A program made the translations under genes and the position numbers. The notes under the pieces were generated by a model. That model did no database searches. It saw nothing but the letters and a program-made list of their open reading frames with translations, and was not told the origin of the DNA. From Tubiluchus corallicola (lineage: Eukaryota > Priapulida > Priapulimorpha > Priapulimorphida > Tubiluchidae): DNA of 64,000 bases. Shown piece by piece: positions 1 to 64,000 of this stretch. Position 1 is the stretch's first letter. Each line of letters starts with the position of its first letter. The stretch covers positions 1,470,501 through 1,534,500 of the forward strand of contig JAQGDQ010000002.1 of assembly GCA_030141605.1 (NCBI GenBank), written 5' to 3'.

Positions 1-210
1 TATGTGCAAAAGTTTTTTATATGCAGTGTGATAACTTTCACACATAAATAACTGGGTTTGCCACTCGAAAATGAAAAACTAACTGCTGAAAGCAGGAAAA
101 AGCCCAACAATGCCAGACTGAAAACAAGTCTTTTAGTCGGTGTGGGAAGTCGGTTAGTTTTCCAAATTGTTACACGCTACAATAATATTAGCAACCAGAC
201 AAATCGTGCA
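1..210 (-). pseudogene. Broken, internally deleted copy of the neighbouring GPCR gene
   Basis: On the minus strand, positions 1-75 match the end of the intact GPCR at about 1480-1555: the ANPxIYV motif of TM7 and the following LLHI stretch are both recognisable. Positions about 100-210 match its TM1-TM2 region (about 2175-2270). The part between, roughly TM3 to TM6, is missing. The codon after the TM7 NPxxY motif, Trp in the intact gene, is a stop here, and a second stop follows. This is a dead local duplicate. It may start outside the window, so its true left end is unknown. Confidence 0.75.
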
Positions 211-940
211 TAATAAAGTAGTATTTATTAAACTAATTAGGAACTTAAACAAAGAAGATCAGAGCAGCATGACAGTCTAGAATGCAGAACGCTCTCAATC
301 ACCAAGATCTTTGATCTACACAAACCATATCTATGGTATTGTTACACCTTCCCTTCTTTAAAGTTGAAAACAAATTCTGTTAACTAAGTCAAGCTAAATA
401 AGTGTTCATCTAGAATATAGAAGTAGTATCAACTGTAGTTTACAGTGTGTCTACTGGCAAGTAAATCAAGTGCTAATGAACTCAATGAATAATCCTGAAT
501 AAAGTAGTATACAAATATTACAGAAACTTAAAACAATTTTAAGCATCAAGAAACACATTAATACAACACTTCTTGTTTAGATTTCACAAACAACATTAAT
601 AAGAACTTAAGTTTTTCAATTTCTACAGTGAATTTCAATTGAAATCACTTTTATTCTCAGTGAAAACCTAGACTTGAACTTCAAATCCATCAGTAACTCC
701 AATAACTGAAATCAAAATAGTAACTACATACTGTCAATCTATCTACTAACAATGTAACATAGGCACATATTAAAATTAACTGGTTGTATCTAAACTTGTG
801 CAAAAGTTGCAAAATACATAAATGTTAATGTCGTAAACTTTACTTTGAGTGTTACCTATTTTCATCTCTTGCCTTACATAGTCTCCGTTAAACGTTTCAA
901 CGCATTATAAGCCAGCATATTACAAGCAGCAAACCGCTAC

Positions 941-975
941 AGATTAGATTAGATTAGATTAGATTAGATTAGATT
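941..975. repeat. AGATT pentanucleotide microsatellite, 7 units
   Basis: Seven perfect AGATT copies lie between the GPCR pseudogene and the GPCR gene. Too short and isolated to be telomeric. Confidence 0.9.
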
Positions 976-1375
976 TATTTACTAATAGTTACAATTATAC
1001 AGGGTAAAGTTAACAAAGAAGAAATTAGTCCAACAAGAACAATAAACAAATTGATCATGTATACAAACATTAACATTTGGGAAGCGGTTTGAATTCTGTT
1101 TGGCTTAAATAATGTAAGGTTTTATCTCTTGTCCAGTGCCCGTGATAATTACTAGTTACTATTGTTTGTTGGCTAAATCATAGTAAAATTCCGTCCGGTT
1201 CACGTTATTGTTCAGCTGCTCAGCTGGCTATATCTTGCTACGATTCACATCTTTATATGCCTTCCTTTTCCAACTCTTCACAAATATTTTACTAAATTTC
1301 TTCACATTCACAGATGTTTGTAGTCACTGGATTCTATATTTGCTATAGCTCATGCTTCTGTGAATGTCATAAGCT

Positions 1376-2410
1376 TCATCCTTGAGGCTCCATAGAAATT
1401 ACTGATTGTTTGGGTCGAACAGTTATTGTTTCAGGGTATGTTCTTTCACTGATTGTGAAAACACAATCATCTACCTTCTTAATGTGCAAAAGTTTTAGTA
1501 ATGCACTACGGTAATTTGGAAACTTCCACACATAAATGATTGGATTTGCTAAAAAGTGTAGCAAGCGTGTCAAAAATCCAATTTCTCTTAAATTATTAAT
1601 TTTACTATTTATCATGTAATCGATTGTACCGGGCAAATAGCTTATGAAATATATGCCACTGATAAGAAAAAATGTTTTTGCCAGTTTGATGTTTTTTCTA
1701 AAGGAGCTCGAGTTCTGGTTTAAAGTTGTATCAACCACTTTACGATGTTGGCATACTATGGCAAATATTTTAGCATACATAATTATTATAAGCATGCCAA
1801 CACTGAAAAATAAAATCATGTGCAAAATTACTTTAGTCTTTTTAATATGTTGAGTTATTGCAATTCCAAAACTTTCAGTGTTTGTCCAGTCATTGTGGAA
1901 GAGTTCAGCAAAGACAACGAATGATTGAACTGTAGATACAAACCATATGATAACTGATACTATTACAGTATGTTTGCTCGTGATGATTGCCTCATATCTA
2001 AGCGGTTTGACTATAGACGTGAATCTGTCTATGGTTATAGCAAGTAATGTCAATGGCTCGTTCATATCTATTATTACCATAATAAAATACAGCGTTATAT
2101 AGCCACCAGGAGGTAAGTAAGCACATGTCCATTCAAAAAAGACAGCCACTAGAGTGTTTGAAGCCATGAAAATGCCAGATAGTGCCAGACTACAAATAAG
2201 CCAGTTTGTCGGTGTGTGCAGCCGTTTAGTTTTATAAATCACTAATATTACCAAACCATTTGCAATTTGTGCAGAAACCGCAATCATAATCATCAGAGTT
2301 CGAAATGTAGCTCCTTCAGATAACAGTTTCCTATGATTAGCTGCCATATTACTGATGTTGTTTTGGCTTTGATTAAATGACGCCATGGGAAATAGCTTGT
2401 ATCGGCACAT
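1376..2410 (-). CDS. Intronless class A (rhodopsin-like) GPCR, orphan
   Basis: One uninterrupted reading frame of 344 codons predicts a seven-helix plasma-membrane receptor. Seen: two N-glycosylation sites near the N terminus (NQS, NIS), the TM1 Asn (N51), a DRF motif (128-130) in place of DRY, Pro260 in TM6 without the usual CWxP, and NPIIY (289-293) before a short basic helix 8. Odd points: the normally invariant TM2 Asp (2.50) is Gly79, and the second extracellular loop has no Cys to pair with Cys96 at the top of TM3. The ligand cannot be predicted. Translation could start at Met1 or at Met9 (2386). The gene is antisense to beta-spectrin and probably lies in one of its introns. A degraded copy sits at 1-210, so the locus has duplicated. 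Confidence 0.85.
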   Translation of the reverse strand: MCRYKLFPMASFNQSQNNISNMAANHRKLLSEGATFRTLMIMIAVSAQIANGLVILVIYKTKRLHTPTNWLICSLALSGIFMASNTLVAVFFEWTCAYLPPGGYITLYFIMVIIDMNEPLTLLAITIDRFTSIVKPLRYEAIITSKHTVIVSVIIWFVSTVQSFVVFAELFHNDWTNTESFGIAITQHIKKTKVILHMILFFSVGMLIIIMYAKIFAIVCQHRKVVDTTLNQNSSSFRKNIKLAKTFFLISGIYFISYLPGTIDYMINSKINNLREIGFLTRLLHFLANPIIYVWKFPNYRSALLKLLHIKKVDDCVFTISERTYPETITVRPKQSVISMEPQG

Positions 2411-3182
2411 ACTCCCACAAAAACTCTTTCACCCTTGTCAGAGTCAGAAGTAATGCAGAGTTGTTATGGTGATAATTGTCCGTGGATACAGAATAAGAAT
2501 TTCTGCTGTTAAAGTATTGCGCAAACCGATTCCTTTTTCAAGATGTTTCAGCTTCATTAGACTGTAATATACTATGGATAACATGGATATATAAACCTAT
2601 TAATTCTTTGAGCTTTTCATGTGGCTGATGTTATTTGCACCAGCTTTATGTGTTATGCGATTACTGCTAGCTGTGTTTATAGAAAATGTTTTCTCTTGTG
2701 CTTTTCTTGAAATCTTGTTTGTTTGATTTGTTTGGAAGCTAAGTAAAACACACCTTTTGTTTAGGTGAATGCTTCTTATGCTTTTGTGCAATTTAAATTG
2801 TGCGTCAGTCAGTACCTATTTAAAAGCACCGAGCAAAACAGTTTAGTGTATTTTGAGAAACTTATCACAGCATCAGGCTTAATTTTGAACAATATATCTG
2901 TATTCTATTCAACAGAAACAACTTTCAGAAAAAACATAAAATCTGCTCAGTTTTGTTTTGTGTAGATAGACCATTCATTTTTCTTAAAATCACTGTGTTT
3001 TTTGTTTGTAGGTGAAGAATAGAGATGTATTTCATTAAACTGATAAATTAGTTGTATGTTATAAGTTTATTTGTCATCATTACATCATTATTATTATTTT
3101 GTCATATGAATAATTAAAAATTAAGCGATAATTTTGTAATTAAATTAAATAATTTTTGCCAGTCGTGTATTTTTTTGCATAG
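2411..3182. other. Non-coding stretch upstream of the GPCR, intron of beta-spectrin
   Basis: I see no exon, repeat or RNA gene here. It ends in the splice acceptor (TTTTTTTGCATAG) of the first spectrin exon in the window. No earlier spectrin exon was found between 1 and 3182, so the preceding intron is at least 3182 bp long. Confidence 0.5.
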
Positions 3183-6100
3183 GTAACTCAGTGGATGCAG
3201 GAAAAGATGACCCTGGCTTGCGATGAATCATTTTTAGATCCTGTCAACTTGCAGCACAAGATACAGAAACACCAAACATTTGAGGCGGAACTACTGGCTA
3301 ACAAGAAACTTGTCACTGCTGTGAAAAAGGTAATGCAAAGGTTGCTTATAACTGGATGTTTTGTCAAATGTTTGCTTTCTTTCTGACTGTAACTTTAGTC
3401 TTTTTTAATGTTCTGAGTGCTGTGATTTGTAATTGTCACATGAAGACTGTTTAATTAGAATATTTTTTGAAAATACTTTGAAGTAATACAGTTGTTGCTT
3501 TGTCGCCTATCACTTCGACTTTTTCTCCTTGCTGAATGACTCAACTTGAATTACTGATGCTAATAAAATTGGCTAAGCTTGGTCTTGCAGAAGTTGCAGT
3601 GCAGCACTTTCCAACTAACTATGTCACTTGTCATTTTGCACCATTATAGCAGAGAATGTCCACTTAGAAATGCTAATATGTGCTGGGGTGTTTTCACACA
3701 CAAATTTTTGCGTACTAGTCATGTCGTAAATATAAACAATGTCGTACATTACATGTCCAGAATTATTGACGAAGTTTCTTGCCTGTTATTATTGTAAACA
3801 CATGTAATGCAGATTTATAAACAGCAAGAGATAGGTAGCGGTACTTGTTAACGATAATGCTCTTCAATCAAGTGCCATATAGAGCTGTTGCAAACTCCTT
3901 TGCTTAACATACTGTGACCTTAAATTCATAATGATGCGAATTGCACTAGCAAGATCTTAGTCTTTACACTAGATCAAACTAAGGTGGCACAGCAGCTGCT
4001 CTATTCTTGTAGATATTTGTTTGCGATACAAAAAAAGGAAAAACTTTGATTATGTTTTACTCAGAATGATCTAATAGTTTTTGCATGTACTTGCACTGCT
4101 AACGTTGATGAAGCTGTATCTGCATCATTTGGTCTACTTTGGTTACAAAGTTTTTCGTAACATACTGGAAAATTCCCCTAACTTTTGTCAGCTAAAAGCT
4201 ATAAACAGGAATATACGGTTGCAATTTGGTTGCAGATTTTGTTTGGTTGATGGGACCTGTGTGATAAAGGGTTACAATGTGACTAGATGAAAAGTTTTGT
4301 AATATAGCCATGGTCCATACTCCATAATTATTCTCTTTATAACTTTGTAGATAATGAAAATTAGTACGGTAAAAGTTGAGTGGAAATGTTTGAACCAATG
4401 AAAGATAGTCAATCTGTAATTGATTTTTATTATTAGTCAAAGATTCTAAATTTTCTTGGAATTGAGATAGCTGTCCTGTCGTCCCGGGTTTTACATGCTA
4501 TTAGCTTTTTATTAAACCTGTGTAAAAAGGTATAGCAGAGTTTATGACACTACATTACCCTTTTGCCATTTTTTTCTTGTATAAAGTGGTGACTTTTTTG
4601 TAGTTGGCAGTCATTATTGTACAAGTATTGTATGATGAAAACATTTGTGCTGTGCATTCTTCAGAAAATGCAGAAGCATTAGCAGTTACTAATTCTTGCA
4701 GGAGGGAGAAGGTTTAATAGCAGATGGACATGATTCCACAGAGTTGATTGAAGACACCATACTAGCACTTCAGAACAGTTGGCAAACGCTTATGGACACA
4801 TCCAGAGCTAAACGTGAACGATTGCATGAAGCATATGAGGTAATATTACATGCTGGTACTTCTGCCTACAACTGAAATAAACCAGCACTTTAAAGCTAAG
4901 TGTTTGCAAATTTGTTTTATTTGATGACAAAACTGGCCATTAATGAAATGTTGGCCAGTGGTCATGACCTAGACCCCCTTAGTCAAAAGTCTTTTGTGTC
5001 TGCACTTGATAGCATTTGTGTAGCATGAGCATACTTATACTTATAAAATTTTTGGTCTGATTGAAATTTGAACAAACTTATCAAAATCATTTTAGCATCC
5101 AGATTATCCACATTCATTTTTGTTTTAAAAATACGTAGTGCATATAAAGAACGTGTGCTTTTCTTGATTCATATTTAATTTGTCTCCATTTTTATTAGGA
5201 CACCACTAACATTTAAATCCTGCGCTATAAATACTAACTAACTTACATTTGGCAACTGATACTGCATGAATGATGGAGCAGTTTTTACCTTGCAGTAATA
5301 CCTAAAATTGCCACAGGAATGGTGACGAGAGACCAGCTTAAATGTTTATAGCTGAAGAAATTGATAGTATTAAACTGATTTTGAGTTTTATTTAGGCACA
5401 ATTATATATGAGAGCTGTTGAAGACTTGGAAAACTGGTGTCAAGATGTTGAAACGGTTCTTGTGTCTGAAGACTATGGCAAAGATCTAGCAAGTGTCCAG
5501 AGACTTATCAAGAAGCATCAGGTATGTAATGTATAAATGCAGCTTAACAGGAAACGAGTGGAAAAGGACAGCATCCTGAACAATTTTTTTCTAAAATCGT
5601 CATCTAATAATTGCTACAGTTTTGTTTTGCTTAACATGCTTTTACTATAATATTTATTTCAAACTGTGGGTTTAATTCCTAAATTAATGTAAAAATTATT
5701 GTTTTTCTGCATTGTGCAAAATAATATATGTTATTTTGATCAATTGTTATACGGAACTATTGTTATAGGGATGTAAGTATAATTAATTTCATTTTGTTTA
5801 CATAAAGCAGTTATAAATACAAACTTGTGCAAACATCTTTCTGTTTTGGAGCTGCTCATACATCAATATTCTGGGAAAGAAAACAGTTGCTACTGTACAA
5901 AAACTTTCTTTCTACTATCATTAGTAAGTTTATTTGTATATTAATGAAATGTAATTCTACTTGTCAAATTTTTTAGCATTTGGAAATTGATATTGCAAAT
6001 CACGCGGTAGCAGTGAAGAAAATTGAAGCCTCTGCCAAAAAGTTTGATGAGCAGCAGCATTTCATGAATGAGGAAATACAAGAAAAGGCAAAGCAAATTG

Positions 6101-9100
6101 CGGAGGAGTAAGTTACAAGTTGTGCTTGATTTGACCAGGCTTGTTTTCAGTTTTTTACCCATTACAGCTTGACCTTTGCATTTTGTGATTTTTGTTTGTT
6201 TTTCTCCTTTTGATGTGGTGATAGCATATAATATGGTACTGATATGGTGTTCTGTTTTCACACTGAACTTCTTGTGAAATGGAACTGTGATTTTTTTAGT
6301 TTACTAATACTAGTTTTATTTAATGTATACTTTTAAATTTTTAGTAAAAGTAATAAAAGTGGGATGGCATGGGCATGGGAAAGCAAACCAAGAACAACAA
6401 CTGTGTGATTGGTATTGGTTTGCTCTAATTGGTCAATAAGTATCATCATTTTAGAGTGAAGACAGCGAGGTTGTAATTTTGAATCACATAACTGAATAAT
6501 TTATACTCAGTGACAAGACAGAGCAGAGAAAGACACTGCTAAGTTGTCTTTTATGTTGTTTATTATGAGTGCCATTCAGTAAGTAAAAAACATACTAACA
6601 TAATATAGCAAAAGCGTGGTGTTGTAATGTAAAGTGCTGTATTGCTCTAGAGTTCATGTGCTTAATGCATAAACATAGTAAAGCAAAACTTGCTATGTAA
6701 ATATGTTTTTAGTGGTAGCTAATACAGTTAGAACAAAAATCTTAATTAGCACTACTTTAAAAGTTGTTCTGAGTTTCTGTTTTTGCTGGTAGTGAGTAAA
6801 GCAACTGCATTTATCACTTGGAGTTTGGAGTGTTGGCCATCTAGGTTAAAATTAGCTGCACTAATACTAACAAAGCCTTGTTTTTGCAGTCACCAGGCCT
6901 GTATGTTTTTATTACAGTTACAACAAATTAGCAAAGCCAGCTCACATTCGCAAAGAGAACCTGCATGATTCACTACAACTACATCATTTCATCCGGGATT
7001 TGGAGCAGGAGACAGCTTGGATTGAAGAGAAACTTCCTGTTGCTTCCTCCATTGATCTCGGAAATGACCTTACTGCCGTCACTAATCTCCAGAAGAAACA
7101 CCAGGTTCACTACAATGTCACTTCTAGTTAAATTTTATAGCAATTGTTATTAAAACTTCACACACTTTAAAGAAGTAGTACATCATAAAAACGTGTGGAT
7201 ATAATTTTATGAGTTTGAGCATCAATAGTTAATAGTGCCATTTACACAAAAAAATTTTGATTCTGTAAAGAATTACAATCAGCCAATGTTCCATGCATGT
7301 AAAACATGACGTTGTTGCTTAGGTTTTTTGCTCACCTTGTAATGTTCATTAACATAAGAGCACTTCAATCATTTTCTTTTAAAATAAACACGAATGAGCA
7401 CTGTTCTGTCCCACATAATAATAAAGAATACCGCTTTCTCTTTTCCTCCCTTGAGTGACCTTCTTCTTTTAAGGTCTTTGTCTAAAAATACACAAAATTT
7501 AATGAAAGGTTTTTATTCTGAAATAGTTTTAGAGAAGAATGGAATTTCACTATCAATGATATTATTGATAGCATCACTACTGGTAAAGTGAATAAGTGAA
7601 CACAGACATCACATCATTTTAATACTGCAACTCAGCCCAGGATGACATCTCTGCTTAAGGACAGTTTGTTATAAATCCAAAACATGGTACATTTTCAGAT
7701 TTGACGGTGGTAAATCTGCTTTAATTTTTTCTCCTTAAGTGGAGATAAATGACAATTCTTGATTCAGTTTTTTAGTAATTATATGTAAAGTGGATTTCAC
7801 ACATCATTAGTGCGGCAACCAAGTAAAATTAGCTTTCTTGACTTGCTGACTCCTTCAGGAACTTTTGATATTATATCATGATTCTTTCATCATTTCAGGC
7901 TTTGGAAGCAGAAATTCTTGCACATGAACCACTAATTGAGAATATCATCAGCACAGCTGAACACATGATAGCAACTGGACATTTTGCTTCCAAAGACATC
8001 CAGGATCGGCTGACAGCATTGATGAATTTGCTGCAGGAACTGAAAGATAATGCGGCAGACAGACAAAAGAATCTTCTGGATTCTTTTGAATCACAAACGG
8101 TATCTATTGCACTACACTATTGCATTAGTCATAAAAGTTTTCTTGGTTGGAAAAAGGAAAATCTTTTCTTCTTCCTATTCTGACCATACTTCGCTTTCCC
8201 CAATTTATCTGGTTAACTGTCTTGATCAATTTTTAACAGCTGTGTTACATGAATTTTATTAAAATTTAAATGCAAACCTTATAAGTGTTGGACACTGCGG
8301 ATAAAATGTAGCCAGTCATTTGTACCCCTTTTTCACTGAAAAGCTTGTAGAAATTTTTACTTACCATGATTAGCATTTATCCTTTGGACAGGTGTTTGGG
8401 CCTACAGCCTTTGTAACCATATTCTTAAGGGCAGAATAGATAGGGATCAGAAAGATGATTAGTTAAAGGATATACCAAGAATTACTGTGGATGAGCATAG
8501 CCTAGGCATTGTGAGTTTGTTACCTAGAATGGTTCCATATATCGTTAAATGTGCTGTTGGAGTTGCCGTCTTATACTACAGGACTTTAAAACTGTTTCTT
8601 GCAATGAGTACATTTTTACAGTTCTATGTCAAAGCTAAAGAAACTGAGCAGTACATGGAGGAAAAGATGTCAACAATTAAATTGCAAGAATTGGGAAAGA
8701 GCGAAGATGCTGTAAAGGTAAGTGGGTAATCAACAAGAAATTAATCCAGTCATCATAACCTTTAAGGTGTAAAAGAGTCTAGTAAGCAGATATGCGTGTG
8801 ATGGAATTTTCAGTTTTTTATTCATTTCATTACACTGTATTTAGTTTTTGCTTTGCATTGATGTGATCAGGTGCAGTCTGGTAGATTCTCCACTATAAAC
8901 TGCATTATGTACTCAAAATTAATGCTGCAAGGATGTTAAAATAAAAGAATCTTTATTGAATATAATGAAGGTCTAATTTATTTTTCTTTGAGTGGCTGAT
9001 TTTAAGCAATGTCATTGTACTTATTTCTATCATACTTAAAATAAACTACAAACTGAAGTAAGAATATCGTGTGTTACTAACTTTTAACTTTACAGTTTGC

Positions 9101-9230
9101 TGTACGAAAGCTTGATGCTATTGACACTGACATTGAAAACTTCACTGCCACAATGAAAGAATTAAAGCGACTTGGTAATGGACTCATACACCGGCATCAT
9201 TTTGACAACTTGAACATTAAAAAGTGTTTG
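3183..9230 (+). CDS. Beta-spectrin part: spectrin repeats 10 to 13
   Basis: Eight exons encode triple-helix spectrin repeats. Each repeat shows the helix A Trp or its equivalent: WMQEK at the start, ENWCQD in exon 5396-5521, TAWIEEK in 6918-7104, and EQYMEEK (Tyr for Trp) in 8622-8717. The SEDYGKDLASVQ segment in exon 5396-5521 aligns with the conserved DDYGKDL segment of vertebrate repeat 11. Repeat numbers come from counting back from the PH domain and the ankyrin-binding repeats, so they are approximate by one. Introns 3330-4701 and 4840-5395 show no recognisable element. Confidence 0.9.
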
Positions 9231-12200
9231 GTATGATTTCATTTCTTTTCTGGTATGGTAACAGTTTGTTTAATACCAGTTGATAGCGGTGAGCATGGAA
9301 TGTTCAAATTGTTAGCACTCAAGTTTTTTGCTTTGTGTCAGATTATGATTTCGAATAATTCAATATCCCAGTGTCTTTTGTTCTATATTATTAAAACATT
9401 GAAATATCTTGCAGTCAGAATAATTTAGCTGTAATTTTTGTTCCCTATTTTTAACGAATTTTTATGGTAGAACAAAAGCAATATGCGTGATCTTTGCAAG
9501 CTGCTGTAATACGATTATAAGTGTAATGTCCTGTAATAATGAGAAGTATGAGTGTCGCTTACACGGTCCGTGAGAATTTACAAATGTGAAGATTCAGAAC
9601 ATGCTTCTGGTTATGATGTTCTTTAGAAGTTATTTTATAAATTTATATGTAATAAAAATAAAACAGTTACAACTGTAATCAGTGTGTTTCATACATTGAT
9701 TTAAGAACATCACAATAAGTAGTGAGATTGGCAATTATTTAGTCAACGTTGACACTCATCTACACAATGCATTTGCATAGCAATAATATGACCATATTTA
9801 TCTTGTTAACATGGCCGATAAAGATGCCTTTTTTGGTGTCCTTTAAATTTAATGAGATGAGTCATTGGATGCAACTTGCAAGACTTGCAACAAAATATAG
9901 AATTTCAAATGTGCAAAACAACAACTAATCTCAAACGGCACGTAAAAGTAGATTCACTATTTTTGCTGTGATTTCTTTTCGTAATACAAATCAGCAATTA
10001 TAGTCTTAGAGATTAGTGGCCATAAATTAGTGAGACATAAGATGGAGAGTCTTCTAGGTTCCTATGTAAGAATCCAAATTAAGTATTCGTGCTTCATGCA
10101 TAGTCTTCGTTATCCCACAACTAAGCTGAGTTTTTTTCACTTTTTTGCACACATTATCATTTTTATCACCGATTCGAAATTTGTTAAAATATCTTTAATA
10201 TTGAATTGGAATTTGATTTAGATTCTAAATTTTTCAAATATAAGATAAGATTCGAATTCGAAAGCCAAAAATTCGATTTGATTTGATTCAAATTCTGTTT
10301 CTGGTAGTGTTTGCTCACCCCTACCAATTGATTAGAAATACATTTTGACATTACTTGTGGCAGTTAAATTCTCTACTAAATGGGATTTTGTAGCTTGTTA
10401 CTATAGCCCAGTCTAAAACTGTCTTTCATTGTAATTCTAGAGGTTTTTTATTTTATTCAGAAGCTGGGCTGTGCACTTTTGGTAATACATTTACATTTAT
10501 CTCTCTTTTTTATTCCTTCTCCTCCTGTATACGGATTAGTATTGTCATAGAACTGCTTTTTGCATCATCACTGTTGCAGATATTGATTCTGTGATTTTGC
10601 TCGTGAAACTTAATTAAAATGTCTTTTTGTGAATGCATTATGCAGGAATGTAATGAATCAAAGTATTTGGAGTTGATAGACCTGTCAAAATCCCAAAGGA
10701 AAGCTCTTCATCATCGAGCCAAGTTACTACATTTCCAAGATAAGGCTGATGATTTTCAAGCTTGGATGGAAGAGATGATGGTTATAGCTTCCTCAGAGGA
10801 GTATGGTGAAGACGTTGAACATGTGCAGGTAAGGATTCACTTTTCTTTTGAGGTATATGTATTGTATATTCAGATTCTTCTAATGGAAAGTAGTAAACCG
10901 ACTGGTGTCCTTTCTTGTTAAGTAAGCCATGACCCAGATTGCAAACTGTATCGCTATGAACCAGGTTACTTGTTTTGGTTCTTGACAATTATTTTTCCTT
11001 ACTGCACTACAACAGCTACAATTAATTGCCATCTAACCCAGGAATACAGAGTTAAGGAGACATCTGCTCCCTAGCTGAACCACATTTTGTCTCTGACACA
11101 TCCATAGAAATGGGTTGTTTTGCTTGCCAGCATAAACTAGCAGCAAAAACACTGTAGCAGTGGCGATTCGCTGCTTTTCAAATGGCCAGCGACCGGCTAA
11201 CATATTATTTTGGGTAATGATAAACTCGCCTGCTGTGAGTGTGTTAAATTTATTTTAACAAATTGGGTACATCGTCTTTCCATGATCAAATAAATGCAGG
11301 AAATTTCAGAAGGATTTGTAAATCAGTACTATTCATACTTTGCTCTTCAAAAGACTAGTGTTGAACTGGTAGCTATGTTTATATGAATTAGGGTAAAGAG
11401 TGCTTCAGTTTGGTTTGGTCCTCACTTGAATTGATCGACAAGTTGCAATTGTTACACCTTGTTGATACTAAACAATCCGGTGTTGATGCTGTTTTGTATT
11501 GTACAAAGTACATACTTTGTAAAGAAAGTTTGTGTAGAACTTTATAACACTGTCCGTCGATTACAAGTAAAAAAGAAAATAATTAGTGTGACAGGCACTT
11601 TTCTTGAAAAATTCCAAACACAACTACATCCAAATTCTTATGAAAAGTTAAACATTGTGGCAATTTTCAGTATGTGGCCTACATGAGACATAGTAATTAA
11701 GTGTTAATTATTATTTTGCACTAATATATGTTTTACTGTAATGTTAATGATTGTTATGTAATTTGTAAATGACAGTCGGACCACCTTATTATGATTTTTT
11801 ATAATTATTGATGTCGTTAGATCATTTCAGTACACTTATATAAACAAACGATTCAGTTCGAACGAATTTTATCGACATTGTTGGAAAATGGAAAGATCAA
11901 TTTTGATCATACGAAAGGATTTTGGGTCAGTTAGTCTGTCCAGCAGTTAGGCATCAAGTAACCAACTCATGAATGGAGCCATTCTTGCAGTTCGCGCTTG
12001 CGAATGAAAAAGAGTTGTGAAGTTGTGAGGCAAGTGCAGAAAGTTCACCAAAATTAATGTGTTATGATTCTAATCAAGCCCATGAAACACAGAGAAAAGC
12101 GTAAGGAGCAAGTCATAATCCATAATCCATAAGTTGTAAGATGTCTTCCATCTTCCATAAGGCTAATGTAATAATCCGCAGTATGCTCCTTACTCTGTGT

Positions 12201-15200
12201 AAATAGTAAAACGTTTTGCCATAATCTGTGCCAATAATGCATGTATCTAATTGCAGAATTAGTGAAATGTCGTGTTTAAAAATTGCTTTTTAATGTTTAT
12301 TAAACCATTCTGTTATGAATTTTTATGATAGAAATGAATTGTGCACCGTAAAAACCATAAACTATTACTGTGTTAGAGATGGCCCAAAACCCTTTATGGC
12401 AAATGAAATTAATGGCCAAATTCATTTCCCAATAAGACGTCTTATGAACCGCTCAAAATGGCTTGTGAGGAACCACCACAGATTATGGCTGACGGCTTAC
12501 GGTAGGCAAACTGTGGTAGGCAAATGATGGCAAATGAAATATCTGTGTGACAGGGACCATTGGTTAGCACACGTTCATTTTTCGTGAGGCGACTTAGGGT
12601 CCTATTCACACATCGTTTCTGTCATCACCCATTCGATCTTTTTAAAAATCTTTACTGTAGGCATAGATTAGAAAATATATTTTACAATAGCTAGACAGAG
12701 GCAGATAGGTAGTCAAGATGAGTTTTTCATGGAGAATTTAAGCAGACAGCAATTTTTATACTCACGAGAACAATACTCGCTTTTCGATAATTAGGACTTA
12801 TTCTGCTCAGCAGTTCTCAAATGTTTCAGAGCCATGTGCTATGCTGACAGCATGACATAGTCTTCAAAGAAAGTTTAGTGATTTGCTTATGCCATCACCG
12901 AATGTGTGGCCAATCCCTTAACGGCATCTGTTTGACCATATATTATACTTTTAATTTTAGTTTTTGAATTTTGCCAAATTAATTGTGTAAAAATCGGCAT
13001 CAGAGCTTGTTTTGTTTTCTGCCCATAGGCAATACAAGAAAAGTATGATGCATTTATGGACAAGTTGGAAAATAATGCTTCACAGTTAGACGACATCAAA
13101 ACTTTAGCTAATCAACTCCATGGCGAAAATCATCCACAATCACCTGACATAAGAGATCGTTGTTCCCAGTTGAACAAGCAATGGGAGGAACTCTGGGAGC
13201 AGGCTCAAAGAAGGAAGGAGGTAACTTTATTTTTAGGACTAATTTTGTTTGTTCCTTTATTTCTGGTACTTGCAAAAGAACATTAAAGGAAAAAGTTTCT
13301 ACACTCATAGATCTAGTTTGGCACATTCTAAGGTTCAAAATCGGGTATGAAATGAAATGATGTGCAAGATCAATTACAATAATCTCTTAGTCTTAGAAAT
13401 TTTTGAATGTTGTTGCACCCTTTGACGCTTATTTGGAAAAGCATGTCTTTTCTAGCTCGCTGAGTTAGTCAGAAATTTAAACAGCTTATTACTTGAATTG
13501 AAAAATGAATTGTGTTATAAAGTTACATTAAAAATGTTAATTAAGTTCCAACATTTTATGGCTGTTTAACCATTTCAGACTGTTTAACCCCATGTGTAAT
13601 AGCGTACAGAATCTCAATTGTATTTTTGTATTTTTGCAAATAAAATAAATAGCTATATTGTGTATTTTTACACATAGTAATAACATCTTTATTTGATTAT
13701 GACCATGAGAACATCTTAAATGAGGTGTATGACTGTCATTGATCAAGAAGTATCAGTTAGGCCTGGCTTGTATTACTCTTGTTGCTATTTTGGCATAAAT
13801 AACAAAATTTCTATTGAAATAAATATAATAATATGGATAAATTTGCTCACATTACTGTGAAAAAGCTAAAAAAATTATTTGCTTTTTTTAAACATGTAAA
13901 AACTATCATAATTTAGTACAAAAACTAAGCAAATGTACATAATGTTGGCTTCATCTGCTACACTCATGCATGTGCACTGTTCAAGATGATGAGTGCATGT
14001 TCACAGATGAATCATACAATCTGCTGAAATGCATGCTGTCCTAACTAACTTTAACGTGAATGTAAGCACTGTGTGCAAGTGAATGATGCATCACCGGGAA
14101 CTGATGTGCTACTAGCTCTCAGATATATTTAGTGGCACATGAAATAAAGGAAGAATTTTATCTTCAGTTTTTTGCTAAAGGAATTTTCTGTTTAAGTACG
14201 AACAACTTGTTGACTTCATTATTATGACCGTTTTTTCTTCAGGCACTGGTTGGTGCTAAAGAAGTTCACGAATTTGATCGGGATGCTGATGAGCTCATCG
14301 AGTGGATTCAAGAGAAACAAGCCATTCTGGCTGCTGATGATGACATCCATAATATGGATGTCATAGAGCAACTGAAACGAAAACACAAAACACTTGAGGT
14401 CTGAATTTTTAAACTACATTAATTCTTTTCTTCATTTTTCAATGAAGTGTTCAAGTATAGGCATCTGAAAGCACTAAATTTATTTTGTATTTTGATGATA
14501 TTGAATTGTTGAATAAATAACAATGCGATAATATTTTCAAAAACTGGTCATGAGCTTCTTGTAATTTTGTAAATTGTCAAAAGTGTAATTCAGAGAAACA
14601 GGCTTTTACCATTTCCTGGAATCACAACTCTGGTATACACTCTATCGTTGGAAAGGTTTTGACAAACATTTTGTTGATTAACATGTTTTATCTGTAAAAT
14701 CTATTTGGCAGAACTAAGTTTTAACAGATAATGTATGCATGAAAACCATCCTTAAAATAGTAGGTCATTAAAAGGTCACATTACCGAGTTTGTAAATATA
14801 AATTTTTGTTAAAACATTAGAAAGTGCATCATATAATGATTTAACAACAGTGAAATTTTATTTAAATATATTTTCAATATAATTATATAGTAAGTGCAAA
14901 AATTCAAGTTTCATATTAACTAAATGTTTTTAAAGTGAAGTTATAGTTTAATCACACACAGCTATTTAGAATAGCTGAATGGTCATGGTCTTTGCTTGGC
15001 TATAAAGTTGAGTTGTGCTTGGCTTGATGATTAGTAAACGATATTTGAAAATCAGGAAAACTGGTTTTTTTGAAGTTTCACCTGTCGGATAAATCTCTGC
15101 TTATTTGTCTTTTTAAGCTAGGATATATACATCTAATGTGACCTCCACCAGTTCATTTCTCTTCTTAGAAGTCTGTCTTTGCTAATGAACAAATTTCCGG

Positions 15201-18200
15201 TCCTGTCATAGTCATTAACATCAGCAGGTTTTGTGTTGACTTTTCGGCACTGTCTTGCTGTTTGCCAACCTGCCTAAAAATGTTTGACGTTGATAAATGT
15301 ATTAAAAGTAATTTTAATATTATACACATTTTTTAATGTTGTGTATTCTCCACAATATTATGATGAGTTGCACTGATTTTGCCAATTGAAGCACATGACA
15401 TTAAAATATTTTTTATTGTCATCCTTAGCTTATTATTTTTGCATATTTTATTGCGTTATTTTTATAGCGTGACTTGCATGCCATTGAACAGCAGCTTCAA
15501 TCACTAGATTCCAGAGTGCAGCATCTGGCAGATGATTATCCAGATAGTGCTGAAAACCTGGAGGCACGACAAGCTGAGGCTCACGATGCCTGGGCTTTGT
15601 TACTCGATGATGCCAGAAAGAAGAAACTACATCTTGACGCTTCAGAAAATTTGAGGTCATATTTTGACAACTACAATGAATTAATGTAAGTCTATTTATG
15701 TTCATACTGACCACATTATTGTCCTAAATTCATTGCCATGTACATTTCTAGCTTTCAATTACTATATTTGCCAAATGTAGCAGAGGTACACCTATTTATT
15801 ACTGTTATATATCCAAAGTAAATGCCCCAGTAGTGGAGCAAAGACTATTTTTATGTTTAATGGGACAGCATTAGTTTTTAAATGCTAAACTGGAAATGCC
15901 TCAAGAAATTACAAATTTGCTCGTCTGACCTTGGTGATCAAATAGATTGTTTAGTCTGTTTGTGGTAGATAGTTTTTTTGAAAATTACAACAGTAAGAGG
16001 TTTCAGACGTTTAGTTTTCATTTTTGTTGAACAATATTGAAAAAACTGATGTCAGACAATCTTTTTTTATAAAAACTAATAACTAATATTTTTCTACTGA
16101 GAAATAGAGTCCACTCCAGGGGCGTCGTGCACCCAAAAAATTGGGGGGGGGGCGACTTTAATGGCGGATGGATTTTAAATGTTTAAATTTGAATTTTAAA
16201 TTTTAAAAATTTAATTTTGAAAAAAATAAACAATATTTTGCGTGCAAGAAAAACGATTTATTTAACATGGCATTTAACTTAAAGCTATAGCAACGGAAAC
16301 TTAATTAAAATTAAAAATTAAATTAAAATTTAGTTAAGTATTTATCAGCTGTCAGGAATCCGACGTGGAACTATCACTCCAGAAGAGCTCAACAACAGAC
16401 TTTAAGTACCGACGAATGTACTCATCCTTTTGGATTCATTCTGTTGGAATCGACATTACAGTAGATACAGACGCCGTAGAACCTGGGTCGGGAACATGGT
16501 TGGACTTGAAAAATGAAGTCAGATTGGACTGCCTTGACATCGTTTAAGAAATATAGAATCACGTGAAAATTCGCAGCGAAAACTAGCAGAGATTCTCCTA
16601 GCAGGCGAAAAATGATGAAATGTGCTCAAAATCACGCCCTTTTATGCAGCAAACTCGTGGGAAAGAGTCACTAAGGAGTAGCAAAGAGTCGGCAATGTCC
16701 AATCAGGAGGTGGCTGAGCCGTGGCTCATCAATTGGTATCTCCCAAACCGACTCTCTGGTATTAGGCTAGCTCGACAAACTGACTCTCTGGTACTAGGCT
16801 AGCTCAACATGACTTCAATGTTTGCATTGTTTTTGCTCTATTATTTCACTTATTCTCTATTATAACACACTGCTTTAGTTTTCTTAACTAACAGCCTTTT
16901 GTGCAAAGACGCTAATGCTGCTCAACGAGCTGCTTTGTTAATTGTTCCTACCTGCCTTCTGATTAGATAGATTACATGCAAACAAATTAACTACATCCTG
17001 ACTTTCAGGCAAACACATACTCATGCTCATACTGTTCGCATTTATGGAGCGCTGGCCGCGTGTCAAAAAGTCGGAAATAAATTTGCTTACCGGTCTCATT
17101 GACGCCCTTCAAATTTTTGACATTTTCTAAAAAAATTGGGGGGCCCGGGCCCCTATGGCACGACGCCACTGGTCCACTCTTATTTAGCCACAAAATCTTT
17201 TATTTAGCCACAATATCTTATCATTAAATTTTTTAACCACAAAAACAACAATCACAAACCACTGCTCATTAAAGCAGACTTAGAAAACAGCATAAAGTGG
17301 TGTTTATGTAGCATCCGGATGCAGATGCATTTTGGATGCGGATGCTTATGGATTTTCCACCTGCTGAATGGCCTGTGGAAAAAAATCAATAGTAATAGCT
17401 GCAGAAAAAGAATAACACATACTCAAACTGCATAAATGGGTGCATTGAAAACAACATAAACCAATTATATCTATTCCGCACGCCCTAAATGCATCTGCAT
17501 GCGGAAGCTACATAAACACCACTTTTGACATAAACGTATCAGAATGAAGCCAAATAAAATTATATTTAATTTAAAGAAACCTGTAAAACTAATAAATTTG
17601 CTAAGCCATGTAACTAAAGTGAAAAGTGAGTTAGTTTATGTTTTTAAAAATCACGCACTGTATTTTAAAAACAAATTACCCTAGATAATTGAAATTTTAA
17701 TATTTTGGAAGTTTATCTGTTTATTTATGTATAAATTTTTGAGTTTTTAGTTTAATGTACGAGTTGGTGATTTACTGTAAGGATTTCTTTGCTTTTTATG
17801 GTATCTGCTACTGTCACATTTTTAGGGCCTGGATTAATCAGATGATGGCTGTCATTACTGCTGAAGAGCTTCCACAGGATGTTATCGGAGCTGAGCTGCT
17901 TATAAACAAACACAAAGAGCATCGAGTGGAGATTGATGGCAAGATGAAAGAGTTCACGTATATTTTTCATTGTTAATATGCTTTAAGAAAGCTGCTATTT
18001 AAATATATTTATATAAAGAGTTGGATCTTCTTTTTGAATCAGCTGTTTACTAATATTGACTGTATCTACCATAACATTTCAGAGATTTTACCAACAGAGG
18101 TCAGCACCTGATTGCTGAGAAACACTTTCTAGCAGATGACATTCAAGACAAAGTTAACAACTTAAATTTGGCCAAGGATCAGCTAGTGGAAACGTGGCAG

Positions 18201-21200
18201 CGGCGTGCCATTCTATACGATCAAAATCTAGATGCTCAGGTTTGATTGCTAGAGTAATAAATAGAAAAGTGTTCGTTTACTTTCAACAGTTCGTGAAGAA
18301 GTTGTAAAACTGAAACCAGTTGTGTGTTTGATATTTATTTAACATTCTAATTAATCATGCTACAGGCTGTTCATCTAAATAATGAGTTTTAAGTTACTTT
18401 ATTTCCATTGGATTCATAACAACTGTTTTAAGATTAAACCTATAACATAATGATCATAAATTGTGAGAGCCTGGTATAGCAAAAATTTCTTACCTGTACA
18501 TTTATGGCTGTTTGACAGAACTACAGAGGTTACATGTTATTCCACAGTTACTTTCCAGCAGTTCACATATTAGCAGTGACTAAAGTTTTTGTGCATGTAA
18601 TCCAGAGCTTTTTATTATTTTGTGAATTGCAGATTTTCAAGCGAGATGCAGACCACTTTGAATCGTGGATGCAAGCTAGAGAACCCACACTAATGGAAAA
18701 TAAATTTGGGCAAAACATCAAAGAAGTGAGTGCTGTTGTGTAGTCACTAATATTTAGTTTTATAGTGCCTCATAAACTAAATAATATGATGACGGTCAGA
18801 AATGTTCACAGTAATTTCTTATTGTATCTACACAATCTATACTCTTTCACTTATAAATCCAGTTTTTTCTTTCACACTATAGTAAGTCCTTGCTTAACAA
18901 CTCCCCATTCAGCGATGTTCATGTTAAAGATGCTGAACATTTGACACATTTTTCTTACTTATCGAGGCACATTTCATTCTAATGACGATTTTTTTCTTCG
19001 CTTAAAGCCATTTTTTATTTGACTAATTACTTTTTTACCATATTTGAGGCTTTAAAACAGTACTTATAGCATTATTCGATTCTAAAAATGCACCAGTAAC
19101 CCAAAACAGTGCAATTATTATACATTTTTGCATCAAGCGAGAACTGTTTGCAATTTATATGCCTCCTGGCACCTTAGTGCAAACTTATTATGCTAAGTAA
19201 TTTTGCGGCAACCTGTTTGTAACAAGTAATTTTGCGGTAACAAGCTAACTGCTTAGGGCTTTTATCGCTAACTAAATATTGCTAATAAAGATTGGTTTGG
19301 TGGTTTCAAGTAAGCAGACAGAAATTAATCAGTAAAAGTATGAATAAAATCAGTAAAAGTATGAATTAAATAAAATATTTAATTTATATGTTTAAAGCAA
19401 CGTTGATTTTTGCCTCTAGTATGTATCTTAGTTGTTTTACATAATTCCTAAGGAAGTTTCACTTAACATCACATTTTGCTGTAATACATTAACGTTGTTA
19501 AGCAAAGACTTATGTACCTGTTTATGGAATTTTTTAACAGAAAATGATGTGACTATTAACTACAATCTGATTTCTTTTAAGAAAAATATCAACAGATCTC
19601 TTCCACTGCTAACAAATTACTGATAAAAATTCTATTTTTCTGGGCTTATGATTGTTTTATCGTGTTCTGATTGTGGCCTTTTGTCTTGGGTGACCACTGA
19701 TTTTGTTTGGGGTAACCGGTTTGCAAAAAAATCATTCATTTCTATTGCATCATCAAAGGTGACAAATTTACAGATGCTATCACTGATGCATATGATATTT
19801 ACACTAAGCAAAATTCTTAAAATTATAAAAATACACATTTTTTGGTAACTTCAAATAGGCGGAAGAGCTACTCAGAAAACATGAAGATTTTGAGAAAACA
19901 GTTGATGCTCAGAAGGAGAGAGTGAAGTCATTAAAAAGAGAAACTGCCATAGAAAAGGCATTCAGAGAACAGATGGAAGTGGAAGCAAAGAGGAAAGAAG
20001 CGGTGGAGAAGACGAAAGAAAAGGAACGTTTGGAAAGGCTGACTTTAAGAGAGCAACGTAGACTTCTGGAGGTTAAAAATTTCTCTTAACAATACTCTTT
20101 CTTTTTGTAGATGCCACTAGATGATCTGTATGATGACCTTGATCATATATTTCCTATAGGGGAATCAAAAAGGGGCATGCTGCATTAGTTTTACATCTCA
20201 TAACTGAAAGATGCTAGTATCATAGCCACTAATTGCATGGATGCAGATCGGCTATGTACATAGGTTTTTTCAGGAATCCTTTTCCTTTAAAGCGAACAGT
20301 TTGTAGAATGTTAGCAATACATTACAGTTTGATTCAGTTGTGACTCCAAACATCTTCAGAGAAACTATTAATTAGTCTTTACCCTGCATGTAGAATCGAA
20401 GAACATTAGGCCAATATACATGATGTTCAAGTTACCACTGTGACATTAGTTACGATCATAACGAAAGTATCTGTTACCACCATGGATGTGGTTCTGTAGT
20501 TGGTCGATCCATATGTCAGTTAGCGAATAACTCCACTACTACAGACTGAAACCTAGCATCTCTGGAACAACTCTGGTTGACGACCACAGGTTACACCATT
20601 TTGGCTTTCTAGGTATCACTATATACATTACTCACCATTTCCTGTGTGAAACTTTCTAGTATCACATTTCTCTTCAGATAATATAACTTCACAGATACGA
20701 AGAAAGAACCTGTCTCAGTTCTGTGTTAAGTTGCCGTCTATATCCAAGCAATGTTAAATGAAGTTCGTCGAGAAGCCACTCACTTGAACAACTATAATTT
20801 CATTCTCCTGTGTACTGGCGTTAACCTTGATTTAGAGCACCGCATTATATCAATTAAACACAAATTATTATGCAGTGTGAATGGGGCTTAATGTTGCATA
20901 AGCATAATGTGAGAACTACTAAATGTAGGGCGAGACCTAACAATCTGTATGAAAATTGATCTATATTTATAAAATGTTTTAGAGTTTGTGTACCATCTGT
21001 CGAGTGACAGACTTCGTTAATGGTTAACTAATGTAGTATGTCTTCGTTTTATACTTATTACAGTGAATAATGACTTTTAACTTACACAATTAGTCATTTT
21101 TAGGAACGTCAGAGCCTAGAAAAGGAAGACAAAGTAACAGAAAGCACTGAAGTATTTGCAATGCCGATACACAGTTCACCATCCCCTGCAGAGAGGGAAT

Positions 21201-24200
21201 TCCAAACTTCAGCTTCTGTGCCTCTATCACAAGAGACTCCAGTCCAGTCTGCAGGTTCACCAAAGAGCCATTACCATACAACACCAACTAAAGATGAAGA
21301 ACATGTGCATCAGGGTTAGTCCTTAGTTGAGTCCATCAAAAGTAAAAGTTTGCAACTTTTGTTTTGTGATCTGGCTTAATGACTCTATGAAATTTAAGTC
21401 TCAGTTTGTTTGTTTGTTGAGCTGTATCAGCTAGAGTTTAACCTTATGCATGGCTATCATAAAAAATGCTCTTAAGAATGTTGTTCAAACTTGACAGGAT
21501 TCTCCAAATGAGATTTTGTCTATGACCGATTTAACACCCATATATCATCCCTCTTGGTCACATTAATATAAAAAAGGGTTTATCTGGTTGTCTGTGAGCT
21601 TTTTTAAGAGTTTTAAACTAAAAAAACTAGTTGACTTCGTTTGTTGCAGCATTAATCCGTTAGCGGGAATTATTGATTTAGTTATATGCAGTAATTTCTG
21701 CTATTGGGCATTCTTAGAAATTACCTACAATATATTTTATCGATGTACTTTATAACTCTTTTGCAACAAATATAAATTTCTCTTTGGTCACTCAACCAAT
21801 TAAGTTATTAATTCACCCCTACTATATTTTTCTTACAAGAATTGTCTACAAAATTGCCTTGTTTTTTCAGTTGTAGCTCCAGCACCTCATAAGCCAAAAG
21901 AACTAACTAGAGTTGCAAGCCTGCGACGAAAAGATGTACGCCGGACTCCAAGCTTTAGTACTCGAAAGGGCATCCATAAAAATACAGTAAATATTGACGT
22001 ATTTATTGCTGTGCATGTTGAAAAAACTCAAATCTTCATAAACTTCTAAAATAAAGAATTGCTAAAATAAATAGTATGGTATGAGTTGAATAATAAGTAG
22101 TGATTATCATTTATTATAGTAGCCCCAACGAAGCTGGCAACTACAGAATTGTTGATTCCATCTCTCTGTTCATCTGTCACCACTTATTCTCGCCTCTGCT
22201 ATAATCTTAGGAAGTTCATACCTCGTTCAGTGGTAGGGCTTGCCGTAGGTTTGGAGCCTATTTTTTTTGGGTCAATCGATGCAGATTTGGATTTTTTACA
22301 ATTTTTTTAAAGATAGAACTTAGTCTCACAAATTACAACTGATTAGCCAGACATTAGATAAATACAGTCAAGTAATACATGTTTTCATTTAGACCCGCAC
22401 AATATTAGCTGTGTTTGAATATACTGCATGGAATTTCATTTACTGTGGGCTTTCGGGCCTCATTATTTAAAGTTTTAGACTGACAATCATTGTAATTTGG
22501 ACACTTTTAAAGTTTTTCGATTAAAAATTAACCTTTCAGTTCTGTCTCTATCAAATTTTAACTTTAATTAACCGGATGCTGTATATGATGGTATCTGGTT
22601 TTTCACAGAAATTTAGTATCACTGTGAGTGTAAGTGCAGAAAATGCATCTTGGCAGTAGTCTCAAAGTATGTCAATCTCACCATGTTAACTATGCTGCTC
22701 TACTGAGGGATCTCTAATTAAAGTAATTTTGAGGAAAAAAGTCAAATTGTGACAATTACACATGATGTTGATGGAAATAATGCCGTACTTGTGCTACATA
22801 CTGCTATTGATGATTACAATGATGACGATGATGACATTGATGGTAATGACGACAACAGCATTCTAGATGTATTTTCATGATTATAATGATGACAATGATA
22901 ACAGTAGTGGTAATGGTGACAATGGCATTGTCAATGAATTACTATTTATTTTTATTTTTAGGAGTCATCAAACTGTGATAACCTCACAGTAACTTCACTG
23001 ATATAAACACTTAAACACAGTTAGTTTGTCGCAAACTTGTTATGGAGTAAAATCGGAATTTTTCATGCAGTGAGAGGAAAAATTATGGACAATGTTTCTT
23101 CTGGCTTTAAGATAGCTTTAGTGTAAGCTGAGAATATTCGTGACAAAAGTAAACTTAAGTTACGATTAGTTATCCATGCTAATTCAGGAGCATTTTCTGC
23201 AGGTTCAGGAGAGTTTACCCCCTGTCACATTACAAGGACCATTGGAGAGGAAGCATGAGCTGATCACAGGCAAAAAGAAGGCCACCATTAGATCATGGAA
23301 ACAGTTCCATGTTGTTTTATGTCAGGATATACTGTGTTTTTTTAAAACCAAAGAGCAGTTTGAGTCGCTACAGTCGAGCGCTTCACATCCTCTTGGCATT
23401 CATAGGTACTAAATTAATCATTATATGTGTTAAGAACAATAAGCTTTTCACTGTTTCATTGTGTGTACGCATAGTTGCTGTAGGTCAAAGTTAAGTGTAC
23501 CACAGCAATGCGTCTTAACTACAGTCATCACGTGACATGTGGGTAACGCAAAGCATTGGTTCAGTAACTTCAGTTGTTTTATGTGGACTTTACTTAATTG
23601 TGCATTAGTCTGTGTGTAGAGTGATTTACTATCAGGATCTTGGTTGGGAATGAAAAACTTAACTAGCTAAGCTTCTAGCTAGCAGTTAAAACTGTTACTA
23701 TTACAATAGTGTTGGCTGCAAAGCGTTGTCAAGTGTACACAAATGTGTTGTCTGGTTCTCTTAACCTTTCACCTTTTATTGATCATAATGAATCGTGGAA
23801 CTGTGGAAAGGCTTATTGTAGCAAAATTGTATTTTTCTGCATCACTATCAACTGTTTTGTTAGTTACACCATTTTTGAAATCATAACTCAACCAAAAATA
23901 TTATAACTTATTATTTATTGTTTGTGTTTTCATGGAAGTTACCCCAAACAAGACACTAGAGTACTTGGAATAATTCAAAATATTAGGCAAGTTTTCTTGA
24001 CAAAGAAACTAGCTAGAAAGTTTACTGGTTTAATCATGGCAGCTCATTTACTGAAAGCACTGTTTTGAAAGAGTTGACAGGTTTGAAAGAAAAACAAGCC
24101 AAAATTCATAGTTTACAAGTAAAAAACTTGTCAAGACAGTATGTATATAGTATGATGTCATTACAGCAAATTTGCTAGAGACCCAGAAAAAAGTACTGTA

Positions 24201-27200
24201 TAAACAAGGTACTATATAAACATACTCAACCAATGTGTATGACTACTAAATGCAAGCATGTGGTATATAAGTAATGTACAGTATGCGGCTTTCCCTGAGG
24301 ATGTAAACTACTGTTTGAGGAAGTTGTCATCTATTTTGCAGCCTAGAACCAAAAAATAGAATGAAAGTACTGTAATTTAGTATTCTTGTTGATACATGCT
24401 GCAATGACTTTCAAAAGCATATATTGTTTTTTGTCAATCACTTGTCAGAATACTATTTGCAGTGCTTTTCGTCAAGTTTCTTTGCCCACTGCTAAAGGCT
24501 TTTTACCAGGATTTACTTCGCAAATGATTTTATATTTACCAAAAGGAGAGAGAGCACTGTTCTCTTTTCTTTCCTCATTGACATGAATGCTCTACGGGCG
24601 TACGTATACATTGCTGATAGTAAGTTACATAATATAAAATGAGTTGGGTACCAGTAGCCACTTAAAGATTCATAACGTAAAATATTGTTTTTATGCAGTA
24701 GATACAATGATGTTTCGATGTGACATATTCATAACTCCACGTGCTCAACAATTTTATCACTGTATCAGGAATGACGGCTTATCTTTAGCTGTAAATTAAT
24801 TTGCAAACAGTAGGCAATAAAAGCTTATAAATGTGCAGTAATACAGATAGAGGGGCCTGACAAAAAAGGCTGTATTACGCATTAACTGAGTATGCTGTGT
24901 TCAAAACTATTACACTGGTTAAATGAATAATGAAAGTTTGTTCTTTTTTGTGAATTCCCATCACCAGTGCATATAAAATAACCATGTTTGCTGTAATGGT
25001 GTTATACTGGATAACGATCAATCACTCAAAATTTCCATTTGCTGTTGTTCGATTTATAATTGTAGTTAGTTTCTGCTGCATAATTTGATATGAATGAAAT
25101 TTAAAATTTCTTTGCACGAAGGGCTTTGGTGGGAAAGGCTTCTGACTATAAAAAGCGACCAAACGTGTTTAGATTACAACTGTTAGAAGGTGCTGAATAT
25201 CTCTTTCAAGCGCCAAGTGAAGAGTCGATGATTGAATGGATACAGACAATTCAACGATCTGCAGGTAAGATTGTAAGAATTAGTTTACTGAGTTGAGACT
25301 TAAACAAAATCTGGGCTTTATTATGTATGTGATAAATACAACCATCATCTGTTTTGTTGTCTGGTTTATGAGTCGCACTTATTTTTGTAAATTTTCACTG
25401 AGACAAATTAATTGACATGTTTGTTACATGATACTATAGAGCATTTCAGAAAAAAATCAGTGCAATAGAAATGTGCTGATATACTTATATGCTTAAAAAC
25501 CAAGTTGTATTATGGACAAATACGCATTATGCAAATATAATTGATTCTTATATCATTATGATGTCTTAATGCGGAAGTCGATGACAACCTTTCTTTGTGA
25601 TTTGATCAGCATATTTCAGCATATCATGTTTCTACTGCACTGTTTTTTCTGGATCAGCATGCATGAGAAATCATAGTCATAACACAGCTTGTACATATAA
25701 TATACTATTTTTTGCAATGCATTTTAAAAGTACATGGCATACTTTCTTTAACCAGTTCACTGTATTTCAGACATTTCTCTGTGTAATGCAATAATTTTTC
25801 AGTGATGGAAATAACTGTTGTAGGAAAACATTCTGCTTGCACAGTGCACATTATATAGTATTGTCAGTTTCTCAGAATTACTTAAGTTACCAGAATCATC
25901 CTCGAGTTTTGAAGCATTTACACTTAGCACTACTACATACAATTTACTGTTGTTGTAAGCATTTGTTCTGATCGAGATGCATACATCTTGCTAATGAGAG
26001 TTTGCATTGTGCACCTGTTGGTCATGCTGTTATCTTATGTGTTCATATGAAACTGCTTGTTCATTTCGTCCTTTTTAGATGCAACACATCAGAGTGTTAG
26101 TCACTTGGCTTCATTACAAGTGAAGGAGTCGCCTGTGCTATACACAAAAGTGCCTGATAAACCACGTACAGGTACTTCCAGCTCAGGTACATGTAGCTCT
26201 GATGATACGTTGACACTATCTGAGACCAAGAAGCCTGAACGTATTCTTCATAAAGCTGTCATTAAGCAGGAAAAAAAGCATGAATACACAACTGGTAAAC
26301 AATTCATTTCTGTTTGGTAAAACTAATTTATTTTCTATTTTGTCATCCTAAAAATATATTAAAATTCTGTAGACATTATTTTTTCCTGATTTTCAGTGTA
26401 AACTGCTAGTTTGCTATTGCAAAAAATTAAATTGTCAACCAGGCATTATTATTTTCCAATTTTTGACGAAGTTTTAGCCTTTTTTATTTAGTTTAGTGTT
26501 TATTTTTACCAAAAAAACTTACAAACATGACTAGATATTTTTTATTGCAGAACCAACGTCACTGGAAAAACTCTCAGATTATGCAAGCTCACAAGAAAAC
26601 CCCCAGAAAGCAACGCCACTACCTACTGAGGAATCAAATAGGTGCGATTATAAAAGTCATGTAGATGTAGGGTATTTTCAACATTTCCTTTCCCAATAAT
26701 TATAACATTACAAATTAATTTCATAATTATGAAATTATGAATTTTAATTCATAATAAATGATCAAATTTATTTTGTGCAATTTCAAGCAAAAGTACTTCC
26801 AATGGCACTGTACAGTAAAATGTCATAATTACAATTACACACTTGAGAAAATATAACACAATTAAAAGTATTAAAAGTTTTCGTGCAAAATGTTCAATCA
26901 CTTACAAGGAGAGAAATTATGATGAACAAAATAGGTGGTTATTGAAGTTTACAGTGGTTGGAATTGATCATAATCATTTTTAAAGAGATGTGTCTTCAAG
27001 TGTTTTTTAAATAGTTGCACATTAGGAACACTTCTATGGTTCTGAAGGAAAGAATTGCAGTATTTAGGGGCAACAGAAGTAAAATAACAAGTCGTCAAAA
27101 TACTTTTCAGTTAAAAGGTACCTAAAGTTCATTATGGGAAGATTTATTTGCCCGTGTGCCCCTACAGTTGCGTTTGTATAACCTATCAGATAGGTAAGCA

Positions 27201-30200
27201 GGAGAAAGTCCGTGCAAAATTATGTATGTCAGAACTAACAGTTTATATATACGCTTAATTCTAATCATTGATCGGTAACCAATGCAAGTGAAGCATAGAA
27301 GCACTAGTACTATTGTACTTTCCTCCACCAATAGTAACATTTGCTGCCAAATTCTGATGGCACTGCATAGGTCGGATGATGCAGTCAGATAATTCATGAA
27401 AATGAGTAATGAATTAGCTTTATCAAAATTCAGACAACACCATTAGACATTAAACATTTCAAGCAATCATTATATAAGAATTTTTCAAGCTTGATAATTT
27501 CTTTGAAAATTAAATGCTGCTTTTCTGCATTTAGATTCAGTTTGGTTTTTAAAATTTAACTGACAATAATTTGCCAGCATTTAAAAACAAATAGTATACT
27601 TGCAACATTTTAGTTTTGTTATTTTTAGCATAGAATCTGAATACAATAGGTTTATTGGTATATGTAAAAAGTTTGTTATTTTAACAATGTTTAAACAATT
27701 TAAATGGAATTTGCTCACAATCGTTTATCAATGTGCTCACATTTGAATATGTTCTTCGTCACTGTAGGGTACAAGTGGCAGTGGTGCAGCCTTGTTTTGC
27801 TCCAGCAGTAGATCATCCAATACGAGATGTTGATCAGTCAGATCATGATCATTCTCATGTTAGAGATGATTCATCAGTCTCGTCTACTGAATCTGGTGAC
27901 ACAGGCAAACTTGCAACAGGTGATGCCTTAGCTTTGGATGAATGCTAACCTTCACATTAGGTGCACATGTTTGTGCAAAAACTAATTTTAAAACATGAGC
28001 ACAACAGATTACATTTAATGCAAAACTATTTGAATACTGCGTATAGTTTGTGTAACTTGTAACAGCAAATAGGTGAAAGTTATTCAAAATATTTTAGCAA
28101 CTTTTAAGGTACGAATCGTTTATATTTATTACTGGTTTTTACATAGACTCGCCATTTTGCACTTTACAACTTATTAAGTTGTGATTGCATTTTAGATTAC
28201 GGCCTGTATTTTTTTTGTTTAACAAACTTTTGTAATCAGTAGCTATCCTTTGTCCTATTACAACTGTATGCAAACATGTGTATTTGTCTTGTTTAGTACT
28301 AACTGTGAATTTTATACTAACAACACTGTTCTCTTCATATCTGTGCTTTTAGATGGTGATCCATTTCCAACTGATCCTTGGGAATTTGTTCCTTGGAATA
28401 ATAAAACATCATCATCGTCTACTCTTGTGTCAGCAGATGTTCAGAGTGGCACCTCTTTCCCTCTTGATACCTCCCACAAACCACCTTTGTTCCCAGAACC
28501 TGAGCCACCTGTTTATGAAACTGCCGATCTGTCACATGTTACAGTTACATTGCAGTCACCCATAAAAAAGGCTTCCACACCACCAATTTTTCCAGAGCCC
28601 ACTCGTTCTCCCGATCTTTCCACTGGAACTTCGTCTAACCGGAAGTTTCCCTGTCGGTCGGTATCAGATGCCGGAGAATCAGAATATGAGTCAGCTGTCG
28701 AGGAGAGTAAGTAAATTAATGTGCTCAAATAGCTGTTAACAAAATCTACATTTTTGGGTAAGATGTGTCTCTCATTTCTCGCTTCTTTGCCTTTTGCTAT
28801 ATTTGCCATTGTAAAGACTTGTTCACATGAAAGCTTTTTTGTTGCTAAAGCATTCTTGCATACAAATAAGCATGCTGTCATTTTTCCCAATAAGTCCAAT
28901 ATACGTATAATGAATAATCGAATAAAACTAGTGTGAAATGCAAAGCATTGGGTTTCTCATTTACTGAGTTTTTTCCGCCCAATTACCTAGACATATTATT
29001 TATTGTTACTATGCAATCCATTTCGTGCATATGTTAGTTGGAATGCTGTTTAGTATTGTCATATATCCACTTTATCGCCAGAACTTTTGAGTTAGAAATT
29101 TCTCTATTGTGATCTTACAATATGAAAAGTGGCTAAAAACTTATTACATAAACAACAATGAGAATGAGACCATCATCACTGGCGAGAAGGATCTGTTTAT
29201 AAGATTACATCACAAATGCGCAACCTAATCATTAGATAGTATAGTCATGAAATCTGCAAACAACATAATGGCTATTGGCCATTAATTCACACGCTAGCAT
29301 TATAAACTTCTGCCTCTGCAAAAATTTGCTTCATTTTGAAGCTGTAATTAAATTACATTCTTCTAAAACAACAAGGTAGTTTGCCCAAACACATAATTCT
29401 TCACTCCTGGGAACGAATGCCTACTCTTCAGGATGGAAGATAAGATACCTCTCCATAATAGCTTAATACCCCAACTACATTAGTTAGTTAATTAACCATT
29501 TGCATTTTAAGATTGCATAATAGTAAACCAGACTAATTCTTTTGTGTACCGATAATCCAGTATTCAAGTTAACTGCCTTTTATTTGTGTTATTATTACTA
29601 TTTTTGTGCCACGGCCCACGGGCATTAATAACTCACAAAGATTAAAAACATTTTTGAGAATATTTGTAAATCAAGAATGCACAAGCTCGTAGATAGTGTA
29701 TTCTTGATTTGCAAACATTCTCAAAAATGTTTTTAAAAGATCTTTAATTAAATTTTTTCAGTTTCTTTTGGTGATAAAAAGCAAATTCAGTTATTTTAAA
29801 TACTATATATTTCCAGAAATACAATTTTGACAAGCATGTGCTCAAAAACTGGTATTCTGTTCTCTTCACATCTGTGCTTTTAGATGCTAGTCCATTTCCA
29901 ACTGATCCTTGGGAATTTGTTCCTTGGGATAATAAAACATGATCATCGTCTACTCTTGTGTCAGCAGATGTTTAGAGTGGCACCTCTTACCCTCCTGATA
30001 CCTTCCACGAATTACCTTTGTTCTCAGAACCCGAGCCACCTGTTTATGAAACTGACAATCTGTCACGTGTTACAGTTACATTGCAGTTACCCAAAAAAGA
30101 GGCTTTCCACACCACTAATTTTTCCAGAGCCCACTCATTCTCCCAGTCTTTCCACTGGAACTTTGTCTAACTTCCTCTTTAATAGTGCATTCTTGATTTG

Positions 30201-33020
30201 CAAACATTCTCAAAAATGTTTTTAAAATTTCTTTAATTAAATTTTTTCGGTTTTATGGTGATTCAGAAATGCAGTTTTGACAAGCATGTGCTTAAAAACA
30301 GGTACTCTGTTTTTGCTGTAGATGTTCTGGTGTTGTTGATACATTGAGTGTTGTAGCTAACATTCTTGTTGTATGTTTTTTTGTGATACTAATGTGTTTT
30401 AAATGTTGTAAAGCTTTGACTTAACTATTTTACATTTTATAACTACTGGTTTGATGATCTTTTTGTAGTTATCGAAACCGAAGAGCTGCCAAAGGCAGAT
30501 GACCCTTGGCAATCTCACTTAATAGACAACGTTCTGTATGAGAGTACAATGCCTACACCACAAGATGCAGCTTGGTTGCCTTTTCATGGGACTCCAGTTT
30601 CTGTGCCAGTAGATGAGCCCGATGTTGCTTGGCAACCATTTCTGCCATCATCTATACAGCCAGAATCACCGAAAGATGAACAAGATAAGCTTGCACAGTC
30701 TTTAGAATCGCAACAGTCATCACCAGATTTACCTGATCAAGAAAGTGCTGCAGTAGAAGCGACTGCACTTCCAGTGCATGAGCAGACAGCCAGCATATCA
30801 CTGGATGTGGTAAGTACATCAACTGACATAGCTAAAAACCAGGTAATTTGCTTTAATTGCATATATTTGAGAGAATGTGTGATAAACATTTGGCTACTGT
30901 CTGAGCTTGCGCATTTCAGTGGAAAGAATAAACATCTTAAAGCAGGTTCGTTTTTCAATATTTGCTTTCATCAGTTCGTCGTTAATGAAAATCTGTTTTT
31001 GTCCATAACTCAATTACAGATCTGACTGTCAGTAATTGAAAATTATCTTTATACATCTAATAGGCTGTGTGACAGCTTACTGTGTTTTATCGGGATACAG
31101 AAACAAACAACACAGTGAAATATTTGGCCGTATCATTCTGGTCAATCATCACAGTAATCAGAGTTGACAGTACAATTCCTTGTCATGTTCTTTTAATAAC
31201 TATATTTTCTCTAATTGATTTGTTCTGCATCACTGTGATTTTTAAGTAGGCATAGACAGTTTTCATCAAAACTTACAATGCAGCATTCACTGGGAGAACC
31301 TATCAAATGTGATGTGTGGCTGGAGTTTGACTAATTGTCAAAGATAATTTTTTAAGATGAGGCACTGAACTGGCAGATGTGTTTTAGCCACCTTCAATGT
31401 GTACACAACTTTACACTGCAAGGTAAACAACAAGAATCAGTATCTCAAATGAATCCGTCCAAAGCAAGTATCAAACCTAGGCGGTCACAATCCATTCACA
31501 GGAAGCATATGCACAAGTTAATTTAATCACAAGCCCCAGTACAAAAAGACAACTATGAGCTAAAAGAAAAACAAAGGAAGTTTGAATTTTAACGACTATT
31601 AACATTACGTACTTTGTTTGTCTATAAAACATCATTATCCTGTAATACAATATTATGTTGTGTAAAATTGGTTAGTTTTGATTTAAATGCATATTGCCAC
31701 TTGTTCAATTCTTTAGGCTTCAGTGAGTGTCTCTGGTGACAAACAACCTGATAAATCTTCCAGTGAAAGAGAAGAGCCATTGTCTTCACAGCCATTGGAT
31801 GCTCAACTTTCACCTCATTCGCTCGTTGTTGTTGCACCGACGTATGTTGTAAATGAAGAGACAGCCAGTGCAGCAATAACCCTGGTTAGTTCAAATTTAT
31901 AATAAGTCCACTTTCGTTATTTAATGTATCTTTATTATGAATAACAATCATCCTAGCTAGTAGTCTGTCTGAGAAAGATGGTAAAAAATGTAAATCAAGT
32001 CACAATTTGAATTTAAGACCTGTGCTTGAACATGTTCTGCTAACTGAGTTACCTGGCTGCTTGATAAAAGTAATGTTAGTAATTAGTTTAACTATAATTA
32101 ACTCCTTATTAATTCTACCTTCTTTTTTATACTAATCCCTCAAAATAGGTTGAAGAACTAATAGTTAGGCAATTACCTGGTTCGGTGTGCTAACAGAATA
32201 AATAATCGAATTTATTTCAAAAATAACAATTAACTTAAAAGCTGATTTATTAAAGAGGGCTTTGGAAAAATTGAATCAATTATCCAATAATCGAAGGCAG
32301 AATCCATTATCTTCTGTATAAGAATTTAGATCTGTATCAAGTAAGCTAAGTACATGTGAGTGTGACACATCAAAATCAAAGGTTCAAATCCCGACTTGAT
32401 TCAGTTTTTCACTGCTTCTACTTTTTTTAACAAACATGTTAATTATAATTTCTCATATGAATGATTGAACCTCAGATTCAGGGTTGCAAATAGTTAAGAT
32501 CAATGATGATTGTGTTGTGGTACTTTATTTCCTACCTTAGCTTCTTTGGCAGGTTACGAAAAGTTACATTTTAGAGTAAAATTTTATCTCCGAGAAGGTT
32601 TCTGTACATTTTGACCACCAGCTCTATGAATTGGCTAATAAAACTTTTTATGTCATTTAGAGACCTCCCTTAACTGCTCAGCAAGAGTACGGAGTGCCGG
32701 GAGCAGAAGCATCCACACAGAAGGCTGCCACTTTACCTGCTATGAGCTCATCTACTTATGCAGAAGAAAAAGAAAGAATTGCCACATTGATGTCTGTGGA
32801 TGGTAACTCTCACAAGGAGAAAAAGAAATCTGGTGGTCTTAGTTGGTTTAAAATACACAAAAAAGACAAAGACAAGAAAGAAGAAAAACACCATAAACAT
32901 GAGAAGGACAAAAAAGAAAAAGAAGATAAACACAAGAAGAAAGAAGGAAAGAGTAAAGACAAAGAAAAAGATGGAAAACATAAAAAAGACAAAGATAAAT
33001 CCAAAGGAAAGGAAAAATAG
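3183..33020 (+). CDS. SPTBN1-like: Beta-spectrin (conventional, SPTBN1-like), 3' 27 exons; 5' end outside window
   Basis: Submembrane skeleton protein that pairs with alpha-spectrin, binds ankyrin and binds phosphoinositides through a PH domain. Exons: 3183-3329, 4702-4839, 5396-5521, 5977-6107, 6918-7104, 7899-8099, 8622-8717, 9096-9230, 10646-10828, 13029-13220, 14243-14398, 15468-15685, 17826-17957, 18083-18239, 18633-18725, 19859-20071, 21104-21314, 21871-21986, 23203-23405, 25122-25264, 26079-26294, 26551-26641, 27768-27919, 28353-28706, 30469-30809, 31717-31884, 32661-33020. All have AG/GT borders, phases join in frame, and the sum is 4860 nt including the stop. The order of repeats 10-17, linker, PH and lysine-rich end matches conventional beta-spectrin rather than the larger beta-heavy form. 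The actin-binding CH domains and repeats 1-9 must lie upstream of the window. The tail after the PH domain (about 560 aa) is far longer than in vertebrate SPTBN1 (well under 150 aa). Confidence 0.95.
9790..9960 (+). pseudogene. Relic of a hAT transposase BED zinc finger
   Basis: In the intron 9231-10645, one frame reads DATCKTCNKI (9868-9897), then a stop. One frame over, TTTNLKRH follows at 9918-9941. C-x2-C, then a Thr/Ser-rich patch, then NLKRH is the core of the BED zinc finger found at the N terminus of hAT transposases and ZBED proteins. Stops and a frameshift make it non-functional. The rest of the transposase is not recognisable, so the boundaries are rough. Confidence 0.45.
10646..15685 (+). 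CDS. Beta-spectrin part: repeats 14-15, ankyrin-binding region
   Basis: Exons 10646-10828, 13029-13220, 14243-14398 and 15468-15685. The join between the first two reads EDVEHVQ then AIQEKYDAF, which aligns without a gap to the atypical vertebrate repeat 14 (DYEHVTMLQERFREF). This lacks the usual LxxKH linker of other repeats and is a landmark of the ankyrin-binding region. Repeat 15 follows (EVHEFDRDADELIEWIQEK). By homology, these repeats would dock ankyrin and so tie the spectrin lattice to membrane proteins. The large intron 10829-13028 contains no recognised element beyond small imperfect hairpins near 12100-12200. Confidence 0.9.
16109..17179. mobile_element. Non-autonomous hAT-type DNA transposon with 8-bp target-site duplication
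   Basis: The element spans 16117-17171 (1055 bp) in a spectrin intron. It starts CAGGGGCGTCGTGC and ends with the complement of CAGTGGCGTCGTGC, a 14-bp terminal inverted repeat with one mismatch. It is flanked on both sides by the same 8 bases, GTCCACTC (16109-16116 and 17172-17179). CAG-starting ends with 8-bp duplications are diagnostic of the hAT superfamily. No transposase reading frame is seen inside; the two 60-codon frames there resemble nothing I recognise. An internal direct repeat of about 27 bp (ACTCTCTGGTAxTAGGCTAG) lies at about 16750-16806. Confidence 0.85.
17294..17526. mobile_element. Short MITE-like element with about 50-bp terminal inverted repeats
   Basis: The left arm, from 17294, begins AAAGTGGTGTTTATGTAGC. 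The right arm, 17476-17526, is its near-perfect complement, and the arms continue through a GATGCAGATGCATT core. Total length is about 233 bp and it codes for nothing. It lies about 115 bp downstream of the hAT element in the same intron. No unambiguous target-site duplication could be called. Confidence 0.65.
17826..20071 (+). CDS. Beta-spectrin part: repeats 16 and partial 17
   Basis: Exons 17826-17957, 18083-18239, 18633-18725 and 19859-20071. Repeat 16 spans MAWINQMM through the INKHKEHRVEIDGKM segment, matching the NNHQGIKAEIDAR segment of vertebrate repeat 16. Partial repeat 17 (DADHFESWMQAREPTLMENK, then AEELLRKHEDFEKT) supplies the helices that pair with alpha-spectrin for tetramer formation. 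It runs on into a charged helix rich in Glu, Lys and Arg, as in other beta-spectrins. The intron 18726-19858 holds only short duplications (about 19196-19244 and 19327-19370). Confidence 0.9.
21104..21986 (+). CDS. Beta-spectrin part: linker between repeat 17 and the PH domain
   Basis: Two exons (21104-21314, 21871-21986) encode a Ser/Thr/Pro-rich, presumably disordered linker. It ends in a strongly basic patch (VASLRRKDVRR) just before the PH domain. The first exon joins the second in phase 1. No known domain is present. Confidence 0.85.
22740..22945. repeat. Imperfect GAT/AAT triplet-rich tract in an intron
   Basis: Interrupted runs of GATGAT, GATGAC and AATGATGAC occur between the linker and PH-domain exons. 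This is low-complexity sequence without conserved coding potential. Confidence 0.6.
23203..25264 (+). CDS. Beta-spectrin part: pleckstrin-homology domain
   Basis: Two exons (23203-23405, 25122-25264) encode the PH domain. Seen: LQGPLERKHEL at the start of strand 1, a lysine-rich beta1-beta2 loop (GKKKATIRSWKQFHVV) as in spectrin PH domains, VFRLQLLEGAEYLFQA, and the C-terminal helix SMIEWIQTIQ with its invariant Trp. Homologous domains bind inositol phospholipids at the inner plasma membrane. The phase-2 intron interrupts after HR. The intron between the two exons (1.7 kb) holds nothing recognised. Confidence 0.93.
26079..33020 (+). CDS. Beta-spectrin part: long disordered tail with DPF/DPW motifs and lysine-rich end
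   Basis: Seven exons (26079-26294 to 32661-33020) encode about 560 residues rich in Ser, Pro, Thr and acidic residues. Exon 28353-28706 begins DGDPFPTDPWEFVPW. Exon 30469-30809 has KADDPWQ, AAWLPF and VAWQPF. The last exon ends in about 70 residues of mostly Lys, Asp, Glu and His, an expanded version of the KEK-rich end of vertebrate beta-spectrins, and stops at 33018-33020. Exon 30469-30809 has a second in-frame donor at 30843. Exon 27768-27919, if not spliced, would end ten codons later at 27948. Apart from the lysine-rich end I know of no equivalent of this tail in vertebrate spectrins. Confidence 0.85.
26945..27400 (-). mobile_element. Decayed non-LTR retrotransposon (LINE), reverse-transcriptase C-terminal end
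   Basis: On the minus strand the frame 27397-27122 contains KLLVLTYIILHGLSPAYLSD, the typical stretch downstream of the reverse transcriptase core in CR1/L2/Jockey-type LINEs. After a stop and frameshifts it continues with FKKHLKTHLFK (about 26960-26995), the usual end of such proteins. A 5'-truncated, dead insertion in the spectrin intron 26642-27767. Confidence 0.65.
29642..29736. repeat. Perfect-looking hairpin, 41-bp arms, 13-nt loop
   Basis: Left arm 29642-29682 and right arm 29696-29736 are complementary at about 38 of 41 positions. The right arm and the roughly 70 bp after it recur as a direct repeat at 30184-30310. See the neighbouring decayed exon. Confidence 0.8.
29695..30312 (+). 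repeat. Direct repeat flanking the decayed exon
   Basis: The segment starting at 29695 (ATTCTTGATTTGCAAACATT...) recurs at 30184. Both copies continue through TTTAATTAAATTTTTTC and, further on, TTGACAAGCATGTGCT and a CTGTT tract. The decayed exon lies in the 489-bp first unit. The second unit breaks off near where the exon would begin. This looks like a partial tandem duplication. Confidence 0.7.
29884..30171 (+). pseudogene. Decayed duplicate of beta-spectrin exon 28353-28706
   Basis: The splice acceptor, about 20 bp of preceding intron, and about 290 bp of exon are clearly a copy of 28353-28640, starting DASPFPTDPWEFVPW in the exon's frame. The copy has in-frame stops (TGA in place of the first Ser codon after NNKT, then TAG in place of the Gln codon), a frameshift near the poly-Lys site, and similarity ends at 30171 before any donor. 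It cannot be spliced in without ending the protein, so it is a dead exon duplicate within the gene. Confidence 0.85.
31420..31530 (-). mobile_element. SINE fragment sharing a tail with the copy at 60.6 kb
   Basis: Read on the minus strand it has a B-box-like TAGGTTTGATACTTG, then a tail TTTGGACGGATTCATTTG..ACTGATTCTTGTTGTTTACC. The same tail occurs on the minus strand at about 60600-60660. Two copies of one family, one in a spectrin intron and one intergenic, with pol III-like box sequence, suggest a tRNA-derived SINE. Confidence 0.45.
31992..32402. mobile_element. Inverted pair of tRNA-like sequences (about 410-bp element)
   Basis: A 72-nt tRNA-like unit on the minus strand (31994-32065) and a 65-nt one on the plus strand (32336-32400) are related and face opposite ways. 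Both begin ATCAAG and end GACTTGAT, so the ends pair like an acceptor stem. Both contain ACATGT and TTCAAAT; the plus-strand unit has a perfect B box, GGTTCAAATCC (32381-32391). The inner 270 bp is AT-rich and unrecognised. It lies in the last spectrin intron. Confidence 0.5.
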
Positions 33021-33222
33021 TAGTTGAAATGTATAGGTTACGTCCAAAATCATGTTATTTTTTCAACAGGCTACTTCTCTAGTTTTACAAGTACATTTAT
33101 AATTACCAATGTTATGTGTTGATCAAATAATTAAAATTTATAGTTTTTAATAGTGCTAAAAAGTGCATATATTTAAATTGCTAGCACACCTGTGAAAATA
33201 TTTTTAGATTGTATATATATAC

Positions 33223-33228
33223 AATAAA
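33223..33228 (+). terminator. Candidate polyadenylation signal of beta-spectrin
   Basis: AATAAA about 200 bp after the spectrin stop codon, followed by GT/T-rich sequence (GTGATAGTGTGTTTC) typical of a downstream element. First such hexamer after the stop. Confidence 0.55.
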
Positions 33229-33239
33229 TTCCAATGTGA

Positions 33240-36185
33240 TAGTGTGTTTCATTTTCCTTCAGAAGATAATATCATTTTAATTGAGTTTAGCTTGCATCAA
33301 ATAACACAAAATTTAAACTTTTCGTATATTTAAAGGCAACTTTTTAGAAAGTCCTGTTTGTTACAGCAAATAACCAGTAATAACAGTAATATTATTGCTC
33401 CTTTTGTCCAAATTTCATAGCTCAAGTGTAAGTTTCATTCCAAATTGCACTTTAAGTTTAATCCTAATGGTGCTTGTGCTGGTTTTTAAAACTTATTCAA
33501 TTTTTGATCCACTTGATAAATTTCATTGTCTGATTATAGAGGATTTGTGGCACTGTTTGCATGCTCACAAGTGCCACTTTTAATAATGAAATTGCTGTTA
33601 TTTTTTTAATGCAGAATGAGTTTCACTCATTCATATTCTGGTCTTAGTGCATAGATTGCTTGGCATGCATGTCAGCAATTTTCCAAGTGTTGTCTTACGT
33701 AGATATAGTCAGGCTTATCAAAGCAGACCAAAGATGAGTAGCTGTGATAATCCCAACATTTTTATGTAAAAATTGTTGGTTTAGTTTTTTAACCTTTACG
33801 TAATTTAAATTTTGTTGCAATTTTAATGTTTTCTTATACAGTATTAAGTTTTTTAACAAAGCAAATATGTTGAAGAATCACATTAGTTTTGGATTTACGA
33901 TCAATGGAAAGAGTCACAATTCTACAAAACTCACATTTACAACAAAAACATAATGCAAATTCACATCATCATTTCACTGTTTAACAAATTTTATATTTTC
34001 CAACTAAAATAAGTCAAAAACTGAGACATAAGTTACACCGCATCATTATTAATAATTATAGGTATAATATTCTTTTATCATTCACATCAGAAACTTTGCA
34101 TTTTAATTCATTATGTTTCAATTGAAACAAAGAGACAACAAATATTCAAGCAATAGGCACATTTTTGCTGATTGCACAATACACACAGCCACAAAAGGCC
34201 GCTGACATTTACTAAGCATTTCCATATACTTGTTTTGCTTTGAATGCAGTGCTCCACTACAATGCTATCTGATGTACAAACACACAATGCAGAGCGACAA
34301 TTCTCTTATTTAAATTACGAATTTAATTTAGACATGCCTTTTTTATAGTTTCAGTATCTCCAGAAGAATCAAATTTATGCCCCTTCAGTGCTAAACTAAT
34401 GTATGTGAAACTGCTACAATTTATTTTGCAATCGCAACTTTAATCACAGCTACCAGCAAATACCTAAAAACCTAATGTTTTTTATTTTGAGCACCGTATT
34501 AGTGAACTAGAAGAAGTTCCTTACTTAGGTCTAGTATGCTAATTACTAGCTGTTAATTAGTTCCATATATGGGTAGACAGTTCACTTATTCACAAAGAAT
34601 AATTTTTCAGTTGAAAACAGTAAGCTAACGAACAAATCGGTTTGCTTCATAAAATACATTAATTTACAACATGAGCCAGAATCAGAGTATTTTGCTGAGT
34701 GTCATATTTGAAATTTAAGCTTTCAAAACATCTTCTCATGACAAAAATGTGAGAAAAATAATAGCACAAAAACAGTGATGCTTGAAATTTGTAATTATAG
34801 ACCACTATACGTGGACTGCCATGTACTAATAACAGCTTTTCAATACTGCACAATTACATTTAATAATTGGTTACAGTATGGCATGATGCAGAACTATAGA
34901 CTTTTCATACAAATTCCATGCCAGCAAAATTTTTCTTAGGATTTACACAGACTGTCAGTGAGAAATTAAACCGTGCATAATATTATATCACTGCTATCAA
35001 AACAAGGCAACCCAAAAATGTTATACTAAATAAAATCGACTTATAATAAATAAATTGTAGACAAGCTTCTGAAATATAATGGTTTTATGTTAAAATTAAG
35101 CATATAATAGGATTCACAAGGTACGTTATTATGAATATTTGCAGCAATGCTTACATTTAAATACACAAACGTAATACTATGTATTTAATATTTTTATAAA
35201 CACAACAAAAACAAAACAATAGTATTCCATTAATATTAACTAAAAATTACATTGCACCAGTTTGATATATGCTTCGATCTGCTATTTAGTTGTAAAACAA
35301 TGCCAGACAACGAATACATAACAAAACAGAAATAACTACTCAGTTTTATGAAAAATATTTTAAATTAAAAACTTAACAGTCACTAAATCATTAAATTAAA
35401 AACTATGCAAACTATTTAAACTAATATTGCTTACAAAAATTGTAGATAAAGAATAAAATGAACGACATCCTATAGTACGAACAGACTGTTTCAGAAGAAG
35501 AGTTACTAATATGTGCGTGATTTTAAAGTTATAACATGTTTATGCAGGTGCAAGTGAAATCATATGAATAATTATTAAGTTAAAGAGATCAACAAGCAAT
35601 CTTTCAAAACAACATTTGAGGAAATGATGAATTTACAATTTTTGCAGAAGAACAAAACAGCATTACGACTACACAAAAGTTCATTTTCATTTGTTCATTA
35701 ATCACACACAGTAAGAAATTTGTCTGATCCAAATTGCCTCGGCCAAAATTTTTCCGCACGTGTGACTTTTGGGTGAAGAAGCAAACTTTTTGATGGGTAA
35801 AACCTTAGCAAATAATTATTAGATAACAAATGAATAAAATCATTGTTTTTTATTAGTCTGATCTGGTTTTAACCGAAACAGACTTTTGTTCACAGCCTGT
35901 GGACGAAGAAATATCTATTTCACACAAGCTGTTACAGACATCGTGCACATCCTGCGTTACATTACATCAACTACAGTTTGTAATAATCTCACAAGAAAGA
36001 GTTGGTGTTTTGTTATTAATTTCATACATAAATTATGCCCAGTTTATGAAGAATATGCAATACAATATTTTAGCAGCTAATAGTACAACCACACATATTA
36101 GCATTGAAACAGTTATGAGAGTTCAACAAGTCTCAGCAATTGCATATCACTGAGCTCAACAATATGCGCATTTTTCTAAATTAAG
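33240..36185. other. Convergent intergenic region between beta-spectrin and EHD
   Basis: No supported gene or mobile element. It must hold the EHD 3' UTR; a minus-strand AATAAA (35848-35853) is a candidate signal about 335 bp beyond the EHD stop. The rest is plain AT-rich sequence. Confidence 0.4.
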
Positions 36186-39100
36186 TTATTCATCTGCAGT
36201 GAAACCTCGTTTAGAAGGAGGTACAAGATGTTCTGGAAGAGCGTTGGGTAAAGGAAAGTCATCAAGACGGATTTTAATTAAATGATTAGCTAACGCCCAT
36301 TCATCCTCATCCAGCATTCCATCCTTGTCCACATCAGCCAATTTCCATATCTTTCCCAGGACAGAGTTTGGCAGTTTAGATTTGACCATCTCCATTTTTG
36401 CCGAAGCACCGGTGATCTTACCATTAATGGGATTGAGCGTATAGAACACTTCATCATACTTGGATTTATCTTTTGCAACAATCCAGTCAGAGTCATCACG
36501 GCCTTCATCCACGCCTTCTCCGCTTCCAACCAAAAATGGAGTGTGCTCTGCACCACCCATAGCACCCGCATTGATAGGAAGTTCATTCATTTCAGTGTCG
36601 CCAAGGGCATCTTCTTTCGGTATCATAGCCATCAGTTGTGCGATGTCCACTGCCAGCATGTTATCCACTGATTCCAGAAGCTTTGGCTTCAGACTGTGGA
36701 AGCGAGAGAAATCCATCTCCCTTAGCTGTTCTCTCATTTTTGTTATATCAGGAAAATCCCCATGTGATATTTGATACTCTCGCTGAATCTAAATGGAAAA
36801 AGTGGTTTTCTTGAAAAAGTTATTAATTTACGATAATTATTAAGTGGTTTATTTATTAAAATAAATTTATTTACAGTAGTAATTTGTGAAAATTAAAATC
36901 AACTACTAAAGCATTGCAAAGCACCAAAACATTTTCTTCCCAACTAATTATGCCAACACGACCTCCCATTGCTGCTGAAAAAAGCAAAACTTATGTGAGC
37001 CACAGGTGGGATATGTATAGCTATTAGCCTAAAATGTGTAGAAGGTAGACACTAAAACAGGCAACTAATACTTCAGGAATTATTGGTATTTCAAGAATGC
37101 CTTTGGAGTAAATACAAGTGAAAGACAAACCTATTTAACCTACAATGACAATGAGATTAGTATCTCGAAGCTAGCAAGTCGGAAGAGCTAGTTTACTCAC
37201 ATTAAAGAAAACAACTTTCAAGCAAATCACACGAGAAGGGAACCAGGCACTATAGTGAGGCATTTCTATAACATTTTTATTTATCAATCATGTTCAAAAT
37301 GTCTGACTATAGTTTACAATATTCTGTTGCATTAATGCTAAATATCTAAGACCATCAAACAAAAAATGCAAACAATATTAATAAACATCAAATGCGAAAA
37401 TGGCTTGAGAATACCTGTTTGAACTATGTTTTAATAGGATTTTCTTTTACGAAGTTTGAATAGCTTTTGCTTTGCCATTAATTCACATTATGAGAATATG
37501 ATACAAATTTACTTGAAGATTATCATGCGTACTTTGTACTTTTGTACAAATGCTTTCATACAACTATATATCCCATACTTGCTATGCACACATGGAATGA
37601 CAGGTATTTCAGGAATGACATGAACACAAAATGAAGTAAACTAATTAACTACTGATCAGAATTTACATTGTAGGAGTGCTCAGTTTTAGCAAAACAATAT
37701 ATGTATCACAAGAGTACCATAAATATTTGCTTTATTTTGGTTTGACAGAGCGCTTACTGGTAGTTGCTTACTTTGCAAATAAACATGTTCTGCCACTATC
37801 AAAGTTTACTGTCCTTTTATAGTGTTCAGACTTCAGAGTTACTAGTATTACTGTAGAACTGCAGAAATGTTGTGTAAGAGAAGTCAATAACTAAAGTGGA
37901 AATTGATTCACCATCATAAATTGCTGAACGACAGTTGTAAACACAGCCTCAATGCTAGATGACATCTTAGAATGTTCATGCAATTATGATATTTTTGTTC
38001 AGATTGGCAGTTAAGTAGGTGCAAAGATTATATACCTGAGCATAAATTGCATCCAGGCCTTTAATCAAGTCTTTCTTCTTATTATCTTTTCCAAACATTG
38101 ACGGCATTTGGCTTTTTAGTGAGCTAATTATATATGCATGTACCTGTGAAAACAAAAGCTATGAATAAATTTATTTATATGCATAGTTACAATAAGCTTT
38201 ATGCACGCAAACTTTTAGGAAACTAATACTTAGGGCGTGGCCCAAAAAACACACTGTAGAGACACACTGTACATTGCGCAAAACATAAAGTTCATAAACA
38301 CGTATATAACTGGGTATTACATGTATGCTGCTGAAATCAAAACCATTTAGAAGCAGTCACAAATTTATGTAAAACAACTGCTGAAATTTAAGTTTTAAAA
38401 AGATTAATACATTTTGAGCATCCTTGATTAAGCTACCATACTAGCAATGGTGCCGACAGAAACTTGCATTTAAATGTGCTCAAAGTATGTAGAATCACTA
38501 GAATATAGTGTGAAAAGCACATACATATGGCAAACACACACACACATGGGTTGAGTTACCAGCAGGAAAAATTTGTCCAAAGCTGTACAAATCTCAAATT
38601 CTGTTAATTCTCAGGCCACCGACTTGGGAAGTGCCCGACTTACAGCAGAATCTTCTTCACTTGTAAACTCTCAGTTTTTATTTTCATTGTTTCTTTGTGC
38701 CTTTTTGTTTCTCTTTGTGTTTAGTAACTCACACATGCACAGGCTAAGGTCACGAAATTCACAGGACACACTCTCCATGCAAAAGGATTTATGTTTATAT
38801 GTGACCCTTCGCACTCAGGTCAAAGGCTGGATCGTTAGACTGGATCAGTTGTTGACTACCGTTTTTGAGCTAGGGCCACAATTTTTGGTATGTGGCTAGG
38901 TGGAGAGGAGGTCTTGTGCACGGCTTAATATGAACCATTCATACACCCAGATTGTTGACCCTTGATTCCAGCAAGGGCGAGCAAAAAGCAAAAACTGGAC
39001 GCGCTGGAGAGGCAAATGCTTGCAATTTCGTACAACATTAGTTTGTAATCAATCAAATGAAAGGTTTTCATGAAAGAAATCGAATTGTATCAGTTACGTC

Positions 39101-41324
39101 CAAATTGAATGGCCCCTGACCATGCTAAAAGGTGAAAACCGAATTTAGGGAGTTTGGGAAACAAATATTTCCAGTGTTAAGCAACAGTAGGTTATAGTAA
39201 AAGTAGTAGTTCAGTCCGATTGATCAGAAGACGAATTGGATGCAAGTCAGACCCGTATATTAACGTGCTTTGCCCTACGTATAAGATATTGTGTGTATAT
39301 GCAATAAGTCTGTACCTACATATGAATATATCGAAATAGATAGTACTTTAAAGTTAATTAGTTTAAAAAATAGGAGGTATGAGTTACAGTTACTTTTGTA
39401 TTTTGTATAATTAACTAATTTTTTTGTGCTTAGGTTACAAAGTTGAACAGTCGTAAGTTGCATAGGTCTAAGTCGACCACTACCTCAAATGAAAGGTCTC
39501 GATGAGACGAACTGAATGGTGCATACTGACCTGCGTGTTACTGATCAAAAAGTGGCCAGTTTCGATTTCATTAAAATTATTAATGCCAAGCACAATTCAC
39601 GTTAAATATTTTTAAAAACATTTTTATTTGTAAATACGAAACAAATGACATCACTTAAAGCATCTCTTGTTACAGATGCATGATCTACCACAGTTTTTGA
39701 CAGAGTCAAAAACATTCACTAGTCTTTTTTGCTGATGAAATGCAGGTCACTTGAAAAATGTTTACTTAAACACCGCTAATGTTTTGCATTAATGCATTTA
39801 ATGCATTTTAATTTTTTTGTAAGTATTCATATCAGTAGAAAGTCATTCCACAGGAGTTAAATATTAATTTTGCCTGCAGTTCACAAACTTCTTAAAAATT
39901 ACTACAAAAAGTTGACAGTTTTCCAGCTCACACTAACTAGTTTATTGCTAAAAATGCAAAAGGGCTTTACTAAGCTACCAATAATCTCACACAAATAAAA
40001 TTCAACATACCTTAGCTAACCTGGCACGTTTAATCAAGTCATTTAACTTCCTTAATGCTGTGTTCCTCGGAAGTGTCTGCAGATCGCGAAAAAGGTCTTG
40101 ATGCTCTGCTTCGAACAATCGTCTGTTCATATCATAATGCAAAGGCTGATCCCAGAACGAACCAACATACACTCTAGTGACCTCCGGTGTCTGTAATATT
40201 TTACCCAAGGACCACATTAGTGCACCATAGACTCGCATTAGCTGCTGATGGTCGACACGATCAGCTTTATTTAGAACTATGCGAATTTTCTCATCGTGGC
40301 CTTTTAGTGCCTCTATGCTGCGCCGAAATTCATCAGAAATGTCTAGCTTGTGGGCATCAAATAGAAGAATTATTCGGTCCACTCTTTCTGCAAACCATTC
40401 CAGCACTCCTGTAAAATCATATCCTCTGTCAACACGGTGCTTCTCTCCAGACAGAATTCCCGGTGTATCCACAAGAGATATTGATTTCAGCACAGCATTG
40501 TCAAATGTTGAACACTGAAATTTGTTCAGGAAAGCATTGCCAAATTTGGACAGATGTCGGAATTGCTTTTTCGTATCCACGACGAGTGCATTACCTGGTA
40601 TTTGATTTTCTTGTTCTGCGTGCATTAAAACCATGAATCGATCTGTTGTTGGCTCTGGGCCAATGCGCATACCAGGAAAATCAGACTCTAGTAAGTATCT
40701 AAAACAATAACAACATTATAGCATGTCCTAGTTAAACACTCACAGTCATTTTTTGTTTTCAAATGTCTTTTAAAACTATTCTCCAGGTCCTATTTAAAAT
40801 TAAATGTTAGTCATATGGCATTGCTAACAAAAATTTAACACAGTTGCCTGACTATTGCATGGCAGCATTCAAACAACGCCACGGTAAGCCAATTATGGCT
40901 CTTACAGGCAAGTGTTTATTAAAAAGCTATAGGATTCTACTATACAGAAAAGAGCTGTAATTACACAATAACCGCTATAACTGATAACTGCTTACCAGAG
41001 ACTGCTACTATTTTCCTGTCAGTATATAGCATATGCAGCAAATTACATGTAAGTACAGTCTACATAGCCTTTTACACACATTCTACTCACTTTATCCAGA
41101 TGATATTGCTTGTAAACTTTTACCCAGACATGGGTTTACGATTTACGATTTTAGGAGCAGCACCAGTAGTGACAGGTAAAGTAAGTTTTGATAAAGCAAT
41201 TAGCTACATGAAGTATTGAAGAAAATTGATAAAGTTCTAAATTTTTTCATTATGTCAAAGCACATATCAATGCAAGACAGAATGGTGCATTCATTGAAAA
41301 AGTTCTAACTAATATATATATATT

Positions 41325-41370
<46 letters not shown>

Positions 41371-43218
41371 GTCCTCCAAATAATCTCTCAAATAATGCCA
41401 ACATACTATGATGGTTCCATGGCACTGTCAGATAATGTTATGGAAAAAGTGACAACAGAGAGACAAAAAGAAAGAGGAAAATGAGTGCCAGTAAATAAAG
41501 AGAAGAGAAAGAAAAGTGGCAAGAAAAAAGAGTAAGGAAAAAAGAATGTGTTGCAATTTGCTCATGTTCATGTTGTTGAACAGTGCAATCTGACATCACA
41601 AAAAGCAGGCCTAACAGCACATTAGTTGTAATACAACGAAAAAAACAGAACAGTAATTAAGAATATACACTGACAGAGTCACATTATGTTGTACTGAGGT
41701 ACAGCTTATCCCTATATGTTTGGGTAGATCTATTTTAGCGAAAGAGAAGAGATCCAATTAACTAATAGTTAAGGATTATATTGTTGTTGTGTTTGAAGCA
41801 GTTTGGTTGCGTAGATATCAGAAATAAAATATAAATGTGATAACCCAAGAAATGGGGGAAAGTGCGATAACACCATAGATCTCAACTGCACAAGTACATC
41901 AAAAAGTGTCTTATACAGTCTAGTACCACATACGCATGGCGCTTAAGTGCTATCAAGTGGCTGCACTTAAACACTGAAAGAAATCTAAATGTTAGAGCTA
42001 GTCAAATAAATTTGCAACTGTACTAACCTTACACTTGAAACAGAGAATATGTTGAAACTGTTGACTTGCAACTGTACTAATCTTACACTTGAAACAGAGA
42101 ACACATTGAAACTGTTGACTTGTAATGGGAGCAGCAGCTCCAACAACCATATTTTTCATATAGCACTGTATGATCATTCTAAACGATTCTATGCCAAAAC
42201 ATTTCGAGCATGTTTGAAACCCAGAGTTAATATAGCCTACCATCACACTACAGCATAGCCAGCAATTGTTATAGAATCTTAGATATTCTATTCATTCCGT
42301 TTTCCAAGTTTTGATGTTTCACAAATTTACAGTGACAAAAGTGTGATTAAAATTTGATTTTACTTATTCTAATTTGTCACTGATTTAATTTAAATTTCCT
42401 GGATTAACAAAAGGTAACAGTTGATTTACACTTATAAAAAAGTAAATTAAAAAACTTATTATCACTTGAAACATCTTTGAAAAGTCTCTCTTTACAGAAG
42501 TCGCTATGTTTCAATAGTAATTCACTACAACTTGCTGGCAAATGCGGTATGTGTGAGAGCACCATGTCTTCAATGGTGTGGGCTCTCCATTCCTTCGCAT
42601 CAGTTTATCCTAAGCTATAATACAAACATTGCTCTTAATCTCTGCCAAATCTGAGCTTCTCTGTTGAAGTCAGCTCTAACATTACATCTTAGGCAGACAG
42701 GTCTGCAGTTGTGAATTGTGTAGTACTGCTTAAAAGTAAACGCTAAATACACAGCGAGATTAGCTGAGACTTGCCACTAGCAAATGATTTCCAACACTCA
42801 CAGCAAAGAAATTTACTCAAAATAGAAACAAAGGCGGTGTATACAAAATCTTCGAACAACAGATTATAATCAATCGGGAATTGGGACTGGTACGATAATA
42901 CCGTAATAATACATATATTGAAACTAAAAAAGTAATAAAAATTTCTAAAATATTTATTGCAGGGTAGCGGTGTAATAAAAATAATTATCATAACAATTCT
43001 TACTTTATAAAGGTTGTTTTCCCGGTTGAATATTGACCAACTAGCAAAACCAGTGGCTTGGCATCAAAGTCCGGATCAGTCAATTGTGGCGAATGGAACT
43101 CGTGAAATAAGTAAGTTTCCTCTAGTGGTAATATTTTCGTTTTGTATAACTTCTTTAGTCCTGATAACACGTTATCAAACACTTCAGGTTCTTTCGAGCC
43201 TCTGCCAAACCACTTCAT
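36186..43218 (-). CDS. EHD: EH-domain-containing ATPase (EHD1-4 family), complete
   Basis: Dynamin-like ATPase that assembles on membranes in endocytic recycling. Four exons, read 43218-43004, 40698-40011, 38143-38036 and 36788-36186, joined in phases 2, 0 and 0 to give 537 aa, the normal family length. Seen: P-loop GQYSTGKT (61-68), DTPG (149-152), NKAD (215-218), a helical region, and a C-terminal EH domain (about 437-525) with calcium loop [12 protein letters not shown] (489-500) and the conserved Trp485 of WKLADVD that contacts NPF ligands. The GPEPTTDRF segment after the P-loop is an EHD signature. ATG 43218 begins [14 protein letters not shown], similar to family N termini. Which vertebrate paralogue it matches best cannot be said from the sequence alone; it may be the single ancestral copy. 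Confidence 0.97.
38800..39560. repeat. Less AT-rich repeat-like block in an EHD intron
   Basis: This part of the intron 38144-40010 is visibly less AT-rich than its surroundings. A related motif, CAAATGAAAGGT followed by a TC/AT-rich half-palindrome, occurs at about 39056 and 39488, and in inverted orientation at about 59180-59210. It looks like a degraded repeat family; no protein is recognised. Confidence 0.3.
41311..41368. repeat. TA dinucleotide microsatellite
   Basis: Nearly uninterrupted TA run with one TTTG interruption, in the first EHD intron (40699-43003). The rest of that intron has no gene. Confidence 0.95.
42012..42119. repeat. Tandem duplication, 54-bp unit, two copies
   Basis: Units 42012-42065 and 42066-42119 are identical except for a few bases (start TTGCAACTGTACTAA). 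It lies in the first EHD intron. Confidence 0.9.
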
Positions 43219-44036
43219 ATTTTATTTCCACCAATTATTTAAATAAAAATTTTCAAAAACGAAATAAAATTACACGGTAAAAACCGGACCCTCCTCTATA
43301 TGACATGATGTGTACACAACAACTGCTTAGTCATCGGTTCTTGGGCAAGCCTGTAATGGTGCTTCCGTCTATCGAGAAAGCTCAAAGCTAAAACATTCTA
43401 AGAATTTTTGGATTACAATTTTAGGGTGATTTTTTTAAAAACAAGAGAAAAATTCATTGTTGTTTTGTCACAGTTTTATCAAAACAATGTGAGTGCTGAA
43501 AAATGTTATCAACATTTTTCAACCCAAATTTGTAGCATTTTTTGTAAAAATTAAATTTGTTCAAAATTCACGCGAAGATTGGAAAAGTTGTGTAACAATA
43601 AAAATGTTTTGGTCCCCTAATATTAGTTGCGATAGTTGTAAAGTTATAATTGTCAAGCCCCTGGTAATGTTCATATTAATCATTCATCCAGTTTTCTATG
43701 TAAGACGCTTTTTATCATTATACCTTGCGTACGCATGAAATAAAAGTTCATGCGTTTGTACATCAAATGTATTGAATGAATAAAGACGGATGAGTCCACT
43801 TGACACTGTTGAAAGTTCATAATAAATGTTCTGCTAAACTGTTGGCTTATTTTTGACCAAAATCTTATGCTAATGCAAGCTTAAGTTTTCCCCGGAGCTG
43901 CTACTGTTCTATGCAAACCTCTTTAAAAACATTTCTCACTAAGTACAGGAACTTGTGAAGTTTAAAAAAATGTCAGTAATATGCAGCAGCTTATTTTATA
44001 GCCGCTGCCTTTTCACTGCCTGACACCTGCTACATG

Positions 44037-44162
44037 CAGTTTAATACATGTGCGGAAAATTTCCTAGTGTTGCCTCATACTATTGCAGCACATCATTGCA
44101 GTGCAACAGTTCAATACATGTGCAAAGAATTTTCTGGTGTCGCCTCATACTCTTGCAGTGCA
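44037..44162. repeat. Tandem duplication, about 70-bp period, two copies
   Basis: AATACATGTGC...TGCCTCATACT.TTGCAG occurs at 44043 and again 70 bp on. It lies in the 1.4-kb divergent interval between the EHD start (43218) and the GPCR start (44640), which must hold both promoters. No TATA box is convincingly placed. Confidence 0.75.
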
Positions 44163-44639
44163 TTCAATAAAGTATTAAAAAATTATTAGATTCACCATTC
44201 ATGGCTGTACTATTGGAAGCATAAGCTAGACTAACTGAACTTTTCAATTTAGTGGGAACTGGTCGTACATAAATAGCTGAAGCTTGACAAGGCTAAAGTT
44301 TAATGTGGCTTTAAATGTTAAAGTTCTTGACAAACAAATCATGTGGCATACTTTCCCATTCAGTTATACACTCACATGTGAGTGAACATTAATGTTAAAA
44401 ATGTTACTTAATAATTTGTAGGCCCTACTGAAATACGCACACAGTTTTTAATAACGTTACACTCAGCACACTACAAGCATTCCTGATTAGGCAATTAATT
44501 CAGTTTCACAGCAGCAATTAAAAAATCAATGCAGCTGCTAAAATTACAGTAAGAAACAACTACATGGCTTCAATTCAGTTCGTGTTACAGTAAACACATT
44601 TGTGACAAGGTAACGTGTTAATTAGACTCAACAGTTATA

Positions 44640-45611
44640 ATGGCAAAGCATTTTTTAAAGAATAGTTTTAATAACAACTCCGAAGATGGTGTATTCAGCA
44701 GTACACTTGGAAGACTTACATCATCGTATGACATACTCATGTTCGCAGCCACACTTTTTGTAAGTTTAGGAACAGTGTTTCTGAATGGCCTGGTTATTGC
44801 AGCCATATGCAAGTTCAAGCGTTTGAGAACATTCAACAACAAGTTACTTGCTAATCTGGCAGTTATTGACTTAACCTGGGGCGTTTTCATACCGGTAATG
44901 TCAATTTCGATCACAGTCAACCCACACACAGGGATAGTCTACTGCTGTGCGATGGATTTCGTTTTCATGTTTATTTTAATTCTGAGTATGAGCGTCTTAA
45001 CGTTTATCACCTATGACAGGTATGTAGCCATAATTTATGCCGTGAAATATAAAGCCTATGCAAATCAAAAGCGATTTGTCTTCTTTGTGGCAATCTCTGT
45101 GTCATGTTTGCTGATGTTGGCAACCATCTCTTCAGTACAGATACCTTGGAATTGGGTTTCGGGACAAGCGTGTCTTGGAGAACTATTAAACTGGCCCTGG
45201 TTCTGGAACTTCATTGCGTACCATTACGTTGTAGCTATAGGCTATATGATATTCAGTTACACAGCTATTATCAAATCTGCAGTTCAGCACGTTCAGAAGA
45301 TCAATAACATTAGAAATACCCACTCGCCTTCAAGTGTAGGTTTTGTCATACAGATAAGAGCAACCAAAATGTCAGCTATGATCATTGCTTCATCAATGAC
45401 ATGTTTAGCGCCTAATGTCCTTCACATGATGATCATCAGCATAACAAGAGAAGAAAACGAAAACTGGAACAAGATCAGGGGATTTGGAATGGTGGCAAAC
45501 TCTTTCTTGAATCCGTTAATTTACATGCTGAGCAATCGGGAGTTTCGTAAATGCTTCAAGAAACTTCAGCTGTGCAAGGTAAATGGAAACCCCGAAATTT
45601 CACATTCTTAA
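44640..45611 (+). CDS. Intronless class A (rhodopsin-like) GPCR, orphan
   Basis: A single 323-codon frame with seven hydrophobic segments. Seen: N-glycosylation site near the N terminus (NNS, 12-14), TM1 Asn49, TM2 Asp77 in LAVIDL, Cys102/103 at the top of TM3 and Cys178 in loop 2 for the usual disulphide, DRY (126-128), TCLAP in TM6 instead of CWxP, NPLIY (291-295), and a basic helix 8 with Cys305 that could be palmitoylated. All classical switches are present, unlike the receptor at 1376-2410, and the two are too different to be recent duplicates. The ligand class (amine, peptide or other) cannot be assigned. ATG 44640 is chosen because it precedes TM1 by about 30 residues. Confidence 0.92.
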   Translation: MAKHFLKNSFNNNSEDGVFSSTLGRLTSSYDILMFAATLFVSLGTVFLNGLVIAAICKFKRLRTFNNKLLANLAVIDLTWGVFIPVMSISITVNPHTGIVYCCAMDFVFMFILILSMSVLTFITYDRYVAIIYAVKYKAYANQKRFVFFVAISVSCLLMLATISSVQIPWNWVSGQACLGELLNWPWFWNFIAYHYVVAIGYMIFSYTAIIKSAVQHVQKINNIRNTHSPSSVGFVIQIRATKMSAMIIASSMTCLAPNVLHMMIISITREENENWNKIRGFGMVANSFLNPLIYMLSNREFRKCFKKLQLCKVNGNPEISHS

Positions 45612-45867
45612 GTACTTACTACAGTTTCAAGCAACAGGCATTGATAAAGCATCAATTAAATTTGAGTGAACACTTTGGGATTACACACTGATACAAAGAA
45701 CAATTATTGTAGATGATAATAATCTGCAATGTTACTATCAGATTGCAAAGCTGCCCTTTTAATAATTTGTTACAAAACGTTTTAAGTGACACAGGCATAA
45801 TTTAAATACTTCATTGGAGACGAGTCACCGTGGTTAGTAGGACACAGTCACTGTAAAAACATGCCAA

Positions 45868-45873
45868 AATAAA
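45868..45873 (+). terminator. Possible polyadenylation signal of the GPCR at 44640
   Basis: AATAAA about 260 bp after the stop codon; another lies at 46106. Which is used cannot be told. Confidence 0.3.
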
Positions 45874-45899
45874 AAGAATGACAAAAGTGTGTTACACTC

Positions 45900-48415
45900 A
45901 GTGCCCATTGAATACCACACAATCATCACTTTGGATTATTGTTCACAGTTTTGGTAAGACTATTCTCACTGCAAAAATTTCATGAACTACGAATCAAGCA
46001 ATTACAGTTGGTAACATTTAGAAATACAAAGAGAAGCCAAGCAGACGACACATGATGACAGGTGAGAATGACATAATTATCTTGAAAACTTTAAATATTC
46101 TGTAAAATAAAGTTAATACACAACTAGATTCATTATACAGTATTTATTTTAACAGTCTGTGAATAATAACTTGTGTATTTCATTATACAATGATTATCAG
46201 TTGTAATATGTATGTTCAGTAACAGTAATTATAACTCCATTAATCACTTAATGGCATGTATAATTTAATGTCATTTATGACTTAAGCAACTTAATGGCAT
46301 ATATCACGTTTGAATTTTTTGCAGCTGTAAAAAAGCATCATAACAACATGCATAAGCTTAGTAAGTAAGATTGTTGCAAAATAATAACATGTATTACTAC
46401 AACAGCAAAAGTCTAATTCTACTCTACATAAATTCAATAATACAAACAAATTAAAACATCATATTTGCATAATTAACGCTGTACAGCCTCTTATATGTTT
46501 ACAATAAAGAAATTTCTCCTTGAACATTAACAATAATAGGCTATGTATAATGATTTGAAAATAAATTTGATGCATATACAACGGTTGACACCTTTAGGCA
46601 GAAGGTATATAATTAAAAACTAAATTTCTTTTTGTTCTGCTGTGACAAAACTTTAATAAAACAGTATTTAGTATTAACACTATAAATCAAAGACAAACAA
46701 AACTATACATAGATAAATTTCAATGTAGTTTTTTGGTGTTTTTCTGCAATTTCTGTCAATAAAAATGTTGTTGCATGTCACCTTTCAATCTAAGGGCGCG
46801 AACACTTGTAAAATCTTGTAGAACACTTGTAAACTCAGAAAGCTTGTAAAATCACACTTATTATCAGTGCTGATTCATGCTGGTTGGTGGACATAACAGA
46901 CACGGGAATCAGAAAGCTGACTGATTCTTTTGCTTTGCATTCCCCTTTTTTTCAGAAGACAGTTTTTCTAGGTATTCGTTGTCAAAAACAATACAGAAGA
47001 AACTAGTATGCCTAATAGAGGTACAAATCCACGCATTCATATAAAGTCACCATGAGGAAAATTTATTATAGACCATGTGGCCTCGACTTTTGATCCTTAG
47101 AGCAAAACAATTGATTTCCAGATCCTTTCCAGAACAGCGATATGCCAAAATTAATTATTAGGCTTATAAGTTCGTCCAAGTATCCTGTCACACAGACAGC
47201 TAAACAGACACACATGAATATATGCCATGCCTTTGGCATAACTATGGTCTTAGACTATCCCAAAAATGTGAAATTAGGGAGTAGTGGTCATCATTAAAAT
47301 TTTGTTTTTGCAGCTAAAGCCGATCAAGGGAAAATATGTGAGAAACCCTTGTCAATTTCCAGCTGTACAGAATTTTTTCTATTTGTAACAGCAGACAGAA
47401 TTTGTTTGACATGTTCCTAGATGTTCAAAAACCGATCGTTTCTTCAGTATTTATATAAAAGAAGAGAAATGGCCAGCCAACTATACAATTATGTTATTTA
47501 CCAGCACTCCTAAAGCGCGAAAAATGTTTCGCACATTCTTGTAAACTTCTAAGTGCGGGAAGCAAGCATTTATAAGCCAGCATGAGCGTCTGTTATGCGC
47601 AGTTGCATATATTACCATAGAACTTTCTTGTAGCTTGTTTGTGATGGTAGTACAAGTGCTGAAAACCACCACGTTCACTGTGTCCGTATCCTAATTTACT
47701 AAACCTATATTCGGTATGGGCAAGTAAATGGTTTTTACTTTATTTGAAATGTTAGACTGCCAATTTCAAAAATTAGATTGGCTTTCATGGGTATTAGTTT
47801 GACAAAATCTTATCTGAAAATAGACTGAAAAACAACAAATCAAACTTACCAGTGCTACTGGAAAAAATGAGTAACAATATGGGTAAAATATTACAATGGA
47901 AGATAGTCATCTCATATGAAGAATAATAAAATGCATATTTTTTTTAACGTGGTTTTCCTATAGCAGCCTTAATCCCAGGATTGCAAAAGTTGAGGTTTAA
48001 TACAGTATTACAGTAAGACTTGCACAAAAAATTAAAAAACGGCATCAAAGTTGACTGCCATTACTAAAAAAGTGCTAAGATTTCTCCAACATTGTCTTAA
48101 CTTATATGTGAGTCACATTTTAGCAAATTTTCACAAATTACAAATGCATCAGAGATACATAACTTTTTAATTACAGTTATTGTATGTTTTGTGAAACAAA
48201 AGTCATTATAGTGCATAAATTTGTATCTATCCTCAATATTGTACGAATAACATCATCAAAAAATATTTCCTATAATTAAAGCAGAAGTAGCAACACAGCA
48301 AAGATGCATGACATAAACAAGACCTTATAAAAGTACTAAATTAACATTTGCAAATAAATAAATTATTATAATCTAAATGTCAAGATTCATTTTAATGCAG
48401 CACAAACTCACAATT
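45900..48415. other. Intergenic, no supported gene
   Basis: AT-rich sequence without recognisable coding regions. A CACACAGACAGC tract near 47193-47206 resembles ends of short interspersed repeats but is not enough for a call. Confidence 0.35.
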
Positions 48416-48420
48416 AACTA

Positions 48421-48852
48421 AACTTTGATATCAAACTTGAAAGACAGGAAATGTAAAATAGTTGGCGTACAGCAAGGGACCTTATGTTATCCAAGGCAAA
48501 TGCCTTAGACCAATAGGACACCGCATTCCACTGTGATCGCTGATCAAGCTGGCCAACCGAATTCAGCATTTCCGATATTAAGTCACTCACACCAGAGCAA
48601 TTTAAACTAACTACATTAATATTCCTATTTTGATCAAAAATTAATCTAATTAGCTGGAATCTCTCTATTGTGGGTGGTCTAACATTGAAAATGCTGAATT
48701 TGATTGGTCAGCTCAAGTGAATAGGCTATAGACTGCCTTGATCACTGAGGAATATGGTGGCTTAGTTGTCTAAGGCATCTGCCTTGTAAGCAGGTCCCTG
48801 GCTGTATTCCAACTTTTTCACATTTGTCTTTCAAATATTGTATCAAAATTTA
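48421..48852. mobile_element. Large inverted repeat built from two tRNA-like sequences
   Basis: The left arm (48421-48582) and right arm (48680-48852) are complementary over about 165 bp with small gaps. The right arm, plus strand, contains a tRNA-Thr-like stretch: an A-box-like TGGCTTAGTTGTCTAAGG, an anticodon arm with loop CTTGTAA (anticodon TGT), and a weak B box. The left arm holds the same on the minus strand. The arms continue beyond the tRNA part into a shared tail (CATTTGTCTTTCAAATATTG / its complement). Outside the arms I see no clear target duplication. Confidence 0.6.
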
Positions 48853-48854
48853 TT
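48849..48854 (-). terminator. Possible polyadenylation signal of CHP
   Basis: Minus-strand AATAAA about 200 bp beyond the CHP stop, at the outer edge of the tRNA-like inverted repeat. Confidence 0.3.
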
Positions 48855-49054
48855 TAACTGTGGATTTGCACCACCTAAAAGTTTGCAAAATCAAGAAACT
48901 ACTTTGAACCTAAAGTATCTCACACAATTAATATGAAGTTGTTAAACTGTGGACTAGACAGCAGGAATGTTACTTAATTAATTGCATAAACATACTAGGC
49001 ATTTCGTATGCCAGCTGTTGAATGCTGTCTTCTAATGTCTCTTAGTTATACACA

Positions 49055-52000
49055 TCAATTGAGAAACCGGATGCTCATTTTCTGTTCTACATCAATTCGT
49101 TCAACAGCCTGAAAAACAATTTGCAAAGATGTTTGCATTTGAAAGCCTTCATTTCCGCTTGAATATCGTAAGTAGCTTATACAAATCACTGTTAAAATAT
49201 CAATTGAAAATACCTTGCAAAATTCTTCGAAACTGATCATGCTATCCCCATCTGTGTCAGCTTCACTGATAGTCCGGTCTGCTATGCTACCCAACTGAAA
49301 ATAAGAAACGTGTGTTATTGATTGTTGGTATCTCAATGTTAATGTCAAGCAATTTAAACTTAGTTTTATAACGTCATTTTGCACTTTTGAATTTGCAGAC
49401 TTTAATCAAGGTGTTTGAAGCAAGCCAGTCTATGTCATGTGAGCTACATTTTAGTTTAATACTATACACCACTTATCAATTACACCTGCTTTTTTGCACA
49501 TATTCATATTACCTGTTGTCGCTATGCATGCTGATCATGCCATTAAGTGATACCTGAATTTAACACTCAGTTACTCATAGCCAAAGTTATTACCAGTGTA
49601 AGTCGATAGCATCTACTTAATAATTAATCAATAATTCAAAAGCGTCATAAATTAATTACCTCAAATCTCTACAATTGTAATGCAATAATTTCTGTTTCAG
49701 TCTTTTTAAATCTAATTTTTTACCTTGCCTAAATTGTAATTATTTTGTAGCATGTGTAGCACGTGTTTAAGCACTTTTTTGTGATCTGTTATTTTAGTAA
49801 ATTGCAAGTCTATCACACCATTCAATGCTGGTTTTTCCTGTTTCTTTGCCTGGACTAGGCGCATCCACATCCATATTATCTCATATCTCATTAATAAGTT
49901 ATTTTTTGTACTGCTGCTTATCGCCTCACTTCAGATAGGTACACTGCACCACGTTACACTTTTAACAGGGGCTCTTTAAAAAATGTATAAAGTTCAAATC
50001 TGCACAGATTGAAACAAAAACCAATATAGCCCATACTCAACCCATCTGGAGCGGCCATAAAAATCAATATGGCCCATACTCAACCCATCTGGAGCGGTCA
50101 CAAAAATAAATATGGCTCATACACGACCCATCTGGAGAGGTCAACTTTCTAGATTTTTCCATGGCCGAGAAACAGCGGGGACAGACAGAAGCAAAAATTT
50201 TATAAAAAAATTACCTGTTCCTCAGATATGTTTGTCCCGACCATCATGTGTAATACAGCTAACAGTTCTGACCTGTTGATTTTATTGTCTTCATCTAAAT
50301 CATACATTCTGAAAGCAACTAATAACAAAACAATAACATTTTCTGGTTTGTTGATAATAAAGCAACTATACAAAAGATAACAGCCATGAAAATAGACAGG
50401 CTTTTCAACTTTATAAAACAACATAAAATAACATTAAAATTTTAAGAATGGCACGATGATATTGAATGTACAAGCAGAAAAATAACATGCAAGCATCCAA
50501 AAATGTTAATGTTACTAATCTTTAATAACATCAATGAATATAGTTTGTTTCCATTTTTCAATGACATCCATTTGAGTACCAAAAACTGACATGTTACTAT
50601 CGAGTTCTACAGTCACACTTATACACAAATACCAAAATACGACTGCTACCACAATAGTACCATTTTAGATGGAGAAACTAACTACCAATTACTTCAGCTT
50701 AGCATTCAGATTAATTTAAAAAATTTTTATCAAAATTTCTATATCAGCACTCATAGGAAAATCACACATCAACTAATATAATAACAAAAACTAATTAATA
50801 TCAGTGCGCAGAATTTATTTTTAGTCTACGTAAACACAACAACAGCATAAACACAGACCTGAAATGCTTTATTTACTTCAGTATGATCTTCGAATGAACT
50901 CTGATGCTATAAAAATCACGAGAATTATAAGAAATAATTGGAATCTTATAATTACAGAAAAATGACTTCGTAATTACACAGAATAATAACTAGGTAAATC
51001 AACCAAATCAAGTGTAAGTTTATAAATACTCACATTTTAACTTTTCATCTTTACAATTGAGTTTGTTCTCTTTGCTTTTGCTCAAAGGACGGAATCGGGC
51101 AAGCACTCTCATAAATTGTCGAAAATTCACTGTATCGTCTTGGCTAAAATGAGAAACAGGACATAAATTAAAATATTCTGAAATTATTTAAACTGAATAA
51201 CTACAGGTCACATGCAAACAATTTTAATAACTACAGGCCCACAGAAAATAAGCACGTTAAACTTATTCATAATTTTGATTTCAAGATTGCGTAACTCATC
51301 ATCCAATGTTTGAATAATTATAACGTAACAAACACTAAGCCATTACGTGACAAATTTAAAGAATTTGAAATTCAATTTGCTAAATAACAAATCGCAAGTT
51401 CTTTCCAACCTTTTTTATCCTTATGCTACGAATTTGGCATTCTCTGTTGCTGTCCTGCTCATTTGGCACAACCTCCCTTATGAAGCTAAAAACTGCAGTT
51501 GTTTAACAACTTTTAAAATTAAACTTAAGGCTTTCCTATTTAATGAGTATTTCATTTAACTTTTTAAACGGTACATAGCTAATTTGACCCAAAAACTTTT
51601 CACTGACTTTTTGATGCAAGTCTTATACTGTTGTAAGATAAATGTTGGCAGATTAAATATTATGCGCTGTAACATTATTATTTTTCTATGTATGTGATCT
51701 GTGTAAGCTTATTTTAATTGAGATTTATTGCTAATTGCTAGTTGTTGTAAAAACCCATGAGAAGAATACGTATCACATTTTTAAAAAACAAATATTATTA
51801 TTTAAAGGTCAACTTCAACATTCAAACAGTTAGATATGAAACCCAATGTTTGCACAATTACAAAATGATTTAATTATAATTATCATGCACTATTATTTAT
51901 AAGCACTAATATGCAATTATAATACATACCTTTCCTGGAAGAATGCATGAACAATACGGTCTCCTAGTGGATTAATTGCCAACTCTGGTATCCTAAGGAA

Positions 52001-53522
52001 ATCTTCACGGCTGGAAAAAAGAAAAAAATGCATTAAAATGATTGATGTGAAATAAATGTTTAAAAAGTTTTGACATAAGAATGCTTTAACAGATGCATAC
52101 ATTAAAATATTTTTAATCTATCCCAGTTAGATATCACAGAAGACGTAAGGGTAAATAACAACAGCCTCAAAATGCCCTGCATGCTTTAAAAACTATTTTC
52201 GCTTATGTAACTTTGAAATAAAAAATAAATAAACAAATTGCAAGTACTCATATCTCAATTAACAATTTATATTTTTTGCTTGTATGCAATTTCACTGTAT
52301 TCAAGCTACAGCACGTAACACTCTCAAAAAATGGTGGCATTAGTTCATAAGTGGCACTGTGGTAGAAAACCACCCTCTAAAAAGATCAAAGTTTCTTGAA
52401 CTAATAAGGCCTACTCGATCCACTACTTAATTTTTCACATTTCTGCGCAATATATTTATGTAATGGCTCATACAATACAACACGTACCAATAATGTGACA
52501 GCCATCTTGACAGACAAACCAACTAAAGCCATCATGTTACACTAATGTCCAGTATACAACAATGAAAAACTATGAAATACACTCACATGCACTAGACAAA
52601 TTCATCACGTACACATGTAATATTCCATTGTAAATAGTCTCAAATTAACAAACAATTAGAATTTGAAATTATAAACACAATATTCACATAGTACCTTTGA
52701 TTTAATAAGGTTAGAAGTGGCTTCTTTATAGGGTGCTACTACAACAAGCAAAAATTCCAGCACTTACAGGTAACCAAAAAAATTCTTTGTGAAACCAAAC
52801 ATTTATTGATAGGTGGAAAGGTTGCAATAGCCTGTCATCGATAAAAGAAATCCCAGCTCAGTTAGAAGTTGTTAAGTGAGAATTTACTGTTCTTTCCTAT
52901 CGGTATTAAAATGCAATTGACATAAATTTTACACGAAGACAACTGATTTGACATACAAACCTTAGCACTCCATTATCACCTTTGTCAAGACTAGTAAACC
53001 GACTGTACAGTCGTACTATTTGATTTGCTGAAACTGAAAAAAAATAAAGTGAATTTGTGGCTGTTGATGGCAATTCAGCCATGTTGTGATAAAATTTCTC
53101 AATTAGTGTTCACTGGCAAAAAATATTCAACTGTTCACTGGATAAAAAAGAAGTTATGCCATTTGCAATGAATAATAAAGAATGCTATGCCGAATCGGCT
53201 TAACATCAAAATGACTTTCTTTTTGTTCTCAAATTTCCCAATACATATAAAAACCAATTTGAATCAAATGCAGCTTATACTGTAAAACAGTTAAATTTGA
53301 CAGTCCAAACAAACCTGCCTAACCAGGAATCAAATACTTATGTGAGTTTCCTCATATGAACTGTGATGCACTTTTGATTTCTGATGCATTCAGGCAGCAG
53401 AATTTTGCAAAATGCAATTGTACAAAAGTCTAACATACAATTATGAAAAACTTACACCCAGTTTCATCTTGTATAGCAGCAATTTCTTCTTCTTGGAGCA
53501 TTAATGATGATCTATTACCCAT
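49055..53522 (-). CDS. CHP1: Calcineurin B homologous protein (CHP1-like), complete
   Basis: Myristoylated EF-hand protein; family members are obligate partners of plasma-membrane Na+/H+ exchangers. Seven exons, read 53522-53456, 53033-52961, 52010-51930, 51143-51034, 50318-50215, 49294-49214 and 49108-49055, join in frame to 189 aa (human CHP1 has 195). Seen: N-terminal MGNRSS (myristoylation), degenerate EF1 around LDKGDNGVLSRED (38-50), the family signature RIPELAINPLGDRI (53-66), canonical EF3 loop DLDEDNKINRSE (117-128) and EF4 loop DTDGDSMISFEE (158-169), and C-terminal DVEQKMSIRFLN, nearly identical to vertebrate CHP1. The first two EF-hands lack calcium ligands, as expected for CHP. 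The insert between EF2 and EF3 (about 93-108) is a few residues shorter than in human CHP1. Confidence 0.97.
50022..50150. repeat. Tandem repeat, 43-bp unit, three copies
   Basis: CAATATGGCCCATACTCAAC-type units start at 50022, 50065 and 50108, with the third more diverged. It lies in the CHP intron 49295-50214. Confidence 0.9.
51347..51562 (+). mobile_element. LINE remnant, reverse-transcriptase C-terminal end
   Basis: A 70-codon frame ends with LIWHNLPYEAKNC, SCLTTFKIKLKAFLFNEYF, the usual last residues of CR1/L2/Jockey-type LINE proteins (LWNSLP..., FK.KLK.FLF). It lies in the CHP intron 51144-51929, opposite to the gene. Only the end is present, as expected from 5' truncation on insertion. 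Confidence 0.6.
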
Positions 53523-54757
53523 GCTGCTGCTCAGTATATAGTTATAATATAATAAACTGAAAGTTAAAAAAACAGACATTATAGTTGGTACATGAATTGT
53601 AGTTATTGAACATGAGTTTGTTGAAAAACACGACTCAAACAATAGGTATGCTTTTACAGCAACACAAAAAATCTGAAAAATCTGAAAAATTTAGTTAGTA
53701 CTAGACTATTGTAGGAGAAACAATATCTGTCATTTTGTTTGCAGGTCTGTAAATTGCAAATAGATCTCTCATGTGAAACATCAGTATACATGGGATTTGG
53801 CATGCAGCCAGGAAACAAAGCATAAAAGTTTTACATTACTAGCAGTTTTTTTGAAAACACAATGCAGCACAACATGTTTTAACGAAATTACAATTATGTA
53901 AAAAAATTGTAAAAAGTTGTTTTCAAAATAAAGAATGCTTTGGGCAAACCAACAACATCTTTGTTTAAATGAAACATGCTTCGTCAATCAAAAAAGAATG
54001 TCAAACCTCAGCTTTATTAAAACTAAGCATAGCTGACACTGAACATTAAGCAGGGACTTACTGTGCTTCAAGTACTAGCCCAATGCAATTTGAAATTAGT
54101 AACATACCATTAGAGATTCATACAGCTAAAATATAATCAGTTTTCATTCCTACCTCTCGCTTTAGTGCCTCTAAAGCCACTTCTTTGTTGTATCATTGAT
54201 TGCATGCATTATACAAACACGTCATCAATGAAAATAAATTTCAATTTTGAGTATACAATATACATGTACTTCAAATGACAGAAAACATATTAAATTCTCT
54301 CTATGGTCAAAAATAAAATTTGACAGAGTTTCGCTCATGAACATCCGAGGCTGGATGTAAGAAAATATTTCTCAGTGCTCAGCTCAGCTGATCAACGAAA
54401 AAAATTTAGGCCAGGAAAGGGAGCTGATTCAGTAAAGAAATTTGAACAGTTTCTAAATAATCATTGGCACAATTTTCCATGGAAATATAATTACACTACC
54501 AAATAAACTGCATCTCATTATCACAGAGTTGTTAGAAACATGTTAAAGAGAGTGCAGCAGAGAACAGTTTGTTTTTTAACCTATTGCCAGTACAAGAGCC
54601 TGGCAAGTTTGCTACATTGCCTTAAATGCATGTCATCATTTTATAAACCCAAACTTGCTTGCGAACACCTGCAAAGAATAAAAATGTAACCACAGACAGC
54701 CTCTCCTAAACGATTTATAAAATTGAGACAGATTTCATGCCTTAACAGTTTCACTAT
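53523..54757. other. Region upstream of CHP, no supported gene
   Basis: It must contain the CHP promoter. Nothing else was recognised. Confidence 0.35.
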
Positions 54758-55432
54758 TAAGTGAATTCCAAGGGTCTACAACACAAGAAGAGAAGTGAGC
54801 TCAAATATTAGTGCAATAGTATAGCACAAATAATTTAGAGTTGTGTTAAGTTTTACTAAAAACTCTGAATAATGAATACTTATACTTCTTTCAATAACGT
54901 ATTTTCCAAGCTTAGCATTTATATTTTTCAAACTTTATGTTATTATAACTGTCAGTCTTATTTAAGCAAGGTGAAATCACAATAATTTCCCTGCATTGTC
55001 TTGCATACCAATGTCCAACATAATTTCTTTTCACAGCAATACCTGTACTATACATCTATACAATACAAATGATCCATTGCTAAAAAATTATCGTTCTCAT
55101 TTAAGCAGTATCATCAAAATGCTCATTTTCCAAGCCATGCATTGTTATCTTATTATTTTATTTTAGCAAGGAAACTATAACCATTTCTTCACACAATCTG
55201 GTATACTAATGTCACACATCATTTCTTTTGCATTATTCTAGCTTAACATTTTCATTTTGAAACGTGATGTTGAAATACTCATCGTTCTTATTTAAGTGTA
55301 ATCATAAAAACTTCTCTAAACTATAACAACTCTAATAAATTATTTGTGCAATACTATTGCACTAATATTAGAGCTCACTTCTCTTCTTGTGTTTGTGGAC
55401 CATTCTCTTTGTGGACCCTTGGAATTCACTTA
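54758..55432. mobile_element. Inverted-repeat (foldback/MITE-like) element, about 675 bp
   Basis: The left arm 54758-54852 begins TAAGTGAATTCCAAGGGT and is matched by the complement of 55432-55318, at about 90 percent apart from a 19-nt insertion in the right arm. Similarity weakens inward but persists in patches. There is no protein inside. The target-site duplication is not clear. Confidence 0.65.
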
Positions 55433-57196
55433 GTTCTGTATGTCAATGTCTGATACTCTGTACAGTCTGATACAATTATGAATCCTATAATTAATAAATT
55501 GTCTAATTGATTCACATAAACTTACATAGTGAAAAAACATATCAAACCACCCCTGTTACACATAGTGCCCAAACCATAGAGCAAACTTTGTCAATGTGCT
55601 GTAGTGTTTAGGACTTTTAGTCGTACACTGCACATACTTATTCCATTTTTAAATATAAGCTTAATTATTGTTTGCTTAAGTCTATTGTGAAATAAATATA
55701 TCTTATATTTTATATCTTCTGTTCACATAATTCACATAGAGGTCTAGAAAACAACTTGTCACTAGGTATAATAGAATAACCACCGATGGTTAATAAGGTT
55801 CAAAGTATGATGACATTGTTTAAGAGAAAATAAATAATCTGCTTGAATATCAGATGTGCTAGATTAATATCAACTGAGTTCTTGCCAAGTATTTTTAAAG
55901 TCACATACTGGGGTGACCAAATAATGCATTAATGAGTAACTAAGTAAGTATTTAAGCATGACTGCAGACTGATACACCTTCCTGTTAAAAATGACTAATT
56001 TTTGAAGTAATTGAAATCTTTTCTTCCTCTAGAATGAGTAGAAAAATCAACCAACTGGTTACTTGAATTGCTAAATGCAGTTAATGATAAAAATAGGTTT
56101 TAAAAGTACTTTTGGAAGTTTTTTGCAAGTTGACAAGTTTGCTTGTAAAACGTCTACCACCACTTGGCGGAATTTCAACAAGCTGAGGAGGCGACCTGAT
56201 ATACCAACTAGCCTAAGTTTCCACCGAGAAAAGTGAACCCTGTTTTACGCTACCAAATCGCACTAACGGATTAGTTTGATCATGACACGATATTATTACA
56301 GCACTTAAGGCTAACTGAGGCACGGGAGCTAAAGCTGTATCTTTTGCCACTTAAATTTGCAGCAAATGGATAATACTGGAAACACTTTGGAGTTACTCTG
56401 CAGAAAACTAATGGTGAAATAAGATGATATTTGACCATAACATTTTCATAGTGTAAAATAGGCGCTCTACCTTGTTCAAGTAATACGGTGTCATTTAATG
56501 CATATCACAGTTAAATTTAGTTATAACAACCCTTTAATTCCTAATCCTCTATGATGACTTTGGTATGTATGTATCTTAAGATGACTTTGGTATGTATGCA
56601 CAGTACAACAGACTATATAAAATCTATAATGAGCTCAGGTAGTTTTTTTTGGTAAGTAATCTTTAGTAAGAGCATTTGCTTAATAAGAGTGATTTAGGTA
56701 GAATAGGTGTCTATTTGATTACATTTAGTAATAAATTTTGTCTTGTTAAACTCAGCTGACAACAATTCGAAATATCAATGGACATACCTAGTTTCCTCAC
56801 TTACCTCAAAGTCATGATGGCAGCTTTAAGCCCTGTATATTATCTGGCCATATATTATAACAATATCAAATCTTTTATAGAAAAAACTATTTTGAGACAT
56901 CATCAAGGCAATGTCAGCATTCATATTAATTATGACAAATCATCATAATGTAATAATAAAACCAAAAAACAAAAGTCAAAGCATGACCTGCTTTATCATA
57001 ATGGTGAGCAAGCTGTGGGATTGGCCTAAGAATATAGATACTCTAAGAGAGGTCCGATACACTGACAGCATAAAAAAGTAGTCTTGGGCTCTAATAATTA
57101 CTAATGACAAATAACTTAACTTATGAGGTAGCCCTCAGCTACTACAAATTAGAAACTCTACCAATCATACCTCAAAAGTATTAATATAGGATACCT
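55433..57196. other. Intergenic, no supported gene
   Basis: Only a short duplication (GATGACTTTGGTATGTATG at 56552 and 56580) was noted. Confidence 0.35.
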
Positions 57197-57700
57197 CTAG
57201 TGCATAAATTTGTGTATTACATTTTTAAAACCGTCGATCATTTGTACTTTTCTAACTTCTTCTTATACGGAATTCCATTGGTTTATTTCTGTGTTTGCAA
57301 AGCTGTACTTAGCTCTGTGCTTGTAAGATTTGGGTAAATGACCTCTGATGAAAGTATGACTTAAGGTGAAGAAAGTTTCGTAATCGATGTCACAGAGACT
57401 GCATAAAATCTTAAGCGTTTCGATCAATCTACTAGGTCTTCTACAAAAAGAGAATCGATGGAATGTTGATGTCCTTATTAAAGCATGGGTCCCAAACATG
57501 ACTTAATAGTCTAAGTGAGGTCTGAAGATACATATAAAATAGTAGGACCGTAGTATGCCATGAGATGATCTTGAGGTGATTCTTTTTGATATTAGTCCAG
57601 AAAGCTGATTTACTTCCTTCGCTTTGCTAACAATATGGCTGTGGGGAAGTTGAGGCACCAGTGGTGAGCCCAAAGTCTACATTTATGGTTGACTGCTGGT
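57197..57700 (-). mobile_element. Decayed LINE, reverse-transcriptase C-terminal region
   Basis: Minus-strand fragments in order: HIVSKAKEVNQLSGLISKR, then FRPHLDY followed by a stop, then (57499-57263) RLIETLKILCSLCDID and RGHLPKSYKHR, ending INQWNSV, stop, EEVRKV..FKNVIHKF, and a final stop at 57197. This is the order of the reverse transcriptase thumb and C-terminal region of LINE proteins (VRPHLEYC..VW, L.ETYKIL, RGH..K, WNSLPE, FKN.LDKF). Two stops and at least one frameshift make it inactive. Confidence 0.75.
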
Positions 57701-57803
57701 AAAATAGTGTGGTTAATTTGTAACTTGTAATTTATTGTCCACTTCAGCATGATTACATTATCTCATTGTAACTATATATCAAATCAATTACATGAATTAC
57801 ATT

Positions 57804-58327
57804 TCAAATCAATGTAATGACAATAATTATAAAAAGAACTATATTAATATAGTTACTAACTACATAATAGTTTATCAACAGGAAAAATGTGCTGAGAAAA
57901 AACTGCTTAACAAGAGAAAAATAGGAAAACAGAAAATAGTTAAGATAAAATAATAGACAAAGATAGAGAAAAGGAGAAAAGAAATGACATAGAAAGGAGT
58001 TCAGCAGAGACGTGATGCAAACGTATGAAAATATAAACTGTAATGTAACCAGTCGCGGTGTACTGTAACTATCGCACTTCACGGCAAAACCCAAAAAATG
58101 CATTATAAGTAAGATTTGAGCAGAAGAGATTTCATATATCTCTTAAAGCCATATAATTTTCGATGTGTTTTGACATAAATTGATATTTTATTCCATAGAT
58201 TTGTAGTGGTAAATTTTAAAAAGTGTCTATCAACATTGGTCCTGCAAAATGGAATATAATATTCATTAAATCTAGTGAAGTGATTATGCTGATGATGATT
58301 ATTGTTACGTCCTACAAGCAACTCCAA
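57804..58327 (-). mobile_element. Second decayed LINE tail
   Basis: The frame 58327-58103 ends FTTTNLWNKISIYVKTHRKL, YGFKRYMKSLLLKSYL, which fits the terminal LWN.I....K....FK...K..LL..Y pattern of LINE proteins, preceded by HNHFTRFNEYYIPFCRTN (compare NTR...Y..P..RTN). It belongs to a different LINE group from its neighbour at 57197. The 300 bp after it (57804-58103) is pyrimidine-rich on the minus strand, perhaps its 3' UTR. Confidence 0.6.
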
Positions 58328-59279
58328 CAGCCTTAACCCATATGGTTAATCACTGTTGCAAAAAAGCCTCAATATGTTGTGAGTGTATGAATGATTGATA
58401 ACCGGATACACCATACTTATCACTATACGAATCGTGTTATACCGCCTTGTAAAAAACTAAATAACTAATATACATCGGCTGATTAGTTTATTAAGAAATA
58501 AAAAACATACTGAAAATGAACTATTTGTTTTACAGTTCAGTTCAGTGCCTAGAGCTTTTTGTAAGAAGGTGAGCAGTCAAAACCTGCTACTCCGCTGAAA
58601 GAAGAAAAATAAATTTAAACTAAACTCAATTCCAATCTCACGACGTCCCTTCATCACGTCTTGCCTCAATCAATATTTTGAAACAATAACCAACTCACAC
58701 ACTCCTAATCTAAAATACCTTCCCAAACAACCTTTCCTCTCTCCTTTTCATAAAAAATGCAACGTAACAAATTATTTATAATTTACCTTTAAGCTTTACA
58801 ATTATAGACATGTAAATGAGTAACAACGGTGGCCAGCAGCTGCGAGTCGTGACATATGCAATCGAACAAACGATAAAGTTGTGCTTCTGACGAGTTCAAG
58901 ATCTACAGCAACATTAATATAAACTAAAAATAAAATTTAATAAGGAGTAGCGAAGGGCTAAAACAATCAAATAACTCATAAACAACAATGTCATTTTTAT
59001 AAAATGCGATTTTAGAATGTGCTTGCGACGGACACGAACTTGTACGCCGCTTTAGCATGGCTGCGCACATGTTTGTAAAGTTTATGTGCATTAAGAATGT
59101 TTTTTCTGTTTCAGCCAAGTAACAGTTTTTGACAGCTGACCTTGGTACAAAAAGGTTTGAGACCCGGAACTGAACTGAAGTCTCATCGAGCTTTTAACTC
59201 ACCTTTGCAGCTACACCCGTCATTTTGACACTTATTATGGGGTCTCCCTAATTCGATGGTTTCGTTGTTTCTTCGGTGT

Positions 59280-59735
59280 CCAAAAAATCTGGTTAGATGG
59301 ACTTGTTGTACGTAGTTTTGGACGCAGCGGACGTAAGTTGAGCGCCCATTTACTAAACTAATGGAACTACGTAATTTTGGACATGATAGACGTAACTTCG
59401 AGCAGCCATTCGCTAAATTGAAGACCTATTTTGATGGACTTGATTTACGTTAATTTACTATGTGTATTTGAATGCCATGGATGTAGTTTCGAGCTTCCAT
59501 CCACTAACTAATTTAAAGTAGATTGATGGCGTAATTCGTCACGTAGTAGGTATAATGTTGAGCGCCAGCTAGACATTAGTTTGAGCGTGATAGACTATAT
59601 AAGCCACGTACACAAATTTGATTAGTTTTCCCCCACAGGATTTTTTTTAACTACGTCCATTAAATTAGTGAATCAAGTTCCAACTTACGTCCATTGCGTC
59701 CAAGTTATGTTCATCATGTCCATTAATTTATACTT
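59280..59735. repeat. Cluster of degenerate repeats around GGACGTAAxTT, in both orientations
   Basis: Related units of about 65-90 bp sharing GATGGAC.TGxTxTACGT, TTxGGACxxxxxxGACGTAA, and TCGAGC.xCCAT.xxCTAA begin at about 59296, 59362, 59433 and 59522. An inverted copy (TTACGTCCATTGCGTCC, GTCCATTAA) lies at 59648-59730. Not assignable to a known family from sequence alone. Confidence 0.5.
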
Positions 59736-60599
59736 TGCCTTTATTGATAGCCTTGCATGTAAGGCAACCAAAACTTGGTTATATCATACGCTCGTTTTGT
59801 ATACAACTTTTCGTGGCACTTGCACTTTAACTATAATCGCTATAATGACATGATACATTACAATTACAGTACAGTATATACAATGCATCATGCAAACATA
59901 CCTGCATCATTTTAGTTGCGATAAAATGCCTGAACTCTGAAGACTGATACACCTGAATGATATTTAATATAGTTTGGTTACCAGTTAACCATTACCACAT
60001 TTGTGAAGTTGTGACTTAATTAGAGACCCAGAGTTCCATAATTTTAGGTTAGGGTTTAGATATGTGGATAAAATGTACTGTATTCCTCAACTGTTATAGT
60101 AATAGCTTGCCTTTAATTTATTAGCTGGGCTTGCAGGTAATTTTGCCCTGTTGGTTTCCCGCTTATAACGCTTCCTAAACAGATGTCACCACATTGTACA
60201 TTATATACATTAGGCCTACGCAATGTATTAATACCAGCCCTGTTTACATCACCGATGTCACTATTGAAGTAACAGAAGCTGTACATAAGAAAACACTACT
60301 AAATATTAGGTCTTTTGAGACAAAGTAATCCAAGTATTTTATATTTTAATAAAAAATTGAAAATGCTGAACATTTTCTGAGAACAGGTTATTATGAAAGA
60401 ATTCAGAATTCATACAATTCGGTATCCTGTAACTGCTGCAAACTGGAATCCAGCGTTCAATAACAGAATCTACTTTAACTGGTTTGTAGCGACAAGATCG
60501 GAACCTGAGTCATTTTCAAAGCGATACCTCTAAGAGGAGCATTGAACCAGCAGAGGTATCTTAGTCACGTTCGTACGTGTGGAAGCCAGCCTCCATCTA

Positions 60600-60775
60600 G
60601 GAGGTAAACAACCAGAATCAGTCCAAATGGATGAATTTGGATACATCCAAAACAAGAATCAAAGCAGTTCACCTTAGTATTTATTAACTAACCACTAGAC
60701 TAGCCTTAGCGCCATTCTTAACTTCAGTCGCGAAGCATGATGCCTTAATCATTCAGCCATGCACCCAGCCTCATA
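60600..60775 (-). mobile_element. tRNA-derived SINE, possibly dimeric
   Basis: On the minus strand: TGGCTGAATGATTAAGGC, then further on GGCTAGTCTAGTGGTTAG (both A-box-like), a B-box-like CTTTGATTCTTG, and the tail shared with 31420-31530. The order of two A-box-like segments before one tail suggests two fused tRNA-related parts. Confidence 0.45.
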
Positions 60776-61151
60776 AATGATATGAGCCTAATTTCATTGG
60801 TTTGTTGATGTTGTAGCACACTTTCAGCAATTCATACTAGCAGCTTTTACAACTGGGAACTGTACTGTAAAAAAGCACAGGCACTGTACCTGATCAACAG
60901 AACATACTACACTTATGAATTCACTTTGTAGCCTTATGCCATGACAGCAGCCCTGGGAAACTATAGCTCAACAATAATCTAAAAATTTGAAATTGTGAAC
61001 TGAAAATTTGCCCTTTTTTGTGTTTCAAGTTTTTGTGTGTCAGAAAACAGAAAACAAAATAATTTTAAAATTATATAATTAGCAATTATGAGTTTTGGTA
61101 ACAACTGATTGTTCCAAGCTCCAAATTGCAGAAAGCTAATAAAATTAGTTA

Positions 61152-61213
61152 ACAGTTTTTCTAGTGTAAGTGAACTAACTTTACAGTTTTTCTAGTGTAA
61201 GTGAACTAACTTT
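61152..61213. repeat. Tandem duplication, 31-bp unit, two copies
   Basis: ACAGTTTTTCTAGTGTAAGT units start at 61152 and 61183. Confidence 0.9.
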
Positions 61214-61264
61214 GTAAATGCTGAATTGGTTAGCGTACTATAAGATTGAATGAGGACCTGTTAT

Positions 61265-61355
61265 GGTCACTGGAGGCTGGACACAATATTCTGGTGATCG
61301 TGACATTTGCTTGTAAACGAGAGGTTTCAAGGTTCAAATCCAGGCTGCATTCCAA
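61265..61355 (+). mobile_element. tRNA-like (SINE) sequence
   Basis: TGGTGATCGTGACATTTGC, an anticodon-arm-like segment with loop CTTGTAA (anticodon TGT), and a perfect B box GGTTCAAATCC (61334-61344). The acceptor ends do not pair well, so it is a tRNA-derived repeat, not a functional tRNA gene. Same anticodon loop as the element at 48.8 kb. Confidence 0.45.
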
Positions 61356-61369
61356 ATTCTATTTCTGTC

Positions 61370-62425
61370 AAACTAGTTTGGTTCCAAAATCTAACAATTT
61401 TAGTTTGTTCTATTATCCCATTGCTCCAGCTATTTTTTGCACAGTACTGTCTTTGCCCTGAATGTTTACATTCCATTTGTGCACTTTTGTTATAATCTTT
61501 CAGTTGTTTAGCCTCTACATTTCGTTCCGTTGCCAAAAGTGACTTTCAAGTAATGATTGTAATTTTTTATTTTTTTATTAATATTTTTTGAGCTGCAGAC
61601 ACTGAGTGGTAGACATAATATAATGGTAATCTCTGTGTCTGCATGTATTATACTATAATATAATAGGTAGTTGCGTACACAATGTGTTGCGCTGTCTGTG
61701 TGTTTTTATTATAATATTTTAACATTGTAATTTGGTTTACCTGCCTCTTCAGCTCTGAAGATAGTCAGATTTTTTTCACTTAAAGCTGTGTTGCAACAGT
61801 GTTTTGCCCTATTTTCAGTAAGTACTGAACTGTTTCTCAGTTATGAGATGTGTGATTGATTAATAAATTAAATGTACTGTCATTTCCTGTGACATGAGTC
61901 ATCCAGTTTCATTAACTTGCTTCTAGGCTTTGTTACCAGCTACCAGTATTATTTACCTCTGAACCCTTTTTATGTACAGTTTAGTACCCAATGAGCATAC
62001 ACTAGACCAAGACTTACAAGGATGTTGAATGTTGATTTACTAGTATTAGTTTATTCTTGGTGGAAAAATAAAATTTGTCAAGATGTCTCCGAAATGAGAT
62101 AAGGAGGAGCCTTAGCAACGTAGGGGTGTTTACAGTCTACCTCTTTGCTGCACGTTTTAGTTGCAGTTACTAAGATGCTTTCCAGTATTTGATCCGACAA
62201 GCAAGACATATATAATAATAGCGAGTAAATCACACTCATGACTTATCTTGGCTTGCTGTCAATTATGTAGCTTGTATAATAACATTTTTCCACACATTTT
62301 TCAGGTATGGTATTAGTACCATTTGCAAAAGATTATGAATACAAAGTATTTTCATACTGAAGTATAACTCAAAAATTCATGCAAACATGTTTGCTGGAAT
62401 TATCTAAACAACGACAAAAAACAAA
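61370..62425. other. Region upstream of NDUFAF1
   Basis: Presumably promoter and 5' UTR of NDUFAF1; nothing specific was recognised. An in-frame TAA lies at 62405-62407, upstream of the chosen start codon. Confidence 0.35.
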
Positions 62426-62941
62426 ATGATTAGTGGACTGACTGGAAGTGTTTCAGACTTGCTGCAACCAAAAGTTACATCAATACTGATAGTGACTCGC
62501 TCGCGGTGGAAATGGAGATTCGGTACTAAAAACCCTTCTCTCACTGTGTGGGAACCGCCTCCAAAAGACTTAGCTCGTTACAGCTTTCCAAAGGAACTGA
62601 GAAAAGCTATGGACAAAGAACGCTTAAAAGTTGGTTTTACAGAGCTAAAGAAAGAAATTATCAAATGGAAAGATGAACAAAAAGAAAGAATCCTTTGTGA
62701 TCCATTATTAGTGCTGCGTCACCGTGATTATGAATATGTCTGGAAATTTGATTCAAGAGAAAGTTTGGAAAATTGGGTAGTAACGAGCGACAAAGATCAT
62801 AAAATTGGTAAAAGTGAAGCAAAACTTGACCTGAGTCCGACAAAAAAGGCTCTGTTTTATGGAACATTAAACTGTGATCCACCTACGGATGGGGTTCACA
62901 AAATGTCGGGTTTTACAAATATAAAATGTGTTAGAGCTTAT
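62426..62941 (+). CDS. NDUFAF1: Complex I intermediate-associated protein 30 (NDUFAF1), first coding exon
   Basis: Mitochondrial chaperone needed early in assembly of respiratory complex I. The exon encodes 172 residues in phase 0 and ends VRAY at the donor GTGAGT (62942). Seen: an N terminus rich in Arg, Lys and hydroxylated residues with few acids (a plausible mitochondrial targeting sequence), a charged helical stretch, and from about residue 107 the start of the CIA30 domain: WKFDSRESLENWVVTSDK, then KALFYGTLNCDPPTDGV, MSGFTNIKC (compare the LLYGTLSSEAPQDGE, YSGYCAM segment of the human protein). An in-frame stop just upstream fixes ATG 62426. The remaining domain is not found by 64000, so the gene continues beyond the window. 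Confidence 0.9.
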
Positions 62942-64000
62942 GTGAGTATAGCAGTATTGTATTGTGTAATTTTTAGCTTAACAAGGAAGAACTATGCTGT
63001 ATTTTTATCCGAGAGCACTAGCATCGCCATTTGGTTAAAAGGGTCAAGAACACTGGAGGTTCCTTAGTTTTTCAACTGACAGTGAACTCCTCCTCAAATT
63101 CTTTCTCATAATTATTTAGGTAATCTGGGATACATGTGTCCCTGGGCTTTTAAAAAACTGGGATTCTTTAAGGACCCTATATAGGAGGCAAAATACATAA
63201 CACTGAATAAGTAAAACTATAGTAAGTAGAATCACGAAACTAGCATGGCCCGGGAGCCAAAATGTGAAAATTAGAGCATCCACTTTTAATTTTTGTTAAC
63301 TCACAAACACAAAAGGATAGACACATGTAATTCTCAGGATAGACACCTAGGGCAAATTAGGGCAAGCTGCTTAATCAAACTTAAGTAAACCGCCTTGTAT
63401 CAGATACAGTCATGTGATATTAGTCATGAGCAACGTGCACACTGGGTAGTCACATTTGAGCATAATAATCTGCAAGTATTGACATGAATTAACCACACTC
63501 AACCAGACATGGTTACGGCATTAAGTTCGCAGATTTGGAACAGAAATCATTGGGTTTTCTTACTAGAATTCTATTCTGTTTTAATATATAGACTTAAATA
63601 CCTGTATGCTACACTGGATGGAGTTTTCATACATAATTATATATACATATTATCCATATATCCTCCATATTTACAGACACACACCAGCAGAATTATTATA
63701 ATTCATTAGAAGAGCAGAATACATAGAAAATTTACAAAACTTCTACACTAAGGTCTCACATCATAGCATAAAGAAATTATAATGAATTTGCCTCATCTAA
63801 AAGAAAAGTTTAGTTTTTTAGCTCAATGTTTCTCTAACTTGCTACTTTATTTATTCACTGCTGCATTAAAACAGCAGTCGTCACTAAATTGTTTTAGCGT
63901 GTACTTACTAGCGAGCAACAATCTGATATTTAGTACACTTTTCCTAGATGTTTCTAGAGCTTGATGTCACATTATATGTAGTTTTCAGCTTGTACACGTC
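62942..64000. other. NDUFAF1 intron, to the window end
   Basis: No exon encoding the rest of the CIA30 domain was found (the expected FNTLxLRVRGDG segment is absent), nor any other gene. Confidence 0.45.

Follow-up and report, generated by a model that had tools for sequence, protein, structure and literature searches.

Does a spectrin of the priapulid Tubiluchus corallicola carry, in its C-terminal tail, docking sites for the endocytic adaptor AP-2? The first-pass annotation had proposed as much, reading DPF, DPW and W-x-P-F motifs in a long beta-spectrin tail as endocytic-adaptor motifs that might couple the submembrane skeleton directly to clathrin endocytosis. We analysed the window (the whole stretch of 64,000 nucleotides, C1209:1470501-1534500, from an assembly of 343.5 Mb in 2,344 contigs) together with the rest of this genome, and features are listed in Table 1.

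Nine forward-strand exons (23203-33020), the first two coding for the PH domain and the last ending in the stop codon, can be joined with AG/GT borders, compatible phases and no frame break, and encode 675 residues in one frame, that is, a PH domain followed by a tail of 560 residues; an AATAAA, read directly, lies at 33223-33228, about 200 bp past the stop codon. The best PDB match of the PH domain is the beta-spectrin PH domain 1btn (3e-17), and a Pfam search with the tail gave no match. Given this PH domain (PH_9, 1btn) and the unbroken frame, the motif-bearing exons are part of a PH-domain beta-spectrin gene. All the quoted motifs are present on the forward strand, within the exons at 28353-28706 and 30469-30809. 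The interval originally reported, 28353-30842, does contain both, but it also takes in the intron between them, where a decayed copy of the first of the two lies, and overshoots the donor at 30810.

Table 1. Features of the spectrin gene in the window (position 1 is the first letter of the window)
Feature	Position	Strand	Basis or remark
Spectrin repeats ~23-30, many exons, last one partial	3186-20071	+	HMM; Pfam PF00435 on C1209
PH domain, two exons	23203-23405, 25122-25264	+	PF15410 PH_9 1.5e-19; PF00169 1.5e-12; splice phases
Tail exon 1	26079-26294	+	open frame, AG/GT borders, phase-compatible
Tail exon 2	26551-26641	+	splice model
Tail exon 3	27768-27919	+	splice model
Tail exon 4 (DPF, DPW, FVPW, FPEP twice, PPVY)	28353-28706	+	splice model, motif scan
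DPF	28358-28366	+	exon 4
DPW	28373-28381	+	exon 4
FVPW	28385-28396	+	exon 4
Local direct repeats around the exon 4 copy	29637-30311 (29686-29861, 30175-30311)	+	repeat search
Decayed duplicate of tail exon 4 (intron after exon 4)	29857-30171	+	91% identity over 315 bp
Tail exon 5 (DPW, WLPF, WQPF; D-x-A-W-x-P-F repeat)	30469-30809	+	splice model, motif scan
DPW	30501-30509	+	exon 5
WLPF	30573-30584	+	exon 5
WQPF	30630-30641	+	exon 5
Tail exon 6	31717-31884	+	splice model
Last coding exon (LMSVD, lysine-rich end with LSWF, stop codon)	32661-33020	+	splice model

An HMM for the spectrin repeat, built iteratively from this animal's own α-spectrin, was run on the open frames of the window and of the 79.5 kb upstream. 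Between a point 28.3 kb upstream of the window and position 20,071, about 24 repeats follow one another with no large gap, and 5-6 more lie on the same strand and contig after a CH2 domain whose exons are at about -77.8 kb; about 22 repeats and the CH2 domain lie upstream of the window. At both ends of the series the repeats match the spectrin beta chain of 8iah, and those following CH2 match beta-spectrin repeats 1 and 2 in register. The CH2 domain on its own also resembles alpha-actinin, and a 35-kb stretch free of repeats separates this side from the main repeat run. Invertebrate β-spectrins have 17 repeats and βH spectrins 30 (PMC9368487), so that the gap-free run of about 24 is already beyond a conventional β-spectrin, and the gene total is about 30 (counted from HMM pieces and not from a full splice model). 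Judged by its repeats, then, the gene is a β-heavy spectrin of the fly karst/βH type and not a conventional β, and the comparison with SPTBN1 made in the annotation was drawn from the wrong branch. On the reverse strand, inside the stretch covered by the spectrin gene, is a single-exon open frame (1376-2428) that by eye resembles a rhodopsin-type GPCR.

Conventional beta-spectrins are present in the same genome. At two further loci, C2279 and C2252, CH domains and repeats are combined with a PH domain that is nearer to that of mammalian β-spectrin. In C2279 only some 35 residues follow the PH domain before the stop, the last of them KKRSFFTLKK; C2252 agrees with this as far as the examined stretch reaches, and both tails are without DP[FW]. 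The long tail is therefore a trait of the heavy form in this genome. Conventional beta-spectrins (SPTB/SPTBN1, C2279, C2252) share with the βH gene the CH domains, the repeats, the PH domain and a basic C-terminus with S-[FW]-F, and differ from it in having 17 repeats, the literature value, and a tail of about 35 residues, against about 30 repeats and 560 residues. There is a hint that the last exon is akin to the short tails, with which it shares TLP followed by a basic end containing S-[FW]-F; the p is 0.02-0.03 when the lysine run is left out, and the similarity is not significant when it is included. At its extreme C-terminus the βH protein is lysine-rich (32 K/R in 71 residues, window 32820-33020), and this part could attach to acidic membrane next to the PH domain.

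Are the motifs more than products of composition? Three DP[FW] occur in the tail where 0.12 are expected, and shuffles of the tail reach at least three with p ~1-2e-4; five of its six Trp fall within DPW, W.PF or FVPW. The pairing of W-x-P-F noted earlier is a real internal repeat, D-x-A-W-x-P-F occurring twice, which none of 50,000 tail shuffles attains, although EFVPW, which had been listed with the pair, does not fit that pattern. FPEP also occurs twice (p 2e-5 in tail shuffles), both times within a second repeated element, P-P-[LI]-F-P-E-P, of exon 4 (tail residues 198-236). The pattern DPFxxDPW occurs once in the 343.5-Mb genome, in exon 4 itself, and the reversed control pattern not at all. 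By the same shuffles a PPVY site of the WW type (p 0.08) and the one clathrin-box match, LMSVD in the last exon (p 0.17), are at chance level. The tail had been described as disordered and acidic; charge-hydropathy and composition agree with this for the motif-bearing segment, but the 104 residues that follow it fall just on the folded side.

These values must be read with care, because each p refers to one motif class at a time and hundreds of classes could have been noticed; with a few hundred such classes, the p of ~1e-4 for DP[FW] is only moderate evidence. It is possible, if somewhat less likely in our view, that the tail is no more than a spacer, disordered and evolving fast, whose DP[FW] are accidents of its Asp/Pro-rich composition with no specific role. 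Motifs of three residues arise easily, and the tail was found only here: no paralogous tail turned up in the animal's own genome besides a decayed exon copy, and no relative in prokaryote genomes of 84,980 species, searched for stray animal contigs. The DP[FW] count, the doubled D.AW.PF and the placement of the Trp residues speak against such a spacer.

The decayed copy, which surfaced as the third match of the tail search in the genome, bears on this question from two sides. It derives from exon 4 and sits in the following intron; its acceptor is kept, but the donor is absent and the frame is broken by two in-frame stops (one TGA, one TAG) and a 1-bp insertion. Local direct repeats surround it, of which the left one contains a 46-nt inverted repeat, and neither matches elsewhere in the genome. 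We considered whether the copy could serve as an alternative exon; this is unlikely given the lost donor and the frameshift, and the protein would stop after fewer than 20 codons, so the copy is most likely dead. Its first DPF has become SPF, a loss that suits a chance origin of the motifs. The intact exon 4, on the other hand, is open over 354 bp beside its decayed copy, which is modest evidence that the original is translated.

We come to the receptor. The α-ear platform of AP-2 binds DP[FW] and FxDxF, while WxxF goes to the sandwich site (PMC3794858). This genome encodes an AP-2 alpha ear that shares 60% identity with its mammalian counterpart across 123 residues. Eight of eight platform positions checked are identical (F836, F837, W840, E849, R905, E907, R916, R920), in what we take to be the right numbering and choice of positions. 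The Eps15 of the same animal, taken as a positive control, has at least 11 DP[FW] motifs; for epsin, a second control, the ENTH exon was found, and no DPW tail was seen in about 20 kb downstream. The three motifs of the tail fit the definition of α-appendage platform ligands, with a platform that is kept and with the same motif in Eps15, and they may bind there. The W-x-P-F motifs fare otherwise: the side-site consensus of the α-ear is WXX[FW]X[DE] (PMC5694535), and WLPFHG and WQPFLP lack its acidic residue, so that neither can be counted as an AP-2 side-site ligand. The proposed coupling of spectrin to endocytosis keeps its DP[FW] and receptor part and loses its W-x-P-F part.

Of the readings considered, we favour a weak, low-valency AP-2 docking tail of the beta-heavy spectrin, although we stop short of calling it probable. 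The further claim that AP-2 binds this spectrin directly, through DP[FW] sites that tie the apical lattice straight to clathrin-coat assembly, may hold, but we are more hesitant about it. Against docking counts the low number of motifs, three against the 8 DPW of epsin and the 15 DPF of Eps15 (PMC7787433), together with the absence of NPF, FxDxF and WXX[FW]X[DE] from the tail when it was scanned for them, although for a platform ligand the side-site motif is optional and DP[FW] can stand in for FxDxF. The affinity of single DPF-type motifs for AP2-alpha lies in the range of hundreds of micromolar (PMC11246429), and three of them would therefore need avidity. The tail resembles the arrays of epsin and Eps15 in having DP[FW] in a long, acidic, disordered chain and in its expected receptor, and differs from them in motif number, in being without ENTH, EH, NPF and UIM, and in belonging to a skeletal protein. 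Dab2, a cargo adaptor with a PTB domain, is likewise different in not being a skeletal protein. It is nevertheless an endocytic protein with a single pair of consecutive DPF motifs (PMC4731787), which indicates that low valency does not exclude function.

Could the aromatic motifs be read by something else? A DPF-tolerant EH domain, or a Trp-binding domain recognising D-x-A-W-x-P-F/FVPW, is conceivable but unlikely. The EH domain of POB1 takes DPF besides NPF, a specificity that is itself described as unusual (PMC2238750), and most EH domains want the NPF that the tail lacks. EH-domain proteins are present in the genome, one of them adjoining; the W-x-P-F pair is less probable by chance than the DP[FW] count and matches no AP-2 consensus. 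We know of no reader of W-x-P-F. The adjoining gene is of EHD type (dynamin-family GTPase, DUF5600, EH domain; 36186-40715 and beyond, reverse strand) and lies tail-to-tail with the spectrin about 3 kb away; that an endocytic-recycling gene neighbours a spectrin carrying such motifs may be a coincidence. A second GPCR-like single-exon open frame of rhodopsin type, again recognised by eye, is apparently inside its span (44622-45611, forward strand). Very improbable, to our mind, is that the DPF-PT-DPW pair is a ligand of the muHD of FCHo/SGIP1. This domain reads two consecutive DPF motifs with a linker of 2-3 residues, and the two-residue linker is the spacing of the reported high-affinity sites, but replacing Phe by Trp cut binding severely and the second motif here is DPW (PMC4731787), which makes muHD an unlikely reader of DPFPTDPW. 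A muHD search of the genome gave no match, but no control responded either.

How would a docking tail work? We propose that the C-terminal tail of βH was lengthened to a mostly disordered chain of 560 residues, whose three DP[F/W] would most likely dock weakly onto the AP-2 alpha appendage platform, while PI(4,5)P2-rich membrane would retain it through the PH domain and the lysine-rich end. In the spectrin lattice many such tails would lie next to one another, and avidity could offset the low valency. The likely effect would be that AP-2 is tethered or fenced at the edge of the lattice, or that the tail competes for it with Eps15/epsin, with the outcome that clathrin pits are restrained or placed, much as reported for βH in flies. 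Transcription, AP-2 binding and the direction of the effect are what we infer here.

This brings us to the fly. The βH of Drosophila carries an SH3 domain, which in the fly/worm type sits in the N-terminal third, and we know of no DP[FW] motifs in its tail. In the Tubiluchus gene an SH3 domain was not found (no PF00018 match in C1209:1391001-1503520, a search that an SH3 split by an intron would escape). The two share a beta-heavy spectrin of about 30 repeats with a PH-containing C-terminal segment, which in Drosophila karst is the domain betaH33. The literature ties betaH33 to membrane association, to the endocytic machinery and to a restraint of endocytosis (PMC9368487, PMC3976414); there the C-terminal domain is said to interact with the endocytic machinery and βH to inhibit endocytosis (PMC9368487, citing Williams 2004). 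The reported partner of the fly protein is Annexin B9, with which it acts on endosomal processing and sorting (PMC3976414), and a spectrin mesh is described as fencing AP-2 pits (PMC9368487). To speak of a "new function" was therefore too strong, since a link of the Drosophila βH C-terminal domain to the endocytic machinery is already reported (PMC9368487). A literature search for DPF or DPW motifs in any spectrin found no description of them, and we would rather present the motifs as a candidate mechanism for the known link between βH and endocytosis. Spectrin in general is known to fence endocytosis or hold it back, and docking of this tail on AP-2 would fit what is reported for the fly. If the three DP[FW] are used, a connection so far seen by genetics would become a contact with a defined AP-2 pocket that can be tested, and, if true, AP-2 docking would supply the molecular step that is missing between βH and its part in endocytosis in flies.
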